A DNA stretch of 64,000 nt, from assembly GCF_011440375.1 (NCBI RefSeq), contig NZ_JAAOIR010000001.1:1054001-1118000 (forward strand). The letters are read 5' to 3'. The notes beneath the pieces are model-generated. The model was not told the origin of the DNA and made no database searches. It saw only the letters and a list, made by a program, of their open reading frames with translations. The first letter of the stretch is position 1, and each line of letters begins with the position of its first letter. Source of the stretch: Halorubellus sp. JP-L1 (GTDB lineage Archaea; Halobacteriota; Halobacteria; Halobacteriales; Natrialbaceae). Made by a program: the position numbers and the translations under genes. Positions 1-64,000 of the stretch are shown here, one piece after another.

Positions 1-2700
1 CGCATGGAACGTCTCGTTGAACGACTCGTTCCGGGCGGCGGTGTCGCGCATCACGGACAGCGGCGTCCGCGTCGCGACGTCGCCGCTGGACCCGCGGAAC
101 GCGGTCGTCATCCCGTCGAGGCCCGTCTCGGTCTCGTTCAGTCGCGTCATGACCGCAGGCGAGTCCAGTGACCGACTGTCGTTCGCCTGCACGAGCACCT
201 GGGCTTGCGAGTCCTCGCGCTGGAAGTTCTCGTTGACGTAGTCGAGGTTCTGCTTCGCGGAGTACTCGCCGGGCTTGAACGGCTCCGGGAGCTGGTAGAG
301 CCACTCGGCGGGTTCGTCCGCGATGAAGCTCTCCTGGGAGAACTCCGTGCTGACCTGGGTCGCGCCGACGCCGCCCGCGATGGAGACGACGAGCGCGATC
401 GCGATGACGACCGTGGGCGCCTTCCGCGCCGCGACCGCGCCCGCGGACAGCACGGTCGAGAACCGGCCGCCGCCCGTCCCGAACGCGCGCTTCCGGCGGT
501 CCAGCCCGATGCGGTTCTCGAGGAACTCGTCGGCCTCGATCTTCAGCGCCGGCACGAGTGCGCCGAACACCGCGAGCGCGGCGAGGATACCGACCGAGGA
601 GACGACCCCGAAGTCCTGGATCGGCGGGAGCGGGCTGGTGAGGTTCGAGAGGAACCCGATGACGGTCGTCGCCGTCACCCACGTGAGCGCGAGACCGACG
701 CCGCCGAGCGCCACGCCCATCGATCCGCGGACGTCGTCGACGGTGTCGTCGTCGGTGCGGGCCTCCCGATGCCGCATGAATATGTGTATCGCGTAGTCGA
801 TCGACAGCCCGATCAAGAGGACCGGGACCGCGATCATGATCTGGTTGAACGAGATCCCCTGGAGGCCCATGAACCCGAACGTCCACAGGAGGACGGCGAC
901 GATGCCGAACAGTCCGAGGACGATGTCGAGCAGGTCGCGGTACGCGACCAGGAGCGTCAGGACGACGAACAACAGCGCCATCGGCGCGACGATGTTCACG
1001 GAGTCGGTCAGGGACTGACTGATCTCCTGGGAGATGACCCCGAACCCGAAGACGACGTACTCCTCGCCGTCGCCAGCGCCCGTGCTATCGGACTGGGCGA
1101 CGTCCTGCATCTCGAGCTGGACGGCGGTCACGCTCTCGCCGACGGTCTGACTGTTCGAGACCTGGCTGTCCGAGCCGGTCTCGAGGGTGGCGACGAGCAT
1201 CCGCGCCTCGGCTCGCGTCGACCCCGGCTCGAAGTCCTGGGGCATCAACCCGAGCGCTTGCCCGGCGAACGCCCCGTCGCCGTTCGAGAGCACGGTCTCC
1301 GTCACGTTCTCGACCTGGCTCTCGTTCATCGACTCGACGTGCTCGAGTTGCGCGTCTAGCGACGGCGTGCCCGACGACTGGAGCTCGCTCTGGCGTTCCT
1401 GGAACGCCTCGAAGTCCTCCTGGAGCGCCTCGCCCTCGGCCTCGAGTTCCTCCGCGCGCTCCTCCAGGGCCGCGGACTCGTCCTCGATGACGCCCTGCGT
1501 GCCGAGGCGATAGCTCGCCTCGACGTCGGCCTGGATCGCGCGAATGTCGCCGGCGGTGGCGTTGAACGCCCGCCACTCCGCGTCGCCGAGGTCGACGCTC
1601 GTGTTCGCGTTCAGCTCCTCGAACTGCTCGCGTGCGCTCGCGTTCGGGTTCGACGCTATCGCGGAGAGCGCCTCTCCGACCTTCGGTGCGGTCTCGTTCA
1701 GTGCCGCGGCCCGGTCCTCGAGCGCGGCAGCCTCGTCCTCGATGACGCCCTCGGTGCCCTGCCGGTACGCTTCCTCGGCCTCCTCGCGCGAGGTCGCCGA
1801 CCGGAGCTGTTCGGCTGCGTCCTCGAACGTGGCGTAGTCCTCCTCGTCGAGGTCGACGCTACTGTTCGCGTTCACCTGCTCGAACTGCGTCCGAACGTCA
1901 GCCGAGGAGTCCTCCCGGAGGGTATCCAGCGCTCCCCTGAGGAGGCCGGCGGTCTCGTTCAGCGCGACCTTGCGCTCCTGGATGGCCTCGGTCTCGTTCG
2001 CGAGCACGCGCTCCGTGCCGTCCTCGACGGTCGGCCGGATCGCCGAGCGGTTCTCGCGGACCGCGGTCGCGGCGCGCTCGAACGTGGCGTAGTCCTCGTC
2101 GTCGAGCTCGACGCTACTGTTCGCCTCGACCTGCTCGAACTGCGCGCGGACGCTCGCGTTCGGGTCCTCGGCGAGCGTGTCGAGCGCGTCCTTGAGGAGG
2201 CGACCGGTCTCGTTGAGTGCCTCGCCGCGTGCCTCGAGTTCCTCCCGGCTCTCGTTGAGCGAGTCCGAGCGCGCCTCGAGTTCCGCGCCGCGCTCGCGGA
2301 GGTCGCCGGCCTTCTCCTGCTGGATGGCGGTGATGGCGACGAGGTTCGACACGCCGAACAGCCCGCGGTCGGCCGCGAGCGTCCGGTTGATGCTCTCGTT
2401 GCTCCGGAGTTCCTGCTGGTAGCGCAGGGACGCGAGCAGCGACTCCCTCGTCAGGACGTTCCCGTTCTGGGACTGGTTCCTGACGATGACCTGGACGCTC
2501 GTCGTGCTCGTGTTGTCCGCGACGAACGTCTCGTCGATGTATTCGGAGGCGTTCGCCGCGTCGTTCGTGCTCTCGAACTGCCCGAGGCCGGAGTCCGACT
2601 CGACGGCGGCGGCCTGCGAGCCGAGGCCGGCGGTGACGAGCAGGAGCGCGACGATGACGACCTTCGTGTGGTCGGCGATACCGTCGGAAACGCGGTCCAT
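1..2700 (-). CDS. RND/MMPL-family exporter, C-terminus cut by window edge
   Basis: Nine hundred codons read without a stop from ATG at 2700 to the window edge, so the C-terminus is missing. A single N-terminal membrane segment (about residues 10-25) is followed by a very long extracytoplasmic, coiled-coil-rich loop. A cluster of membrane helices starts near residue 565 and contains the typical RND stretch GLSIDYAIHIFMRH near residue 635. A second extracytoplasmic region begins near the edge. The family uses ion gradients to move lipids or hydrophobic compounds across the membrane; the substrate cannot be read from the sequence. The first loop is unusual: three tandem copies of an 86-87 residue unit, each beginning ALNET and containing a variant of QFEQVNANSSVDLDEEDY. 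No neighbouring gene is in an operon with it on this side. Confidence 0.85.
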   Translation of the reverse strand, partial: MDRVSDGIADHTKVVIVALLLVTAGLGSQAAAVESDSGLGQFESTNDAANASEYIDETFVADNTSTTSVQVIVRNQSQNGNVLTRESLLASLRYQQELRSNESINRTLAADRGLFGVSNLVAITAIQQEKAGDLRERGAELEARSDSLNESREELEARGEALNETGRLLKDALDTLAEDPNASVRAQFEQVEANSSVELDDEDYATFERAATAVRENRSAIRPTVEDGTERVLANETEAIQERKVALNETAGLLRGALDTLREDSSADVRTQFEQVNANSSVDLDEEDYATFEDAAEQLRSATSREEAEEAYRQGTEGVIEDEAAALEDRAAALNETAPKVGEALSAIASNPNASAREQFEELNANTSVDLGDAEWRAFNATAGDIRAIQADVEASYRLGTQGVIEDESAALEERAEELEAEGEALQEDFEAFQERQSELQSSGTPSLDAQLEHVESMNESQVENVTETVLSNGDGAFAGQALGLMPQDFEPGSTRAEARMLVATLETGSDSQVSNSQTVGESVTAVQLEMQDVAQSDSTGAGDGEEYVVFGFGVISQEISQSLTDSVNIVAPMALLFVVLTLLVAYRDLLDIVLGLFGIVAVLLWTFGFMGLQGISFNQIMIAVPVLLIGLSIDYAIHIFMRHREARTDDDTVDDVRGSMGVALGGVGLALTWVTATTVIGFLSNLTSPLPPIQDFGVVSSVGILAALAVFGALVPALKIEADEFLENRIGLDRRKRAFGTGGGRFSTVLSAGAVAARKAPTVVIAIALVVSIAGGVGATQVSTEFSQESFIADEPAEWLYQLPEPFKPGEYSAKQNLDYVNENFQREDSQAQVLVQANDSRSLDSPAVMTRLNETETGLDGMTTAFRGSSGDVATRTPLSVMRDTAARNESFNETFHA
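1440..2222 (-). repeat. Three tandem 86-87-codon repeats within the RND loop
   Basis: Units begin near 2222, 1964 and 1703 on the minus strand, about 258-261 bp apart. Each encodes ALNET, a heptad-like helix, and then a conserved QFEQV-type and DLDEEDY-type block. The copies are diverged in DNA but clear in protein. They are likely stacked helical hairpins that lengthen the extracytoplasmic domain. Confidence 0.7.
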
Positions 2701-2983
2701 CAGACTCACGCGGACCACCGATCCGTCGACGATGTGGTGTGTGTACGGAACATACGACAGTGGTGTTGTTACTCGCCTACTAACAGAGAACCGTTCATAA
2801 ACTTGTTCGTCCCAGTGCGCGTGAACGAAGGACAACCCAGTCCGGGTTTGAACCAACGGGAAACGCCAGGAAACGTCGGCGCTCGTCGTCGCCAGGTTCG
2901 TCGTCGCCAGCGTTCGTCGTCGCCAGCGTTCGTCGTCGCCAGCGTTCGTCGTCGCCGGTCCCCCTCGCCACCGGCGCCCCTCG
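2701..2983. other. Intergenic region between RND gene and MBL hydrolase
   Basis: No convincing gene. It carries the promoter side of the RND gene (relatively AT-rich at 2735-2810) and, toward the hydrolase stop, a 16-bp tandem repeat block. Confidence 0.6.
2882..2958. repeat. 16-bp tandem repeat, about 4.7 copies
   Basis: The unit TTCGTCGTCGCCAGCG is perfect at 2897-2912, 2913-2928 and 2929-2944. A 15-bp variant precedes it (2882-2896) and a partial copy follows (2945-2958). It lies just downstream of the MBL hydrolase stop codon and is non-coding. Confidence 0.9.
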
Positions 2984-3718
2984 CTACTCGATCGTGACCG
3001 AGAGCATGTCCTCGGCGAACCGGACGTCGCCGTCGTAGTGCCGTGCGACGGACTCGAGCATCTCCTCGTGGACGCCCTCCGTGTGCGGGTAGAGGTGCGT
3101 GAGGTAGACGCGCCCGTACTCGCGGCCCGCGAGCGCCTCGCCGAGCTGCGTCGGCGTCGGGTGGTTGTCGACGTCGACCGCGTCCGGGAACGAACAGTCG
3201 TGCGCGAACACCGCGGTGCCCTCCGCGAACGCCGCCAGCGCCTCGGTCGCCTCGCCGTCCCCGGAGAACGCGAACCGGTCGCCGAAGCGGTACGCGAGAC
3301 AGGGCTTGGAGTGCTCGGTCCGGTGCGCGTCGACGTCGAACCCCACGACCTCGAACTCGTACTCGCCGACCTCGCGGACCGAGAGGTCGACGCGCCCGTC
3401 GAGGTAGTCGTGGACGTCGAGCAATCCGTCGACGAGTGCCTTCGTCCCCTGCGGCCCCACGACCTCGAGGTGCTCCTCGCCCGCGAGCCACCGCGCCTTC
3501 AGGAGCGCCATGAGGTCCGAGACGTGATCGAGGTGGTGGTGCGTGAGCAGTACCGTCGAGACGTTCTCGGCGCCGACGCCGGTCTCTTCGAGGCGATGCA
3601 GGACGCCGGCGCCGCAGTCGACGAGGAGATACCGGCCGTCCTCGTCGAGGAGCAGTCCGGTCTGGTGGCGGTCCGCGAGCGGCATCGCGCTCCCGGTGCC
3701 GAGGAAGGTGACACGCAT
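2984..3718 (-). CDS. MBL-fold hydrolase, ribonuclease Z-like
   Basis: The 244-residue metallo-beta-lactamase fold begins MRVTFLGTGSAMP, the usual RNase Z-type opening. The zinc motif HxHxDH is present as H60, H62, D64 and H65 (THHHLDH). Further ligand positions are HDCSFPD near residue 180 and YLTHLYPH near residue 213. It is shorter than tRNase Z (about 300 residues) and lacks an evident long exosite arm. It may therefore be a phosphodiesterase or other RNase Z relative rather than the tRNA 3'-processing enzyme. The start ATG at 3718 fits the family N-terminus exactly. It diverges from the aroK gene across about 160 bp. Confidence 0.85.
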   Translation of the reverse strand: MRVTFLGTGSAMPLADRHQTGLLLDEDGRYLLVDCGAGVLHRLEETGVGAENVSTVLLTHHHLDHVSDLMALLKARWLAGEEHLEVVGPQGTKALVDGLLDVHDYLDGRVDLSVREVGEYEFEVVGFDVDAHRTEHSKPCLAYRFGDRFAFSGDGEATEALAAFAEGTAVFAHDCSFPDAVDVDNHPTPTQLGEALAGREYGRVYLTHLYPHTEGVHEEMLESVARHYDGDVRFAEDMLSVTIE

Positions 3719-3880
3719 ACCGGAAGGGGAGACCGCCAGCGGGAAGAAACGGTCGTCTCGAACCGACCACGAGTCCTCCCGGCGGATCGAGACTGCGAGG
3801 AGAGCCCTGCGAGCCGAGGGAAGGCGGCGGGAATCGCGCGCACCACAACCCCCAAGTGCGTCCTCCGGGTCCGGTCGGGT

Positions 3881-4810
3881 ATGCAGGGTCGTGCCACGGC
3901 ACCGGCGGCGGGGACCGTCCTGAACGCGCTCGCGACGGGCGTCGGGGCCGCGTTCGCCATCGACGCGGACACCACCGCGAGCGTCGCACTCGACGTCCAC
4001 GCCGGCGACGCTGGAGCGACCGACGGCGACGACCGCATCTCGGGGTCGGTCGCTGGCGCGCCCGACGCCGACACCGCGCTCGTCGAGCGCTGCGTCGAAC
4101 TCGCCGTCGAGCGCTGGGGCGCGGACGCCGGCGTCGACCCGGCGACGACCGGCGGCGAGGTCACGACCGAGAGCGACGTCCCGATGGCCGCCGGCCTGAA
4201 GTCCTCGAGCGCCGCGGCGAACGCCACCGTGCTCGCCACCGCGAGCGCGCTCGGCGTCGACCCCGACCCGCTCGACGCCTGCCGACTCGGGGTCCAGGCC
4301 GCGCGCGACGCCGGCGTCACCGTCACCGGCGCGTTCGACGACGCGAGCGCCAGCATGCTCGGTGGCCTCACCCGCACCGACAACCGGCGGGACGAACTCC
4401 TCGCGCACGACGACGTCGAGTGGGACGTCCTCGTGTGGACGCCCCCCGAGCGCGCGTACAGCGCCGACGCCGACGTCGACCGCTGCGAGCGCGTCGCCCC
4501 GATGGCCGTCCTCGTCGACGAACTCGCCGACGCCGGCGCGTACGGGAGCGCGATGACCGTCAACGGCCTCGCGTTCACCGCCGCCCTCGACTTCGACCCG
4601 TCGCCCATCGTCGACGCGCTCCCCGACGCCACCGGCGCCAGCCTCTCCGGCACCGGCCCGAGCTACGTCGCCGTCTTCGACCCAGACGCCAGCGACGACC
4701 ACGCGACTGACGGCGCTGACGACATCGACGCAGTCGCCGCCCGCTGGCGCGACCGCGACGGCGACTGCTGGCGCACCACCACCCGCAGCGACGGCGCACG
4801 AATCCTATGA
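3881..4810 (+). CDS. aroK: Archaeal shikimate kinase, GHMP type
   Basis: It phosphorylates shikimate at O3 in aromatic amino acid synthesis. At 309 residues it belongs to the GHMP superfamily (homoserine-kinase fold), which replaces the P-loop bacterial enzyme in archaea. The phosphate-binding loop is PMAAGLKSSSAAANA, around residues 103-117, and the C-terminal GHMP motif is SLSGTGPSYVAVF near residue 256. The N-terminus MQGRATAPAAGTVLNAL matches the family, supporting ATG 3881. The stop overlaps the next start by 4 bp (ATGA), so it is translationally coupled to a chorismate mutase, the expected pathway partner. Confidence 0.93.
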   Translation: MQGRATAPAAGTVLNALATGVGAAFAIDADTTASVALDVHAGDAGATDGDDRISGSVAGAPDADTALVERCVELAVERWGADAGVDPATTGGEVTTESDVPMAAGLKSSSAAANATVLATASALGVDPDPLDACRLGVQAARDAGVTVTGAFDDASASMLGGLTRTDNRRDELLAHDDVEWDVLVWTPPERAYSADADVDRCERVAPMAVLVDELADAGAYGSAMTVNGLAFTAALDFDPSPIVDALPDATGASLSGTGPSYVAVFDPDASDDHATDGADDIDAVAARWRDRDGDCWRTTTRSDGARIL

Positions 4811-5259
4811 CACGAGACACCAACCAGACCAACGACGACACCCACGACGACCACGGCAGCGACGCCGTCGACCACGACGGCCGCGGCGGCGACGCCGCCG
4901 ACCACGACGACCGCGGCGGCGGCGCCACCGACCACGACGACCGCGGCGGCGACGACCGCGACGCCGGCGACGAGATTCCAGCGCCCGACGAGATGAGCCT
5001 CGACGAACTCCGCGACGAGATCCAGGGGATCGACCACGACCTCGTCGAACTCATCGCGCGCCGCACGTACGTCGCCGACACCATCGCGCAAGTCAAGGAC
5101 GAACGAGGCCTGCCGACGACCGACGAGGAACAGGAGCAGCGCGTCATGGACCGCGCCGGCGCGAACGCCGAGACGTACGACGTCGACGCCAACCTCGTCA
5201 AGGCAATCTTCCGGCTACTCATCGAACTGAACAAGGTCGAACAAAGAGAGAGTCGGTAG
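4807..5259 (+). CDS. aroQ: Chorismate mutase, AroQ class, with repeat-rich N-terminus
   Basis: It converts chorismate to prephenate for Phe and Tyr synthesis. The catalytic helical domain is residues 57-148: it opens SLDELRDEIQGIDHDLVELI, has the ARRTYVADTIAQVK helix, and closes with an IFRLLIELNKVEQ-type helix. The first 55 residues are a low-complexity Asp/His/Gly/Arg stretch made of three 10-residue repeats and are not part of the enzyme fold. The native start could be internal (for example ATG at 4993, MSLDELRDE), but the 4-bp overlap with aroK argues that 4807 is used. Confidence 0.88.
   Translation: MTRDTNQTNDDTHDDHGSDAVDHDGRGGDAADHDDRGGGATDHDDRGGDDRDAGDEIPAPDEMSLDELRDEIQGIDHDLVELIARRTYVADTIAQVKDERGLPTTDEEQEQRVMDRAGANAETYDVDANLVKAIFRLLIELNKVEQRESR
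4870..4959 (+). repeat. 30-bp in-frame tandem repeat, 3 copies
   Basis: Units at 4870-4899, 4900-4929 and 4930-4959 each encode a version of DHDDRGGDxx in the N-terminal extension of chorismate mutase. Confidence 0.9.
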
Positions 5260-5379
5260 GCGAGAGAACAGTTGTTAGGGGGGTTCTAGCAAGGGAGTAG
5301 TATGCGGGTGCGGCGATTCCCGACACCACCTTGGGAATTTTGTGACTCGACGAGCAGCCGGGAGATTCGACCAGGTCTG

Positions 5380-5661
5380 TTACACACGCAGGTACGACAA
5401 CCGCTCTGAGTACCTCGCTGCTTTCAGCCGCTCTATCTTTCGTCCAGAGTCATTCCTCGTCGGTCGGTTCGAGTGGGACTCGCTCGACCTCGATCTGGTG
5501 ATCTCCCAGCGGCCAGGGAACTCGCCGAAATCGAGTACGCTGTCGTGTTCGCCGTGATATATCGTCGTCATGGAGACTCCGTGGATGCGTCCTCGCTGTT
5601 CGAGGTCGGTTCGTTCGTCGTCGTCAACGGCTACTGGTACGTCGACGTCGAACATACGCAT
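5380..5661 (-). CDS. Possible small hypothetical protein
   Basis: A 93-codon frame starts MRMFDVDVPVAVDDDERTD. Its first 55 residues have haloarchaeal-like acidic composition and mostly G/C third positions; the last 35 residues look random and Arg/Ser-rich. It may be a decayed gene whose true end has been lost. The surrounding 5260-5704 is lower in GC than its neighbours and holds nothing else I recognise. Confidence 0.3.
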   Translation of the reverse strand: MRMFDVDVPVAVDDDERTDLEQRGRIHGVSMTTIYHGEHDSVLDFGEFPGRWEITRSRSSESHSNRPTRNDSGRKIERLKAARYSERLSYLRV

Positions 5662-5704
5662 TCGGAGAAGGATAGTTCACCAGTCGGCCCGAAGAATACT
5701 CGAA

Positions 5705-6697
5705 TCAGCTCGGAGATGGCGCGTCCTCGGGGGATTCGGGGACGAGCCAGCGTGGGACGACTCGCGTGAGGACGACCATGCCGACGAGTTCGACGAGCGT
5801 CTGCGTCACGACGACCGCGGGTGCCAGTCGGTAGGCGTCCGGAAGCGCGAGTGCGAGCGGCAGGACGACCAGCGAGTTCCGGGTGACCGACGTGAAGACG
5901 AGCGCCCGACTCTCACCGGTATCCATCTGGAGGGCGTCCGCCGCGAGCCGGCCGAGTATCGGCATGACGACGAGGAACGCGACGTACACCGGAACGACGA
6001 CCGCGATCTGTTCGATCGAGTTCCGGACGCGGGGGAGCTGGGACGCGACGACGACGAACAGCGTCGCACCCATCATCGGCACCGGTAGCCAGGCCATCGT
6101 CGCCTGCCAGGCGTCACCGGTCGAGGACCGGTCCGCCCACGCTTCGGTGAGCCAGGCGAGCGCGAGTGGGAGCGCGATGATGAGCAGGAACGCATCGACG
6201 AACGGCCGTGGCTCGACGACCGCCGCGACGTCCGGCCCCGCGAACAGCCAGAGGTACGCTGGAAGCGCCAGCAGTTGGACGAGCATCAGGGCGGGCGTGG
6301 TCGCGGTGATCTGCTCGGCGTCGCCACCGGCCAAGTCGGTGAACGTGATCACGTAGTCGATGCACGGCGTCAACAGGACCATGAGCGCACCGACGAGGAT
6401 AGCTGGCCGCTGGGGCAGGAACGGCGTGAATCCCCAGACGACGACGGGGACGACGAGGAAGTTCATCCCCAGGGCTGCCGCGACGAATCGTCCGTTCCGG
6501 AACGCGCGACGGAGTCGAACGAACGGGATCTCGAGGAACGTGACGTACAGCAGGACCGCCAGCACCGGGTCGACTAGTCGTTCGACGAACGGCGCCGAAC
6601 CCGGACGGCCAACGCCGACGCCGAGCGCGAGGAGCACGAAGCCCGCGTAGACGACGACCTGGTGTCGCTGGAGCCACCGCTTCGCGTTCATTCTCAT
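5705..6697 (-). CDS. ACR3/BASS-family transporter (arsenic resistance-like)
   Basis: The 330-residue protein has about ten predicted membrane helices. Family marks are the conserved Cys in LTPCIDYVITFTD (about residue 111) and the TRNSLVVLPLALALP motif (about residue 275), resembling the Cys motif and the ARN motif of ACR3 arsenite exporters in the bile acid:sodium symporter superfamily. Substrate could be arsenite or an organic anion; the lack of an adjacent ArsR or ArsM leaves this open. Start is ATG 6697 (MRMNAKRW), with a second ATG at 6691. Confidence 0.75.
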   Translation of the reverse strand: MRMNAKRWLQRHQVVVYAGFVLLALGVGVGRPGSAPFVERLVDPVLAVLLYVTFLEIPFVRLRRAFRNGRFVAAALGMNFLVVPVVVWGFTPFLPQRPAILVGALMVLLTPCIDYVITFTDLAGGDAEQITATTPALMLVQLLALPAYLWLFAGPDVAAVVEPRPFVDAFLLIIALPLALAWLTEAWADRSSTGDAWQATMAWLPVPMMGATLFVVVASQLPRVRNSIEQIAVVVPVYVAFLVVMPILGRLAADALQMDTGESRALVFTSVTRNSLVVLPLALALPDAYRLAPAVVVTQTLVELVGMVVLTRVVPRWLVPESPEDAPSPS

Positions 6698-6813
6698 CCC
6701 GTTTCGGCCGCGTCGGTAAACTATCGTCGCTCCACCGTCACGTGCCGTCTCGCTCGGTACGGTGGACGGCCGACAGAGTCACGACATCGTCCGTCGAGAG
6801 TGTGCCGACGGCG

Positions 6814-8370
6814 TCAGATGGGTAGACTCGCTTCCGGTCGCCAGTCCGCGTCGAGTCGCGCGCCGGTGTCGGCGAGTGCCTCGAACACGACGTCGACGTC
6901 GTCGTCGGTCGTTCGATGGTTACAGATCGAGGTCCGGAGCGTCCGCCGGTCGTGGACGGTCGTGGTCGTGAGGAACGCGAGGCCGCTGTCGACGACCTCG
7001 TCGACGATCGCCTGATTGAGGCGGTCGAGGTACTGGTGGACGCGATCCATGGGCTCGCCGGGGTCGGTCTCGTCGCCGCGTGCGTCGTCGAGCGCGGCCC
7101 GGAGGTCCGCTGGGACGTACCGGAACGAGTAGATGAACAGGTTCGGTTCCTGAACCGCTTCGAAGTCGTCGTGGTCGCGCACGCGCTCGTCGAGGTGCGC
7201 CGCGCGAGCGATGCCACCGCGGAGGTTCTCTCGGTAGCCCTCCACGCCGAGTTGCTTGAGGCTCGCCCAGACCTTGAGCGCACGGAACCCGCGGGACATC
7301 TGCGGCCCGAACTCGTAGTAGTCGAACTCCTCGGGGGTCTCCGCGACGGACCCGCGGAGGTACGACGCGTCCATCGCGAACGTCTCGGCGAGCGTCTCCC
7401 GGTCGTGGACGAGGACGGCACCGCACTCGTAGGAGACGTTCAGCCACTTGTGTGGGTCGAGCGTCACGGAGTCCGCGCGCTCGATGCCCGCGTACCGGTC
7501 CGCGAGCTCGGGAAGCATCGCGCCGACCGCGCCGCACGCGCCGTCGACGTGGAACCACAGGTCGCGGTCGTCGCAGACCGAGGCGATCTCGTCGAGCGGG
7601 TCGATGGCGCTGACGTTGATGGATCCCGCCTGTGCGACGACGCAGAACGGCTGGTCGCCGTCGGCTTCGTCGGCGTCGAGACGCGCTTCGAGCGCGTCGA
7701 CGTCCATCGTGAAGTCGTCGTTCGACGGGACGAGGCGGACGGCGTCGCGACCGAGGTTCAGCATGTCGGCAGCGCGATAGATGCTCGAGTGACACTCGTG
7801 GTCGGCGACGTAGAGCGCGTACGTCGGGCGCTCCTCGCCCTGAAGTCCCACCTGTCGCGTCTCGTGGTTCGTCTGGTCGCGGAACGCGGTCAGGACGGCG
7901 ACGACGTTCGCCATCGTCCCGCCACTCGTCAGGAGCCCCATCGTCTCGGTCGGGTACCCGATCGCGTCGGCGAGCCACTCGACGACTGTGCGTTCGACCT
8001 CGGTCGCCGACGGGGCGGGATGCCAGCCGCCGACGTTCATGTTCAGGGCGGCAGCGATCGCGTCCGCTAGCGCGGCGATGGGGAGGCCGCCGCCCATGAC
8101 GTACCCGAAGAACCGCGGCGAGGGATTGTGCGTCGCGTACCGGAGAACGTCGGCCTCGATGGCGTCGAGGACGGCGCTCGGGTCCTCGCCGGACTCGGGG
8201 AGCGGGTCGTCGAACGCGGCGACGACGTCGCTCGGGTCGGCTTGCACGTAGACGGGGCGATCGTCGAGCGATCCGTAGTAGTCCGCGATGAGGTCGATCG
8301 CTCGATACCCGAGCTCGCGGAATGCGTCGGGGTCGAGTTCCCCGGGTCGTCGACCGGACTGGGAGGACAT
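6814..8370 (-). CDS. PLP-dependent decarboxylase, aromatic-amino-acid decarboxylase family
   Basis: A 518-residue fold-type I PLP enzyme of group II decarboxylases, which make amines from aromatic or other L-amino acids. The PLP lysine is K308 in DPHKWLN. HVDGACGAVG carries the Asp that contacts the pyridine nitrogen, and LLTSGGTMANVVA is the phosphate-binding loop. The active-site segment MNVGGWHPAPSATEVE is intact. ATG 8370 (MSSQSGRRPGELD) is preferred over an upstream in-frame ATG at 8409 because the family N-terminus begins with a helix of the ELDPDAFRELG type. It stands alone, so the substrate is unknown. Confidence 0.88.
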   Translation of the reverse strand: MSSQSGRRPGELDPDAFRELGYRAIDLIADYYGSLDDRPVYVQADPSDVVAAFDDPLPESGEDPSAVLDAIEADVLRYATHNPSPRFFGYVMGGGLPIAALADAIAAALNMNVGGWHPAPSATEVERTVVEWLADAIGYPTETMGLLTSGGTMANVVAVLTAFRDQTNHETRQVGLQGEERPTYALYVADHECHSSIYRAADMLNLGRDAVRLVPSNDDFTMDVDALEARLDADEADGDQPFCVVAQAGSINVSAIDPLDEIASVCDDRDLWFHVDGACGAVGAMLPELADRYAGIERADSVTLDPHKWLNVSYECGAVLVHDRETLAETFAMDASYLRGSVAETPEEFDYYEFGPQMSRGFRALKVWASLKQLGVEGYRENLRGGIARAAHLDERVRDHDDFEAVQEPNLFIYSFRYVPADLRAALDDARGDETDPGEPMDRVHQYLDRLNQAIVDEVVDSGLAFLTTTTVHDRRTLRTSICNHRTTDDDVDVVFEALADTGARLDADWRPEASLPI

Positions 8371-8500
8371 ACCAGCAGCTACCACCCAGCATGTGCTAAC
8401 GATTGTCACTCGATGGCTGTGGTTGGTTACCTCTCGCCGCCGCTCCGTGGTTCCGAGGGCAGTCGAACGACCGCCCGTACCCGAACCGCCGCGTCACCCG

Positions 8501-9217
8501 TCAGTACGCGAACCGCCGCGTGACGCGCTCTGCGATCTCGGGGTTCGCGTCGCGGATGCGGTCGGGGTCCCGTTTCCCGTCGACGTTGACGACGTGGACC
8601 TCGCCGCGATCACCGCTGTAGACGTCCTGGAAGTCGTAGACGACGCCGTACGCGTCGACGCCGTCCGGGACGTCCGCGCTCTCTGTGAGCGCGTCGACCT
8701 GCCGGTCGACGTTGTACTCGACGAGGTGATTCACGGCGTCGGCGTGGTCGAGTCCCTCCGGGAGTTCGTCGACGCCGGGCTCGATGCGCGGCCGGAGGAG
8801 GTCGATGCAGCGCTCGACGCCCGGCGGATGCTCGCTGGCGGGTACCGGGTCGTCGTCCGCGTCGCCGCGTTCGGCCCTGATGGCGTCGTACGTCGCCGTC
8901 ACCGCGCCACAGCCGGTGTGGCCGACGACGACCGCTGTCTCCGTGCCGGTGTACGCGAGCGGATAGACGACGTCGCCGGAGACGACGGTCTCGCCGTCGT
9001 CGGTGCGCTGGACGACGCGGTTCCCGATGTTCCCGACCGTGAACACGCGCCCTGGTTCGTCGTTCCCAAGGAGGGCGTCCTGGAGGACGCGCGAGTCCGA
9101 GCAACAGACGGAGACGGCGTCCGGGTGCTGTGCGTCCTGGAGGTCGTCGAACCGGTCCGCGAACGCGTCGGCGTGCGTTCGATTCCCGTCGAGCAGACTG
9201 ACGATCGGTTTCGCCAT
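8501..9217 (-). CDS. Beta-class carbonic anhydrase
   Basis: The 238-residue enzyme interconverts CO2 and bicarbonate. Zinc ligands are visible as C39 in CCSDSR and H100 and C103 in GHTGCGAV. The D41-R43 dyad of beta-class enzymes is also present. A tail of about 90 residues follows the core. Start ATG 9217 gives MAKPIVSLLDGN. It is monocistronic, with a GrpB-family gene upstream on the same strand 50 bp away. Confidence 0.9.
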   Translation of the reverse strand: MAKPIVSLLDGNRTHADAFADRFDDLQDAQHPDAVSVCCSDSRVLQDALLGNDEPGRVFTVGNIGNRVVQRTDDGETVVSGDVVYPLAYTGTETAVVVGHTGCGAVTATYDAIRAERGDADDDPVPASEHPPGVERCIDLLRPRIEPGVDELPEGLDHADAVNHLVEYNVDRQVDALTESADVPDGVDAYGVVYDFQDVYSGDRGEVHVVNVDGKRDPDRIRDANPEIAERVTRRFAY

Positions 9218-9267
9218 GCGGAGGCCTTCAGCGCGAACCGAATAGTTTCCTGCGGTCCGCGGTGGCC

Positions 9268-9828
9268 CTACTCGGGCACGGCGAACTCGAACGCGAGGTC
9301 GGCGTCGGTCCGTGCGCGGTCGACGATCCGCTCGACGACGTCCGTCTTCCCCCGCGAGTACGTCTCGACGTCGTCGGTCTCGGCGGCGAGCGCACGCTTC
9401 TCGCGCTCGTAGTCCACCCGCAGGCCGTGGTGCTCGCGGAGGACGTCCCTGGTCGCGACGCTCGTCTTCCAGCCGTCGGCCGAGCGCGCGAACACGTGGA
9501 CGTTGAACCGCTGGCCGTCGCGCTCGCGGAACACGGGATGCCAGCCGTCGTGGTTCCGATGTAGAGTGCCGCCGAGAGCGTCCGCGATGACGCCCGCGAC
9601 GTCACCGACGGCGTCGTCGGCGACGACGACGTCGACGTCGACGACGTCCTTCGCGGCGAGGTCCGGGACGGCCGTGGATCCGACGTGCTCAATGCGGACG
9701 ACGGCGTCGGCGAGGCCCGCCTCGGAGAGTGCGTCTCGGATGCGTTCGCGTTCCGCGCGGAACCGGTCGCGCCAGCAGTCGAACTCGGATTCGACGAGTT
9801 CGATCGCGTCGGCTTCGTAGTCGACCAT
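9268..9828 (-). CDS. GrpB/UPF0157-family protein (nucleotidyltransferase-like fold)
   Basis: The 186-residue protein shows the family signature RIEHVGSTAVPDLAAKDVVD, in which GSTAVP and the downstream D-x-D resemble the nucleotidyltransferase active site. It also has HRNHDGWHPVFRER and FNVHVF strands. The family is linked to nucleotidyl transfer or CoA salvage in different organisms, and the reaction here is not known. ATG 9828 (MVDYEAD) is chosen because residues upstream of it do not fit the family. Confidence 0.82.
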   Translation of the reverse strand: MVDYEADAIELVESEFDCWRDRFRAERERIRDALSEAGLADAVVRIEHVGSTAVPDLAAKDVVDVDVVVADDAVGDVAGVIADALGGTLHRNHDGWHPVFRERDGQRFNVHVFARSADGWKTSVATRDVLREHHGLRVDYEREKRALAAETDDVETYSRGKTDVVERIVDRARTDADLAFEFAVPE

Positions 9829-9929
9829 TGGTAAGCGGAGGGCGGCCCCGTCCTTCAACGTTCCCGAGGCGTGCGAACGAGTGCCAGACGACCGCAAACG
9901 CCTTTCAGGCGCTACGCGACGGGTCGCAC

Positions 9930-11114
9930 GTGACCGAAGTGAACATCGACGACGACGACGGCGTCGTGGTGGACGCGCTCGCAGCCGCGTTCCCCGACCG
10001 CGAGGTGGCGACGGTCGGCGAGGCGGGACTCTCCTGGAACGAGGGCAATCGGACGGTCCGCGTCGAGTTCGCGGCCGGCGACGGCGCGTACCTCAAGGTC
10101 GCCGTCGACGGCGACGGCTCTCGCGCCGCGACCGAGGCGGCGGGGCTCTCGTACGCGAACGCCCACACCGACGCGGCCGTCCCGACCGTGCTCGCACGCG
10201 ACCTGGACCGCGACCGACCGTACCTCGCGACAGCGGACGTCGACAGTTCGACTGCCGAGGATACCGCAGGCGTCCACTCTGCGACTGCCGAGGCCGCCCC
10301 GGCGGTCGTCGGCTGGCGAGCGTGGCGCAACGCCGACGACGACGAACGCGCGGCGCTCGCTCGCGGGCTCGGTCGGACGCTCGCCAGCGTCCACGCCTGT
10401 CGATTCGACGACCACGGGCACGTCGTCGGCGGCGACGCCGACGGCCTCGACCTCGACCGCGGCGCGTGGACGGACGTCCTCCTCGACACGATCGATTTCA
10501 CGCGCGAACAGGCCGGCGACGGCCGGTTCGCGCACCACTTCGACGCCGTCGTCGAACTCGTCGAGGCCGGGCGCGACCGGCTCGATCGAGCGCCGGCCGC
10601 GCTCCTCCACGGCGACCCAGCGCGGCCCAACACGTTCGTTCGCGACGCGACGGCGGGCGCGCCGGACGCCGCAGCGACAGCGCCGGACGCAACAGCGACA
10701 GCGCCGGACGCAACGGCGACAGCGCCGGACGCAACGGCGACAGCGCCGGACGTCGACGGAACACCGACGGTCGGCCTCCTCGACTGGGAGCTCGCGCACG
10801 TCGGCGACCCCGTGCGCGAACTGCAGCGCGCGAACCGTCAGTTCGTCACCTCCACGTTCGACCCCGGCACCGACCGCCACGTCGACGCGTTCTACGACGG
10901 CTACCGCGAGCGCGCCGACGGCCTCCCCGACGGCTTCGACGACCGACACCGCATCTACGACGCCGTCGCGTACCTCGGCGTCAGCGGGTTCTTCGAGAAG
11001 TGGGAGCGCGAGTTCGAGACGTCGACCGACGAGATCGCCGCAGACGTTCGCGAGGAGATGGACCGACGACTCGACGCGGCGTGGAGCACGGTCGAGACCG
11101 CTCCCGGACACTGA
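9930..11114 (+). CDS. APH/choline-kinase-like phosphotransferase with repeat insert
   Basis: A 394-residue protein-kinase-like phosphotransferase. The Brenner-type catalytic loop is LLHGDPARPNTF (about residues 225-236) and the metal-binding motif is GLLDWELAHVGDP (about residues 282-294). Between them lies a low-complexity insert of four DATATAP repeats (residues 246-273), where relatives have only a short link. GTG 9930 (VTEVNIDDDDG) is taken as start because upstream codons overlap the divergent gene's promoter and look non-coding. The substrate is unknown: an aminoglycoside, homoserine, fructosamine or other small alcohol are all possible. Confidence 0.78.
   Translation: MTEVNIDDDDGVVVDALAAAFPDREVATVGEAGLSWNEGNRTVRVEFAAGDGAYLKVAVDGDGSRAATEAAGLSYANAHTDAAVPTVLARDLDRDRPYLATADVDSSTAEDTAGVHSATAEAAPAVVGWRAWRNADDDERAALARGLGRTLASVHACRFDDHGHVVGGDADGLDLDRGAWTDVLLDTIDFTREQAGDGRFAHHFDAVVELVEAGRDRLDRAPAALLHGDPARPNTFVRDATAGAPDAAATAPDATATAPDATATAPDATATAPDVDGTPTVGLLDWELAHVGDPVRELQRANRQFVTSTFDPGTDRHVDAFYDGYRERADGLPDGFDDRHRIYDAVAYLGVSGFFEKWEREFETSTDEIAADVREEMDRRLDAAWSTVETAPGH
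10665..10748 (+). repeat. 21-bp in-frame tandem repeat, 4 copies
   Basis: Units at 10665, 10686, 10707 and 10728 encode DA(A/T)ATAP. They sit between the HGD and DWE motifs of the phosphotransferase. Confidence 0.92.
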
Positions 11115-11123
11115 CCGCCGGCG

Positions 11124-11669
11124 CTAGAACGGGAACGACGACCGGAGCCGCGAGAGCACCCCGTCGCTCCCCGAGGGCTCGTCGCCAGCGAACGCCCTCG
11201 CCGCCTCCGGGTCCGCGAGCACCGTCTCGGACGCCACCGGGTCCGTCACCCACTCGAACTCGTCGACCGCCTCCGCGCCCCCACCGGCGGTGCGGTCCGC
11301 ATCCGGGTTGGCAGCGGGGTCCGAATCGACTCCTGTACTGGCGTTCGGCTCCGGTGCGTCCTCGAACCCGACGACGTCTGCCGGGTCCGGCGGCCCCGCT
11401 CGTTCGTCGACGTCCGTCGCGAACTCGTCGAACGCCGGCGGATCCGGGAGGACGTCTCGCTCGCTCGGAAATCGGTCCGCGAGCATCACCTCCTCGGGCG
11501 TGTCCTCCTCGAACTGCTCGAAGAGCGCGTCGACGCTCGCCTCGACGACTGCCGGGTCCACGCGCTCACCCTCGAAGACGGTCGCTGGGGCGTCGAACGA
11601 GCGGTCGACCGCGACGCGCTCGTCCGTCGTCGACCCGGCGCGCCCGTACGACTCCTCGCGCTCACCCAT
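11124..11669 (-). CDS. Acidic haloarchaeal hypothetical protein
   Basis: The 181-residue, strongly acidic, Pro/Asp-rich protein has no recognised domain. The N-terminal half (VDRSFDAPATVFEGERVDP through EEVMLADRFPSERDV) looks ordered. The centre is disordered, and the C-terminus ends in a basic, hydrophobic LSRLRSSFPF. ATG 11669 (MGEREESYGR) is chosen because a TATA-like element lies 26 nt upstream, which predicts a leaderless transcript. I do not recognise a function. Confidence 0.7.
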   Translation of the reverse strand: MGEREESYGRAGSTTDERVAVDRSFDAPATVFEGERVDPAVVEASVDALFEQFEEDTPEEVMLADRFPSERDVLPDPPAFDEFATDVDERAGPPDPADVVGFEDAPEPNASTGVDSDPAANPDADRTAGGGAEAVDEFEWVTDPVASETVLADPEAARAFAGDEPSGSDGVLSRLRSSFPF

Positions 11670-11694
11670 CACGCCCACACGAACAGCACGCACC

Positions 11695-11702
11695 GTATTA
11701 AA
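11695..11702 (-). promoter_or_regulatory. TATA-like box of the 11124-11669 gene
   Basis: On the minus strand it reads TTTAATAC inside an AT-rich stretch, 26 nt upstream of the ATG. The spacing implies transcription starting at or next to the start codon. Confidence 0.6.
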
Positions 11703-11771
11703 TTTTCCTCAAAAATATACGAATGTTACGCGGTGGGTCGATGGGTCGGCGCGTCGAGGGGTCCCGCGCAG

Positions 11772-12767
11772 TCAGCGGATCCGAACGGCCACGACCGCCG
11801 CGAGCGCAGCGAACAAGACTGCTACGACGCCGAACCCGGGCAACTCGCCGCTCCCGCCCGACGCACCGCTCCCGTCCGTCGAGCCCGACGCCGCATCCGT
11901 TCCGGGTTCGCTCCCCGACGACTCCCCTCCACCGGTCGCCGCCGTCGTCGTTCGCGGCACCGTCGTCCCGGTGGCCGTCACCACGACCGAGGTCGTCCGG
12001 CTCGCGTTCCGGACCTTCGTCACGCCGAACTCCGACGCGACCGGCGTCCCGCCCGCACGAACCACCTCGTCAGCGTCCGCCTGGAACTCGCCGTCGCCGT
12101 CGTCGCGGTACATCGTCGCAGTGAGCGACGCCGACTCGTTCTCCGCCAGCCCCTCGTAGAACGACGCGGAGAGCGGCACCGAGACGTTCTCAGTCACGCC
12201 CGCCTCCACGGGCGCGGTCCCGACCACAGTCCCGTTCCCGGACTCGACCGCGACGAACCCGGACGCGTTCGACTCCACGCGACGAACGGTGACCGACGGC
12301 GAGTCGATGCGCTGACTGGAGAAGTCCTTCGCGGCGACGTTCACGTTCCCGTCGTCGCTCACGCGGATCGGAACCGTCACGCCCGCGGGCTGGTTCTGGA
12401 GGCCCGTCAGTGGCGTATCCTGGTTCGGTTCGAACTCGCCGTCGCCGTCGGATCGATGGAGCGTCACCCACACCGTCGCCGCCCCGTCGACCTGCGAGAG
12501 GAACTCCTCGTCGACGGGGATCTCGTAGTTCTCGTCCGGGCCAGCGGAGAGTTCGACGTGCCCGAGGACGCGCCCCATCTGGCCGGCCTGGTCGAGGTGA
12601 ACGACCGCGTACCCGTCCGCGAGGACGAACGACCGCTCGACGACGACGTGGTCGTCGACGACCTGCGCGTCGGTCGTCACGTGGTTCCCGTGACCGGCGA
12701 CCGGGATCGCGGTGAGGGCCGCGAGGACCACGAGACAGGCGACGGCCGGCGCGACGCTACGTCGCAT
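11772..12767 (-). CDS. Secreted PGF-CTERM surface protein with two repeated domains
   Basis: The 331-residue protein has a Sec signal peptide (residues 1-24, ending PVAG). Two homologous beta-domains of about 110 residues follow, each with a (T/V)LHRSDGDGEF- or TMYRDDGDGEF-type motif; I associate this pattern with the haloarchaeal DUF7282 family, from memory. A Ser/Thr/Gly-rich linker then leads to a C-terminal ELPGFG tripartite signal, hydrophobic helix and basic end. That C-terminus is the archaeosortase (ArtA) sorting signal, so the mature protein is probably lipid-anchored to the outer face. Several N-x-S/T sequons are present. Start ATG 12767. Confidence 0.8.
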   Translation of the reverse strand: MRRSVAPAVACLVVLAALTAIPVAGHGNHVTTDAQVVDDHVVVERSFVLADGYAVVHLDQAGQMGRVLGHVELSAGPDENYEIPVDEEFLSQVDGAATVWVTLHRSDGDGEFEPNQDTPLTGLQNQPAGVTVPIRVSDDGNVNVAAKDFSSQRIDSPSVTVRRVESNASGFVAVESGNGTVVGTAPVEAGVTENVSVPLSASFYEGLAENESASLTATMYRDDGDGEFQADADEVVRAGGTPVASEFGVTKVRNASRTTSVVVTATGTTVPRTTTAATGGGESSGSEPGTDAASGSTDGSGASGGSGELPGFGVVAVLFAALAAVVAVRIR

Positions 12768-12896
12768 GGGAGGTCCTCGGGAGCGGATTCTCAAATGGCT
12801 GTCGGGTCGCTTCGAGTGACCGACCGTCCCGGCCGCGGCAGCGAGTCGAAGCGTGCACGTCCCGGCCGCGTCGACGGCGGACGCCAGTCATGGAGA

Positions 12897-13988
12897 TCAC
12901 GCCTCGAACGAGACCGCCCGTAGCTGGCGGAACGCGCGCTCGTAGCCCTCGTGTCGCGCGACCTGGGCGGGCGTCGTCGCACGCACGTCGACCGCGTCGC
13001 CGGACTCGACGGCGTCGACGGCCGCGCCGTAGTGGTAGCCCATCTCGCCGTCGATCGCGGGCGCGAGCCGGTCGTCGAACACCGTCTCGCCGTCCCGCGT
13101 CACGGTCGCCTCGAGCCCCATCATCGGGACGACGTAACCGTTGTACCGCGTCCTCGCGGAGACGTACAGGTAGTCGCTGCCGTCGGCGAACCGACCGCCA
13201 CCGTCGACGCGGCCCGCGACCAGGTTCGCGCCGTCGGAGAGCTTCGACCCGACGACCGACCCGGGGAGCGCGTCGGGTGCCGGGAGTTCGCCCATCGGCG
13301 CGTCCATCGACCCCATCGGTCTGACCGCGCCGGCCTTCCCGCCCGCGTCGACGTCGCGGACGCTGAACTGGTCGGCGACCGACTGCGTCCACTCGAAGGG
13401 AATCTCGACGGTCACGCCCTCGCCGTACGCGCCCTCGAGGTCGCCGACGCCGCGCGTCGACCCGAGCCCCTCGAAGTTCACGCGGGCGACGTACGAGCCG
13501 AACGACGAGACCTCGAAGTTCGCGCCGTAGTGAAACCCCATGCGCTGGGAGAGCATCGGGTACGTGACCTCCTGGGTCACCGTCTCGCCGTCCCGGAGGA
13601 CCTCCGTGCTGACGCTCGCGGGCAGGACGGTGTTCGTCGCCGCGTCGAACACGGTCGCCATCAGGTGGAAGCTGTCCGCGTCGGTCGCCGCCGTCTTCTC
13701 GACGCTCGTCCCGTTTATATTCCAGAAGTCGTGCGGGATGGAGAGCATCAGCATCGCCCGGAGATCGCCCGCTTTCCCCATGCCCGAGGACACCATCTTG
13801 TCCATGAACGTCTGCACGTAGATACCGGTGGGGCCGTCCGGCGTCGCGGTCGTCGACTCGCTGGTCTCGGTCGGTTCGTCGCCGTCGGTCGCCGTCGTCT
13901 CGGTCCCGCCACCGCCCGAATCGAGGCAGCCCGCGAGGCCGACGCCAGCGACTGCGGGGAGGGACTGGAGGAGGCGGCGTCGTTCCAT
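12897..13988 (-). CDS. Tat lipoprotein with two P19/Tp34-like metal-binding modules
   Basis: The 363-residue protein starts with a twin-arginine signal (MERRRLLQSLP) and lipobox LAGC, so it is exported folded and lipid-anchored. The first module carries MGFHYGANFEV near residue 150, followed by a beta-sandwich, resembling the P19/Tp34 family of copper- and iron-binding periplasmic proteins. A second, similar motif MGYHYGAAVD appears near residue 317, suggesting a tandem duplication. Met- and His-rich segments (FMDKMVSSGMG) may supply copper ligands. The neighbour on the same strand is a polytopic membrane protein 150 bp upstream, a plausible permease partner. ATG 13988 is fixed by the Tat signal. 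Confidence 0.78.
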   Translation of the reverse strand: MERRRLLQSLPAVAGVGLAGCLDSGGGGTETTATDGDEPTETSESTTATPDGPTGIYVQTFMDKMVSSGMGKAGDLRAMLMLSIPHDFWNINGTSVEKTAATDADSFHLMATVFDAATNTVLPASVSTEVLRDGETVTQEVTYPMLSQRMGFHYGANFEVSSFGSYVARVNFEGLGSTRGVGDLEGAYGEGVTVEIPFEWTQSVADQFSVRDVDAGGKAGAVRPMGSMDAPMGELPAPDALPGSVVGSKLSDGANLVAGRVDGGGRFADGSDYLYVSARTRYNGYVVPMMGLEATVTRDGETVFDDRLAPAIDGEMGYHYGAAVDAVESGDAVDVRATTPAQVARHEGYERAFRQLRAVSFEA

Positions 13989-14138
13989 GCATGCGACTAG
14001 TTGTTCGGAAAGAAAAACGGTTTGGTTCGCCCATCGAACCATCGGTTTCGATCGCCGTCCGGCAGCGCATCCTCCCAGTTCTCGCGACGTCCACCGTCCG
14101 GCGAGTGTCCCCCCAGTTCTCGCTGCGTCCGTCCGCGT

Positions 14139-15548
14139 TCAGGGAGCGGCGAGGACGTACAGGGACGCGACGGTGTACGCGACCATGAGCGCGGCCAGCG
14201 GCGCGTGCCCGCGACGGGCGCGCTTCGCGTCGGCGAAGACGCGGTCGGTCGCGAGGTGTGCGGCGACGACCGCGACGAGGTGGCCGACGACGACGAGTGC
14301 GACCTGCGTCGTCCACACCGCCGCGGGCGCGAGCGCACTCCCCGGGTCGAACGCGGCCGGGACGCCGACTGCGCCGAGCGTCCGCTCGAGGGCGCGCGTC
14401 GCGTTCACGAGCACGTATGGGTAGTTGTGCGCGACGTCGTACGCGACCGCGATGGGGAGCAGGGTCGCGGCCAGGTGCCGGCCGACCCGTCCCGCTGGTG
14501 CGGTGTCCTCGCTGCGGACGCCGCGACCGCCGTCAGCTTGCGCGAGTCGGGACGAACTCGCGGACGCGGCGGCCCTGGTGACGGCGCGGCGGGCGAGGAC
14601 CGCGGCGCCGATGAACGCGGCGAGGAACCCGACGTAGAGGACGACGCCGGCGTACGCGCCGGCCGGTTCGGCGAGCGCGCCGAGGAGTCGCGCCGCGGCG
14701 GTCGTCTCGACGGCGCCGTCGAACGTGACGGTCGCGACGGCGACGACGACGAACGCGGCCGTGCCGGCGTCCGCGAGCGGGCGAGCGCTCTCGACCCAGG
14801 GCGGGCGGAGGGAGACGACCACGCGCTCGCCGTCGCGCTCGGTCGCGACCGGCGCGACCCGACCGGCGAGGTCGTAGAGGACGGTGAACGCGTCCGCGCG
14901 CTCGAACGCCTCCCGTCCGAACGCGAGCGCCCCGAGGAGGGCGACGAGCGCGTACGCGGCGAGGAACGCGACGGTCAGCCGACCCGAGTTCGGGACGACC
15001 GTGAGGTTCTCGACGACGCCGACGACCACGACGAGGCCCGCGACCGCCGGCCAGCGCCCGAGCCACTCGGGATACGACCAGACCGCGACGTCCTCGCCTT
15101 CCAGGGCCGCGAGCGCGTCGTACGCCATCTCCCAGGGCGAGACGACGCGCCACGGCGACCCGACGAGCGCCGCGACGACGAGCGACCCCTTGAACAGCAC
15201 CGGCCAGACGAGGACCTCCGCGAACGTCACCGCGCCCCGGTCGGTGAGGCCGGACGCGACCGCCGCCGCGAGCGCGAGCGCGACCACCAGCCGGATCGCG
15301 AGCGTGGCGCGACCGACCGTGCGCCCGTGCACGGACCCGAGGCGGACGCGACCCGTCGGCGGATCCGGCCCGACGGCGAGCGCGAGCGCTGTCCCCGCGA
15401 CCGCCACTGCCGCGCCGACCACGAGCGCGAAGAACGGGATCGGGGGCGTCTCGACCGTCTCCCCGTGCGCGCTCGCCGTCCCCGCGAGCGCGAGTGCGAG
15501 CGAGCCGAGACCGACGGCGAGTGCGGTCCGGCGGAGCCGAGTCTGCAT
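14139..15548 (-). CDS. Polytopic membrane protein beside the P19-like lipoprotein
   Basis: The 469-residue protein has a signal-like N-terminus ending ASAHG and about eleven or twelve hydrophobic helices. Conserved-looking soluble segments are GSPWRVVSPWEMAYDAL, WSYPEWLGRWPA and VAHNYPYVL. It resembles, from memory, a family of uncharacterised actinobacterial and haloarchaeal membrane proteins with no settled function. Its position directly upstream of the P19-like lipoprotein suggests a role in metal uptake or delivery, but that is inference. ATG 15548 is followed by a standard positive-then-hydrophobic start. Confidence 0.7.
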   Translation of the reverse strand: MQTRLRRTALAVGLGSLALALAGTASAHGETVETPPIPFFALVVGAAVAVAGTALALAVGPDPPTGRVRLGSVHGRTVGRATLAIRLVVALALAAAVASGLTDRGAVTFAEVLVWPVLFKGSLVVAALVGSPWRVVSPWEMAYDALAALEGEDVAVWSYPEWLGRWPAVAGLVVVVGVVENLTVVPNSGRLTVAFLAAYALVALLGALAFGREAFERADAFTVLYDLAGRVAPVATERDGERVVVSLRPPWVESARPLADAGTAAFVVVAVATVTFDGAVETTAAARLLGALAEPAGAYAGVVLYVGFLAAFIGAAVLARRAVTRAAASASSSRLAQADGGRGVRSEDTAPAGRVGRHLAATLLPIAVAYDVAHNYPYVLVNATRALERTLGAVGVPAAFDPGSALAPAAVWTTQVALVVVGHLVAVVAAHLATDRVFADAKRARRGHAPLAALMVAYTVASLYVLAAP

Positions 15549-15620
15549 CGGTCGATACTCGCCATCGCCGGTACAAGTGCCCCGTGGTTCGCACGTCGAA
15601 CGCCACCGGAGAGAGCGGGC

Positions 15621-15628
15621 GCTTAAGC
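15621..15628 (+). promoter_or_regulatory. TATA-like box of the 15652 gene
   Basis: GCTTAAGC lies 24 nt upstream of the ATG at 15652, giving a leaderless transcript. Confidence 0.55.
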
Positions 15629-15651
15629 CAGTGGCCGACCGACCGCAGGGT

Positions 15652-16890
15652 ATGCGAGCGGTCACCGCCGTCGCCGTCGTCCTCGTCGTCGCCGTCCTCG
15701 GCGGCGTCGCCGTCCTCGGCGCGACCGACGGCCTCGTCGATGGCGACGACGCCGCCTCGCTCGCCGTGACGTGGACGAGCGACTCGGGAGTCCCCTCCGA
15801 CAACAACCACCACGAGCTCGCGGTCGGCGCCGTCGACGGCGAACCGCGCGCGTTCGCACCGATCAGTTCGACGCGCGAACTCGACGCGTGCGCGCTCGTC
15901 GCGCTCGACGCGGACGCCGGCACCGAACGCTGGCGCGACCCCGTCCCGCAGGCGAACTGTACGCTGCACGCCGTCGCAGACGTGACCGTCGCCGACTACG
16001 ACCGCGACGGCACCACCGAAGTCCTCTCGACCACCACCGAACGCCGCGTCGTCGCACACGGCCCCGGCGGCGAGGTCGAGCGGACGTGGAACCTCTCCGC
16101 GTACGGCTACACGAAACCGATCGTCGCGGACGTCACCGGCGACGACGCCCCCGAGGTCGTCGTCGTCGACTCCCGCGGCCTCCTCCAGGTGCTGGACGCC
16201 GACGGCGGCGTCGCGTGGACCGCCGACCACGACGGCTACGTCTGGGGGACGCCCGTCGTCGCGGACGTCGACGACGACGAACGCGTCGAGGTGGTCGTCG
16301 CGACCAGCACGGGTCGCGTCGCCGCATACGACGCCGACGGCGGCGTCGACTGGACGACCAGCCTCGACGACCGGGCCGTGACGTGGCTGACGAGCGCGGA
16401 CGTCGACGACGACGGCGTCCGCGAGTTCTACGCCGGCACCCCGAGCGGGCACGTGCTCGCGTTCGACGGCACCGGCGAGCGCGAGTGGACGACCACCCGC
16501 AGCGACCTGACGAGCGTCGCCGCCGTCGTCGTCGACGACGCAGGCGCCGGCGTGTTCGTCGCCGCCAGCGACGGCACCATCGCGCGCCTCGACGCCGCGA
16601 CCGGCGACGTCGTCTGGGAGACCACCGTCGCGAGCGAACCCGTCCAGATGATGCCACCACCGGTCGCGAGCGACGTCGACGGCGACCGCGCTGCGGAGAT
16701 CGTCGTCGCCGCACACGACGGCACCACCGCCGTCCTCGACCCCGCGACCGGACAGACGATCGCGAGCGTCACCCACGACGCCACCGTCTTCGCAGCCCCC
16801 GTCACCGCCGACGTCGACGGCGACCGTTCTGAGGAGATCTTCGTCCTCTACGCCGACGGCACCGTCCGCCGCATCGACCACGAGCGCTAG
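15652..16890 (+). CDS. Secreted FG-GAP/PQQ-like beta-propeller protein
   Basis: The 412-residue protein begins with a signal peptide or anchor (hydrophobic residues 3-24). It then shows six or seven repeats of about 50 residues, each with a D-x-D-x-D-G type calcium loop (ADVDDDER, ADVDDDGV, SDVDGDRA, ADVDGDRS) and a V-x-A-(Y/F/L)-D-A strand typical of FG-GAP/VCBS and PQQ propellers. It is probably extracellular. It diverges from the membrane protein gene across 103 bp that holds both promoters. Confidence 0.78.
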   Translation: MRAVTAVAVVLVVAVLGGVAVLGATDGLVDGDDAASLAVTWTSDSGVPSDNNHHELAVGAVDGEPRAFAPISSTRELDACALVALDADAGTERWRDPVPQANCTLHAVADVTVADYDRDGTTEVLSTTTERRVVAHGPGGEVERTWNLSAYGYTKPIVADVTGDDAPEVVVVDSRGLLQVLDADGGVAWTADHDGYVWGTPVVADVDDDERVEVVVATSTGRVAAYDADGGVDWTTSLDDRAVTWLTSADVDDDGVREFYAGTPSGHVLAFDGTGEREWTTTRSDLTSVAAVVVDDAGAGVFVAASDGTIARLDAATGDVVWETTVASEPVQMMPPPVASDVDGDRAAEIVVAAHDGTTAVLDPATGQTIASVTHDATVFAAPVTADVDGDRSEEIFVLYADGTVRRIDHER

Positions 16891-16896
16891 AACAGT

Positions 16897-16990
16897 CAGT
16901 CGCTCGACCGGCGTGAGCCGCGGCCGCGAACGGAGCGAGTAGTCAGTCGATCGACCGGCGTGAGCCGCGGCCGCGAACGGAGCGAGTAGT
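16897..16990. repeat. 47-bp tandem duplication between convergent genes
   Basis: Two copies (16897-16943 and 16944-16990) differ at one base; a third copy is begun at 16991. The block fills the gap between the propeller gene stop and the stop of the next gene on the other strand. Confidence 0.92.
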
Positions 16991-16997
16991 CAGTCGG

Positions 16998-17612
16998 TCA
17001 CTCGACGTCGTACGTGTCCCGGACCGTCGACGCCAGCATGCCGTCGCGGTTCAACGCGACGTACACGACCACGCAGCGCTCGTCGACCGGGTCGAGCACG
17101 AACACGTCCCGCGGTCCGCCGTCGCGGTCGCCCGCGTCGACGCGTGCGAGCAACGGATCCAGTGGGCGTTCGCCCGACCGGAACTCCGCGAACAGGTCGC
17201 GCCCGCCCGGTTGCTCCGCGAACGCGTACAGCGCGCCGTTCTCCTCGCCGTCCGTGTTCCGCGTCACCCGCGAGTTCACGCCCTCGCCACGGCGCTTCGC
17301 CGTCGCCCACGTCTCCGTCGCCGCCTCGAACAACCCCGTGACCTCGCGCGCGAACCAGAACCGCGTCTCCCGAACGACCTCGAGGGCCGTGACCGTCGGC
17401 GGCTCCGTCTGCCACGACAGCGACGCCGACACCACGTTCCCCGGCTCGAGCGCGTCCACGCCCGCCGCCGCGTGCCCGTCGAGCGCGACCGCCGTCAGCT
17501 CGTAGGCGCCAGGATCGTCGCTCGTCGGGTCAGCCGGCACCGACGCGAACGTCACCCCTCCATCACGATGCGCGCTCTCGTACACGCGGAACGTCTCCGT
17601 TGACTCCTGCAC
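16998..17612 (-). CDS. Conserved haloarchaeal hypothetical protein
   Basis: The 204-residue soluble acidic protein starts at GTG 17612. It opens with a beta-strand FRVYESAHRDGGVTFASV and contains an ALEPGNVVSASLSW segment. It ends VDERCVVVYVALNRDG followed by a short tail. No catalytic motif or membrane segment is visible. It may belong to one of the haloarchaea-specific DUF families; I do not recognise a function. It converges on the propeller gene across the 47-bp repeats. Confidence 0.7.
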   Translation of the reverse strand: MQESTETFRVYESAHRDGGVTFASVPADPTSDDPGAYELTAVALDGHAAAGVDALEPGNVVSASLSWQTEPPTVTALEVVRETRFWFAREVTGLFEAATETWATAKRRGEGVNSRVTRNTDGEENGALYAFAEQPGGRDLFAEFRSGERPLDPLLARVDAGDRDGGPRDVFVLDPVDERCVVVYVALNRDGMLASTVRDTYDVE

Positions 17613-17768
17613 GCCGAGACTTCCGCGCGCGAGACGGTTAAGCCGCGCGGGTCGAGCCGTCCCCCGCAGGTCGGCCGCCGGAACGCGTCGGCCGTCGGAG
17701 CGCGTCTGCCGTCGTACCTCGACGAGAGAAGGTCACACTCAAGGCGCTGCCCGCCCGTTCCTCGTGCA

Positions 17769-18491
17769 ATGACCATCCCCTCGTTCGTCATCGGCATCGC
17801 GGGTGGGACGGGCGCGGGCAAGACCACCGTCGCACGCGAAGTCGCCGACTCGGTGGGCGAAGCCGTCACCCGCATCCCCATCGACAACTACTACCACGAC
17901 CTCTCGCACCTCGAGATGGCCGAACGCGAGGACGTCAACTACGACCACCCGGACGCGTTCGAGTGGAACCTCCTTCTGGAACAGCTCGACGCCCTCCTCA
18001 TGGGCCAGGCCATCGAGATGCCCCAGTACGACTTCACGATCCACAACCGCAAGGACGAGACCGTCCACGTCACGCCGTCGGACGTCATCGTCGTCGAAGG
18101 CATCTTCGCGCTCTACGACGACCGCGTGACCGACCGCCTCGACCTCAACGTGTACGTCGAGACGGACGCGGACGTCCGCATCCTCAGACGCATCCGCCGG
18201 GACGTCATCGAACGCGACCGCGACCTCGAAGGCGTCATCGAGCAGTACCTCGGCACCGTCAAACCGATGCACGAACAGTTCGTCGCACCGACGAAGTCCC
18301 AGGCCGACATCATCATCCCCGAAGGCGCGAACCAGACCGCAGTGAACCTCCTCACGGAGAAAGTCGAGGTCGAACGCAGCGGCGTCGCACGCGACCTCGC
18401 CAGCGAGTGGGGGCGAAACCCGGTCGACGTCGCCGACACCGACACCGACCGGACGACCGTCACGCCCCCCAGCGACGACGACGACGAGTGA
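17769..18491 (+). CDS. udk: Uridine kinase
   Basis: It phosphorylates uridine or cytidine in pyrimidine salvage. The 240-residue P-loop kinase has Walker A GGTGAGKTT at residues 12-20, the substrate-binding IDNYYHDLSHL segment, MPQYDFTIHNRK, and the lid and ADIIIPEGANQ elements of the Udk/PRK family. An acidic, Thr/Asp-rich tail of about 25 residues is a halophilic addition. ATG 17769 gives the family N-terminus MTIPSFVIGIAGG. It is monocistronic. Confidence 0.92.
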   Translation: MTIPSFVIGIAGGTGAGKTTVAREVADSVGEAVTRIPIDNYYHDLSHLEMAEREDVNYDHPDAFEWNLLLEQLDALLMGQAIEMPQYDFTIHNRKDETVHVTPSDVIVVEGIFALYDDRVTDRLDLNVYVETDADVRILRRIRRDVIERDRDLEGVIEQYLGTVKPMHEQFVAPTKSQADIIIPEGANQTAVNLLTEKVEVERSGVARDLASEWGRNPVDVADTDTDRTTVTPPSDDDDE

Positions 18492-18584
18492 CCGGCCGAC
18501 CGCACCGCGCGAGCGCGAGCGCGGGAGCGAGCTCTAGCGCGGGCACGGGAGCGGGCGCGCGAGCGGAGTTCGAGATTCCACATC

Positions 18585-18592
18585 ACTTATCA
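18585..18592 (+). promoter_or_regulatory. TATA-like box of the 18617 gene
   Basis: ACTTATCA lies 25 nt upstream of the ATG at 18617, which is the leaderless spacing. Confidence 0.55.
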
Positions 18593-18616
18593 CGTTCGGT
18601 GTGAGTAACATTCGCT

Positions 18617-18883
18617 ATGAGTACGCAATCCCAGCAGACGAAGCGGGAGCAGTACGAGGAAGGGTTCCTCGACCAGAACACGTGGATCCGTCCGCTCGCG
18701 GTCTTCGTCCTGATCTGCTTCGGGCTGCTCGCGCTCATCATCACCTCGAACGCGACGATGGGGTGGCTCGGCGGCCGATTCGGCCAGGTGCTGTTCGGGA
18801 TGATCGCCTCCCTCATCTTCATGAGCTTCATCATCAGCGCCATCCTCCTCGTCGTCAACGGCGCCCGGTACCTCATGGAATAA
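18617..18883 (+). CDS. Small two-helix membrane protein
   Basis: The 88-residue protein has a charged N-terminal 25 residues (STQSQQTKREQYEEGFLD), then helices at about residues 26-46 and 56-82, with a glycine-rich turn (MGWLGGRFG) between. It ends GARYLME. The good start context and upstream TATA-like box support it as a real gene. Its function is unknown; this length and topology recur in haloarchaea as uncharacterised proteins. Confidence 0.75.
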   Translation: MSTQSQQTKREQYEEGFLDQNTWIRPLAVFVLICFGLLALIITSNATMGWLGGRFGQVLFGMIASLIFMSFIISAILLVVNGARYLME

Positions 18884-18885
18884 CG

Positions 18886-18968
18886 CTCGCACGACACCCA
18901 CCAACGGCGGACGACGCCGGCTCGATTCCCGCACGCTCGCCACGACTCGTTCTCGCACGACACCCACC
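18886..18968. repeat. 17-bp direct repeat pair
   Basis: CTCGCACGACACCCACC occurs perfectly at 18886-18902 and 18952-18968, in the non-coding gap after the small membrane protein. Confidence 0.85.
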
Positions 18969-19040
18969 CACCGACCGACCAGCGTTCGCCCTCGCCAACG
19001 CCGGCGCACGACCTAAACGCCGCCAGTCCCAACCAGCGAC

Positions 19041-19430
19041 ATGGCATCGGACCTCCCAGACGCCGCCGTCGCCCACCTCACCGACCGCCCGCGCATCGCG
19101 CACCTCGCCACCAGCCACGACGACACCCCCCACTGCGCGCCCATCTGGTTCACCTACCACGACGACCACGTCGAAGCCACCATCACCGGCCGGAAACTCC
19201 GCGACGTCCAGGCCAACCCCCGCGTCGCGCTCTCCCTCCAGGAAGACGACGACGGCCACGCCAAGTGGGGCCTCACCATCCACGGTACCGCCCACGTTGT
19301 CAACGACCCCGGCCACGCCGACCAGATCCACGACCGCATCAACGACCGCTACGACGCCTCACCCGACGCCTGGGACGACAACGTCCCCATCCGAATCAGC
19401 ATCGCCGACCACCAGTACTGGGAGTACTGA
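19041..19430 (+). CDS. Pyridoxamine 5'-phosphate oxidase-fold protein
   Basis: The 129-residue split-barrel flavin- or F420-binding fold starts ASDLPDAAVAHLTD. The core strands are RIAHLATSHDDTPHCAPIWF, RKLRDVQANPRVALSL and WGLTIHGTAHVV. Such short members usually reduce or bind flavin/F420 cofactors rather than act in vitamin B6 synthesis. It is unusually His-rich, and the substrate is not predictable. Monocistronic. Confidence 0.8.
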   Translation: MASDLPDAAVAHLTDRPRIAHLATSHDDTPHCAPIWFTYHDDHVEATITGRKLRDVQANPRVALSLQEDDDGHAKWGLTIHGTAHVVNDPGHADQIHDRINDRYDASPDAWDDNVPIRISIADHQYWEY

Positions 19431-19516
19431 CCACACCGCGCACCCATACACTCACGAACCAGCCAGCAACGGCACCGCTACCGTCCAATAGGAACGATCG
19501 ACGGAGCAGAATAGCA

Positions 19517-19588
19517 AGCCGGTGGAGGGATTTGAACCCTCGGCCTATTCCTTACGAAGGAATCGCTCTACCTCTGAGCTACACCGGC
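19517..19588 (-). tRNA. tRNA-Thr (anticodon CGU)
   Basis: A 72-nt cloverleaf on the minus strand. The acceptor stem GCCGGUG/CACCGGC and discriminator U are present. The D-arm is GCUC-AGAGGUA-GAGC. The anticodon stem AUUCC/GGAAU encloses loop UUCGUAA, whose anticodon CGU reads ACG. The T-arm is GAGGG-UUCAAAU-CCCUC. No intron, and CCA is not encoded. Confidence 0.97.
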
Positions 19589-19659
19589 AGACGGCGTCTG
19601 TCTGCACTCAATCGTAGGAGCGATAACCCCAATAAGGGTTGCGAATCGACGCGGGCGTG

Positions 19660-20646
19660 TCACCCGGAGACGAGGCGAACGTCGAGGCAGACGTTGACCT
19701 CGTGAGGCGCGTACGACCGCACCTCGTGGCGGTTCTCCACCACGACGTCGTACGCGTCCCCGGCCGCGTCGCGGATCGCGCGCTCGCCGGGCCCGAACGG
19801 GTCGTCCTCGTGCTGGATGTCGTAGAAGTGAATCACGCACTCCTCGCCCGCCGCGGCGACTGCGGCGTCGAGGGACTCGTCCGCGCTATGCGGGAGATTC
19901 ATCACGATCCGATCCGCCCAGTCCGCGTACTCGCCCGCGACTACGTCGCGGACGTCCCCCTCGACTGCCGTCACCGCGTCCGCGACCCCGTTGCGGTCGG
20001 CGTTCTCGCGCATGTACCGGACCGCGATCGGATTCAGGTCCACGCCGACCGCCGTCGCGCCCCGCTTCGCCGCCGGGATCACGAACGGGCCCACGCCCGC
20101 GAACATGTCGAACACGCACTCGCCCGCCTCGACCTGGCTCGAGACGCGATGGCGCTCGGTCGCGAGCCGCGGCGAGAAGTACACCTCGGCGAGGTCCAGT
20201 CGGTACTCGCAGCCGTACTCGCGGTGCGTCGTCTCCGTCGACTCGCCCACGAGCACGTCCCACTCGCGCACGCGCAGCTCGCCCTGGACCTTCGACGCAC
20301 GATTCAGGACGGTCTCCACCGGCAGGTCCGACTCGACGATCCCCGCAGCGAGCTCCCTGGCACGCTCGTCGTCGTCCTCGTCCACTATCACGACGTCACC
20401 GAGGCGCTCGTAACTCGGCTCGAACCCGAGCACGTCCGCCGGCGTCGACTGCGTCTCCCGCTCGGGCACCTCCCGACGCACCACCTCGAACGACGACGGA
20501 ACCGCGTCCGCGTCGTCGACGGGAATGTAGATGACATCGTCCTCCACGACGATCTCGCGATCCGCCGCGAGTGCGTCCGCCGCAGCGAGCGCTCGCCGCG
20601 TCTCCTCGCCCGCCGCCCGATCAGCGCGCACGCACGGCACGTCCAT
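19660..20646 (-). CDS. trm5: tRNA (guanine-37-N1)-methyltransferase, Trm5 type
   Basis: It methylates G37 next to the anticodon, which protects the reading frame. The 328-residue enzyme has the archaeal Trm5 layout: N-terminal domain D1, then the SAM-binding Rossmann domain with VFDMFAGVGPFVIPAAKRGA (near residue 185) and VGVDLNPIAV. The catalytic NLPHSADE motif lies near residue 248. The YFSPRLATER segment that precedes the SAM domain is also typical. ATG 20646 (MDVPCVRADR) fits the family start. The tRNA-Thr gene downstream is transcribed in the same direction. Confidence 0.9.
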   Translation of the reverse strand: MDVPCVRADRAAGEETRRALAAADALAADREIVVEDDVIYIPVDDADAVPSSFEVVRREVPERETQSTPADVLGFEPSYERLGDVVIVDEDDDERARELAAGIVESDLPVETVLNRASKVQGELRVREWDVLVGESTETTHREYGCEYRLDLAEVYFSPRLATERHRVSSQVEAGECVFDMFAGVGPFVIPAAKRGATAVGVDLNPIAVRYMRENADRNGVADAVTAVEGDVRDVVAGEYADWADRIVMNLPHSADESLDAAVAAAGEECVIHFYDIQHEDDPFGPGERAIRDAAGDAYDVVVENRHEVRSYAPHEVNVCLDVRLVSG

Positions 20647-20781
20647 ATCCCGACTCGAGGGCCGCGCGACCCTCAACCTGACGAACCTGACCCGCACGGT
20701 ACCAGCCAGAGCGCCCCAGCGCGCTCGCCCGGACGACGCCACCGACACCCCGTCACCGGCCCAGAAATCTCCGGCGCCCCT

Positions 20782-21061
20782 TTCAGTCCCACCTCACAGC
20801 CCGTCCCCGCGACAGCGACCGCACCGCACCACGCCCCGCCCGCCCCCTGCTCGAAGCGCGCGCCGTCGGCGCGCGCTCGACCGGCCCGATTGCTGGCAAC
20901 GCGGCGCGTTCGACGACCTGCTGGGCGCGCGGTGTCGCGCCCGGCGAACGGCGGTGAGCCAGTCGCGTCGATACCGCGCGAGGGTCGACGAGCGAGCACG
21001 GCGAGCGAGTCGTCGGCTGGGGAGGGAGAGGCCACAGTGCCGTTGCTGAGGTGGGACTGAA
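20782..21061. other. 280-bp non-coding block bounded by 15-bp perfect inverted repeats
   Basis: TTCAGTCCCACCTCA at 20782-20796 is matched by its exact reverse complement at 21047-21061. Inside lies a 21-bp palindrome, GCGCGCGCC-GTC-GGCGCGCGC at 20856-20876. No reading frame in the block has convincing protein character. It could be a MITE-like element or a structured RNA. It occupies most of the 486-bp gap between trm5 and dph5. Confidence 0.65.
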
Positions 21062-21132
21062 CGGAGCCGACCGCGAGCATCGAACCCATTGCGGACCGAC
21101 GGCTTCAACGCGGACGACGCCTAGCAGTCGGT

Positions 21133-21936
21133 ATGCTCACGTTCATCGGACTCGGCCTCTACGACGAACGCTCGATCACCGTCGAGGGCCGAACGGCCCT
21201 CCGGGACGCCGACCGCGCGTACGTCGAATTCTACACGAGCAGACTCCTCGGCGCGACCGTCGACGACCTCGAACGTCACCACGACGTCGAGATCGAAGTG
21301 CTCGAACGCGCCGACGTCGAACAACACCCCGAACGCGTCCTCGACGCCGCCGAACGCGACTCCGTCGCGTTCTGCACCGCCGGCGACACCATGATCGCCA
21401 CCACGCACACCGACCTCCGACTGCGCGCACACGACCGCGGCATCGACACCCGCGTCGTCCACGGCGTCACCGCCGAAACCGCCGCCGCCTCCCTCACCGG
21501 CCTCCAGAACTACCGGTTCGGGAAAGCCACCACGCTCCCCTTCGAGTACGCGCACGCCGGCAGCGACGTCCCCGACAGCGTCCTCGACACCATCACGGAC
21601 AACCGCGCGCGCGGCCTCCACACCCTCGTCTTCCTCGACATCAAGGTCGGCGACGACACCGCCGGCGCCGACGAACGCGACGGCGACGAGTACATGACCG
21701 CCGACCACGCCGCCAGCCGACTCGCCGCCCACCACCCCGACACCGTCGCGGTCGTCGTCGCCCGCGCCGGCAGCCCCACCCCACTCGTCCAAGCGGACAC
21801 CCTTCAGAACCTCGCCGACCGCGACTTCGGCGACCCACTCCATCTCCTCGTCATACCCGGCGACTGCCACCTCCTCGAAGCCGACGCCCTCGAAGCGCTC
21901 GCCGACGCCCCACGCGACCAGCTGGACGTCGCCTGA
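21133..21936 (+). CDS. dph5: Diphthine synthase
   Basis: A SAM-dependent methyltransferase of the tetrapyrrole-methylase fold that builds diphthamide on elongation factor 2. The 267-residue protein starts MLTFIGLGLYDERSIT. It has the GDTMIATTHTDLRLRA loop (near residue 85), the HGVTAETAAASLTGLQNYRFGK segment and LHTLVFLDIK, all typical of DphB/Dph5. An Asp-rich insert (about residue 177) is a haloarchaeal feature. ATG 21133. Confidence 0.93.
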   Translation: MLTFIGLGLYDERSITVEGRTALRDADRAYVEFYTSRLLGATVDDLERHHDVEIEVLERADVEQHPERVLDAAERDSVAFCTAGDTMIATTHTDLRLRAHDRGIDTRVVHGVTAETAAASLTGLQNYRFGKATTLPFEYAHAGSDVPDSVLDTITDNRARGLHTLVFLDIKVGDDTAGADERDGDEYMTADHAASRLAAHHPDTVAVVVARAGSPTPLVQADTLQNLADRDFGDPLHLLVIPGDCHLLEADALEALADAPRDQLDVA

Positions 21937-22292
21937 ACCGGCTCCGCTGGCGCGACTGCAGCGACGGGTTTCTCGAGAGTCCGATAGCCGATAGGAAGCG
22001 AGTCCACAGCCACCGGCTCTGGCGCGGGAGCGCACGCGACCGCGAACGACCGTGAGCGGTCGCGAGCACACCCGCGAAGGACGCCGGCGGATCGCGCGAG
22101 TACCCCGAGCGCGACCACCAACATCGGCTGGAAAGGACGAGGAAGGCGGTCGACAGTCGGAGACTCGCATCGCACGCCACGGTCGGCCACGCACTCCCGC
22201 AGACCCGAGCGCGGAGTGCCGTCGCTGTCGACGTAGCGCGCGAAGAAAAATCGAACGTGAAGACCGAGTAGAACTCGGTTGGTTAGCGAGCG
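21937..22292. other. Intergenic region, no gene recognised
   Basis: About 355 bp between the dph5 stop and the S-layer gene stop. No frame looks coding and no stable RNA was recognised. The 3' end of the S-layer transcript must terminate here. Confidence 0.5.
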
Positions 22293-25106
22293 TTAGTTGT
22301 CGCGACGGGTCGCGAGGAGCGCAGCCGCGAGGAGTGCGACGAGCGCAACGGCGACACCGAAGCCGGGCTGACCACCGCTGTCTTCAGTGGTGGTTTCCTC
22401 GGGCTCCGACGTCGTCGGCTCGTCCGTCGGCTCCGTCGTCGTCGGCTCGTCCGTCGGCTCCGTCGTCGTCGGCTCGTCCGTCGGCTCCGTCGTCGTCGGC
22501 TCCGTCGTCGTGGTGCCTTCGTCGTCCTGCACCGTGATGGAGGCCGTAACAGCCGAGTTGTTACCGACCGTCACACCGTGCGTGAAGTCACCGGTGGAGT
22601 CCGGAACCGTGTAGTCGAACGTGACCTCGGCCGTGGAACCAGCGTCGACGGAGACGTTCTGCGTTTCGACCGTCTCACCGTCGAACTGGTACGCGACCTC
22701 GGTCTCGCCCGAGGAGTCGCCCGTGTTCTCGACCGTGGCGGTCACGGTGATGTTCGAACCGGGGGCGGCCGTCTCCGGCGCGTCGAGCGACGCGAGCTGG
22801 AGGTCGGACGCACCGCCGATCTGGGCGTCAACGGCTTCGAGCGTGTTCGATCCGTCCTTGAGGCTGACCGAGAAGTTGGTACCCTCAGGGATGTCCGAGA
22901 CGTCGAGCGTGGTCGTCCACGTGCCGTCGGACTGGACCGTGGCCGTGCCCTGGCGGAGGAACGGGTTCTGACCGCTGGACGAGCGGGCAGTCACCGTGAG
23001 GTTCGTGCCGGACGCCACAGAGGACGTCCCCGTGACCTCCGCGGAGTCGGACTGCGAGACGGTCAGCGGGTCTTCCGAGTTCGGCTCTGCGCCGTCGATG
23101 TCACCCGTACGCTGGATGACGGAGACCTGCGAGACCGTCGAGCTCTGACTGTTCCCGTACGCCCAGGACTTCATGAACGTCATGTTGACGTTGAACGTCT
23201 GGCGCGGGTTGCGGTCGGAGACCGAGAAGTTGTCCGTGCCCGTGTCGACGAACATGTACAGCGTGTTGTCGCTGGGCGAGAGGAGCGCGGTCTTGTTGCT
23301 CGTGTTGATCGTTGCGGACGGCGTGTTTGCAGGCGTCGAGTCAGCCGTCTGCGTGATGTTCAGCTGTGCACCGTTGATCTGGTCGAACGGTCCCGTGGTG
23401 ACAACGTCAGACGATGCACTGGGGACGAGGTCACCGTAGATACCAGCCGTCTGGATCTCGAGGACGAGCTCGTCCTCGATCGCGACGGTGCTATCCTGGG
23501 TGATGTGGTCCGCGAAGTAGTCGTCGGAGTCCGGGCTGAGAGCGTTCTTGCCCTCAGGTGCGGTCCACGAGGTGATGGAGCGCTCGACGTTACTCGGGTT
23601 GTTGATGACGATGGTTGCGACGCCAGTCTCTTCACCGCCGACCGTGGCGTTCACGGGGTACTCGGCAGCGCCGAGAGACTGACTCGAACCACTGAACTGC
23701 GAGCTGAGCGAGGTGCTAGCGATCTGGTCGTCGCTACCGGACGGGAGCTGGAAGGTGTTCGAGCTACCCGTACCGGCCAGCCGCGTGTTCCAGTAGAACT
23801 CGACGTAGCCGTCGTCGTCGTCGTCAACGACGGTTGCGCTCTCCGTGTAGCGAACGTCGGGGCCACCGAAGTTGACGGTTGCCCGGTCCGTGTCGCCAGT
23901 GATCGAGACGTTGACGGTGACGATGTCACCGCGCTCGTCGGAGAGTGCCTGCGAAACGAATGCTGCGGAGCCCTCAGCAGGCGCGTTGACGTTGACGGAG
24001 GCCTCGTCGGACGCCGTCGTGTCCGTGACAAGGAACGAGATGTCCTTGGGGCCTGCTTCCACGTCAGTGAAGTTGAGGGTTGCTTCGTTGTTGTCGTTAC
24101 GGGTGAGGTCGGTCACGACGATACCGTCGTCGTCGTTGGCGTCACCGTCCTGGTCGATGTCTGCATCGCTGGATCCCGTGGTGGACGTGTCGAAGATTGC
24201 CAGCAGTTCGTCGTCCGTGAGGTTCTCGGAGAGAACGTACGCGTTGAAGTTGTCTGCGCGGTTCGAGTCGATCTCGAGGGTCGTCTCGGTGTCGTCGACA
24301 CCGGAGTTAGCGACCGTGCTGGGATCGAGGTTGGTGGAGAGCGTCTGCTCGACGATCTCGAATCCGACCTCGTTATTCGGACCGCGGAGGACGAAGGCGC
24401 CCTCGTAGTCCGACGTGTCGAACTCAACCTGACCAGTGCTGTCGGCCTCGTACTCGTTGCGGTACGTCGAACCGTCGTCAGACGTGTTCTCACGCAGGGT
24501 AACCGTCGCGTCATTGTCGAATCCGCTGAACGTAGCGGTCTGACCCTGGAAGACCACGTCGCCACCGGAGACGGTGGAGCCAGAGGCGTACTGGGTGTTG
24601 TACGTACCACTCCAGCTGTCGAACGCGGACGCGCTGAAGCCGGACGTATCGTGGAGGTTAACCTCGTAGCTGTGGTCGCCACCAGACGGGTTGACAACGT
24701 TCGAGAGTTCAACCTGAACGTTACTCCCGTCGGAGAGACTGTCGTGGGAGTCGGCGAGCTCAATGCGGACGACCCCACTATCGTTCTGAACGACGTTGAA
24801 GTCAGACGCCGTGGTATCGGTGTCTGCAGTGGTCGTCACAGTAATGTCTCCCGGACCGACACCGGAGACGTCAGCATCACCGAGGTCGACCTCGATGTAC
24901 TGAAGTGTTTGGTCATCGTCCAATTCTAAGTTTGCATCCGTAGTATACGTCGTTGTTTCGCCCTCCGTCGTCTGAGTGTTCAGGCTAATGGACGCGTTGT
25001 TCGCGGCGGCAGCCGTGCCCGCGAGGGCGACGGTGCCTGCGAACACAGACGTGACCATGAGCACTGAAAGGATCAGCGCGCGGAGTTTGTTGTTTTCTTC
25101 TGTCAT
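22293..25106 (-). CDS. csg: S-layer (major cell-surface) glycoprotein
   Basis: The 937-residue protein has the characteristic haloarchaeal S-layer signal sequence (MTEENNKLRALILSVLM through GTAAAA, residues 1-34) and then NNASISLNTQT. A row of Ig-like beta-domains follows, rich in Asp, Ser and Thr, with about 17 N-x-S/T sequons available to AglB. A Thr/Pro/Glu-rich stalk with three 9-residue repeats leads to QPGFG, a hydrophobic helix and RRDN, the PGF-CTERM signal for cleavage and lipid attachment by archaeosortase. It forms the cell wall lattice. Codon third positions are less extreme than neighbours, as in highly expressed genes. TATA-like elements upstream suggest a leader of about 100 nt or longer. 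Confidence 0.9.
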   Translation of the reverse strand: MTEENNKLRALILSVLMVTSVFAGTVALAGTAAAANNASISLNTQTTEGETTTYTTDANLELDDDQTLQYIEVDLGDADVSGVGPGDITVTTTADTDTTASDFNVVQNDSGVVRIELADSHDSLSDGSNVQVELSNVVNPSGGDHSYEVNLHDTSGFSASAFDSWSGTYNTQYASGSTVSGGDVVFQGQTATFSGFDNDATVTLRENTSDDGSTYRNEYEADSTGQVEFDTSDYEGAFVLRGPNNEVGFEIVEQTLSTNLDPSTVANSGVDDTETTLEIDSNRADNFNAYVLSENLTDDELLAIFDTSTTGSSDADIDQDGDANDDDGIVVTDLTRNDNNEATLNFTDVEAGPKDISFLVTDTTASDEASVNVNAPAEGSAAFVSQALSDERGDIVTVNVSITGDTDRATVNFGGPDVRYTESATVVDDDDDGYVEFYWNTRLAGTGSSNTFQLPSGSDDQIASTSLSSQFSGSSQSLGAAEYPVNATVGGEETGVATIVINNPSNVERSITSWTAPEGKNALSPDSDDYFADHITQDSTVAIEDELVLEIQTAGIYGDLVPSASSDVVTTGPFDQINGAQLNITQTADSTPANTPSATINTSNKTALLSPSDNTLYMFVDTGTDNFSVSDRNPRQTFNVNMTFMKSWAYGNSQSSTVSQVSVIQRTGDIDGAEPNSEDPLTVSQSDSAEVTGTSSVASGTNLTVTARSSSGQNPFLRQGTATVQSDGTWTTTLDVSDIPEGTNFSVSLKDGSNTLEAVDAQIGGASDLQLASLDAPETAAPGSNITVTATVENTGDSSGETEVAYQFDGETVETQNVSVDAGSTAEVTFDYTVPDSTGDFTHGVTVGNNSAVTASITVQDDEGTTTTEPTTTEPTDEPTTTEPTDEPTTTEPTDEPTTSEPEETTTEDSGGQPGFGVAVALVALLAAALLATRRDN
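22411..22491 (-). repeat. 27-bp in-frame tandem repeat, 3 copies (S-layer stalk)
   Basis: Perfect units at 22411-22437, 22438-22464 and 22465-22491, followed by a partial copy. They encode a Thr/Glu/Pro/Asp 9-mer (TEPTDEPTT register) that would carry O-linked sugars. Confidence 0.95.
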
Positions 25107-25229
25107 GTGTTATTGTTTCGCTTCGGCGGCAACACCAGCTTTTCTCGATGTCGCCCGAGACCTGCGGGGCGCACCGATACTCGCTACTGTCACCATGGGT
25201 AGGGGTACAACAGAAAGGCACGACCCATT

Positions 25230-25237
25230 GTTATAAA
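25230..25237 (-). promoter_or_regulatory. TATA box of the S-layer gene
   Basis: On the minus strand it reads TTTATAAC. The expected transcription start is about 25205, giving a 5' leader of about 100 nt before ATG 25106. That is consistent with the leadered S-layer mRNAs known in other haloarchaea. Confidence 0.65.
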
Positions 25238-25342
25238 TGTCTTGTGGTGAATCGGGTTTCGTGTGATGGCCTCACACACGCTCTGTGTGCCGGTTTCTCA
25301 CGGTTCCGATCCTCGTCGGTCGGCACCCCGACCCCACTGAGC

Positions 25343-25354
25343 GGTATATAAACG
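25343..25354. promoter_or_regulatory. Second TATA-like element upstream of the S-layer gene
   Basis: GGTATATAAACG on the plus strand (CGTTTATATACC on the minus) sits in the AT-rich 25107-25602 gap. It could be a distal S-layer promoter or could fire the other way. The rest of the gap, about 495 bp, holds no convincing gene. Confidence 0.45.
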
Positions 25355-25602
25355 AATGGTTCGGTGCGTCGAAACCTGACGAAGGAACCCGGTCGCGAGT
25401 GAACACCACCTGACCGGCTCCTGGCCAGTTCCGGCTAACGAACCCATCTCCAGAGACCGCCGAGTGACCGGCAAGTACCGTCGTCGACAGCCCCTTGACT
25501 GGCGTGAATCGATGGATTTCGACCAAAACCGGCGAGAGTCGACGAGGTTCGACGGAACCCCGGAGTCGTTTGACCAGAGAAGCGACTCGAACCGGCCGCA
25601 GC

Positions 25603-26376
25603 TTACTCGCCGGGTGCGTCCGCGGGATTCAGGAGTTCGATCTCGTGGCCGTCGGGGTCCGTGGTGAACGCGAACATGTCGTCGCAGGACTCGGGGTCGC
25701 GGTAGTCCTCTGCCTCGCGAACCATCAGTTCGTCCCAGGCCTCGTGGAGGTCGTCTACGCGCACGCACACGTGCCCCCACGCGTCGCCGAGGTCGTACGT
25801 GCGGCCGTCGTAGTTGTACGTCAACTCGACCGCCATCGCCTCCTCGCTCGCGTCCTCGGGCTTCAGGAAGTAGTTCGCGAACGTGTCGCTCTCCCAGCGG
25901 CCCGTGTGCTCGTACTCGAACTTCCGCGTCCAGAACCCGATCGCCTCGTCCGCGTCCTCCACGCGCAGCATCGTGTGATCGAGGCTCCAGCGCGCGCCGT
26001 AGTCGCGCTCGACGAGCTCGACCTCGTGCCCGTCCGGGTCCTTCACGAACGCGTAACTCCCACCGCAGGACTCGGGGTCGCGGTAGTCCTCGACGCCCGC
26101 GTCCATGAGTTCCTCGTACGCCTCGAACACGTCCTCGACGCGTACTGCGATATGGCCCCACGCGTCACCCCTCTCGTACGAGCGGTCGTCGTGGTTGTAC
26201 GTGAGTTCGAGCACGGCCGCGTCCTCGCCCTGGTCCTCGGGGCCGAGGTAGACGTTCGTGAACGTGTCGGCCGCCCAGCGACCCTTCTCCTCGTACTCGA
26301 GGTGCGTCGCGTACCAGTCCATGGACGCCTCGAGGTCCTCGACGCGCATCATCGCGTGATCGAGCGTGTACGTCAT
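25603..26376 (-). CDS. Two-domain VOC (glyoxalase-like) protein
   Basis: The 257-residue protein is built of two homologous VOC/glyoxalase domains (about residues 1-128 and 130-257). Each has the order HxMxRVEDxxxxxxF/Y-W, LELTYN(H/Y)D, GDAWGH and DPDGHEVEL / DPDGHEIEL. Metal ligands expected from lactoylglutathione lyase are present in each half (H7 region, E near LELTYN, H in GDAWGH, E in HEVEL), so the two halves could pair into one molecule with metal sites. Haloarchaea lack glutathione, so the natural thiol cosubstrate is uncertain. ATG 26376 (MTYTLDHAMMRV). Confidence 0.85.
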   Translation of the reverse strand: MTYTLDHAMMRVEDLEASMDWYATHLEYEEKGRWAADTFTNVYLGPEDQGEDAAVLELTYNHDDRSYERGDAWGHIAVRVEDVFEAYEELMDAGVEDYRDPESCGGSYAFVKDPDGHEVELVERDYGARWSLDHTMLRVEDADEAIGFWTRKFEYEHTGRWESDTFANYFLKPEDASEEAMAVELTYNYDGRTYDLGDAWGHVCVRVDDLHEAWDELMVREAEDYRDPESCDDMFAFTTDPDGHEIELLNPADAPGE

Positions 26377-26457
26377 GCCCGTGGCTTGGTCGGGCGGCCC
26401 CAAGACGATACCGGACGGCGAAGTCGAGTTCGGCCGGCGAAGTCGAGTCGGCGAGCG

Positions 26458-27567
26458 CTACTTCCGGAGGACGAGCTTCATGACGTCCTCGTCCTCGAGC
26501 ACGTGCTCGTCGCCGACCTGCTGGCCGTCGTGCTTCGCGCTCGGCCCGCGGATGCGCGCGAACCGGAACCGCTCCTCGAAGTCCCCGCCGAGCTTCGAGA
26601 GGGCGTCGGCGATACTCGATCCCTCGGGGACGACGAGCGGCTCGTCCCAGTCGACGCCGCGATTGGGCTTGTCCATGTAGACGCGGATGAGGCCGAGTTC
26701 GTCCCAGATGCGTTCCTTGAACGCGTCCAGGCCCTTCTCGGCTTCCGCCGAGATGAAGGTGACTTCGTCGGGATCGAGGTCGTGCTCGCGGAGGTTCTCG
26801 AACACGGTGTCCTTGTAGTCGGGGTCGATGAGGTCGGCCTTGTTGACGATCGTGATCGAGGGGAGGTAGACGCGGTTGTCCATGATGCCGTCGACGAGCC
26901 GGTCGATGTCGAGCGCCTCGCCGAGGTTCACGTCCGCGTTCACGTACCCGTGCTCGCGGAGGACGTCCGTGATCGTCTTCTCGTCGAGCCCCTGGTCGGC
27001 GGCGCTTGTGACGCGGATGCCGTCCTTGTGCTTCTTCCGGATGGTGACGTTCGGGGGCTCCTGGTCGACGCGGATCTTGATGTCGTACAGTTCCTTGCGC
27101 AGTCGCTGGTACTGCTCGATCTCGAACGGCGAGAGGACGAAGACGATGAGGTCGGCGCTCCGGACGACCGACAGCACCTCCTTCCCGCCGCCACGGCCGC
27201 CCGCAGCACCTTCGATAAGGCCGGGGACGTCGAGGATCTGGATGTCGGCGCCGTTGTACTCGAGCATCCCGGGGTTGACGTTCAGCGTCGTGAACTCGTA
27301 GGACCCGACCTCGCTGTCGGCGTTCGTGAGGGCGTTGACGAGCGTGGACTTGCCGACGCTCGGGAACCCGACGAGGGCGACGCTGGCGTCCCCGTGCTTC
27401 TCGACGGCGTACCCGCCGCCGCCGCCGGCGGACGACTGGTTCTCGAGCTTCTCCTTCTTCTCGGCGAGCTTCGCTTTCAGGCGACCGATGTGGGCCTCGG
27501 TGGACTTGTTGTAGGGCGTATTCCGGATCTCCTCCTCGATCTCGTCGATCTCGTCTTCGAGCCCCAT
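26458..27567 (-). CDS. drg: DRG-family OBG-type GTPase
   Basis: The 369-residue GTPase is conserved across archaea and eukaryotes and associated with ribosomes. An N-terminal helical hairpin (residues 1-45, rich in Glu and Lys) is followed by G1 GFPSVGKST at residues 67-75, switch region TTLNVNPG, G3 DVPGLIEGAAGGRGGG, and G4 NKAD near residue 239. A C-terminal TGS domain ends HVLEDEDVMKLVLRK. A helix-turn segment unique to DRG proteins interrupts the G domain. ATG 27567 (MGLEDEIDEIEEEI). Monocistronic. Confidence 0.93.
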   Translation of the reverse strand: MGLEDEIDEIEEEIRNTPYNKSTEAHIGRLKAKLAEKKEKLENQSSAGGGGGYAVEKHGDASVALVGFPSVGKSTLVNALTNADSEVGSYEFTTLNVNPGMLEYNGADIQILDVPGLIEGAAGGRGGGKEVLSVVRSADLIVFVLSPFEIEQYQRLRKELYDIKIRVDQEPPNVTIRKKHKDGIRVTSAADQGLDEKTITDVLREHGYVNADVNLGEALDIDRLVDGIMDNRVYLPSITIVNKADLIDPDYKDTVFENLREHDLDPDEVTFISAEAEKGLDAFKERIWDELGLIRVYMDKPNRGVDWDEPLVVPEGSSIADALSKLGGDFEERFRFARIRGPSAKHDGQQVGDEHVLEDEDVMKLVLRK

Positions 27568-27773
27568 CGTTATCGAGACTCGGCTGGCGGAACCGAAAAA
27601 CCTGTTCACTCGCCGCGGTCCCCCCGAGCGCAGTCCCGGAGACCGGCGGAGACCACGAGTCCTGGGGTAGGGACGCCGGGCGAGTCCGTGGGCGAGCGGT
27701 GGCGTCGCTGGCCCGGTGGCCGTGCGGGGTCGTGTCGTGCGAACTCGTGACGGCCTCGTGAGAGTTTCGCCAC

Positions 27774-27781
27774 GTTAATAC
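27774..27781 (+). promoter_or_regulatory. TATA-like box deciding the start of the 27809 gene
   Basis: GTTAATAC is 28 nt before ATG 27809. Upstream candidates (TTG 27782, ATG 27785) would fall before the transcript start, so the inner ATG is preferred. Confidence 0.55.
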
Positions 27782-27808
27782 TTGATGGCCATCACCGTTA
27801 GTTCGAAG

Positions 27809-28012
27809 ATGCCCGACCCGGCGCAACTCCGCGACAGCACGCAGATCGTCCTGGAGCGCGAGACGCTCGCCGACCTGGAGGCCGACGTCGAGGACCGATT
27901 CATGGTCTCGATCGCACCCGTCGACGACGAGCGCTGTCGACTCGTCGGGTCGCCGGTCGTCATCAAGGACGTGAGCGACTTCCTCGCACGAAACGGCGTC
28001 GCGATCGCCTGA
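27809..28012 (+). CDS. VNG_1110C-like small haloarchaeal protein
   Basis: The 67-residue protein starts MPDPAQLRDSTQIVLERETL and ends VVIKDVSDFLARNGVAIA. From memory these ends match a small conserved haloarchaeal family named after VNG_1110C; its function is unknown. No membrane segment. The start is set by the promoter spacing and by the family N-terminus. Confidence 0.75.
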   Translation: MPDPAQLRDSTQIVLERETLADLEADVEDRFMVSIAPVDDERCRLVGSPVVIKDVSDFLARNGVAIA

Positions 28013-28062
28013 TTGCACTCGCGCCGACCCCGATCGCGGTCGTGGTTCCGGGTTCGCGTGGA

Positions 28063-28749
28063 CTACGCGTCGTTCGCTCGAATGTCATCGAGTGCGGCGA
28101 GCGTACCGTCGGCGTGTGCGTCGTCGAGGACGACGGTGGCGGCGGCTTTCGCCTTCTCGTCGGCGTTCGCGACGGCGTAACTGTGGTCGACGCGTTCGAA
28201 CGTCGAGACGTCGTTCTCGCTGTCGCCGACGGCGACGAAGTCCTCGGGTGCCAGGTCGAGGTGCGCGGCGACGCGGTCGAGTGCCTTGCCCTTCGAGACC
28301 TCGCGGGGTTTGACGTGGTACGCGTAGCCGGTGTCGACGAACGCGAGGTCGTACTCGTCGGCGAGGTCGCGGAGGAGGTCGGCGGGGGCGTCCCGGCGGA
28401 CGGCGAGTTCGGTCTCGCGCCAGCGGTTGACGAGGTCGGCGTCGCCCCAGCCGAGGTCGCCGCCGCGTTCCCGGAACGCCTCCGCGATGGCGTCGATGCG
28501 CGCGCCGGCGTCGTGGACGTGGACGTCGTCGCCGGCGACGACGACGCCGCCGTTCTCGGCGACGACGAGGTGCGGGACGTCGAGGAAGTCCGAGAGCGCG
28601 ATCGGGTACGGGAACGCCTTCCCGGTGGCGAGCACGACGGGTTCGGGCCAGTCCCGGACGGGATCGAACACGCGCGGGTCGACGCCGTGCCCGCTCGGTC
28701 GCGTGAGCGTCCCGTCGATGTCGAGGGCGAGCGGCGGAAGGCCACTCAT
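28063..28749 (-). CDS. Phosphoglycolate phosphatase, archaeal HAD type
   Basis: It removes phosphate from 2-phosphoglycolate. The 228-residue HAD hydrolase has motif I DIDGTLT (nucleophile D10, acid D12), an alpha/beta cap domain in the C2 position, motif III Lys in KPREVSKGKAL, and motif IV GDSENDVSTF. This is the layout of the archaeal PGP/TA0175 group (sucrose-phosphatase-like). ATG 28749 (MSGLPPLALDIDGT). Monocistronic. Confidence 0.9.
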   Translation of the reverse strand: MSGLPPLALDIDGTLTRPSGHGVDPRVFDPVRDWPEPVVLATGKAFPYPIALSDFLDVPHLVVAENGGVVVAGDDVHVHDAGARIDAIAEAFRERGGDLGWGDADLVNRWRETELAVRRDAPADLLRDLADEYDLAFVDTGYAYHVKPREVSKGKALDRVAAHLDLAPEDFVAVGDSENDVSTFERVDHSYAVANADEKAKAAATVVLDDAHADGTLAALDDIRANDA

Positions 28750-28895
28750 GCGGTCCCTCCACCGCGCCGTGGTGGCGTTGGCAGCATGGCGTACGCTGCG
28801 GACCGTGGACGGGTAACTCTTTCAGAACCGATCCGCGCGGGACTCCGTCGGCCGGAGGAGGGCCGCGGACGTGACGTGGATCAGCGCCTCCTCGC

Positions 28896-30440
28896 TCAGC
28901 TACCGCCGTCGTCGACGGCCCAGTCGAGCGAGCGGTCGACGGCGTCGTCCCAGCGCGCGTACTTCGCGTCCGCTTCGTCGGGCTGCATCGCGGGCTGGAA
29001 CTCGCGGTCGACCTGCCAGTTCTCGCGGAGTTCGTCGACGGTGTCCCAGTAGCCGACGGCGAGCCCGGCGGCGTACGCGGCGCCGAGCGCGGTCGTCTCG
29101 TCGACCTCGGGCCGTACGATCTCGCTTCCGATGATGTCCGATTGGAGCTGGCAGAGGTAGTTGTTCTTCACGGCGCCGCCGTCGACGCGGAGCGTCGTCA
29201 TCTCGATCCCGGAGTCGGCCTCCATCGCTTCGGCGACGTCGCGGGTCTGGTACGCGATGGATTCGAGCGTCGCCTTCACGACGTGTTCCTTCCGCGTGCC
29301 GCGAGTCATGCCGACGATGGTGCCGCGAGCGCGCTGATCCCAATGTGGCGCGCCGAGTCCGGTGAACGCGGGGACGACGTACACGCCGTCCGTGGAGTCG
29401 ACGCGCCGCGCGAGTTCGGCGGTCTCGGCGGGGTCGTCGACGAAGCCGACGTCCTCGAGCCACTCGATGGCGGCGCCCGTGGCGAAGATCGCGCCCTCGA
29501 GCGCGTACTGGACGGGCTCGCCCGAGCGTTGGAACCCGATCGTGGTGAGGAGACCGTGGTCGGACCGCACGGCTTCCTCGCCGGTGTTCATGAGGAAGAA
29601 CGACCCGGTGCCGTACGTGTTCTTCGCGTCGCCCTCGTCGAAGCACGTCTGCCCGAAGAGCGCGGCCTGCTGGTCGCCGAGCGCGGCAGCGACGGGGACT
29701 TCGGCGTCGAGGAAGCCGTCGGCGTCGGTGTACCCGTAGTAGTCGTCGTCGCTCGACGGGCGGACCTCGGGGAGGGTCTCCCGGGGGACGTCGAACTCGG
29801 CGAGGAGGTCGTCGTCCCACTCGGTCTTCCGGATGTCGTACAGCATCGTCCGCGAGGCGTTCGTGACGTCCGTGACGTGGTTCCCGGTGAGCTTCCAGAC
29901 GAGCCACGTGTCGATGGTGCCGAAAAGGACGTCGCCACGGCTCGCGCGCTGCCGGACGTCGTCCGGGCGCGTGCGCTCCATCTTGATGGGGTCGGCGTTG
30001 TCCAGCAGCCATTCGGCCTTCGTCGCGGAGAAGTACGCGTCCGCCTCGAGCCCGGTCTTCTCGCGGATCGCCTCGACCTTGCCCGCGTCCTGGAGCGCTT
30101 CGACGCGGTCGGTGGTGCGGCGGTCCTGCCAGACGAGGGCGTTGTGGACGGGTTTGCCGGTGTCGGCGTCCCAGAGGAGCGTGGTCTCTCGCTGGTTCGT
30201 GATTCCCAGGCCGGCGAGCTGGTCGGCGCCGATGCCGGCGTCGTCGAGCGCGTCGCGGACGACGACTTTGGTGTTCTCCCAGATCTCCATGGGGTCGTGC
30301 TCGACCCAGCCGGGTTCGGGGTAGTGCTGTTCGTGCTTCGTGTAGGCGTTCGCGGCGATCTGGCCGGAGTGATCGAAGACGATGAACCGCGTCCCGGTCG
30401 TTCCCTGGTCGATGGCGCCTACGTAGGTGGTGTCCGTCAT
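28896..30440 (-). CDS. glpK: Glycerol kinase
   Basis: The 514-residue enzyme phosphorylates glycerol to sn-glycerol-3-phosphate, the first step of glycerol use. FGGY-family features are the N-terminal GAIDQGTTGTRFIVFD phosphate loop, WVEHDPMEIWENT, the GITNQRETT and ALVWQDRRT segments, GTGSFFLMNTG, and the second-domain VDGGAVKNNYLCQLQSDI. An acidic C-terminus is normal for halophiles. ATG 30440 (MTDTTYVGAIDQG) is chosen over an upstream ATG. It diverges from glpABC, whose products oxidise its product. Confidence 0.95.
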   Translation of the reverse strand: MTDTTYVGAIDQGTTGTRFIVFDHSGQIAANAYTKHEQHYPEPGWVEHDPMEIWENTKVVVRDALDDAGIGADQLAGLGITNQRETTLLWDADTGKPVHNALVWQDRRTTDRVEALQDAGKVEAIREKTGLEADAYFSATKAEWLLDNADPIKMERTRPDDVRQRASRGDVLFGTIDTWLVWKLTGNHVTDVTNASRTMLYDIRKTEWDDDLLAEFDVPRETLPEVRPSSDDDYYGYTDADGFLDAEVPVAAALGDQQAALFGQTCFDEGDAKNTYGTGSFFLMNTGEEAVRSDHGLLTTIGFQRSGEPVQYALEGAIFATGAAIEWLEDVGFVDDPAETAELARRVDSTDGVYVVPAFTGLGAPHWDQRARGTIVGMTRGTRKEHVVKATLESIAYQTRDVAEAMEADSGIEMTTLRVDGGAVKNNYLCQLQSDIIGSEIVRPEVDETTALGAAYAAGLAVGYWDTVDELRENWQVDREFQPAMQPDEADAKYARWDDAVDRSLDWAVDDGGS

Positions 30441-30779
30441 CGTTGTGTCCCTGTGGGCCACGGCGCTGTCCCATGCCTCCGCGTACCGGTCCGTAGACGA
30501 ACCAGCGCCTCGTTACTGGCGGTGCCGTGTCGAGCGTAAACAACCGAGACTATCGTGATAAACGTTGCCCAACCCGTACTGTGATAGATGTACCCACGCA
30601 CAGCCAGTTCGTCCGCTCTAGGTGAGTTCCATCCAGTAATTCTACTCTAAGCGGCCACTAGAGGGAGGAACAGTGAGTTCGCGTCGCTGTCGAAAGCATG
30701 GCAACGATCCCGGTAGTTACTGGAGGTCGTTCGTCGACGATAAAGCCAAGTGGCGAGGGGACGAGGTCCGAGTGAACTG
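30441..30779. promoter_or_regulatory. Divergent glpK / glpABC control region
   Basis: This 339-bp gap is AT-richer than its surroundings at 30535-30660. Candidate glpK TATA, read on the minus strand, is TTTATCAC near 30552-30560. A glpA TATA-like GATAAAG lies near 30739. Two GTGATA elements (about 30556 and 30581) lie near each other and the first is part of an imperfect palindrome, so they are candidate regulator sites. No gene seen. Confidence 0.45.
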
Positions 30780-32621
30780 ATGGCACGCGATACCGACGTC
30801 CTCGTGCTCGGGGGTGGATCGACCGGCGCGGGCGTGGCGCGCGACCTGGCGCGCCGCGGGGTCGACGTCACCCTCGTCGAACAGGGCAACCTCACGCACG
30901 GGACGACGGGACGCATGCACGGTCTCTTGCACTCGGGCGGTCGGTACGCGGTCTCCGACCAGGCGAGCGCGAGCGAGTGCATCGAGGAGAACCGCGTCCT
31001 CCGGGAGATCGCGAGTCACTGCGTCGAGGAGACCGGCGGACTGTTCGTCAAGCGCCCCGAGGACGACGAATCGTACTTCCAGGAGAAGCTCGCGGGCTGT
31101 CGCGAGTGTAACATTCCGACGGAGGTCCTCACCGGCCGCGAGGCCCGCGAGGTCGAGCCCTATCTCGCCCGGGACGTCGAGAAGGCCATCGCGGTCCCCG
31201 ACGGCGCCGTCGACCCCTTCCGGCTCGTGGTCGCGAACGCGGTCGACGCCGAGAACCACGGTGCGCGCATCGAGACGCACGCCGAGGTCGTCGACGTCCT
31301 CGTCGAAGGCGGAACCGACTCCCCGGCGAGCACGGCCGACGGCGGTTCGGACGAGGACCGCGGGGACGTCGTCGGCGTCGCGGTCGAACACCGGGCCGGC
31401 ACGGGGAACCGCGTCCACGGCGTCCCCGGCGAGCGCGAGGAGATCACCGCCGAGTACGTCGTGAACGCCACGGGCGCGTGGGCGGGCCAGGTCGGCGCGA
31501 TGGCGGGCGTCGACGTCGAGGTTCGACCGTCGAAGGGCGTGATGACGGTGATGAACGTCCGGCAGGTCGACACCGTCGTGAACCGCTGTCGGCCGAAGGG
31601 CGACGCGGACATCCTCGTCCCGCACGAGACCACGGCGATACTGGGAACGACCGACGAGGAGGTCGCGGATCCCGCCGAGTACCCCGAGGAGGGCTGGGAG
31701 GTCGACCTCGTCATCGACGAACTCGCCGAGCTCGTCCCGATCCTCTCCGAAGCCAGGACGATCCGGTCGTTCTGGGGCGTCCGACCGCTCTACGAACCGC
31801 CCGAGGTCGGGAGCACGGACCCGACGGACATCACGCGCGACTACTTCCTGCTCGACCACGAGGAACGGGACGGCCTCCGGGGGATGTCGAGCATCGTCGG
31901 CGGGAAGTTCACGACGTACCGGATGATGGCCGAGGAGATCAGCGACCACGTCTGCGACCAACTCGGCGTCCGCGCGTCCTGTTCGACCGCCGACGAGGCA
32001 CTCCCCGGGAGCGAGCACCCCGCCCGGTTGGACGCGGCGATGGACGACTACGGGCTGAAGTCCCCCATCGCGCGCCGCTCCGGGCAGCGCCTCGGGTCGC
32101 GCGCCGAGGACGTCCTGTCCGTCGACGGCCCGAACCCGGTCGTCTGCGACTGCGAGGCGGTGACGCGCGCGGAAGTCAGCGACGCCATCGCGCAGTCCGG
32201 CAGCGACCTGAACGCGGTCCGCATCCGCACGCGGGCGTCGATGGGGAACTGCCAGGGCGGGCTGTGCTGTCATCGATTGGCGAACGTCCTCGGGGCGACG
32301 TACCCGGAGGACACGACGCGCGCGGCGTGGGACGAACTGCTCGACGAGCGCTGGAAGGGCCACCGGCACGCGCTCTGGGGCGAACAGCTCTCGCAAGCCG
32401 CGCTGAACGCGTTCCTGCACGCGACGACGATGAACCGCGACCACGACCCGGCGGGCCGACACCCCACGGGCGCGGACGGTTCCGCGCCCGGCGACGACGC
32501 GACCGGGTCGGCGCCGCCGCCCGTCGACGTCGACTTCGCCGCGTTCGACGACGGCACCGTCGGCGACGGCGGCCGCTCCGGCGACGACGGCCGTCGCGCC
32601 AGCGACGACGGGGGTGCCTGA
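30780..32621 (+). CDS. glpA: Anaerobic-type glycerol-3-phosphate dehydrogenase subunit A
   Basis: The 613-residue flavoprotein oxidises glycerol-3-phosphate to dihydroxyacetone phosphate. The FAD-binding fold opens [21 protein letters not shown]. The [21 protein letters not shown] segment is diagnostic for GlpA/GlpD. The C-terminal BFD-like [2Fe-2S] domain has CDCEAV and [11 protein letters not shown] cysteines. The last 60 residues are an acidic, Gly/Asp-rich tail. It is first of glpABC; glpB starts 3 bp after its stop. Confidence 0.94.
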
Positions 32622-32624
32622 CTC

Positions 32625-34067
32625 GTGGCGATCCGCGACGACGTGCTCGTCGTCGGCGGCGGCCTCGCGGGGATGATTGCGGCGCTCGCGGCGAGCGACG
32701 CGGGCGCGAGCGTCCGCGTCGTCACCGACTCGGAGAGCACGCTCCAGCAGGCGAGCGGGCTCGTCGACGTCCTCGGGTACCCGACGCCGCACGAAGGCGA
32801 GGGCGGGGATTCCGGCCAGTACCCGGCGCCGAATCCGTTCGCGGCCGTGGAGGCCCTCCCCGAGTCGCACCCGTACCGGGTCGTGGGCGCGGACGCGCTC
32901 CGGGGCGGCCTCGGGGTCTTCGACGACGCCGTGGGCGACCTGTACCGGGGATCGCACACGGACCGGAACGCGCTCGTGCCGACCGTCGGCGGGACGGTGA
33001 AGCCGACCGCGCGCTACCCGGCGAGCGTCGCGCCCGGACTGGCGAGCGACGAGGGCGCGATGCTCCTCGTCGGGTTCGAGGGCGACGCGGACGTCGACGC
33101 GGACCGGATCGCTGCCCATCTCCGCGCGGTCGACGTGCCGTTCGACGTCGCGGGCGTCACGGTCGCGTTCCCCGGCGATCTCGACGGCACCGACCAGGCG
33201 ACGCGGCTCGCGCACGCGCTGGACGCCGACGAAGCGGAGGCGCGGCGTCGACTCGCCGACCGCGTCAAGCGCGCGGCGAATGGCCTCGACGAAGGCGGCT
33301 CCGGCGGCGACGGCTCCGGCGGCGACGGCTCCGATGACGACGGCTCCGGCGGCGACGGCTCCGATGGCGACGGCTCCGATGGCGACGGCTTCGATCCGGC
33401 GAGCGTCGAGCGCGTCGGGTTCCCGGCGGTCCTCGGCCGCGACCGCCCCCGACAGGTGCGCGAGGCGCTCGCCGGGCACTTCGACGCGGCCGTGTTCGAA
33501 CTGCCGCCCGCGCCGCCGAGCCTCCCAGGGCTCCGCCTCCGGTACCGGCTCCGCGACGCGCTCCGGGAGGCCGGCGTCGCCGTCACGACGGGCGTTCCCA
33601 TAATCGATTTCGACGTCGACGGCGACCGGATCGGGACCGTGTACGCCGACCGGAACGGGTCGCGCGCCCCGTTCGAACCGCGAGCGGTGGTGCTCGCGAC
33701 CGGCGGCCTCGTCGGCGGCGGCATCGACTCCGAGCGCGACGCCGTCTACGAACCAGTGTTCGACTGTCCCGTCGACCACCCCGCGGACCGCTACGCGTGG
33801 TCGGACGCGGACCCGTTCGGCCCGCACGCGTTCGCCCGGTTCGGCGTCCGCATCGACGCCGACGGCCGCGTGCTCGACGACGACGGGACCCCGCTCTACG
33901 AGAACGTGCTCGCCGCCGGCGGCGTCGTCGGCGGCTACGACGCGGCCGCCGAGAAGTCCGCGAGCGGCGTGAGCCTCGCCACGGGCTACGCCGCCGGCCG
34001 AACCGCCGCCGCGGAATCGACGACGACCACCGACACCACGCCGACCGACGCGAGCGCAGACCGATGA
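32625..34067 (+). CDS. glpB: Glycerol-3-phosphate dehydrogenase subunit B
   Basis: The 480-residue FAD/FMN-binding subunit passes electrons between GlpA and GlpC. Start is GTG 32625, 3 bp after glpA. The dinucleotide fold is VLVVGGGLAGMIAALAASDAG. The ASGLVDVLGY segment and the C-terminal ENVLAAGGVVGGYD loop are typical. Residues 225-254 are six GSGGD-type repeats inserted in the middle domain, absent from normal GlpB. The stop overlaps glpC by 4 bp (ATGA). Confidence 0.92.
   Translation: MAIRDDVLVVGGGLAGMIAALAASDAGASVRVVTDSESTLQQASGLVDVLGYPTPHEGEGGDSGQYPAPNPFAAVEALPESHPYRVVGADALRGGLGVFDDAVGDLYRGSHTDRNALVPTVGGTVKPTARYPASVAPGLASDEGAMLLVGFEGDADVDADRIAAHLRAVDVPFDVAGVTVAFPGDLDGTDQATRLAHALDADEAEARRRLADRVKRAANGLDEGGSGGDGSGGDGSDDDGSGGDGSDGDGSDGDGFDPASVERVGFPAVLGRDRPRQVREALAGHFDAAVFELPPAPPSLPGLRLRYRLRDALREAGVAVTTGVPIIDFDVDGDRIGTVYADRNGSRAPFEPRAVVLATGGLVGGGIDSERDAVYEPVFDCPVDHPADRYAWSDADPFGPHAFARFGVRIDADGRVLDDDGTPLYENVLAAGGVVGGYDAAAEKSASGVSLATGYAAGRTAAAESTTTTDTTPTDASADR
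33297..33386 (+). repeat. 15-bp in-frame tandem repeat, 6 copies (glpB)
   Basis: Units start at 33297 and every 15 bp; each encodes GS(G/D)(G/D)D. They form a flexible Gly/Ser/Asp linker inside GlpB. Confidence 0.95.
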
Positions 34068-35572
34068 CCGACGACAATCAGCCACACGACGACGCCGCAC
34101 AGCACGCCGACGGTTCTACGGCCGACGGCACCAACCGCGCGGCCGGCGGGCGCGGTTCTGGTGCCGACTGGACCGACCCCGCGACCGACGGTGGGAACGA
34201 CCGCGCGACCGACGGTGGGGCCGCCGTCGACGACGGCGAGTTCGAGCCCGTCCAGGTGTTCCCCGAGGCGGAGGACGCCGACCTCCGGCCGGGCGCGGAC
34301 GACTGCTACAAGTGCTCGACGTGCGACACGACCTGTCCCGTCGCCGAGGTCGACGAGGCGTTCCCCGGCCCGAAGTTCCAGGGGCCCGAGCAGTGGCGGC
34401 TCAAGCGCAGCGAGGACCACGACGTCGACGACTCGATCTCGAAGTGCTCGAACTGCATGCGCTGTGACAGCGCGTGCCCGAGCGACGTCCCGCTGAGTCA
34501 GATGCACAACACCGCTCGCGCGCAGTACGTCGACGAGCAAGTGAGCAAGACGAGCGCGACGTACTGGCGGAATCGCTTGCTCGCGAACTACGGGACGATG
34601 GCGCGACTCGGGTCGACGTTCCCGCGACTCACGAACGCCGTGCTGGGGAACTCGCTCGTCCAGACGCTCAACGAGAGACTCCTCGGGATCACGGCCGAGC
34701 GCGAGTTCCCCGCGTTCGCGACGGAGACGTTCCGCGAGTGGTACGCCGAGCGCGGCGGCGAAGCCGCGAGCGTCGAGAACGCCCGTCGCGCGCGCCGCGA
34801 GCGCGACGACCCCCCGGACGCCGACAAGCGCGTCGCGTACTTCCACGGCGACTACGCGAACCACAACACGCCCGCGGTCGCGAAGGCGCTCGTGGCCGTC
34901 TACGAGTCCTTCGGGTACGCCGTCCTCGTCCCCGACCAGCGCTGCTCGGGCACGCCGATGTTCGCGAACGGCATGCTCGAGGACGCCCGCAGAGCGGCGC
35001 GAGTGAACGTCGAGAACTTCGCCGAACTCGTCGAGGACGGCGTCGACGTCGTCTGCTCGTGCACGAGCTGCTCGATGGCGCTCCGCCAAGAGTACCCCGA
35101 GCTATTCTCCATCCCCGGGACTGCGAAGGTGGCGGCGAACACGTACGACGCCGTCGAGTACCTCCGCATCAACGAGGACCTCGACGGCGAACTCGCGGCC
35201 GCGGACGTGACCGCGAGCGACGTCGGCGTCGACTCGTTCGCGTACCACGCGCCCTGTCACGCCCGCAACCAAGGGCTGGACGGCCAGACCGTCGAGTTGC
35301 TCTCCCGGGTCGACGGCGTCGACGCCGAGGACGTTGGCGACTCGTGCTCGGGAATCTCCGGTACGTACGGGTGGAAGACGGAGCACTACGACACGTCGAT
35401 GAAGATCGGGGACGAGATGTTCGAGCACATGGCGGCCGCGGACGCGACGACGGGCATGACGGAGTGCCCGACGTGCGCGATGCAGATGGAGCACGGCACC
35501 GGCTACGAGATCGAACACCCCCTGGAGGTACTCGAAGCAGTCCTGGTCGACGGGCCAGACGAGGCGTCGTAA
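34064..35572 (+). CDS. glpC: Glycerol-3-phosphate dehydrogenase subunit C
   Basis: The 502-residue iron-sulfur subunit delivers electrons to the quinone pool. Two [4Fe-4S] motifs are CYKCSTCDTTCP (about residue 82) and CSNCMRCDSACP (about residue 128). Two CCG-type domains follow, with CSCTSC, YHAPCHARNQG, DSCSGISGTYGWK and CPTCAMQMEHGTG. Those cysteine clusters place it in the GlpC/heterodisulfide-reductase D-like family. The first 75 residues are an acidic low-complexity extension. It starts by ATGA overlap with glpB. Confidence 0.94.
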   Translation: MTDDNQPHDDAAQHADGSTADGTNRAAGGRGSGADWTDPATDGGNDRATDGGAAVDDGEFEPVQVFPEAEDADLRPGADDCYKCSTCDTTCPVAEVDEAFPGPKFQGPEQWRLKRSEDHDVDDSISKCSNCMRCDSACPSDVPLSQMHNTARAQYVDEQVSKTSATYWRNRLLANYGTMARLGSTFPRLTNAVLGNSLVQTLNERLLGITAEREFPAFATETFREWYAERGGEAASVENARRARRERDDPPDADKRVAYFHGDYANHNTPAVAKALVAVYESFGYAVLVPDQRCSGTPMFANGMLEDARRAARVNVENFAELVEDGVDVVCSCTSCSMALRQEYPELFSIPGTAKVAANTYDAVEYLRINEDLDGELAAADVTASDVGVDSFAYHAPCHARNQGLDGQTVELLSRVDGVDAEDVGDSCSGISGTYGWKTEHYDTSMKIGDEMFEHMAAADATTGMTECPTCAMQMEHGTGYEIEHPLEVLEAVLVDGPDEAS

Positions 35573-35587
35573 CGTGGGTGCGTTCGA

Positions 35588-36733
35588 GTGAATCTCCGCG
35601 ACAGGATCGCGCGTCGTCGACGACAGACCACCGCCGGGAGCGGCGTCGTCGTCGACCCGGTCGCGCTCGCGCCCGTCACGCACCCCGACGAACCGGTCGG
35701 TCGCGGCCCGCTCGTCGAGCAGTTACTCGACGCGCTCGACGTCGTCTTCGACGACGGCGTCCCCGAGCCGACCGCGGTCTGGGGCCCACCGGGCGTCGGG
35801 AAGACCGCCGTCGTCGACGCGCTGTTCGAGTCGCTCGACGCCGCGTTCTGGCATCGCGACCAGGCGATCGGCACCGCAACGCGCGCGCGCCAGCCGACCG
35901 ACGTCCGGTTCGTCCGCGTCGACGGCCGGCACGCCGACAGCGAGTTCCAGGCGTACCGACACCTGCTGGCCGCACTCGGCGAGGACTCCGTCCCCGAGGG
36001 CGGCGTGAGCACCGACGCACTCGGCGAGCGACTCCTCGACGTCGTCGACCGGCACGACGCGGTCGTCGTCGCCGTCGACCACGTCGACGAACCCGAGACG
36101 CTCGACGTCGGCGTCGTCGCGTCGCTCGCCGACGACACCGCGATCGTCCCGTGGTACGTCACCCGCGAACCGCTCGACGCGCACCAGCTCGCCCCCGGGA
36201 CGCCCCCCACGTCCACGGTCCGGTTCGAACCGTACCGGACGCACACGCTCGTCGAAGTCGTCACGGAGCGCGCGTCCCCCGGCCTCGCGCCGAACGCGCT
36301 CGACCACGAGACCGCCCGCACGATCGCCCGGCACGCGGACGGGAACGCCCACGACGCGCTCGCGCTCCTGTACGGCGCCGCGACGCGCGCCGACGCGGAC
36401 GACGCCGCGCGCGTCCACGCTCACCACGTCGCGGCCGCCGTCGCCGCCTTCCCGACGGACTCCGTGTCGGTCGCACGCGCACTCGCCGAACCCCGGAACC
36501 GCCAGCGCGTCCTCGCGACGCTCGTCGCACTCGAGGACGACGCCCCAGCCCTTCCCGCGGCCGCGGCCGCCATCGCCGACCGAACCGACCTCACGGAGAG
36601 CACGGTCACGCGATTCCTCTACGAGCTCGCGACCGTCGGACTGCTGGCCAGAACGCCCGAGGACGACGGGTCGAGCGCCGTCACGCCACGGTTCCCACCC
36701 CGGCTGTTCGCGGCGCTCCACACCACCACCTGA
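35588..36733 (+). CDS. Orc1/Cdc6-like AAA ATPase, divergent paralog
   Basis: The 381-residue protein starts at GTG 35588, 15 bp after glpC. Walker A is GPPGVGKTA (about residues 66-74). The Walker B region is AVVVAVDHVDEPE, where the usual Asp-Glu is replaced by D-H-V-D. A C-terminal winged-helix-like part follows (LTESTVTRFLYELATVGLLA). This is the organisation of Orc1/Cdc6 initiators, but the sequence is divergent and no ORB-type origin repeats are visible beside it. It is more likely a regulatory or defence-linked paralog than the main replication initiator. Whether it is transcribed with glpABC or with the CHAT gene is open. Confidence 0.7.
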   Translation: MNLRDRIARRRRQTTAGSGVVVDPVALAPVTHPDEPVGRGPLVEQLLDALDVVFDDGVPEPTAVWGPPGVGKTAVVDALFESLDAAFWHRDQAIGTATRARQPTDVRFVRVDGRHADSEFQAYRHLLAALGEDSVPEGGVSTDALGERLLDVVDRHDAVVVAVDHVDEPETLDVGVVASLADDTAIVPWYVTREPLDAHQLAPGTPPTSTVRFEPYRTHTLVEVVTERASPGLAPNALDHETARTIARHADGNAHDALALLYGAATRADADDAARVHAHHVAAAVAAFPTDSVSVARALAEPRNRQRVLATLVALEDDAPALPAAAAAIADRTDLTESTVTRFLYELATVGLLARTPEDDGSSAVTPRFPPRLFAALHTTT

Positions 36734-36820
36734 CCCCGCACCGCGAGCCCGACACGCTCGCGACGACCGCCGACACCGAGCGCGCTCGCAGTGGACAGAC
36801 CCCTGACACCCCCCGAGCGT

Positions 36821-36827
36821 TTTATCC
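36821..36827 (+). promoter_or_regulatory. TATA-like box of the CHAT gene
   Basis: TTTATCC lies 43 nt before ATG 36870, giving a predicted leader of about 18 nt that contains a GGTGG purine-rich stretch. Confidence 0.5.
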
Positions 36828-36869
36828 TCGCGGCCTCGAAACGGGAAGGCAGCAAGCGGTGGGTGTAGC

Positions 36870-38912
36870 ATGGAGATAGACTTCCGGGCGACGACGACGC
36901 CTCCCGGGCTCGAGATAACCGACCCCGTGGAGCAGCGACATCTCCGCATCGACACACCCGAACCGGTCGGCCCGATCGCGTCCGCGACCGACGACTTCCG
37001 GTTCCCCGTGGACGCCGCCGTCGAGATCGAGACCAGCGAACTCCGGTTCGAGCAGCGCGAGGACGTGCACGTCCACGACGCCGACGGCGAGGTCATCTCG
37101 GAACTCCAGACCGAATCCCGCATCGAGATGCGCGACGGCGGCCCCTACGAGATCGGTATCCACAGCCCGATCAAGGTATACGTTCGCGCGCACGCCCCGT
37201 TCACGATAGAACAGGGCATCGACAACTTCGCGATCGCATTCCAGGGCCGACAACACGTACACGTCGGCGCCCGAACGACCCACGAACGACCGACTGGCAC
37301 CATCGTCACGACGCCAGACGAGCGCGGGCTCGCCGACGCCATCTCGCTGTTCTCCTCCGCCCTGAAGACGACCTCCCCCGAGCGGTCGTTCCCGACGCTC
37401 CGGGGACATCCACCACTGGTCGAACTCGGCGACGAGTTCCGCGTGCCCTCGCAGGTCGAACCGACACCCTCGGACGTCACGATCGAGGTGCCAGAGTCCT
37501 ACCGGCACGTGCTCGCCGTCGCGCCGCTCTCGTACTACCTCGCCGCCGACGTCAGGTTCGGGGACACGGGCCGCATCGTCACCGACGACGGGTTCACACT
37601 CGAACTGGGGACCGGCGACGCGTTCGAGGACCACGTCGCACGCACGCTCAAACAGCAGTTCCTCCTCGACTGCGTCGTCCGCACCGTCGGTCTGTTCCCC
37701 GTGGAACTCCACGAACGGCGGATGCTCGAGGACGACCTGCCGTTCGACCTCGCGGAGACCTACGACTGCTCGCTCGGCGAGCGCGTACGGCGGTACGCGC
37801 AGGTGCCGTACGACGTCGTCGAGCCACACCTCCCGAGGTGGCCGCTGACGGCACACGTCCCCGGGAAGTCAGACGCGGCGACGTTCCTGCCGTTCGTCGC
37901 CGACGAGATGGGCGTCGTCCGGGAAGCGCGTGGAACGGAGGTGACGCGCACGACGAGCGACGCGAACGGTGACGACGACGGCGGGGCCGAGTTGACGTTC
38001 GTCGAACCGGACGACACCGGAGAGTCCCTCGAGCACGCGTGGTTCGGCGACCACATCCCGCAGGGCGCGTCGATGCCGACGATGGCCGCGTTCGAGAACC
38101 AGCTCGACCGCGCGGAACGCGGCGGCTCCATCGACATCGCCGTCATCTGTAACGACCCGCACATGCTCGACGAGCAGGCGTCCCTCGAGTCGGCGTACGG
38201 CGACCGGGACGAACTCCCCTACGACGTCACGACGCGGTTCGGACTGTCCACGGACGCACTCGAGACGTTCCTCGTCGAGGCAGACGTCGACTTCCTGCAC
38301 TACATCGGGCACGCCGAACGAGACGGCCTCCGGTGCATCGACGGAAAGCTCGACGTCCGCGAGTTAGAGAGCGTGAGCGTCCAGACGTTCCTTCTGAACG
38401 CCTGTCAGTCCCACACGCAAGCGATGGCGCTCGTCGAACGAGGCGCGTTCGGTGGCGTGGGCACGCTCGGCGACGTCGTGAACGATTACGCCATCGAGAT
38501 CGGACGGATGTTCGCGCACCTCCTGAACCTCGGGTTCGCACTTCGATCCGCGACGGACATCGTCTCGAACGCGTCGACGATCGGCCAGCAGTACGTCATC
38601 GTTGGCGACGGCTCCGTGGACATGGTACAGAGCACGGGCGGGAATCCGCTCGTGTGCGAGGTCTTCGGCGAGGGCCGGGTGGAGCGCGACGTTCGGTTCG
38701 ACGTGTACCCGACGAACTACAACCCGCTCGGGTCGCAGGCGAACGTCACGCTCGATTCGGTGACGGACGCGTACGTCGTCCCCGCCCAGACGGACGTCTA
38801 CTCGGTGCCGTACGACGAACTACACGAGTACTTGTCTTGGATGACCTACCCGGTCATCGTGAATGGGGAGTGGCGGCTGAACAATCAGTTCGGGACCAGT
38901 GACGTCGACTAG
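36870..38912 (+). CDS. CHAT-domain (caspase-clan) protease-like protein
   Basis: The 680-residue protein has a haloarchaea-specific N-terminal half starting MEIDFRATTTPPGLEITDP, which is beta-rich. A central conserved block has LKTTSPERSFPTLRGHPPLV near residue 172, then an acidic linker. A C-terminal CHAT-like domain follows, with the catalytic pair His481 in FLHYIGHAERDG and Cys512 in FLLNACQSHTQAMALVERGA, ending GGVGTLGDVVNDYA. In other systems CHAT proteases cut a partner protein, such as a gasdermin or Csx30. No TPRs or transmembrane helix are seen. Its stop is 11 bp from the stop of a small membrane protein gene on the other strand. Confidence 0.8.
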   Translation: MEIDFRATTTPPGLEITDPVEQRHLRIDTPEPVGPIASATDDFRFPVDAAVEIETSELRFEQREDVHVHDADGEVISELQTESRIEMRDGGPYEIGIHSPIKVYVRAHAPFTIEQGIDNFAIAFQGRQHVHVGARTTHERPTGTIVTTPDERGLADAISLFSSALKTTSPERSFPTLRGHPPLVELGDEFRVPSQVEPTPSDVTIEVPESYRHVLAVAPLSYYLAADVRFGDTGRIVTDDGFTLELGTGDAFEDHVARTLKQQFLLDCVVRTVGLFPVELHERRMLEDDLPFDLAETYDCSLGERVRRYAQVPYDVVEPHLPRWPLTAHVPGKSDAATFLPFVADEMGVVREARGTEVTRTTSDANGDDDGGAELTFVEPDDTGESLEHAWFGDHIPQGASMPTMAAFENQLDRAERGGSIDIAVICNDPHMLDEQASLESAYGDRDELPYDVTTRFGLSTDALETFLVEADVDFLHYIGHAERDGLRCIDGKLDVRELESVSVQTFLLNACQSHTQAMALVERGAFGGVGTLGDVVNDYAIEIGRMFAHLLNLGFALRSATDIVSNASTIGQQYVIVGDGSVDMVQSTGGNPLVCEVFGEGRVERDVRFDVYPTNYNPLGSQANVTLDSVTDAYVVPAQTDVYSVPYDELHEYLSWMTYPVIVNGEWRLNNQFGTSDVD

Positions 38913-38923
38913 ACGTCGACTAG

Positions 38924-39097
38924 TCAGGGCCCGGACGTGACGGTGGTCCCACCGGTCGGATCCCAGCTGCTACCGCTCAGGTTCGCGAGGTCGCCGCCGG
39001 CTGCGGCGAACGCGCCGAGCACCATCATGCTCGCGAGGCTCGTCGCAAGCTGCGGGTTGTTCTGTGACCACCGTCGAACAGTCGCTATCAATGACAT
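38924..39097 (-). CDS. 57-residue membrane peptide paired with the CHAT protein
   Basis: It starts MSLIATVRRWSQNNPQLATS. A hydrophobic, glycine-containing helix spans about residues 18-36 and a short polar tail ends TVTSGP. An upstream ATG at 39139 is less likely. From memory it resembles small haloarchaeal single-helix proteins (DUF7503-like) ending in GP. The gene converges tail to tail with the CHAT gene. It could be substrate, membrane-pore effector or anchor for the protease; this is inference. Confidence 0.65.
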   Translation of the reverse strand: MSLIATVRRWSQNNPQLATSLASMMVLGAFAAAGGDLANLSGSSWDPTGGTTVTSGP

Positions 39098-39139
39098 CGT
39101 GGTACAACGTATCTCGGGGACTGGTATGAAAGTATTCAT

Positions 39140-39508
39140 TGATTTCCTACACTAAAGCCACTAATGATTGTGGTCGGTCCTCAGTTTGATTTCGAAGACG
39201 ACCATCTCATGGCCTCTTGCAAAAGAATACGAGAGTATTCGCATCCACGTCGTTCCCAGGCGATCGGACCTAGCACGTCTCGGCGTCGTTGCAGTTCGCT
39301 TCGGCGATGACTAATAGAAACCACGTGACGCCGCGGACGCTGCCCTCTCACGTCCCACGTCAACTCGCCGCATCCTGGCGGGCAGCGCACGTGACGAACG
39401 ACCACCCAGCGACACCCACACGACCAACACCAACAGAAAAGCGAGTTCACGGCCGGCCGTCGAAACGAGCGGCCTCGACTACGCTACGCGCACGACGGCA
39501 ACCGAAGC
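39140..39508. other. Intergenic region with a short palindrome
   Basis: About 370 bp between the small peptide gene and aglB, AT-richer than average. It contains GAATAC-GAGA-GTATTC at 39225-39240 (6-bp perfect arms). No coding frame is convincing. Confidence 0.5.
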
Positions 39509-42334
39509 CTACTGCTCCGACAGCTCCGTCACGGACCGATACTGCACGAACACGTTCTCAGACGGCTCGTCATCGTCGTCGCCCGACGCGACCGACGCGT
39601 TCCCCGACCCCGACGTGTCGACCGAGATCGACTCCCCGTCGAGGACCGCGGACTCCGGCACCGCGACCGTCGTGACGCCACCGCCCTCGACGTCCAGCGT
39701 GTACACGCCGTCCGCCTCGACGACCGAATCCGTCCCACCGTCGGCCGGCGACACCTCGTCGTTCGTCGCGTACGGAACCGTCACCACGTACTCGCCGTCC
39801 TCGTCAGCCTGCACCGTCTGCTCGTACGTGAAGTTCCCGCCCGTCTGCGTGTTGTTCAGCGTCACCGACGCCGTCACGTTCGCGCCCGGCGACGCCGACC
39901 CAGTCAGCTTCGCACCGTCCACGCGCTCGAAGGTCTTCACCGCCGGCGTGTACTTGACGTCGTGCAGCGCCAGTTGCTGCGAGAACTGGAACTGGAGAGC
40001 CGTCTGCTGGAACTGCGTCGCGTTCATCGCCCCCAGGTCACGGTAGAAGTACTGCTGGGCGACCTGCCCCTGGCGGAGAATGCTGTACGTTGCGAGCATC
40101 CGCCGCTGCTCCGACGCGTGCACGAGCCGATACTGCTCCAGGCCGTCCGCGTCGTCGTAGTACAGCTTCGAGAGCATCGTCTCCTCGAACCGGTCACTGA
40201 ACGCCGTGTACGGTACCGTGGTGTTCCCCTGCTGCGTGGAGACGTTCTGACGCTCCCGAGTGAAGTACTCGTTCCGCGGCGGACCGCTCCACGTCGCGAT
40301 CGCACTGAACTTCTGCGTCGCCATCTGGTGGTCGATCGTCACGTACCGCACGTCCTCGCTCCGCTGCTGGGCGGTCTGGTTCACAATCATCTCGCGGTAG
40401 TCCGCCGGCCCGTACTGGTCGACGTTCGGCTCGCGCGGACTCAGCGACGGCAGCGCGTCCAACAGCAGGTTCGCGTTCGACTCGTTCTCGTGCAGGAAGT
40501 ACTTCGACGCGGTCCGCGCACCCGCCTGGAACGGGTTCGCGTGCGGGATGCGGTCCCCACGGACCGTGATCCAGTGGCCGTAGTCCCACCACGACATCAC
40601 GCCGTAGGCTCCCTCCGGGTACTCGAAGTCGTCCGTCTTCTCGTAGGTTCCGTACTTCTCGAGCCCCTCTATCTCCGGCGTCCCGTTCTGCATCCAGTCC
40701 GTCGTCGAATCCCACGCCGTGACCGTCCGCGGCGCCGGACCGTTCGAGCGGGGGTTGTCCGGGTTCCCCGCGACCTGCCGGTGGACGTCCGTCCCGGTCA
40801 TCGCGATGCCGCCGATCGGCGCCAGCGGCGCGAGCACGAGGACGACCGCGGCGAGCACCACGGACACGTGGTACGCCTTGACGTCCGAGAGTTCGAGGTC
40901 GCTATCGATCTCGGCGAAGCCGAGTAGCGACCCGACGAAGTACGCGTTCAGGACCGCCACCGGCAGCACGAGGTAGTAGTTGAACCGTTGCTGGGTGAGC
41001 GCCATCATGAACACGAACACCGTCCAGACGCCGAGGAACACGTACTCGGCGCGGACGCGTTCCTTGACGGCACGGTACGCGAGGATGCACAGGCCCGCGA
41101 TACCCGTGAGGTACGTGAGTCCGTACGAGCCGACGAGCGCGCGATTCAGTCGTCGGATGTACCCCTCCTCTAGCGGAACGAGCGCTTGTGCCTCGCCGAT
41201 GGTGAGCGTCGTGTCGTTCTGCCCGAGTGCGAGCGTCCGGAACAGGTTGTTCTGGATGCTCCCCCAGGCATCGGGGAGGACGACGCTGAACGCGAGCACG
41301 GCGAGCAGCGCGAGCGAGAGCGCCGAGAACGGGAACAGGCGCCGGTCGAAGTCGGTGTCGTCCCACGCCCGCCCGAGCCACGCGAGGAACGCACACCCGG
41401 CGGCGACGCCGACTGTGAGGAGGACGTGCAGGAGCGAGATCGCACTCGCGGAGAACCCGAGTTCGTCGATGCCGACGAGCGAGAAGACCGCGACGGTCAG
41501 GAGGGAAACGACGCCGACGAACGCGACGTGGTCCGGGCTGGAGCCGACCGCGTACTTCGCGCCGAGCGCGAGCAGGAAGAACGTCCCGATGATGCCGACG
41601 AGGACGATCGCTGGCGGCCACACCCAGACGTACAGCGAGATGGCGACGCCGGCGAGCACGCTGTACTTCGTCGGCTCCTTCAGAGCGTCCCAGTCGCGGT
41701 CGAGCGCGAGTTCGTAGATGGGTTTCTCGCGCTCGGCGACGCGGAGCGCGACCATGAACGCGAGGACGCTGATCGCGTGGAACAGGACCTCGGCGGCGTG
41801 GTGGTCGGCGAATCCTGCGGTCGTGCGGTTGAGGAACACGCCGGGAAGCAGTGCGAGGACGGCGACGCCGAACAGCGCGCCGAAGCGGCCGGTGAGACGC
41901 CGGGCGATGAAGTACGTCGGGATGGCGACCGCGGTCCCGAAGACGGCGGGCGCGTACAGGAGCGTCTGCGCGATCTGCCGCTGGCTCGGGTCGCCGAGAC
42001 CGACGACGAGCGCGGCCGTCGCGACGAGCTGGTCGTACAGCGTCCCGAACTGCGAGTTCGAGACCCCGTAGGGGAACTGCGTCCACGGGTCGAACGGCAT
42101 CGTGAACGGCCAGTTGTGGACGACGTACGACGTCTCTCGGAGGTGATACCAGGCGTCGTTCCCGCTGAAATAGATCCCGTCCGGTCGGATGAAGTTCTCC
42201 GCCGGGAGGACACGCAGCCAGAGCATGAACGCGAGGAGGGCGGCGAGGACGGGGACGTGGTAGTACTCCCGGAAGAGGTCTACCACGGAGGACTCGCCGA
42301 GGACCTCCTGGCTGGTCTCGGTTTCGCTACTCAT
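39509..42334 (-). CDS. aglB: Oligosaccharyltransferase AglB
   Basis: The 941-residue enzyme transfers lipid-linked glycan to Asn in N-x-S/T sequons on the outer membrane face. An N-terminal multi-helix STT3 domain carries the first acidic motif around D60 (FSGNDAWYHLRE) and FADHHAAEVLFH. The soluble C-terminal domain has the signature SWWDYGHW near residue 580. A beta-rich C-terminal domain ends with an acidic Ser/Gly tail. The S-layer glycoprotein elsewhere in this window is a likely substrate. ATG 42334. It heads a glycosylation gene region. Confidence 0.96.
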   Translation of the reverse strand: MSSETETSQEVLGESSVVDLFREYYHVPVLAALLAFMLWLRVLPAENFIRPDGIYFSGNDAWYHLRETSYVVHNWPFTMPFDPWTQFPYGVSNSQFGTLYDQLVATAALVVGLGDPSQRQIAQTLLYAPAVFGTAVAIPTYFIARRLTGRFGALFGVAVLALLPGVFLNRTTAGFADHHAAEVLFHAISVLAFMVALRVAEREKPIYELALDRDWDALKEPTKYSVLAGVAISLYVWVWPPAIVLVGIIGTFFLLALGAKYAVGSSPDHVAFVGVVSLLTVAVFSLVGIDELGFSASAISLLHVLLTVGVAAGCAFLAWLGRAWDDTDFDRRLFPFSALSLALLAVLAFSVVLPDAWGSIQNNLFRTLALGQNDTTLTIGEAQALVPLEEGYIRRLNRALVGSYGLTYLTGIAGLCILAYRAVKERVRAEYVFLGVWTVFVFMMALTQQRFNYYLVLPVAVLNAYFVGSLLGFAEIDSDLELSDVKAYHVSVVLAAVVLVLAPLAPIGGIAMTGTDVHRQVAGNPDNPRSNGPAPRTVTAWDSTTDWMQNGTPEIEGLEKYGTYEKTDDFEYPEGAYGVMSWWDYGHWITVRGDRIPHANPFQAGARTASKYFLHENESNANLLLDALPSLSPREPNVDQYGPADYREMIVNQTAQQRSEDVRYVTIDHQMATQKFSAIATWSGPPRNEYFTRERQNVSTQQGNTTVPYTAFSDRFEETMLSKLYYDDADGLEQYRLVHASEQRRMLATYSILRQGQVAQQYFYRDLGAMNATQFQQTALQFQFSQQLALHDVKYTPAVKTFERVDGAKLTGSASPGANVTASVTLNNTQTGGNFTYEQTVQADEDGEYVVTVPYATNDEVSPADGGTDSVVEADGVYTLDVEGGGVTTVAVPESAVLDGESISVDTSGSGNASVASGDDDDEPSENVFVQYRSVTELSEQ

Positions 42335-42471
42335 TGTCCGTGCATCGCCGGGAAATGCGCATAAGCCTTATGAAAAGGTGATTGGCGAGATGGGACGGGG
42401 CGACCGCAGGATGGCGTCGGGGTCGATCGCGCACTTGGCCCGTTACGAACGGGCGTGGCCGCGCACGCTCC

Positions 42472-43935
42472 TTATCGAACCTCGTCGATGAGGTCGCGTG
42501 AGACGGCGAAGACGTCGACGCGGACGCGTTCGCTGAGCGCGAGCAGGATCGCGAAGTACGTCCCGCCGCCGACCGCGAGCACGAACCCGAGGCGGAGCGC
42601 GCCGTGGGCCGCGCCGAGCGCGTCGACGAGCACGTACACGACCGCCGTCATCGCGACCATCGCCACGACCTCCTTCCCGACGTCCCCGAGCGAGGACAGC
42701 GGCACCGGCTGTTCGAGGTAGTAGAGCATCGCGGCGACGCTCGACCCGAACGCGAGCACGGTCGCCGACGCCACCCCCCACGCGTCGTACGCCATCGTCA
42801 ACGGAACGGCCGTGACGGCGTACACGAGGATGAGGAGCAAGCCGCTCGCTGCGTACACGCGCGGGTTCCCCGTCCCGAGGAAGTACTTCTCGAGGCCGTT
42901 CCGGTAGCCGTTCAGGAGGTTCGCGACCGCGAGCACGGGCACGAGGACGTTCGCCAGTCCGACCACGCCCACGATCGGGATCGTCGTCGTTCCCGGGTTC
43001 TCGCCGTAGAGCGTCAGGAGGACGTCGTTCCCGATGACCGCACCGCCGCCGACGAGCGGGATCGCGAACAGGCCCGCGTACGTGAACAGCGCCGCGAACA
43101 GCCGGTTTATCTCGGCGTCGTCGCCGACCTCGGAGAGCGCGGAGAACTGCGGGAACGTCACCTGCGATAGCGCCGAGGAGAACAGCATCGCGGCCTCGGT
43201 GAGCGCGAACACGTTCTTGTAGACGCCGGTCGGACCCTGGCCCGCGAACTGGCCGATGATGATGTAGTCCGCGTGCTTGAACAGTTGACTGGAGACGTTC
43301 TGGACGTACGCGTACTTCGAGTAGTCGAGGAAGTCCCCGAGGAGTGCACGCGACGGCAGGTTCGGGACGACGCGCGCGTACCCGAAGTACGCGATGAGGA
43401 ACGTCACGAACTGGCCCGCGACGACCCCGTAGACGAGTCCGATGACGCCGAAGTCGTTCAGGACGAACGCGGCTTGGATGGGGACGATGATGGCGTGCCG
43501 GCCGTTCTCGATGGCGCCGGCGAGCGCGACGCGCTGCTGGCCCTCCAGGTACGCGGTCGACAGCCGGAACAGCCCCCACGTGAGGACGCCGAGCGGGACG
43601 ATCAACGCCACGTCCAGCCCGACGACGCCGTCGACGAACCCCCGGAGCGGGACGAGCAAGACCGTGATGGCGGCGACGCCGCCCAGCAGGACGAGCGCGC
43701 CGGTCGTGAAGTACGCCGCCTGGTCGTCGCCCTCGCTGACGCGCTTCGTGAGTACCGTGTACAACCCGAAGCTGGAGAGGTTTGCGGCGATCATCTGGAT
43801 GCTCACGAAGATCGCGAACGTCCCGATGCCGTCGAACCCGAGCAGGCGCGTGAACACGAGCGTCCCGAGGAATCCCGCGAGGGACCCGAGGACGTTCGTC
43901 ACGAACCGCTTGGAGACCTCCGCGCCGACCTTCAT
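42472..43935 (-). CDS. Polysaccharide/oligosaccharide flippase (Wzx/AglR-like)
   Basis: The 487-residue protein has about fourteen predicted helices in the MATE-like PST family, which flips lipid-linked glycans outward. The opening SKRFVTNVLGSLAGFLGTLVFTRLLGFDGIG is typical. The start is ATG 43935, overlapping the upstream gene's stop by 1 base (TGATG); GTG 43938 is an alternative. Co-transcription with the phosphatase-like gene upstream and nearness to aglB suggest it supplies the AglB donor. Confidence 0.88.
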   Translation of the reverse strand: MKVGAEVSKRFVTNVLGSLAGFLGTLVFTRLLGFDGIGTFAIFVSIQMIAANLSSFGLYTVLTKRVSEGDDQAAYFTTGALVLLGGVAAITVLLVPLRGFVDGVVGLDVALIVPLGVLTWGLFRLSTAYLEGQQRVALAGAIENGRHAIIVPIQAAFVLNDFGVIGLVYGVVAGQFVTFLIAYFGYARVVPNLPSRALLGDFLDYSKYAYVQNVSSQLFKHADYIIIGQFAGQGPTGVYKNVFALTEAAMLFSSALSQVTFPQFSALSEVGDDAEINRLFAALFTYAGLFAIPLVGGGAVIGNDVLLTLYGENPGTTTIPIVGVVGLANVLVPVLAVANLLNGYRNGLEKYFLGTGNPRVYAASGLLLILVYAVTAVPLTMAYDAWGVASATVLAFGSSVAAMLYYLEQPVPLSSLGDVGKEVVAMVAMTAVVYVLVDALGAAHGALRLGFVLAVGGGTYFAILLALSERVRVDVFAVSRDLIDEVR

Positions 43936-45491
43936 CACTCGAGGTAGCCGAGTTCGCGCAGGCGGTCCTTGACCTCGTCTTCCTGTTCCTCGTCCTCGAT
44001 GCCGCCCCCGGTGATGGCGTCCGCGCCGACGAACGCGTACGTCTCCGGCGCTCGGCTGGCGGCGTCGGCGTCGTCGGCGAACACGTCGAGGACGTCACCG
44101 GTCATCGTCTCGGGGAGTCGGTACCCGAGCGCGTGAAGGACCGTCGGCGCGACGTCCGTTATCTCGGCGCCCTCGACGGTACCGTCGCGGAACGACGGCC
44201 CGCGAGCGAGGAAGATGCCTTCGCGTGCGTGCCCGCTCGTGTCCGCGTCGACGACGGACTGGTCGACGTCGAACCGCGAGGTGACGTGGACCTCGGGCGT
44301 CTCGACTATCATCGCGAGGTCGGGCGTGTGCGGGCCGCCGCGGTTGAGGCGTTCGAACCTGACGTCGAGACCGGCGTCCGTGGCGGCCGTCTCGAGCGCT
44401 TCGCGTGCGCGCTCGCAGACGTCGTCGACGACGTCCGGATCGTCGGCGAGCGCGTACACGAGCGCGGTCTTCTGGCCCTGATCGACGACCGCCTCCGTGT
44501 TCGCCCAGTCGATGCGACCCGTCTTGATGGCGTTGTCGAGGCCGAGCGCGTCGCCCGTCGGGAGGCCCGCGACGGTGCTCGCCGGGACGACCTTCCGGGC
44601 GAACGTCAGCAGGCCGACGCGACCGAGGACGTCGCTCGCCAAGTCCCGGAGCGACCCGAGTGCGACCTTCGTCGAGTCCCCGGACTCCTCGAGGGACACC
44701 AGCCCCGCGTCCTCCAGGACGTGGTTCGGGGCGAAGAACCGCCGGACCTTCTCGAACCCGTGATCGCTCATCACGACGACGTCATCGTCCCCGTGGGCGT
44801 CGAGGAACTCGCCGAGGTGCTCGTCGACGCGTTGGTACACCTCGAAGATGGCGTTGTCCGTCGACGCCGGCGGCGTGCTATCCGGACCCCAGAAGTGATG
44901 GGCGATGCGATCGGTGCCGCGGATGAGACCGACGGCGAGGTCAGGATCCTCGGCTCGGACGAAGTGCTCGAATCCCTCGAAGCGCTTGTCGACGAGGTCG
45001 AGGCTCCGGTCGACGTACTCGCGCGTTCCAGCCTGTTCGTCGTTCCGGAGGCGGTACCCGTCGACGAGCTCGGTGAGTTCGCCCCAGGCCTCGGGCGGAT
45101 GCGAGTACGCCTCCTTGTGCTCGGGGGCGGCGGCGATTATCGTGCCGTCGATCGACTGCCAGGGGTACGACCCGGGGATGTTGAAGACGACCGAGCGCCC
45201 GCCCTGGTCGTCGACGACGTCCCACATCTTTCCGGGGACGAACTCGTCGTGGCTCAGGTCGTTCTCGCGCGTGTCGCGGTTGAAGTGCGTGAACCCGTAC
45301 ATGTCGAGCGTCGTCGGGTCGCGGCCGGTCGCGAACGACGGCCACGCCGGCACGGTGATCTCGGGAATCGTGCTCTCGAGGTCGCCGGACGCGCTCTCCT
45401 CGAGCAACCGCTCGAAGTTCGGGAGTTCGCCGGCGTCGACCCACGGCTCGATGAGCGAGAACGTGGCGCCGTCGAGGCCGAGGAGTATCAT
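43935..45491 (-). CDS. Alkaline-phosphatase-superfamily phosphodiesterase-like enzyme
   Basis: The 518-residue protein starts MILLGLDGATFSLIEPWVD. D7 and the T-V-P-A-W segment (EITVPAWPSFATGRDP, about residues 44-59) supply the first metal ligand and the nucleophile region. VVMSDHGFEKV (near residue 246) and later His residues complete a two-metal site. Type I phosphodiesterase/nucleotide pyrophosphatase proteins have this layout. The final residues are RLRELGYLE, shared by five other genes here. It is translationally coupled to the flippase, suggesting a role in trimming or transferring a phosphate group on the lipid-linked glycan. Confidence 0.8.
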   Translation of the reverse strand: MILLGLDGATFSLIEPWVDAGELPNFERLLEESASGDLESTIPEITVPAWPSFATGRDPTTLDMYGFTHFNRDTRENDLSHDEFVPGKMWDVVDDQGGRSVVFNIPGSYPWQSIDGTIIAAAPEHKEAYSHPPEAWGELTELVDGYRLRNDEQAGTREYVDRSLDLVDKRFEGFEHFVRAEDPDLAVGLIRGTDRIAHHFWGPDSTPPASTDNAIFEVYQRVDEHLGEFLDAHGDDDVVVMSDHGFEKVRRFFAPNHVLEDAGLVSLEESGDSTKVALGSLRDLASDVLGRVGLLTFARKVVPASTVAGLPTGDALGLDNAIKTGRIDWANTEAVVDQGQKTALVYALADDPDVVDDVCERAREALETAATDAGLDVRFERLNRGGPHTPDLAMIVETPEVHVTSRFDVDQSVVDADTSGHAREGIFLARGPSFRDGTVEGAEITDVAPTVLHALGYRLPETMTGDVLDVFADDADAASRAPETYAFVGADAITGGGIEDEEQEDEVKDRLRELGYLE

Positions 45492-45513
45492 AATTGGCGC
45501 GTTGCGTGGGACG

Positions 45514-45521
45514 TCTATAAG
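45514..45521 (-). promoter_or_regulatory. TATA-like box of the 43935-45491 gene
   Basis: On the minus strand it reads CTTATAGA, 23 nt before ATG 45491, so the transcript is predicted to be leaderless. Confidence 0.6.
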
Positions 45522-45574
45522 GGGTTTGGTCTCTCGGTTCCCGACACCGCGGCCTCACGCCCCGTGGCGCGCGT

Positions 45575-47176
45575 TCACTCCAGGTACCCGAGGTCCGAGA
45601 GCCGCTGGGCGACTTCGGCGTCCTCGGTCGCGGCGTGGTCGCTGGCGTCGTACGGGTCGTACGCGCGAGGACTCGGTGCGTCGACCGCCGGGAGCGCGCT
45701 CCCGTCCATCACTTCGGCGGGGGCGAGGTCGAGCGTGGCGAGGACGGTCGGTGCGACGTCGAACAGGTGCGCGCCGGCGAGGTCCGCGTCGGCGTCCGCG
45801 CCCTCGCCCGCGACGGCGACGACGCCCTCCAGCTTGTGGTTCCATGGTTCGGGGGCGTCGAATCGCTCGCCGACGAGCGCGGACAGCGAGTGCTCGAAGT
45901 CCGTGGGGACGGCGAGCACGTCCACGGCCTCCTCGGCGTAGGGACCGTGGATGTGCTCCTCGCGCGGGACGACGGACTCGAACACCGGGTCGCCGTCGGG
46001 CGTCTCCACGCGCTCGAGGAGATCTATCACGTCCGCGCGCACCTGCTCGTACTCGCCTTCGGGGACGACGCCCTCGGGGTCCCGGCCAGCCACGTTGAGG
46101 CGGACGCCCAGTTCGGACGGCGAGCGGAGGTACGCAGTCGACGTCGCGAAGTCGACGGCGTCGGTCGCGGCGAACACCGCCCCGACGGGCACGTGCTTCC
46201 CGACGAACGTCGCGAGCCCGAACCGTTCGAGGAACCGCTTCCCGCGCTGGTGCGTGATGCCCACGCGCGCGCCGGCGGCGGCGAGGCGCTCCAGGAACGG
46301 GTGGTCCTCGCGTTCGCCCTCCGAACTCGTCAACTCCTCGTCCTTGATCTGGAACCACGACGGGACGCCCCGGCCGTCCCGCGTGGTCTCGACGACGGCG
46401 TGCTCGCGAAGGTAGTCGTTGACGCGGAACTCGTACCCGTCGTACTCGCCCATCCCGTGGTCGCTCGCCACGACGACCGTGTCGGGGTCGCAGTCGTCGA
46501 GGATCGCTCCGACCTGCTCGTCGACCGCGCGGTACACGTCCCGGACCTTCTCGCGGTCGCCCGGGTAGTCGTGGAAGACCGCGTCGGTCTTCTGGAACTG
46601 CACGAACCCGAACTCGGGGTCGAACCGCTCGCTCAGATATCGGAACGCCTCGCCGCGCATCCGGCACAGTTCGAGGTAGTCAGCGAACCGCTCGCCGCTC
46701 GCGTCGTCGCCGGTCTCGCGCTCGGCGTACACGCGGTAGTCCCCGAGTTCGTCGCGGACGTCCTTGAGGACGCCGTCGGGGTGACACGGCGGCGACTCCG
46801 CGGCGAGGTAGCCCGGGATCACCGCGCCGTTGATCTCGGGCGGCGGACTCGTCACGGGCGCGTTCACGACGACGCTCGTCAACCCGGCGGCGTCGGCGTA
46901 CTCCCAGAGCGTGCGCTGGCGGACGTCGGTCGCGTTCACGATGTCCCAGTCGTACCCGTCGAACCGCAGGAAGTCGAACACGCCGTGCTTTCCGGGGTTC
47001 GCGCCCGTGTACAGCGACGGCCACGCGCTCGCGGTCCACGGCGGTACCTGCGACTCGAGGACGCCCGTCGCTCCCTCGGCGAACAGCGCCTCGAGGTTCG
47101 GGACGTCGCCGTCCTCGAATAGGGGTTCGAGGACGGGGAAGCAGACGGCGTCGAGCCCCACGAGGAGCGTCTGCAT
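45575..47176 (-). CDS. Alkaline-phosphatase-superfamily hydrolase, second paralog
   Basis: The 533-residue protein starts MQTLLVGLDAVCFPVLEPL, with D9 at the first metal position. The nucleophile region is PPWTASAWPSLYTGANPGKHG, where T or S replaces a sulfatase Cys. VVVASDHGMGEYDG (near residue 240) carries the Asp-His metal ligands. It ends QRLSDLGYLE. It is monocistronic from its own TATA-like box. The substrate is probably a phosphodiester or sulfate on a surface glycan or lipid, by context only. Confidence 0.8.
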   Translation of the reverse strand: MQTLLVGLDAVCFPVLEPLFEDGDVPNLEALFAEGATGVLESQVPPWTASAWPSLYTGANPGKHGVFDFLRFDGYDWDIVNATDVRQRTLWEYADAAGLTSVVVNAPVTSPPPEINGAVIPGYLAAESPPCHPDGVLKDVRDELGDYRVYAERETGDDASGERFADYLELCRMRGEAFRYLSERFDPEFGFVQFQKTDAVFHDYPGDREKVRDVYRAVDEQVGAILDDCDPDTVVVASDHGMGEYDGYEFRVNDYLREHAVVETTRDGRGVPSWFQIKDEELTSSEGEREDHPFLERLAAAGARVGITHQRGKRFLERFGLATFVGKHVPVGAVFAATDAVDFATSTAYLRSPSELGVRLNVAGRDPEGVVPEGEYEQVRADVIDLLERVETPDGDPVFESVVPREEHIHGPYAEEAVDVLAVPTDFEHSLSALVGERFDAPEPWNHKLEGVVAVAGEGADADADLAGAHLFDVAPTVLATLDLAPAEVMDGSALPAVDAPSPRAYDPYDASDHAATEDAEVAQRLSDLGYLE

Positions 47177-47199
47177 ATGCCCGAGAAAATCGGCGGTAC

Positions 47200-47207
47200 G
47201 GTTAAGT
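47200..47207 (-). promoter_or_regulatory. TATA-like box of the 45575-47176 gene
   Basis: On the minus strand it reads ACTTAACC, 24 nt before ATG 47176. Confidence 0.55.
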
Positions 47208-47332
47208 GCTGCTTTTCTCTAGCCGTTACTGATCGAATACCGCTAGCGTTCAAAACGAAGACTATTGGGCCAATCTAGGACTTCGCCGTCATTCGTTTCG
47301 ACGAACACACCACCGGTCGATCGAGGGGAGAT

Positions 47333-48259
47333 TCAATTCCGGAGCGTCCCGACTCCGACACCGATTCGAGCCGTGACGTCTCCAATCCAGGCGCAGATGG
47401 CAGTCGACAGCGAGTCCTCGCGATGGATCGAGCGAGCTAACAAGAGCGGTGCGAGGGCGATGCCAGCGATGCTTCCCATGAACGAGCGTCCGTCCGGCGT
47501 TCCAGATTCGGCGATGCCGTTTCGGTACCGCTGGTCGAGAAACTGCCGGAGGGTGTAGTCTCGGTTGTGCCAGACTGGGATCGGGAGGAACGCATTCCCT
47601 TCCGGGTATGCCTCGAGGACCGTCCGTTGGAAGGTCGCGTCCTCGCCACGGTGGAGCGTTTCGTCGAAGCTAGCCGAAGTTTCTTCAATCGCTGTGCGCC
47701 GATAGGCGACGTTCGACGTCGCGAACGTCCGTAGTTCCATGCCTCCCACAGCGACGCCGTTATCGTCGCGGTCGCGGCGGTGGGGGAGCTGGTTCCGGAG
47801 AATTCGTGACTCGTCGACTCGCGCCGGAAATCGATTATACACTCGCTCGTGTGGAAGCTGCATTCCACCGGTCGTCACGACGTCGTACGCGTCGAAGACG
47901 GCGACGATCCCAGACACCCAGTCAGGCGGAGGAACGCAGTCGTCGTCGGTGAATGCGACGATGTCGCCCGTCGCGTACTCAAGCGCGATATTTCGTGCTT
48001 CGCTCACCCCGCTGGTCTCTTGGACGACGACGGTCGCATCGAGTTCGTCGCAGAGTGGCGTTCGAAGGATTCTCTCGGTGTCGGCGTCGGGGGTGGCGAC
48101 GACGACGACCTCGGCGTTCTCGTAATCTTGCGCGTGGATGGCGGCGAGCGTGGCGGCGAGCTTCGGGGCTCGCAAGTGAGTCGGGATGACGATCGAGACC
48201 AGGGGTTCGTTCTCGGGAGCGAGCGAGAAGTTCGACCAGGCCGCTTCGGAGTCGCCCAT
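47333..48259 (-). CDS. Family 2 glycosyltransferase
   Basis: The 308-residue GT-A enzyme has VSIVIPTHLRAPKLAATLAAI near residue 20 and the nucleotide-sugar metal motif AFTDDDCVPPPDW (the DxD equivalent) near residue 105. An acceptor-side LHRGEDATFQRTVLEA motif (the ED general base) follows near residue 210. A C-terminal hydrophobic stretch (GIALAPLLLARS) may bind the membrane. Third codon positions are visibly less GC-rich than in neighbouring genes, which suggests recent acquisition. It diverges from the next glycosyltransferase over a shared TATA element. Confidence 0.85.
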   Translation of the reverse strand: MGDSEAAWSNFSLAPENEPLVSIVIPTHLRAPKLAATLAAIHAQDYENAEVVVVATPDADTERILRTPLCDELDATVVVQETSGVSEARNIALEYATGDIVAFTDDDCVPPPDWVSGIVAVFDAYDVVTTGGMQLPHERVYNRFPARVDESRILRNQLPHRRDRDDNGVAVGGMELRTFATSNVAYRRTAIEETSASFDETLHRGEDATFQRTVLEAYPEGNAFLPIPVWHNRDYTLRQFLDQRYRNGIAESGTPDGRSFMGSIAGIALAPLLLARSIHREDSLSTAICAWIGDVTARIGVGVGTLRN

Positions 48260-48294
48260 CTTGATAGATAGAATGAAGGTACGGGTGAAAACTG

Positions 48295-48302
48295 TTTTTA
48301 AA
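48295..48302. promoter_or_regulatory. Shared TATA element between two divergent glycosyltransferase genes
   Basis: TTTTTAAA at 48295-48302 is followed by CC. It is 24 nt before ATG 48326 on the plus strand and about 36 nt before ATG 48259 on the minus strand. A symmetric TTTAAA could be read in both directions. Confidence 0.55.
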
Positions 48303-48325
48303 CCACTACGACGAAGGGGGTTGTA

Positions 48326-49360
48326 ATGGACGCCGAGGAAGCCAGTATCGTCATGCTCCACCAGGACACACACCCAGCCCATCGCGGGTTCGCGGAGGCC
48401 GTCGGGGCGGACCTCGTCGACTACCACGCGCGGTCGGTCGGGCCGCTGTCGGGGAGCGTCGTCGCTGACCTCGTGAACGGCCTGACGTATCCCGACTACG
48501 ACGTCTACATCGTGGAGGGGTCGCGGCCGCTGTACGCCGCACTCGTCCGCCGGTTCGCGCGCGGCGGGAAGATAATCTACCTCTGTGCGGACCACGGCCT
48601 GTACGCGCTCGGCGAGGGCGACTTCGAGGGCGACTCCGCCCTGAAGTCGCTCGTCGGTCGGTTCGGGACGCCACTCGTCCGCGCCGTCGGCCGACGCGGC
48701 ATCGACGGCGTCGTCGCCGTCAGCGAGTTCGCCGCCGAGTTCACGCGGCCCGTCGTCGGCCCGGACACCCCCATCGAGGTCGCGCATCCGTTCGTCCAAC
48801 CGGAGACGTACGACGCGCTCGGCGACGTCGACCCCGCTATCGGTTCGAACGTCGCGGTGACGGTCGCGCGCCCCTGGCACTACAAGGGCGTCGACCTGCT
48901 CGTCGACGCCTGGCCGCAGGTACGGGAGCGCATCCCGGACGCGGAACTGCACGTCGTCGGCGGTGGCCACCCCGAGTCCTACGGCGACACCGAGGGCGTG
49001 ACGGTGCGCGGGTACGTCGAGGAGCTCGCGGACGCGTTCCGGCCGGCCGCGCTGTTCGTCCAGCCGTCGCGGATGGACACGTTCCCCGTGAGCACGCTCG
49101 AGGCGATGCGCGCCGGCGTCCCGCCGCTGGTCACGACCGGCGCGGGGACGCGTTCGGAGGCCCGCGCGATCGACGACGCGCTCGTCGTCGACCCGACGCC
49201 CCAGGCGCTCGCCGACGGCGTCGTCGACTACTTCGAGCGCGACGTCGACGACCGGCGGCGACTCGCTGCGGTCGCCCGCGAACGCGGTGCGCGGTTCGAC
49301 GCGGACTCCCGGAAGGCGGCGTTCCGCGACGCGTTCGAGCGCGTGCTCGCCGACCTGTAG
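48326..49360 (+). CDS. Family 4-type glycosyltransferase
   Basis: The 344-residue GT-B enzyme has an N-terminal acceptor domain and a C-terminal donor domain. The latter shows VTVARPWHYKGVDLLVDAWP (near residue 180), LHVVGGGHPESYG, and FVQPSRMDTFPVSTLEAMRAGVPPLVT (the E-x7-E sugar-nucleotide motif area). An unusual start MDAEEASIVMLHQDTHPAH replaces the normal glycine-rich loop. It is followed 55 bp later by a phosphatase-like gene with its own promoter. Confidence 0.85.
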   Translation: MDAEEASIVMLHQDTHPAHRGFAEAVGADLVDYHARSVGPLSGSVVADLVNGLTYPDYDVYIVEGSRPLYAALVRRFARGGKIIYLCADHGLYALGEGDFEGDSALKSLVGRFGTPLVRAVGRRGIDGVVAVSEFAAEFTRPVVGPDTPIEVAHPFVQPETYDALGDVDPAIGSNVAVTVARPWHYKGVDLLVDAWPQVRERIPDAELHVVGGGHPESYGDTEGVTVRGYVEELADAFRPAALFVQPSRMDTFPVSTLEAMRAGVPPLVTTGAGTRSEARAIDDALVVDPTPQALADGVVDYFERDVDDRRRLAAVARERGARFDADSRKAAFRDAFERVLADL

Positions 49361-49383
49361 TCCGTGTTCGAGGCTCTCGAAGA

Positions 49384-49391
49384 GCTTTAAC
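49384..49391 (+). promoter_or_regulatory. TATA-like box of the 49416 gene
   Basis: GCTTTAAC lies 25 nt before ATG 49416. Confidence 0.55.
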
Positions 49392-49415
49392 CCGCGGCCG
49401 GTCCACGTTCTCGCA

Positions 49416-50978
49416 ATGACCGTCTACGTCGTCGGACTCGACGGAGCCGACTGGTCGCTCCTCCGGCCGTGGGCCGACGCCGGGGACCTGCCAGCGTTCA
49501 AGCGCGTACTCGACGAGGGCGTCGATGGCGACCTCGAGAGCACGCTCCCGCCCGTGACGTTCCCCGCGTGGAAGTGCTACTCGACGGGGAAGACGCCGGG
49601 GAAGCTCGGCGTCTACGAGTGGTACGCGTACGACCGCGACGCCCAGGAGCTCTCGGCGAACGACGCGAGCGACTTCACGTCCCGCGAGTACTGGGAGGTG
49701 CTCGCCGACCACGGCGTCGACGCGGGCGTCGTCAACATGCCGACGACGCACCCGGCGGACGCTCGCGAGATGGACGGCGTCGACGTGATCGCGGGCAGTC
49801 CCGCGAACGAACGGAAGACGCTCACGAACCCCGAGAGCCTGAAGCGGGACCTCCTCGACGCGGTGCCGGAGTACCGCGTGAAGCCCGACCTCGTGCTCGA
49901 CGAGGCGACGCCGGACGAACTCGTCGCCGAAGGGAAGCGGCTGTTCGACCAGCGCTTTTCCGCCGCCGAGTTCCTCGCGGACGAACGCGACTGCGACCTC
50001 GTCCACGCGACGCTGTTCTTCACGGACACCCTCCAGCATCGGCTCTGGGACCACCCCGAGCATCTGAAGGAGGCCTACGAGCGCGTCGACGAGTGCCTCG
50101 GCGCGCTGCTCGACCGCGACGACACCGAGGCGGTGGTTCTCATGAGCGACCACGGGTTCATCGAGATCGACGAGATCTTCCTCCCGAACCAGTGGCTCGC
50201 CGAGCGCGGCGACCTCGCGTTCGCGGACGACGGCACGCGCACGCTCCTGTCAACCGTCGGCCTCACCGAGGAGCGCCTGAAGCGCGTCGTCGACCGCCTC
50301 GGAGTCGTCAGTCTCGCCCAGCGCTTCGTCCCGAAGTCCGTGCAAGGGTTGTTCCCGAGCGAGAGCGGCCGGGTCGCCATCCAGGACGCCGCCATCGACT
50401 GGACGCAGACGAAAGCCATCTCGCTCGGTCGCGGCCCCGTCTACGTGAACCACGCCGCGTTCGCCGACGCAGACGACCCGGCGGCGGCCGCCGAGTCGTA
50501 CCGCGAGCAGCTTGCCGAGGACATCGCGGCGCTGGAGACGCCGGACGGCCAGCCCGTCGCGAGCGCCGTCCACGACCCCGCGAGCGTCTACACCGGCGAC
50601 CGCGAACGGGGCCCGGACCTCGTCGTCGAGTACACCACCGGCGTCGACGCACCCGAGTCCATCGGCGGCGCGGTGTTCGGAGAGCAGACCGAGTGGCTCG
50701 CGACGCACCGCCGGACCGGCATCTTCGCGGGGGTCGGCGACGACGTTGCTTCGGGCACCGCAGACCTCGACCTGTACGACCTCGCACCCACGCTCCTGCA
50801 CTACCTCGACGTCCCCGTCCCCGAGGACGTCGACGGCGACGTCCGCCGGGACGTCCTCGCCGGCGACGCCGCCAACCGCGACGTCGAGAAGGGGCCGCCG
50901 TCCGCCATCGGCGCCTCCGATCGGGGCGCCGGCGAGGAGGTCGAGGAGACGCTCCGCGAACTCGGGTACCTCGAATGA
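49416..50978 (+). CDS. Alkaline-phosphatase-superfamily hydrolase, third paralog
   Basis: The 520-residue protein starts MTVYVVGLDGADWSLLRPW, with D9 as the first metal ligand. The nucleophile segment is PPVTFPAWKCYSTGKTPGKLG (T in V-T-F-P-A-W). VVLMSDHGFIEIDEIFLPN (near residue 244) carries the Asp-His pair. An alternating domain with FVPKSVQGLFPSESGRV follows, and the protein ends ETLRELGYLE. Its closest match in the window by layout is the 43935-45491 gene. It is followed by a broken sulfatase gene on the same strand. Confidence 0.82.
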   Translation: MTVYVVGLDGADWSLLRPWADAGDLPAFKRVLDEGVDGDLESTLPPVTFPAWKCYSTGKTPGKLGVYEWYAYDRDAQELSANDASDFTSREYWEVLADHGVDAGVVNMPTTHPADAREMDGVDVIAGSPANERKTLTNPESLKRDLLDAVPEYRVKPDLVLDEATPDELVAEGKRLFDQRFSAAEFLADERDCDLVHATLFFTDTLQHRLWDHPEHLKEAYERVDECLGALLDRDDTEAVVLMSDHGFIEIDEIFLPNQWLAERGDLAFADDGTRTLLSTVGLTEERLKRVVDRLGVVSLAQRFVPKSVQGLFPSESGRVAIQDAAIDWTQTKAISLGRGPVYVNHAAFADADDPAAAAESYREQLAEDIAALETPDGQPVASAVHDPASVYTGDRERGPDLVVEYTTGVDAPESIGGAVFGEQTEWLATHRRTGIFAGVGDDVASGTADLDLYDLAPTLLHYLDVPVPEDVDGDVRRDVLAGDAANRDVEKGPPSAIGASDRGAGEEVEETLRELGYLE

Positions 50979-51025
50979 CCACCAGTGACTGACGACTCCC
51001 TACGAGCAGTGACTCCCCACGAACG

Positions 51026-52226
51026 ATGAACCCACTCAAGCGATTCCCGCGCGTGAACAGCGCGTGGATGGAGGTCAAGCACCGGGTCGCACACTGGCGG
51101 GCGCGCCGCGATCGGGAGTTCGAACGCGAAGGCACCGTCGCCGTGGACGTTCCCGTCGATCCCGTCGCTGCTCTCCGGGCGCTATCCGCACGAGCACGGC
51201 GGCCGGATGCAGTCGGACCCGCGGAACCTCGCCGCCGAGGAGTTCCCGACGCGACCGCGCGAATCCGTGCCGATGCTCCCGGACGTCCTAGAGGCCGCGG
51301 GGTACGACACGGCGATGTTCACCGCCATCCCGATGGCCGAGAAGGCCGCCGGCGACCGCTTCCAGCGCGTCTCCGTGACGTACACGGCCGCCGACGAGCG
51401 CGTCGCGGCCGCTCGCGACTGGATGCGCGGCCGCGACCGCTGGTGCTGTCACCTCCAGCTCGGCGACCCGCACGCGCCGCTCGACGTCCCGGACGAACAC
51501 CGCGAGACGTTCGACGTCCCCGCGATGGACGACCTCGAGGACTGGCGATACCGCGAGTCCACCGACGGTGACGACTTCGAAGCGTACCGCGACGCTCGCG
51601 TCCGCGCGTACGATGCCGCCGTTAGGGGTGCTGACGACGCGCTCGCGGCGCTCCTCGATTCGCTCGACGACGACACCGTCGTCGTCTGCGGCGACCACGG
51701 CGAGGCGTTCTGGGAGCACGCCGACCTGGAACGCCGCCTGAACGACGACCCGCGCGGCTACTACGGGACCGACCACGGCCACAGCGTCCTCGAGCCGGTC
51801 GCGCGCGTCCCGCTGTGGATTCGCGCCCCGAACGTCGACCAGGGGTGCGACGACGACGTCGTCTCACTGACCGCGGTCGCCCCCGTCGTCCTCGACGCGC
51901 TCGACGCCAGCGTCGCGGGCGATCTCGAGCCCGCTCCACTCGACGAAGCCCGCGGGACTGAACGGGCGCTCTGCGAGGAGACTGCCTACGGGTACAACCA
52001 ACGCGCGGTCTGGGTCGACGACCGCAAACTCGTCGACGTCCCCGCCACCGGCACGCGGCTCGCGTTCGACGTCGGCGACGGCGCCGAGGGCGACCCGCTC
52101 GAACACGTCCCCGAGGACCTCGTCGACGCACTCGAAGGGTACGGCGACGGCGTTCAGGGCGAGGACGCCATCGACGTCGACGACGCGACCCGCGACCGAC
52201 TCGAGGAACTCGGGTACCTCGAATAG
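51026..52226 (+). pseudogene. Sulfatase-family gene broken near its start
   Basis: An N-terminal piece starts at ATG 51026 (MNPLKRFPRVNSAWMEVKHR) and reads in one frame to about 51125. The homologous continuation is in a different frame from about 51117: SNAKAPSPWTFPSIPSL, then LLSGRYPHEHGG, then an unbroken sulfatase body through VVCGDHGEAFWEH to the stop at 52226, ending DRLEELGYLE. The segment that normally carries the first metal-binding Asp (VxxDxxRxD type) is missing altogether. A small deletion therefore seems to have removed it and shifted the frame. An ATG at 51207 could start a truncated protein without the nucleophile region. A base-calling error alone would not restore the lost segment. 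Confidence 0.72.
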
Positions 52227-52298
52227 CCGGCGGTCACCGACCTCGCGAAGCGAGCGCTATCGACTGGTTCTCGCGGATAGAACTGGCGTCGGTCGGCG

Positions 52299-53678
52299 TT
52301 ACTCGAGGTAGCCGAGGTCCTCGAGGTGCTCGGTCACCATCTCGTCGGTCTCGTCGACGCCCCGTTCTGCGCCCTCGCGCATGCGCCGCATCCGGTCCTG
52401 GTGGTCGTCGAGCGCGGCGGCGAGCGCGTCGTACTCGGGCGCGTCGGAGCGGTCGTCCTCGGGGCGTTCGTCGGGAGTGGCTCGAACGTCGAAGCAGAGC
52501 TCGCCGTCGTCCGCGTGCCGGAGGAGCTTCCAGCCGTCCGCGCGGCGCGCACAGCATCGGCCGTAGTCGACGGACCGCCCGACGTCGCCGAACGCCCACT
52601 CGCGGGCGTCGACGTCGCCGTCGATGAGCTCGAGCGCGCTCGCGCCCTCCCAGTCGTCGTGTGCATCGACGCCGACGACGTCCGCGAGCGTCGGTGCGGT
52701 GTCGACGAGGCGGATCTGGCCGTCGACGGTCGCCGCCGACCGCTCGGGATGGTGCACGATAAACGGGACGCGGACGACGCCCTCCCAGAACTCGGGCGGA
52801 TGGCCGGCGTGCCCGTGCTCGCCGACGAGCTCGCCGTGGTCGGCGGTGAACACGACGACGGTGTCGTCGAGGACGCCGCGGTCCTCGAGCGCGTCGACGA
52901 ACGCCCGGAACTGGTCGTCGACGTACGCGCACTCCGCGTCGTACAGGCAGCGGATCGTCTCCCACTCCTCGTCGGTGACCTCCTCGGGGTGATGCGTGCC
53001 CTTCCGGGAGAGCCGCCGGCACTCCCCGACGCTCCGGGGGTCGTCGAGGAATCGCCGCTGGTACTCCGCGGGCGCCTCGTAGGGGTGGTGGGCGTCCATG
53101 TAGTGCAGCCACGCGAACCAGTCCTCGTCGTCTTCGCCGTCGCGGGCGTCGACGAATTCGAGCGCGCGCTCGTTCAGGGAGTCCGCGCGCTCGTGCTCGA
53201 ACTCGCGACCGCCGGCCGTCGCGAACAGCGCGTCCACGCGGGTGTAGACGCGCTCGATCGTGCGGAAGACGGCGCCGTCCTTGTCGAGGTTCCGCTGCAC
53301 GAACTGCTTGACCTCGTTCACGTTCGCGCCGTCGCTGCTCGCGTCGTGCAGCACGTCGAACCCGCGGTCGAAGTGATACGCGCCGCTCGCGAACTGGTTG
53401 TCCGTGTACCCCGCGGTCGCGTACCCCGCGTCGGAGAGCACTTCGGCGAGCGTGCGGATCGGGCCGCCGGCGTCCGCGGGCGGGATGCCCAGGCCGTCGA
53501 TGCTCGCGAAGTACCGGCTCGCGTGGATGGCGGGGAACGACGCGGGCGTCGACGGCCCGTTCGCGACGGCCTCCGTGAACTCGACGGCGTCGTCCGCGAA
53601 CGCGCGCGTCTCCGGCATCACCCTCGACGCGATCCGGTCGGCGCGCAGCGAGTCGACGGTGACGAGGGCAACGTTCAT
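52299..53678 (-). CDS. Sulfatase-like hydrolase
   Basis: The 459-residue protein starts MNVALVTVDSLRADRI (D9 metal ligand). The active-site segment is GPSTPASFPAIHASRYF. The formylglycine-type Cys is absent and Ser or Thr takes its place, so it may act on phosphate or require Ser conversion. WLHYMDAHHPYEAP (near residue 188) and VVFTADHGELVGEHGHAG (near residue 275) are the family metal and substrate motifs. It ends EHLEDLGYLE. It converges with the broken sulfatase gene across 72 bp. Confidence 0.85.
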   Translation of the reverse strand: MNVALVTVDSLRADRIASRVMPETRAFADDAVEFTEAVANGPSTPASFPAIHASRYFASIDGLGIPPADAGGPIRTLAEVLSDAGYATAGYTDNQFASGAYHFDRGFDVLHDASSDGANVNEVKQFVQRNLDKDGAVFRTIERVYTRVDALFATAGGREFEHERADSLNERALEFVDARDGEDDEDWFAWLHYMDAHHPYEAPAEYQRRFLDDPRSVGECRRLSRKGTHHPEEVTDEEWETIRCLYDAECAYVDDQFRAFVDALEDRGVLDDTVVVFTADHGELVGEHGHAGHPPEFWEGVVRVPFIVHHPERSAATVDGQIRLVDTAPTLADVVGVDAHDDWEGASALELIDGDVDAREWAFGDVGRSVDYGRCCARRADGWKLLRHADDGELCFDVRATPDERPEDDRSDAPEYDALAAALDDHQDRMRRMREGAERGVDETDEMVTEHLEDLGYLE

Positions 53679-53770
53679 ACCGGTGAGACGAAAGCGACCG
53701 CTTAAAGAATGACGCTTCGGGGCGTTCGCGCCCTCGCTGGCGGGTTCGGAGGCGCGACGACGCCTCGAGG

Positions 53771-53875
53771 CGATTCGGACCTCGTCCGCGACGACGAATA
53801 GCAGCCGATTCGGACCTCGTCCGCGACGACGAATAGCAGCCGATTCGGACCTCGTCCGCGACGACGAATAGCAGC
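53771..53875. repeat. 35-bp tandem repeat, 3 perfect copies
   Basis: Units at 53771-53805, 53806-53840 and 53841-53875 are identical; a fourth begins (CGATTCA) at the stop codon of the glycosyltransferase on the minus strand. The copies are contiguous, with no spacers. Confidence 0.95.
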
Positions 53876-53879
53876 CGAT

Positions 53880-55031
53880 TCAGGCGTCGTCAGCGGCGAC
53901 GACGCGCGCCACGGCGTCGCGGGCGTGCTCGCGGAAGGCGTCGTGGGACCAGTCGGCGGCCGTCGCCTGGATGCGTTCGCGGTCCCAGTCCGTTGCGAGG
54001 ACGCGTTCGACGCCGTCGCGAACGCCCGCGGTCGATGCGGGGACGACGACGCCGTCGACGCCGTCGGTGACGTGATTCCGCAGGTTCGGTTCGTCCGGGA
54101 CGACGACGGGCTTGCCGGCGCTCTGGAACTCCTTTGGCGTCATCCCGCAGTGCTCCTCGCGGGCGAACGCGACGCCGCCGACGCTCCCTGCGACGAGGTC
54201 CGCGAGGTCGTCGTCGGAGAGGCGCTCGTGGACCGTCACGTTCGGGCGGTTCGCGACGCGCTTTCGAAGGGGGCCGTCGCCGACGAGCACGAGGCGGGCG
54301 TCCGCGCTCGCGAACGCGTCCGCGACGACCGCGGCCCGCTTCATCTCCGACAGCCGGCCGATCATCACGAAGTACGGGTCCTCGTCGTCCGCGGGCGCGT
54401 ACCGGAACCGGTCCACGTCGATGGGCGGGTTCACGACCGGGACGCCAGAGCGATCCCGGAGATAGTGCCGGTGGACGCGTTCGCGCGTGAACGCGCTGTT
54501 CGCGAGCATCCCCGTGCAGTAGTCCGCGAAGTGCCGGTCGAGGACGGAGACGAGCGTCGTGCTCGCCCAGTCCAGGACGCCGTCCGTCGGGCGCGCGTAG
54601 AACCGCGGCGGCGGGACGTGACAGTAGTGGACGTGGTGCTGGTCGTGTCTCGGCACCCACCACTTCGCGGCCGTCCCGCTCGAGATCACGACGTCCTCGT
54701 CGAAGTCGAGGCCGCGGAAACCGGCGGCGCGAAGGAGTTCCGAGACGGGCCGCGCGGCGTCGTTCAGGAACAGCTTCGAGGAGAGCCCCTCGTGGAAGCG
54801 CTCCTGGAAGGGAAACTCGACGTCGTAGCCGTCCCAGAACTCGCGCTCGGGCGTGTGCCCGACCGTCACGGGGGCGTCGAACGCGTCCGCGAGCGCCTTC
54901 GCGACCCTGCCCGCACCGCCGGGATGCAGCCACGACCCCTCGTGGACGATTCTGACCGAGCGGTCCGCGAGGACGTCGTCCGCGTCGACGTCGGGGAGCG
55001 CTGGGAGGGCTCCGGCGTCGCCGTCGGTCAT
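53880..55031 (-). CDS. Family 4-type glycosyltransferase
   Basis: The 383-residue GT-B enzyme. The N-terminal acceptor domain has VRIVHEGSWLHPGGAGRVAKAL, the classical glycine-rich loop. VHYCHVPPPRFYARP is typical of mannosyl/GlcNAc-type transferases. The C-terminal domain has VMIGRLSEMKRAAVVADAF, LVLVGDGPLRKRV and VAFAREEHCGMTPKEFQSAGKPVV (the donor E-x7-E region). ATG 55031 overlaps the stop of the upstream sulfatase-like gene by 4 bp (ATGA), so the two are coupled. Confidence 0.88.
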   Translation of the reverse strand: MTDGDAGALPALPDVDADDVLADRSVRIVHEGSWLHPGGAGRVAKALADAFDAPVTVGHTPEREFWDGYDVEFPFQERFHEGLSSKLFLNDAARPVSELLRAAGFRGLDFDEDVVISSGTAAKWWVPRHDQHHVHYCHVPPPRFYARPTDGVLDWASTTLVSVLDRHFADYCTGMLANSAFTRERVHRHYLRDRSGVPVVNPPIDVDRFRYAPADDEDPYFVMIGRLSEMKRAAVVADAFASADARLVLVGDGPLRKRVANRPNVTVHERLSDDDLADLVAGSVGGVAFAREEHCGMTPKEFQSAGKPVVVPDEPNLRNHVTDGVDGVVVPASTAGVRDGVERVLATDWDRERIQATAADWSHDAFREHARDAVARVVAADDA

Positions 55032-56173
55032 TCGAGGTAGCCGAGTTCCGCGAGCGTCTCCTCGTCGGCGTCGTACCGCGTGATGCCGCCGTCGACGTCG
55101 AACGACTCGAGCGCGTCCCTGAGTTCGTCGTCCATCTGGGCGTCTCCCCCCTCCAGGTCCCGCGCGGTGTACGCGTCTTCGCCGGCGTCCGCGTCGGGGT
55201 CGTAGTTCACGATGCCGTCGCGGTTCATCGCCGCCCGCCGGTCGCCGTAGAGCGCGAACGCGACCTCCCTGTTCTCGCGCCCGAGGCCGTGCTCTTCGCC
55301 GACGAGCATGCCCGGGACGTCGATCAGGCTCGCGACGTCGCCGAAGTCCCAGTCGACGTTCTTCGTCGCGAGCGGGACGTGATGCAGGAGCGGATGCAGG
55401 AGCCCGGGGTGACCCCAGACGCCGTCCTCGCCGAGCAGTTCGCCGTGGTCGGAGAGGAAGACGACCTCGGTGTCCTCGGGGACGCCCTCCCAGAGCCGCC
55501 GCAACTCGACGTCGAGCTCCTCGCACTCGCGCCGATAGAGCTCGCGGACCAGGTCCGCTTCCTCGCCGTTCACGCGATGCGAGATCGCCTTCCGACTCAC
55601 GCGATTGGCGTAATCCCGCGACACCGGCGAACTGTGCGGGTCGTAGGGGTGATGGGGCTCCATGAAGTGCAGCCACCCGAACCAGTCGTCGTGGCCAGCG
55701 GTCTCCTCGAAGAACGTCTCGATCACGTCGTCAGCCCTGCGGAAGGACTTCCCGAGCTTCACGACCTTCGAGCGAGCGCGCTCGAACTGGTTCCAGGCCG
55801 CCGCCGCGACTTTGTACGGCGTCGAGCCGAGTTCGAGCTTGTCCGAGACGAACCCCGCGATACCCTCCTCGCTCGCGCTCGGCGACTCGAAGTGGTCGAA
55901 CGCGTCGTCGTACCCGTACTTCGGCGACAGCAAGTGGTTCGTCGTGAGGCCGACCTTGTGGCCGTCGACGCGTCGCGCGACGCTCGTGCCGTCTTTGAGG
56001 CCGCGCTGGAGCGCGTACTCACCGCCGATTATCGCGGGGAACGACCCGAACGTCTCCGGGAACGTCGAGAACGCGCGGTCGTGCTCGAACTCGAGGTAGT
56101 CCCGCGTCGCCGGGAAGTGCCTGAAGTGATCGTACCGCAGCGAGTCGACGGTGACGAGGAGTTTTCGCGTCAT
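55028..56173 (-). CDS. Sulfatase-like hydrolase coupled to a glycosyltransferase
   Basis: The 381-residue protein starts MTRKLLVTVDSLRYDHFRHF (D10 metal ligand). The active-site segment FSTFPETFGSFPAIIGGEY has Thr/Ser and no Cys. WLHFMEPHHPYDPH (near residue 170) and VVFLSDHGELLGEDGVWGHP (near residue 246) are the metal-site motifs. It is shorter than the 52299-53678 enzyme and ends ETLAELGYLE. Its stop codon overlaps the start of the glycosyltransferase, so both probably work on the same glycan. Confidence 0.85.
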   Translation of the reverse strand: MTRKLLVTVDSLRYDHFRHFPATRDYLEFEHDRAFSTFPETFGSFPAIIGGEYALQRGLKDGTSVARRVDGHKVGLTTNHLLSPKYGYDDAFDHFESPSASEEGIAGFVSDKLELGSTPYKVAAAAWNQFERARSKVVKLGKSFRRADDVIETFFEETAGHDDWFGWLHFMEPHHPYDPHSSPVSRDYANRVSRKAISHRVNGEEADLVRELYRRECEELDVELRRLWEGVPEDTEVVFLSDHGELLGEDGVWGHPGLLHPLLHHVPLATKNVDWDFGDVASLIDVPGMLVGEEHGLGRENREVAFALYGDRRAAMNRDGIVNYDPDADAGEDAYTARDLEGGDAQMDDELRDALESFDVDGGITRYDADEETLAELGYLE

Positions 56174-56339
56174 AGATGGGGATGAAATCGCACGCACCCG
56201 GCCGGCTTCGCGAGCCGGTGGCACGGGAGCGTCGTCGTTACGGCGGCGAACGCGGCGCGCGCGAAAAAACGCTTCGGTCGGGTCTTCGTCGGGCTAACGG
56301 GCAGGTCCGTGTCGGGCTACCGGTCGGTCGACGGTCGGT

Positions 56340-57539
56340 TCAGAACTCGCCGCGAACGATGCTCGCGACGCGATCGCGGTCGAACAGGCGGTCGTCGCCC
56401 GTCACGTCGCCGAACTCGTCGGGGTACATCTGTTTCGCGCCGCGTTCCGTCAGGAAGAGGTTGTGGATCGGGCCCTGGTAGAGGTAGCCGCCGCGGTAGA
56501 CGCGACCGTTCTGGACGGCGGTGAGTTCGCTCCCGACGGGGTGGTCCTGCATGTACGCGAGCACGACGTCGCGGAACTCCGCGGCGGTCTTGCGCTCGTG
56601 CCCGCGGACGAGGATGACCTCCGGGTCGATCTCGAGGAGGTTCTCGTAGTCGAGTTCGCCGCGGTTCGTGGTGCTGAGGTTCTCGATGTCGGTCCCGTCG
56701 AGGGCGTCGCCGACGCCGAGGTCCTGCCACTGCTTCTTGCTGGTACCGTCGTCCCGGAGACGGTACGGCGAGAACGTCTCGGGTTCGTCCGTCCCCTCGA
56801 AGGTGAGGAAGACGTCCGGGCGCTCGCTCGGCGCGGGCAGCCGGGACTGGACGTCCGCGACGAACTCGTCGTGCAGGTCCGCGAACGCCTCGAAGCGCTC
56901 GCGCTCCTGGAATAGCGTCGCGACTCTCTCGAAGGCCTGGTAGAGCGTGTAATACCGGTAGTCGTGCCAGTCGTCCGAGCGCCGGAAGATGACGTTCCCG
57001 AGGAACGGCGCGACGTTCTCGCGGACCTCCTCGACGTCCGCGGCGTCCCAGTCGAACCAGTTCACGAGCATCTGCGGGTCGTAGAGGTGGACGTCGGCGT
57101 CGATCCCGTAGAACTCCTCCTTCGTCCGGACCTCGGGGTGGGCCTCCAGCACGTCGCGGTCGACGCCGACGCCGTCGAGTTCGTCGTAGACGCCGGAGTA
57201 GTAGCGGTCGATGCCGCCGATGCCGGCGAGGCCGTCGGCCTGCCCGAGCGCGACGGCCATGTCGGCGTAGCCGCCGTCGTACGCGATCCATCGCTCTGGC
57301 GGGGCGTCGAACTCGACGGTCCCGACCGGTTCCATGCTGACGGTGTAGGACTCGGCATCGCTTCGCGCGGTCGCGTCCGTCGTCGACTGGCCGCTCGTCC
57401 CGTCCGCCTCGCTCGTGGCGTCGCCGCCCTCGGCGTCGGTGAGACAGCCGGCGAGCAGTCCCCCGGCGAGAACTGCGCTCGTTCCGGCGAGGTAGTTGCG
57501 ACGCGTCGATGCCCCCTGGTCGGAGTCGTCCCGAGACAT
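56340..57539 (-). CDS. Iron-siderophore ABC transporter binding protein (orphan copy)
   Basis: The 399-residue lipoprotein has a Tat-like signal (TRRNYLAGTSAVLA) and lipobox LLAGC. The class III binding-protein fold follows, with AYDGGYADMAVALGQ and the long interdomain helix, DPEVILVRGHERK, and a C-terminal VQNGRVYRGGYLYQGPIHNL. It is a clear paralog of the binding protein at 61350-62519. It has no adjacent permease of its own and its own pair of DtxR-like operators, so it may share the permease or bind a different siderophore. Confidence 0.88.
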   Translation of the reverse strand: MSRDDSDQGASTRRNYLAGTSAVLAGGLLAGCLTDAEGGDATSEADGTSGQSTTDATARSDAESYTVSMEPVGTVEFDAPPERWIAYDGGYADMAVALGQADGLAGIGGIDRYYSGVYDELDGVGVDRDVLEAHPEVRTKEEFYGIDADVHLYDPQMLVNWFDWDAADVEEVRENVAPFLGNVIFRRSDDWHDYRYYTLYQAFERVATLFQERERFEAFADLHDEFVADVQSRLPAPSERPDVFLTFEGTDEPETFSPYRLRDDGTSKKQWQDLGVGDALDGTDIENLSTTNRGELDYENLLEIDPEVILVRGHERKTAAEFRDVVLAYMQDHPVGSELTAVQNGRVYRGGYLYQGPIHNLFLTERGAKQMYPDEFGDVTGDDRLFDRDRVASIVRGEF

Positions 57540-57543
57540 GTAT

Positions 57544-57559
57544 TTTAGGCTCGCCTAAA
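57544..57559. promoter_or_regulatory. DtxR/IdeR-like operator, proximal (56340-57539 gene)
   Basis: TTTAGGC-TC-GCCTAAA: 7-bp perfect arms, 5 nt before the ATG. TTAGG-N4-CCTAA is the core pattern of metal-dependent repressors of the DtxR family. Confidence 0.8.
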
Positions 57560-57577
57560 CATTGAAGACCGTTTCGA

Positions 57578-57595
57578 TTTTAGGCCAGCCTAAAA
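57578..57595. promoter_or_regulatory. DtxR/IdeR-like operator, distal (56340-57539 gene)
   Basis: TTTTAGGC-CA-GCCTAAAA: 8-bp perfect arms, centred 35 bp from the proximal site. Confidence 0.8.
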
Positions 57596-57621
57596 CCCTT
57601 GCAGGATGGTGGTTCGCTCGC

Positions 57622-58092
57622 TCATCCCCCACCGGATCCGGTCCAGACCCCGAGACCCACGGCGAGAACGCCGTCGGCGAGGACGACCACCGAGAGGAGC
57701 GTCCCCGCGGCGAACGACAGGAGCCCGCCCCAGTACACGCCGCCGACGGCGGCGTGGAACTCGACGACGCCGAGCACGCCGACGAACGAAACCGGCGTCG
57801 AGAACGCCGCCAGCACCACGTCCCCACCGGTCCGCGTCGCGAGCGCGCGAACGACGACGGTCGACGCGAGCACGAGCGCGTAGCCGACGAACACCGGCGC
57901 CATCGATGGTTCCCCGGCGAGAACCGCGGACCCGAGCACGCCGCCGGGAGCATTCCCGAGGAACTCGACGAACGCGAACGAGAGCACCACGATGGCACCG
58001 TACGCGCCTGCGAGCGCGTACGACGCACGACGACTCCACCGGCCGATGGCGGCGCGGGTCCGTCGTCCAGTCACTGTCAGTTCCCCCGTCAC
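57622..58092 (-). CDS. Small integral membrane protein ending the siderophore operon
   Basis: About 156 residues, with four hydrophobic helices (for example SYALAGAYGAIVVLSFAFVE, SMAPVFVGYALVLASTVVV). GTG 58092 is 2 bp after the ATPase stop; GTG 58074 is an alternative. No recognised family. Its place as the last gene suggests an accessory to iron uptake, by context only. Confidence 0.65.
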   Translation of the reverse strand: MTGELTVTGRRTRAAIGRWSRRASYALAGAYGAIVVLSFAFVEFLGNAPGGVLGSAVLAGEPSMAPVFVGYALVLASTVVVRALATRTGGDVVLAAFSTPVSFVGVLGVVEFHAAVGGVYWGGLLSFAAGTLLSVVVLADGVLAVGLGVWTGSGGG

Positions 58093-58094
58093 CG

Positions 58095-59111
58095 TCAGTC
58101 CCCGTCGAGCGCCGCGTGCGGCGAGATGTGCGGGCCCGTCGGGCTCTCCGAGTCGACCGTGGCGTCGACCTCGAACACGTCCGCGAGCAGCGCCTCGGTG
58201 ACGACGTCCCGCGGCGGCCCCCAGTCGTACAGTTCGCCGTCCTTCATCGCGATGAGGTTGTCCGCGAACCGCGCCGCCTGCCCGACGTCGTGCAGGACGA
58301 TCCCGATCGTGACGCCCGCGTCCTCGTTCAACGACCGCAGCACCTCCATCACGCGCAACTGGTGGTGGAGGTCGAGATGATTGGTCGGCTCGTCCAGCAG
58401 GAGGACGTCCGTGTCCTGCGCGAGCACCATCGCGATCCACGCGAGCTGCTTCTGACCGCCGCTCAGGTTGCTCATCTCGCTATCGCGTAGGTGGTCGACG
58501 CCCGCGAGCCCGATCGCGCGCTCCACGGCCTCGTGGTCGGCTTCGGTCACCGACTCGAAGAACCCCCGGTAGGGATAGCGGCCGTGGTACGCGAGGTCCT
58601 CGACGGAGAGGCTCTCCGGCGCCTTGTTGTGCTGCGAGAGCAGTCCGAGGCGGCGCGCGAGCGTCTTCGTCTCCAGGGACCGGATCTCGTCGCCGTCCAG
58701 CAGGACCCCGCCGCGTTCGGGCGCGAGCTGGTCGGCCATCGCCTTCAGGAGCGTGCTCTTCCCGCTCCCGTTCGGGCCGACGAGCGCCGTCACCTCGCCC
58801 GCCGGCAGCAGGACGCGCTCGCACTCGACGACCGGCTCCTCGGTCGTCGGATACCCGACGGCGAGCTCCTCGCCGACGAGCTCTGTCGGCGACCGGTCGA
58901 CCTTCGACATCGTCGTCCGTTCGACGCCGGACGCACTCGCCTCCGAGTCCGGAGCGGCGTCCACGTCGGGGTCGGTTCGGCCGTTCGACGATTCACCGAC
59001 GCCGTCGCCCCCGTCCCGCTCGACGGCGCCGTTCCGCTCGGCTGTGCCCTCCGGCTCGTCCGTGCCGTCCCCCTCGGACGCGTCGTCGCCGAAGATCCCG
59101 AATCGACCCAT
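58095..59111 (-). CDS. Siderophore ABC transporter ATPase
   Basis: The 338-residue protein is the FepC-type nucleotide-binding subunit. Walker A is GPNGSGKST, the signature NLSGGQKQLAWIAMVLA, Walker B VLLLDEPTNHLD, and the switch His is in IVLHDVGQAARFAD. The first 67 residues are an acidic low-complexity extension before MSKVDRSPTELVGEEL; that inner ATG (58910) may be a better start, but ATG 59111 overlaps the permease stop (TGATG), which supports the long form. Confidence 0.92.
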   Translation of the reverse strand: MGRFGIFGDDASEGDGTDEPEGTAERNGAVERDGGDGVGESSNGRTDPDVDAAPDSEASASGVERTTMSKVDRSPTELVGEELAVGYPTTEEPVVECERVLLPAGEVTALVGPNGSGKSTLLKAMADQLAPERGGVLLDGDEIRSLETKTLARRLGLLSQHNKAPESLSVEDLAYHGRYPYRGFFESVTEADHEAVERAIGLAGVDHLRDSEMSNLSGGQKQLAWIAMVLAQDTDVLLLDEPTNHLDLHHQLRVMEVLRSLNEDAGVTIGIVLHDVGQAARFADNLIAMKDGELYDWGPPRDVVTEALLADVFEVDATVDSESPTGPHISPHAALDGD

Positions 59112-60271
59112 CAGATCTCACCCATCTCGTCCTGTCGTCGCATCAGGTAAAGGAAGTACGGTCCGCCGAGCAGTCCGGTGACGATACCGACCGGAATCTG
59201 GACGGGGCTGAGTGCGAGGCGCGCGCCGACGTCCGCGGCCACCATGAGCGCCGGCCCGGCGAACACGCAGCCGACGACGAGCCGTCGGTAGTCGCTCCCG
59301 ACGACGTTCCGGACGACATGCGGGACGACGAGGCCGACGAACCCGACGATGCCCGCGACCGCGATGCTCGCCGCCGCCGCGAGCACCGCGACGCCCGAGA
59401 GCGCGAACCGCATGCGTTCGACGTTCATCCCGAGGGACTTCGCGGTGCGCTCGCCGAGCAAGAGGACGTTCAACTGGCGCGATCCGATCAGGGCCGCGCC
59501 GACCGCGAAGATCGTCCACGGGAGCGCCATCCGGACCTGCTCCCAGTCCGTGCCCGTGAGCGACCCCGTGGTCCACGCGATCGCGGACTGGACGACGCCG
59601 ATGTCGTCCGCGAAGAAGAACAGCGTCGTCTGGAACGACTGCGCGATCGTGCCGACGATGACGCCCGCGAGCACGAGCCGTACCGGGCTCGTGCCGTTCT
59701 TCCACGCGATCGCGTACACGACGACGAACGCCGCGATACCGCCGATCGAGGCGATGACCGGCAGGAGCGCCGAGGGCGTGAGTACGAACCCGCCGAACAG
59801 GAACGGGACGGCGATGGTCGTGCCCGCGAGGAGGACGAGCGTGACGAGGATCATCAGGCCGGCGCCGGAGGAGACGCCGAGGATGAACGGGCTCGCGAGT
59901 TCGTTGCGCGTCACCGCCTGGAAGATGGCGCCGGAGATGGCGAGGTTCATGCCGACGAGGACGGCGACGAACACGCGCGGCAGCCGGATGTTCCACACGA
60001 TGAGGCTCCGCCGGTTCATCTCCGGTACCTCGCCACCGAACACGAAAGCCTGCCAGGCGTCCGGGTTCAGGAGAACGTTCGGGTCGAACACGGCCCCCCA
60101 TGCCTGGGCGAGCGTCATGTCGAACGACCCGAAGCTCACCTGCACGAGCCCGCTCGCGACGACGATCGCGACGCTCGCGGCACAGAGCGCGAGCAGCGAC
60201 CCGTCGACCCACCCGAGGAAGCCCTCGCGCTCCGTCGCGGCGCGCGAGGACGGAGCGGTCTCGCTCGCCAT
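59111..60271 (-). CDS. Siderophore ABC transporter permease, FecCD family
   Basis: The 386-residue protein has about ten helices. The diagnostic RLPRVFVAVLVGMNLAISGAIFQ, LGVSSGAGLM, and GIVGFVGLVVPHVVRNVVG (with the EAA-type loop) are all present. It probably forms a homodimer, as no second permease gene is nearby. The start at 60271 is 2 bp from the flavoprotein's stop, so genes 61350 to 57622 form one operon. Confidence 0.93.
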   Translation of the reverse strand: MASETAPSSRAATEREGFLGWVDGSLLALCAASVAIVVASGLVQVSFGSFDMTLAQAWGAVFDPNVLLNPDAWQAFVFGGEVPEMNRRSLIVWNIRLPRVFVAVLVGMNLAISGAIFQAVTRNELASPFILGVSSGAGLMILVTLVLLAGTTIAVPFLFGGFVLTPSALLPVIASIGGIAAFVVVYAIAWKNGTSPVRLVLAGVIVGTIAQSFQTTLFFFADDIGVVQSAIAWTTGSLTGTDWEQVRMALPWTIFAVGAALIGSRQLNVLLLGERTAKSLGMNVERMRFALSGVAVLAAAASIAVAGIVGFVGLVVPHVVRNVVGSDYRRLVVGCVFAGPALMVAADVGARLALSPVQIPVGIVTGLLGGPYFLYLMRRQDEMGEI

Positions 60272-60273
60272 CG

Positions 60274-61347
60274 TCAGTCGCTCGCCTCCGTCCGGTCGTC
60301 GTCTTCGCAGGTCGCGTCGTCGTCTACGCGAGCCGGGTCGTCGTTGCTGTCATCGGAAGTCGCGCCGGCGTCGCTGCCCTCGGAACTCGCGGTATCGTCG
60401 ACGTACTCGTGGATCGCGTCGTCGTCGACGGCGTCCAGCACGCGGTCGTGGCCGACGACCTCGACGAAGCGTTCGAGGCCCGCTTCGGCGCGCCGCTCGG
60501 CTTCCTCGTCGGTCACTCGCGTCTCGAACGCCTCGTCGACGTACGCCTCGCGGAGCTCCTCGTGGCGTTCGGGCGAGACGTCTGCGTCGTCGTCGGTCTC
60601 GTTCTCGTACCACTCGCGCCAGCGGTCGCGGTCCGCCCACTCGCCGGAGAACTCCGCGTCGCGTCGAACCCAGTCGTACTCCGGAACCAGCCCGCCGGTG
60701 TACCCGCGGTCGCGCCGGCGGTCGGCGAGCAGCGATCGCGCGACGTGCGCGCCGTTCCCGGCCGCGACGATCGCCTGCGCGCTCCGAGAACCGGCGGGCG
60801 ACGCGACGTAGAGCCCGTCGATCGGCGTGCGGCCGTCGGCGTCGGCGTACTCGGGGTCGAAGCGCTCCTCGACCTCGCCGTGGTGCTCGTGGGCCTCGAA
60901 CATCTCGTCGTCGTCGAGGCCGTCGAGGTGCGACCCGTCGTACCAGGCGGCGGCGACGATCGCGTCGGCGGCGACCCGCCGATCGTCCTGGGTCTCGACG
61001 ACGAACGGCCCGTCCTCCGCGGGGCGCTCGACCGAGACGACGTGGTCCGGGACGAGCGCGGCACCGGCGTCCTTGAGGTGCGCGGCGAGCAGGTCCCGGA
61101 AGACGTCGACGTCGATGCCGCCGGGGAACCCGGGGTAGTTCTCGAGGTACGCGCACCGCGGGAGCGCGCCGTTCCCGCGGTCGAAGACGGTCGTGTCCAG
61201 CCCGTACCGCGCGGTGAACACCGCGACGGCCGACCCGGCGGGACCGCCGCCGACGACGACCACGTCGCGATGCGCGGTCGCGTCCGCGGTCACGTCGTCG
61301 CTGCCGCCGGAAGCGTCGTCGGTGCCTCGCGCAGCGTCGTCCGTCAT
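60274..61347 (-). CDS. FAD-dependent oxidoreductase of the siderophore operon
   Basis: The 357-residue protein resembles the thioredoxin-reductase fold: VVVVGGGPAGSAVAVFTARYG (FAD loop), CAYLENYPGFPGGIDV, and SPAGSRSAQAIVAAGNGAHVA. It lacks the redox CxxC pair and the NADPH domain is reduced. It may reduce a ferric-siderophore or modify the ligand after uptake, which is inference. The last 150 residues are extremely acidic. The stop-to-start gap to the permease is 2 bp. Confidence 0.8.
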   Translation of the reverse strand: MTDDAARGTDDASGGSDDVTADATAHRDVVVVGGGPAGSAVAVFTARYGLDTTVFDRGNGALPRCAYLENYPGFPGGIDVDVFRDLLAAHLKDAGAALVPDHVVSVERPAEDGPFVVETQDDRRVAADAIVAAAWYDGSHLDGLDDDEMFEAHEHHGEVEERFDPEYADADGRTPIDGLYVASPAGSRSAQAIVAAGNGAHVARSLLADRRRDRGYTGGLVPEYDWVRRDAEFSGEWADRDRWREWYENETDDDADVSPERHEELREAYVDEAFETRVTDEEAERRAEAGLERFVEVVGHDRVLDAVDDDAIHEYVDDTASSEGSDAGATSDDSNDDPARVDDDATCEDDDRTEASD

Positions 61348-61349
61348 CG

Positions 61350-62519
61350 TCAGAGGTTCCCGTCGACGACGTCGGCGACGCGCTCGCGGTCGAACAGCTC
61401 GCCGTCGTGCCCGTAGAGCTGCGCGGCGGTGCGTTCGGTGAGGACCATGTTCGTGATCGGGCCCTGGTAGAGGCCACCGGCGCGGTAGACGTCGCCGTTC
61501 TGGACGGCCGTGAGGTCGCTCGCCGTCGAGTGCCCTTCGAGGTAGCTGACGACGGTGTCCTGGAACTCGCTTTCAGTCTTGGCCTCGTACCCGCGCAGCA
61601 GGAGGACCTCCGGGTCGACCTCCAGGAGCGTCTCGACGTCGATGGACCCGCGGCTCCCGTGGAAGTCCTTGATGTCGGTGTCGGCGAGCGCGTCGTGGAC
61701 GCCGAGGTCGCGGAGGTGCTTGAACCCCGTTCCGTCACCGATGATGTAGGGGTAGTACTCCTCGGGTTGGTCGCCGACGCCCCAGAGCACCGCGGCCGAC
61801 GGCGCGTCGCTGGCCGGCGGGACGACCGGCGCGAGGTTCTGCTGGAAGTCGTCGTGGATCGCCTCGAACGCCTCGTAGCGCTCGGTGCGCTGGAACACCT
61901 GCGCGAGCTTCTCGAAGCCCTCGTACAGCGAGTAGTACCGGTAGTCCTCGTGCCACGGGTAGTGCTGCGCGTAGATGCAGTTCCCGAACATCGGGCCGAC
62001 CCGTTCGCGGATCTCGTCGACGTCGCTCTCCTTCCACTGCCCACGGTTTATTAGGAAGTTCGGGTCCATCACGTGGACGTCGGCGTCGAGCGCGTAGAAC
62101 TGCTCCTTGCCGAGGCCGCTGTCGCCCCAGAGCTCGGTCATATCGCTCTTGTCGACGCTGACGCCGGGAATCTCGTCGTAGTACTGCGTGTGGTATCGGC
62201 TCGGGAGCCAGAGGCCCTTCGGCGGTTCGAGGCCGAGCGCGACGCCCATGTCCGCCCACGAGCCGTTGTTCGCGACCCACGTTTCGGGGACGCTCTCGAA
62301 CTCGACGTCGCCGACCGGTACCATCGACACCGAGTACGGGCCGTCGTCGCTCTCGCCCGTCGTCGTCGACCCGTCGCCGGCCGTGGTGGTGTCGTCGTCG
62401 GTGGAGTCGGTCGTTCCCAGGCTCGACGCGCAGCCGGCCAGGAGGGTGCCGGTGAGTGCGGCGCCGCCCATCTTCAGAACGTTACGTCGTAGTGGCTCTG
62501 CATCCGAATCCTCCGTCAT
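61350..62519 (-). CDS. Iron-siderophore ABC transporter binding protein (operon copy)
   Basis: The 389-residue lipoprotein has a Tat-like signal (LRRNVLKMGGAALTGTLLAGC), a Thr/Asp/Ser linker, then the class III binding fold with VANNGSWADMGVALGL, VLLLRGYEAK and VQNGDVYRAGGLYQG. It heads the operon with a DtxR-like operator 6 nt upstream. ATG 62519 is the only candidate that keeps the Tat signal. Confidence 0.9.
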   Translation of the reverse strand: MTEDSDAEPLRRNVLKMGGAALTGTLLAGCASSLGTTDSTDDDTTTAGDGSTTTGESDDGPYSVSMVPVGDVEFESVPETWVANNGSWADMGVALGLEPPKGLWLPSRYHTQYYDEIPGVSVDKSDMTELWGDSGLGKEQFYALDADVHVMDPNFLINRGQWKESDVDEIRERVGPMFGNCIYAQHYPWHEDYRYYSLYEGFEKLAQVFQRTERYEAFEAIHDDFQQNLAPVVPPASDAPSAAVLWGVGDQPEEYYPYIIGDGTGFKHLRDLGVHDALADTDIKDFHGSRGSIDVETLLEVDPEVLLLRGYEAKTESEFQDTVVSYLEGHSTASDLTAVQNGDVYRAGGLYQGPITNMVLTERTAAQLYGHDGELFDRERVADVVDGNL

Positions 62520-62524
62520 AGAAG

Positions 62525-62538
62525 TTAGGCTGCCCTAA
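62525..62538. promoter_or_regulatory. DtxR/IdeR-like operator, proximal (siderophore operon)
   Basis: TTAGG-CTGC-CCTAA: perfect 5-bp arms, 6 nt before ATG 62519. Confidence 0.75.
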
Positions 62539-62558
62539 ACAAATAAAGTGCTTGCGGT

Positions 62559-62576
62559 TTTTAGGGACGCCAAAAC
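62559..62576. promoter_or_regulatory. Degenerate DtxR-like operator, distal (siderophore operon)
   Basis: TTTTAGGGACGCCAAAA aligns with the distal operator of the other binding-protein gene, with two or three mismatches, centred 36 bp from the proximal site. Confidence 0.5.
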
Positions 62577-62700
62577 CAGTGCGTGAGTATCACGAACACG
62601 CCACTCCCGTCGGGGCGCAGCGTCACCTCGTCCCGCCGCCGGCCGCGTCCGAGCACCGGGACCGGGTGGCTTTTTCTCGCCGCCGGTCGCACCCACTCCC

Positions 62701-63498
62701 ATGCAAGTCGACGAGGAGTTCGATCACGTGAACATCGATCACGCCGACGGCGTGGCTCACGTCCGACTGGCGCGACCGGACGCGCACAACGCACTGGACG
62801 TCGACACCGCCATCGACCTGAAGGACGCCCTCGCCGCCACCACGACGGCGAGCGACGTCCGCTGCGTCGTCCTCGAGGGCGAGGGGAGCGCGTTCTGCTC
62901 GGGCGCCGACCTCGCCGCGTTCGAGGGCGACGAGACCGACCAGCGCCGGCTCGACGCCGTCGCCACGCGCCTGCACGCCGCCGTGCGAGCGCTCGCGACG
63001 AGCGCGGTCCCCACGGTCACGGCCGTGAACGGCGTCGCCGCCGGCGGCGGGTTCGGGCTCGCGCTCGCCGGCGACCTCGTGCTCGCCCACGAGTCCGCGC
63101 GCTTCGAGTACTCCTACCCCCGCGTCGGGCTGTCCGGCGACGCCGGCGCGACGTGGTTCCTCCCGCGCCTCGTCGGCATGCGTCGCGCCCGCGAGTTCCT
63201 CCTCCTCGACGAACCCGCGTCCGCCACCGACGCCGTCGACATGGGGCTCGCGACCGAGGTCGTCGACGCCGACGACTGGACCGGCCGCATCGACGCGGTC
63301 GCCACCGACCTCGCCGCGGGCCCGACGAAGGCCTACGGTGCCGCGAAGAAGCTCATGAACCGCTCGTACGAGCGGACGCTCAACACGCAACTGACCGCGG
63401 AGAAGGACGCCATCGGCGCGCTCGCGCGCACCGACGACTACGCGGCCGGATACGAGGCGTTCTTCACGAAGGAGCAACCGACGTTCAGAGGCGAGTAA
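62701..63498 (+). CDS. Crotonase-family enoyl-CoA isomerase-like protein
   Basis: The 265-residue crotonase fold has oxyanion-hole loops GEGSAFCSGADLAAF and GVAAGGGFGLALAGDLVLA. The two hydratase glutamates (GGGCEL and QPE-type) are replaced by GGGFGL and SYPRV, while GDAGATWFLPRLVG keeps the Asp of PaaG-type isomerases. It is therefore probably an isomerase, not a hydratase. It lies 2 bp before a D-2-hydroxyacid dehydrogenase gene. ATG 62701. Confidence 0.83.
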   Translation: MQVDEEFDHVNIDHADGVAHVRLARPDAHNALDVDTAIDLKDALAATTTASDVRCVVLEGEGSAFCSGADLAAFEGDETDQRRLDAVATRLHAAVRALATSAVPTVTAVNGVAAGGGFGLALAGDLVLAHESARFEYSYPRVGLSGDAGATWFLPRLVGMRRAREFLLLDEPASATDAVDMGLATEVVDADDWTGRIDAVATDLAAGPTKAYGAAKKLMNRSYERTLNTQLTAEKDAIGALARTDDYAAGYEAFFTKEQPTFRGE

Positions 63499-63500
63499 TC

Positions 63501-64000
63501 ATGAGTGACAGCAACCAGCTGACGGTCGCGGTCCTCCGCGAGACCGTCCACGGCATCCCCCTCGAAGACTACGTCGACTCGCTCCGCGAGCACCTCCCCG
63601 ACCACGAGGTCGTTCGCGCACGCACGCCGAGCGAGGAACGCGAGGTCGTCCGGGACGCGGACGTCGTCGCCGGCATGAACATCAGTGACCGCGTCCTCGA
63701 GAACTTCGACGACGTCTCCCTGTTCGCGTGCGCGTTCGCCGGCACCGGCCACCTCCCGATGGACGCGCTCCGCGAGAAGGGCGTCGCGGTGACGAACGCC
63801 TCCAGCGTCCACGCCCCGAACATGGGCGAGCACGCGCTCGCCGCCGTCCTCTCGTTCACGCGACGGTTCCACGTCGCGCGCCGCCAGATGGCCGAGGACG
63901 TCTGGCGCTCGTACCCGACGCACGAACTCGCGGACTCGACCGTCACGGTCGTCGGCCTGGGCGCGATCGGAACCGCGGTCGCCGAGCGCCTCGACGCGTT
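63501..64000 (+). CDS. D-2-hydroxyacid dehydrogenase family, C-terminus cut by window edge
   Basis: Only the first 166 codons are visible. The catalytic-domain half has VRDADVVAGMNISDRVL, LFACAFAGTGHLPMDALREKGV and NMGEHALAAVLSFTRRFH, and the NAD-binding loop begins VVGLGAIGTAVAERL. The family reduces 2-keto acids or acts on glyoxylate/phosphoglycerate. The substrate residues lie beyond the edge. ATG 63501, coupled to the isomerase gene by a 2-bp gap. Confidence 0.85.
   Translation, partial: MSDSNQLTVAVLRETVHGIPLEDYVDSLREHLPDHEVVRARTPSEEREVVRDADVVAGMNISDRVLENFDDVSLFACAFAGTGHLPMDALREKGVAVTNASSVHAPNMGEHALAAVLSFTRRFHVARRQMAEDVWRSYPTHELADSTVTVVGLGAIGTAVAERLDA

Follow-up and report, generated by a model that had tools for sequence, protein, structure and literature searches.

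A recurrent C-terminal LGY tail on alkaline-phosphatase-superfamily proteins of haloarchaea and on RHH proteins encoded beside tail-less members

Why do six proteins of the alkaline phosphatase (AP) superfamily, all encoded in one N-glycosylation locus of Halorubellus sp. JP-L1, end in the same five residues, LGYLE? The locus lies in a stretch of 64,000 nucleotides (contig NZ_JAAOIR010000001.1, positions 1,054,001 to 1,118,000), which was analysed as a whole and is referred to below as the window. It is anchored by aglB, its gene order is kept in other haloarchaeal families, and its features, in window coordinates, are the following.

39509..42334, minus strand: aglB oligosaccharyltransferase (STT3, AglB_L1, AglB core), the anchor of the locus
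42472..43938, minus strand: flippase-like polysaccharide biosynthesis protein (PF13440)
43935..45491, minus strand: AP1, phosphodiesterase-type (PF01663) AP-superfamily protein of 518 aa, tail EDEVKDRLRELGYLE
43938..43991, minus strand: C-terminal tail helix of AP1 with LGYLE, residues 501-518 (LGYLE codons 43952-43938)
45575..47176, minus strand: AP2, PF01663-type, 533 aa, tail DAEVAQRLSDLGYLE (LGYLE 45592-45578)
47333..48307, minus strand: glycosyltransferase family 2, no tail
48326..49360, plus strand: glycosyltransferase group 1, no tail
49416..50978, plus strand: AP3, PF01663-type, tail EEVEETLRELGYLE (LGYLE 50961-50975; start inferred at MTVYVVGLDG)
51026..52226, plus strand: AP4, sulfatase-type (PF00884), tail DDATRDRLEELGYLE (LGYLE 52209-52223; N-terminal part in a different frame)
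52299..53678, minus strand: AP5, sulfatase-type (PF00884), 459 aa, tail DEMVTEHLEDLGYLE (LGYLE 52316-52302)
52302..52346, minus strand: C-terminal tail of AP5, residues 445-459, an isolated low-confidence helix in the AlphaFold model, then LGYLE
53880..55040, minus strand: glycosyltransferase group 1, no tail
55028..56173, minus strand: AP6, sulfatase-type (PF00884), 381 aa, tail DADEETLAELGYLE (LGYLE 55045-55031)

The six AP-superfamily reading frames that close with LGYLE and a stop codon, as reported in a first-pass annotation of this DNA, were all confirmed (6/6; stops ending at 43935, 45575, 52299 and 55028 on the minus strand and at 50978 and 52226 on the plus strand), and with all frames of the window read, the string LGYLE occurs at these six ends only. 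The codons that specify it differ among the six genes, so the ending was not spread by recent copying or by gene conversion. All six proteins score above the curated cut-off of a family profile, AP1-AP3 for PF01663 (type I phosphodiesterase) and AP4-AP6 for PF00884, AP4 for profile positions 75-300 only. The description of the remaining sequences as strongly different is accurate between the two groups, for which BLAST finds little besides the SDHG core and the tail, and is too strong within AP1-AP3, which are 27-32% identical over their full length, tail included. Residue inspection covered AP1, AP4 and AP5; S-D-H-G and other invariant columns are present in the AP1 and AP5 alignments. In AP4, the N-terminal segment (51026-51121) and the remainder, which runs from near 51105 (ORF 51207-52226), are in different frames, about 43 codons including VVDCLRADH are missing compared with the orthologues L074 and L084, and the N-terminal metal site is gone; from its sequence, AP4 has probably been inactivated, or else reflects an error in the assembly.

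The likely activity of these proteins is suggested by the aglB cluster of Halobacterium salinarum, in which the AP-superfamily proteins Agl30 (VNG1056C) and Agl31 (VNG1057C) sulfate the N-glycan (PMC11980604). The window enzymes likewise belong to the AP superfamily and are encoded in an aglB-anchored N-glycosylation cluster. By analogy, they are probably glycan sulfotransferases like Agl30 and Agl31. The closest folds to AP5 are S1 sulfatases and phosphonate monoester hydrolases (choline sulfatase 6g5z, SpAS1 4upi; Foldseek E 3e-23, TM 0.66). The S1 formylglycine sulfatases carry a Cys/Ser-x-Pro-x-Arg nucleophile motif, whereas AP5 reads GPSTPASFPAI, and its Thr44, which stands in place of the Cys or Ser of formylglycine sulfatases, is invariant in 47 relatives; AP5 therefore has no formylglycine site. 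It also differs from the S1 sulfatases by its additional C-terminal tail. AP1 is closest in fold to the ENPP nucleotide pyrophosphatases and phosphonoacetate hydrolase, at about 15% identity, and has an additional C-terminal linker and tail. Elsewhere in the window, positions 22293-25109 encode a probable S-layer glycoprotein (DUF7827, CARDB, PGF-CTERM), which is likely to be the protein that the nearby glycosylation locus modifies.

The ending is not particular to this locus. In the 3.76-Mb source genome, LGY[LIM][DE] before a stop codon occurs eight times, in the six window proteins, in a seventh LGYLE sulfatase on a separate contig (C5:314421) and in a ribbon-helix-helix (RHH) protein ending LGYLD, against none for the reversed pattern. 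LGYLE-stop was found in 102 of 145 haloarchaeal genomes, with about one reversed-pattern hit per dozen genomes, and the 87 distinct LGYLE-ended haloarchaeal ORFs comprise 56 AP proteins, 25 copies of a near-universal RHH protein and 6 others, further RHH proteins included. When proteins were sampled blind to the tail, it ended 29/29 phosphodiesterase-type and about 15/17 PF00884 proteins of haloarchaea; at one further phosphodiesterase-type locus, outside the 29, the region reads LAELGYLE. The tail is equally present on AP proteins away from aglB loci, and since exact LGYLE makes up about 17 of 23 in the orthologous aglB loci of four genomes, the 6/6 of the window is unremarkable.

Comparison of the C-termini of haloarchaeal superfamily members, in and out of glycosylation loci, revealed a shared core, V-x-x-R-L-x-x-L-G-Y-[LIVM], usually followed by an acidic residue and in total by 0-6 variable residues. 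The core is invariant and the linker variable; L at -8 is present in 56/56 distinct AP tails, though this position lay outside the search pattern, and R at -9 in 41/56. The first-pass annotation had read the six tags as selection for a docking, stability or folding signal at the very C-terminus. Selection on the tail is upheld, as are its likeness to a docking module and its place outside the modelled core; what does not stand is any special status of the locus, of the very C-terminus or of exact LGYLE, which is a minority among the ends listed by hand (10/29 phosphodiesterase-type and 4/27 sulfatase-type tails; other common endings are LGYR, LGYK, LGYL, LGYLDDNEH and LGYLEIKD).

The variable ends bear on the idea that the free C-terminus is recognised as a signal for degradation, sorting or processing, which we find very improbable. 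The tail does lie strictly near the C-terminus and an acidic last residue is common, but 0-6 varied extra residues are tolerated (LGYLDDNEH, LGYLEIKD and LGYR among them), so neither the free carboxylate nor the last residue is the signal, and a strict C-terminal peptide signal was rejected. Moreover, where an enzyme has no degron, one would not be expected to turn up on the RHH protein encoded next to it, the situation described below. C-terminally tagged Agl30 and Agl31 stay active (PMC11980604); if they bear the tail, a free end cannot be a requirement.

Searched alone against Pfam, the tail matched no family above cut-off, a PDB profile search with it returned only helix-cap look-alikes, and a literature search on the LGYLE motif found nothing relevant. 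Look-alike C-terminal helix caps occur on the unrelated proteins uL13 (KLAALGY) and APS kinase (LKKLMELGYL); the adenylyl-sulfate kinase 7yq0_A ends in an LGYL helix (VEEEVEAVLKKLMELGYL), possibly merely a common helix cap. LxxLGYLE is likewise the ending of a third small family of haloarchaea (KLRTALQLL...), with no AP gene nearby (L042/L168, 9897-10160; L066/L169, 9685-9939). A general feature of sulfatases was rejected as a source of the tail, as five bacterial plasmid AP proteins and the sampled methanogen sulfatases are without it.

Could the tail nonetheless be ordinary family ancestry, a final helix common to these AP families that packs on the body for stability and has no partner function? 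We regard this as quite improbable. It would fit the family-wide presence of the tail in haloarchaea whatever the locus, and also the intermediate confidence of the AP1 tail (pLDDT 63-69). AlphaFold models were made for AP1 and AP5, from alignments of 32 and 47 rows, and the bodies are well modelled (mean pLDDT 88-89, pTM 0.88). In AP1, most of the body is at 85-98 and, after a linker (495-500) below 50, the tail helix (501-513) reaches about 63-69; in AP5, the tail is at about 50 or less, with the linker (440-444) and LGYLE (455-459) below 50. On the question of whether the tail packs into the fold, both models place it outside the folded core, somewhat more confidently as a helix in AP1 than in AP5, where it is in effect unplaced and the model gives no support for docking in cis. 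In these two models the tail is thus an isolated helix on a disordered tether beyond the folded body, and its low confidence could stem from the shallow alignments. Also against ancestry, the tail is not found as the last strand or helix of every family member: several AP lineages lack it, and an adjacent RHH protein then usually bears one. On a tree built from phosphodiesterase-type AP sequences trimmed of the tail, presence or absence of the tail switches at least six times, four of these changes being forced by well-supported branches. Finally, choline sulfatases and ENPPs are the nearest folds among solved structures, the five bacterial plasmid proteins have no such tail, and the same tail occurs on RHH proteins, another fold. 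The tail resembles a functional element that can be reused more than a chance relic of descent.

At two loci (L159, L160), a tail-bearing RHH gene abuts a gene for a tail-less phosphodiesterase-type AP protein, and from this pairing we predicted that tail-less AP genes should neighbour tail-bearing RHH genes. The source genome agrees, its tail-less AP gene (C4:199208; 8867-10234 in L244) having an RHH gene whose product ends in RLENLGYL 375 bp away (8247-8492 in L244), as does genome G002, in which a tail-bearing RHH gene is immediately upstream of a tail-less AP pair. The tail-less sulfatase-like subfamily was then gathered across 141 genomes and 6 kb on each side scanned with an HMM of the RHH domain built without the tail. 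The first RHH-domain HMM overlooked one true neighbour, at L289, which came to light later. An RHH gene was present within 6 kb at 15/19 loci, with the tail on 15/15 of these RHH proteins; at the remaining four loci an RHH gene lies at a distance of 12-39 kb. Since L249 and L195 are one record and hence not independent, 14/18 was used for statistics, against 0/34 loci of tailed AP controls (0/20 phosphodiesterase-type, 0/14 sulfatase-type; Fisher p 2e-9). Tail-less phosphodiesterase-type proteins with a tail-bearing RHH neighbour are encoded at L159, L160, L289 (where the RHH stop overlaps the AP start), L290 and L340-L343; at L291 and L292 no RHH gene was found within 6 kb.

An RHH alignment search of the 141 genomes gave bimodal scores. 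The strong type was found in 20/20 genomes with a tail-less sulfatase-like AP protein versus 2-3 of 121 others (Fisher 2e-22, kinship ignored), occurring without such a protein in G069, G117 and, at the borderline, G075 only. From the RHH side, 5/5 further genomes have a tail-less AP gene within 3.2 kb, which in four cases abuts or overlaps the RHH gene, and 28/29 genomes with the strong-type RHH have a tail-less AP gene nearby; in the exception, G117, a tailed AP gene lies 2.5 kb away. Among four independent pairs on the phosphodiesterase-type tree, the RHH gene tracks tail loss in up to three and never in the opposite sense, an underpowered comparison (sign test p 0.25); with the sulfatase-like subfamily included, the independent associations number about 4-5. 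The RHH domain of the partner is suggested by sequence pattern and by fit to a home-made HMM, library matches being weak (FitA-like RHH, E 0.002, below cut-off). At L244 (7010-8260) and L195 (6670-7938), homologous glycan-biosynthesis-like proteins of about 416 aa (ILFNVGHPAQVHLFRNA) are encoded by genes that run into the beginning of the RHH gene with the tail.

As the main alternative, the neighbour might merely be a transcriptional regulator of the AP gene, with an RHH tail that has its own role, such as stabilising the RHH dimer, and a likeness to the AP tail that reflects convergence on a stable helix C-cap (L-x-x-L-G-Y-hydrophobic). We regard this reading as rather unlikely, although several observations speak for it. 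In haloarchaea, RHH proteins have been proven to act as regulators that bind DNA (CdrS, PMC7439475), seven RHH-AP pairs have a divergent, regulator-like layout, and the same helix cap ends the unrelated uL13 and APS kinase. In addition, the near-universal haloarchaeal RHH protein (SDLVRFLLRS...LGYLE; SDLVRFLLRSIVIQHQ...QLRDLGYLE) bears the same tail and is mostly not encoded near AP genes. A regulator alone, however, leaves unexplained why RHH genes accompany tail-less AP genes of two groups and none of the 34 tailed controls, and the pairing spans several orientations, including convergent genes with overlapping ends. The gene order varies among convergent, divergent and overlapping co-directional arrangements, a variety that fits a protein partner better than mere linkage to a promoter. 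The near-universal RHH gene of the source genome is at C1:907545-907748 (L016; L165, 9215-9949); its identity with CdrS was not supported, with no ftsZ neighbour found.

A search with one RHH subgroup against about 85,000 genomes returned 24 loci, in ANME-1 and related archaea, Methanothrix, Archaeoglobaceae, Micrarchaeota, Nanohaloarchaea, Dehalococcoidia, Aerophobetes and haloarchaea. Many of these adjoin cysD, whose product itself ends in LRALGYM, and L186-L188 are near a tail-less sulfatase-like AP gene. In ANME-1 and some bacteria (L173-L188, L192), two tandem tail-bearing RHH genes precede cysD, and several of the cysD-RHH loci have a gene for a PF01663 protein of about 270 aa downstream, a possible sulfate-activation cluster.

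On balance, we are inclined to think that the tail is a portable docking helix, used by AP enzymes in cis or borrowed from an RHH partner. LGYLE would be the end of a short amphipathic helix on a flexible acidic linker, and the AP enzymes would need this helix either as their own copy (cis) or as that of the RHH partner (trans). Most likely, by analogy with the C-terminal tails that RHH antitoxins place on their partners, the helix would dock into a groove of the AP enzyme or between its subunits, thereby regulating or organising the enzyme; less likely, it would attach the enzyme to some third protein that takes part in glycan assembly. The RHH proteins resemble the RHH antitoxins of type II toxin-antitoxin systems (ParD/CopA/FitA kind) in their small size, predicted N-terminal RHH domain, C-terminal tail and gene position beside a presumed partner enzyme (PMC8706911, PMC4803016). 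They differ in that the neighbour is a full-length AP-superfamily enzyme and not a toxin, the gene order is unfixed and no antitoxin family hit reaches cut-off. More tentatively, these genes may form a two-part archaeal AP (probably sulfotransferase) system, not previously described, in which a required docking helix is either built in or brought by a dedicated RHH adaptor, which may also sense the enzyme level and regulate the gene.

That AP-superfamily proteins of archaeal glycosylation clusters are sulfotransferases is a recent finding, and a conserved helix carried by the enzyme or by a small partner offers a handle for recognising this enzyme group, and the subunits it lacks, from sequence. 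A small archaeal RHH group named by no family library also gains a likely partner. If the two-part arrangement is true, the related tail-bearing RHH genes beside cysDN, which serve sulfate activation, in ANME-1 archaea, Dehalococcoidia and others would widen the system to a sulfate-transfer module.
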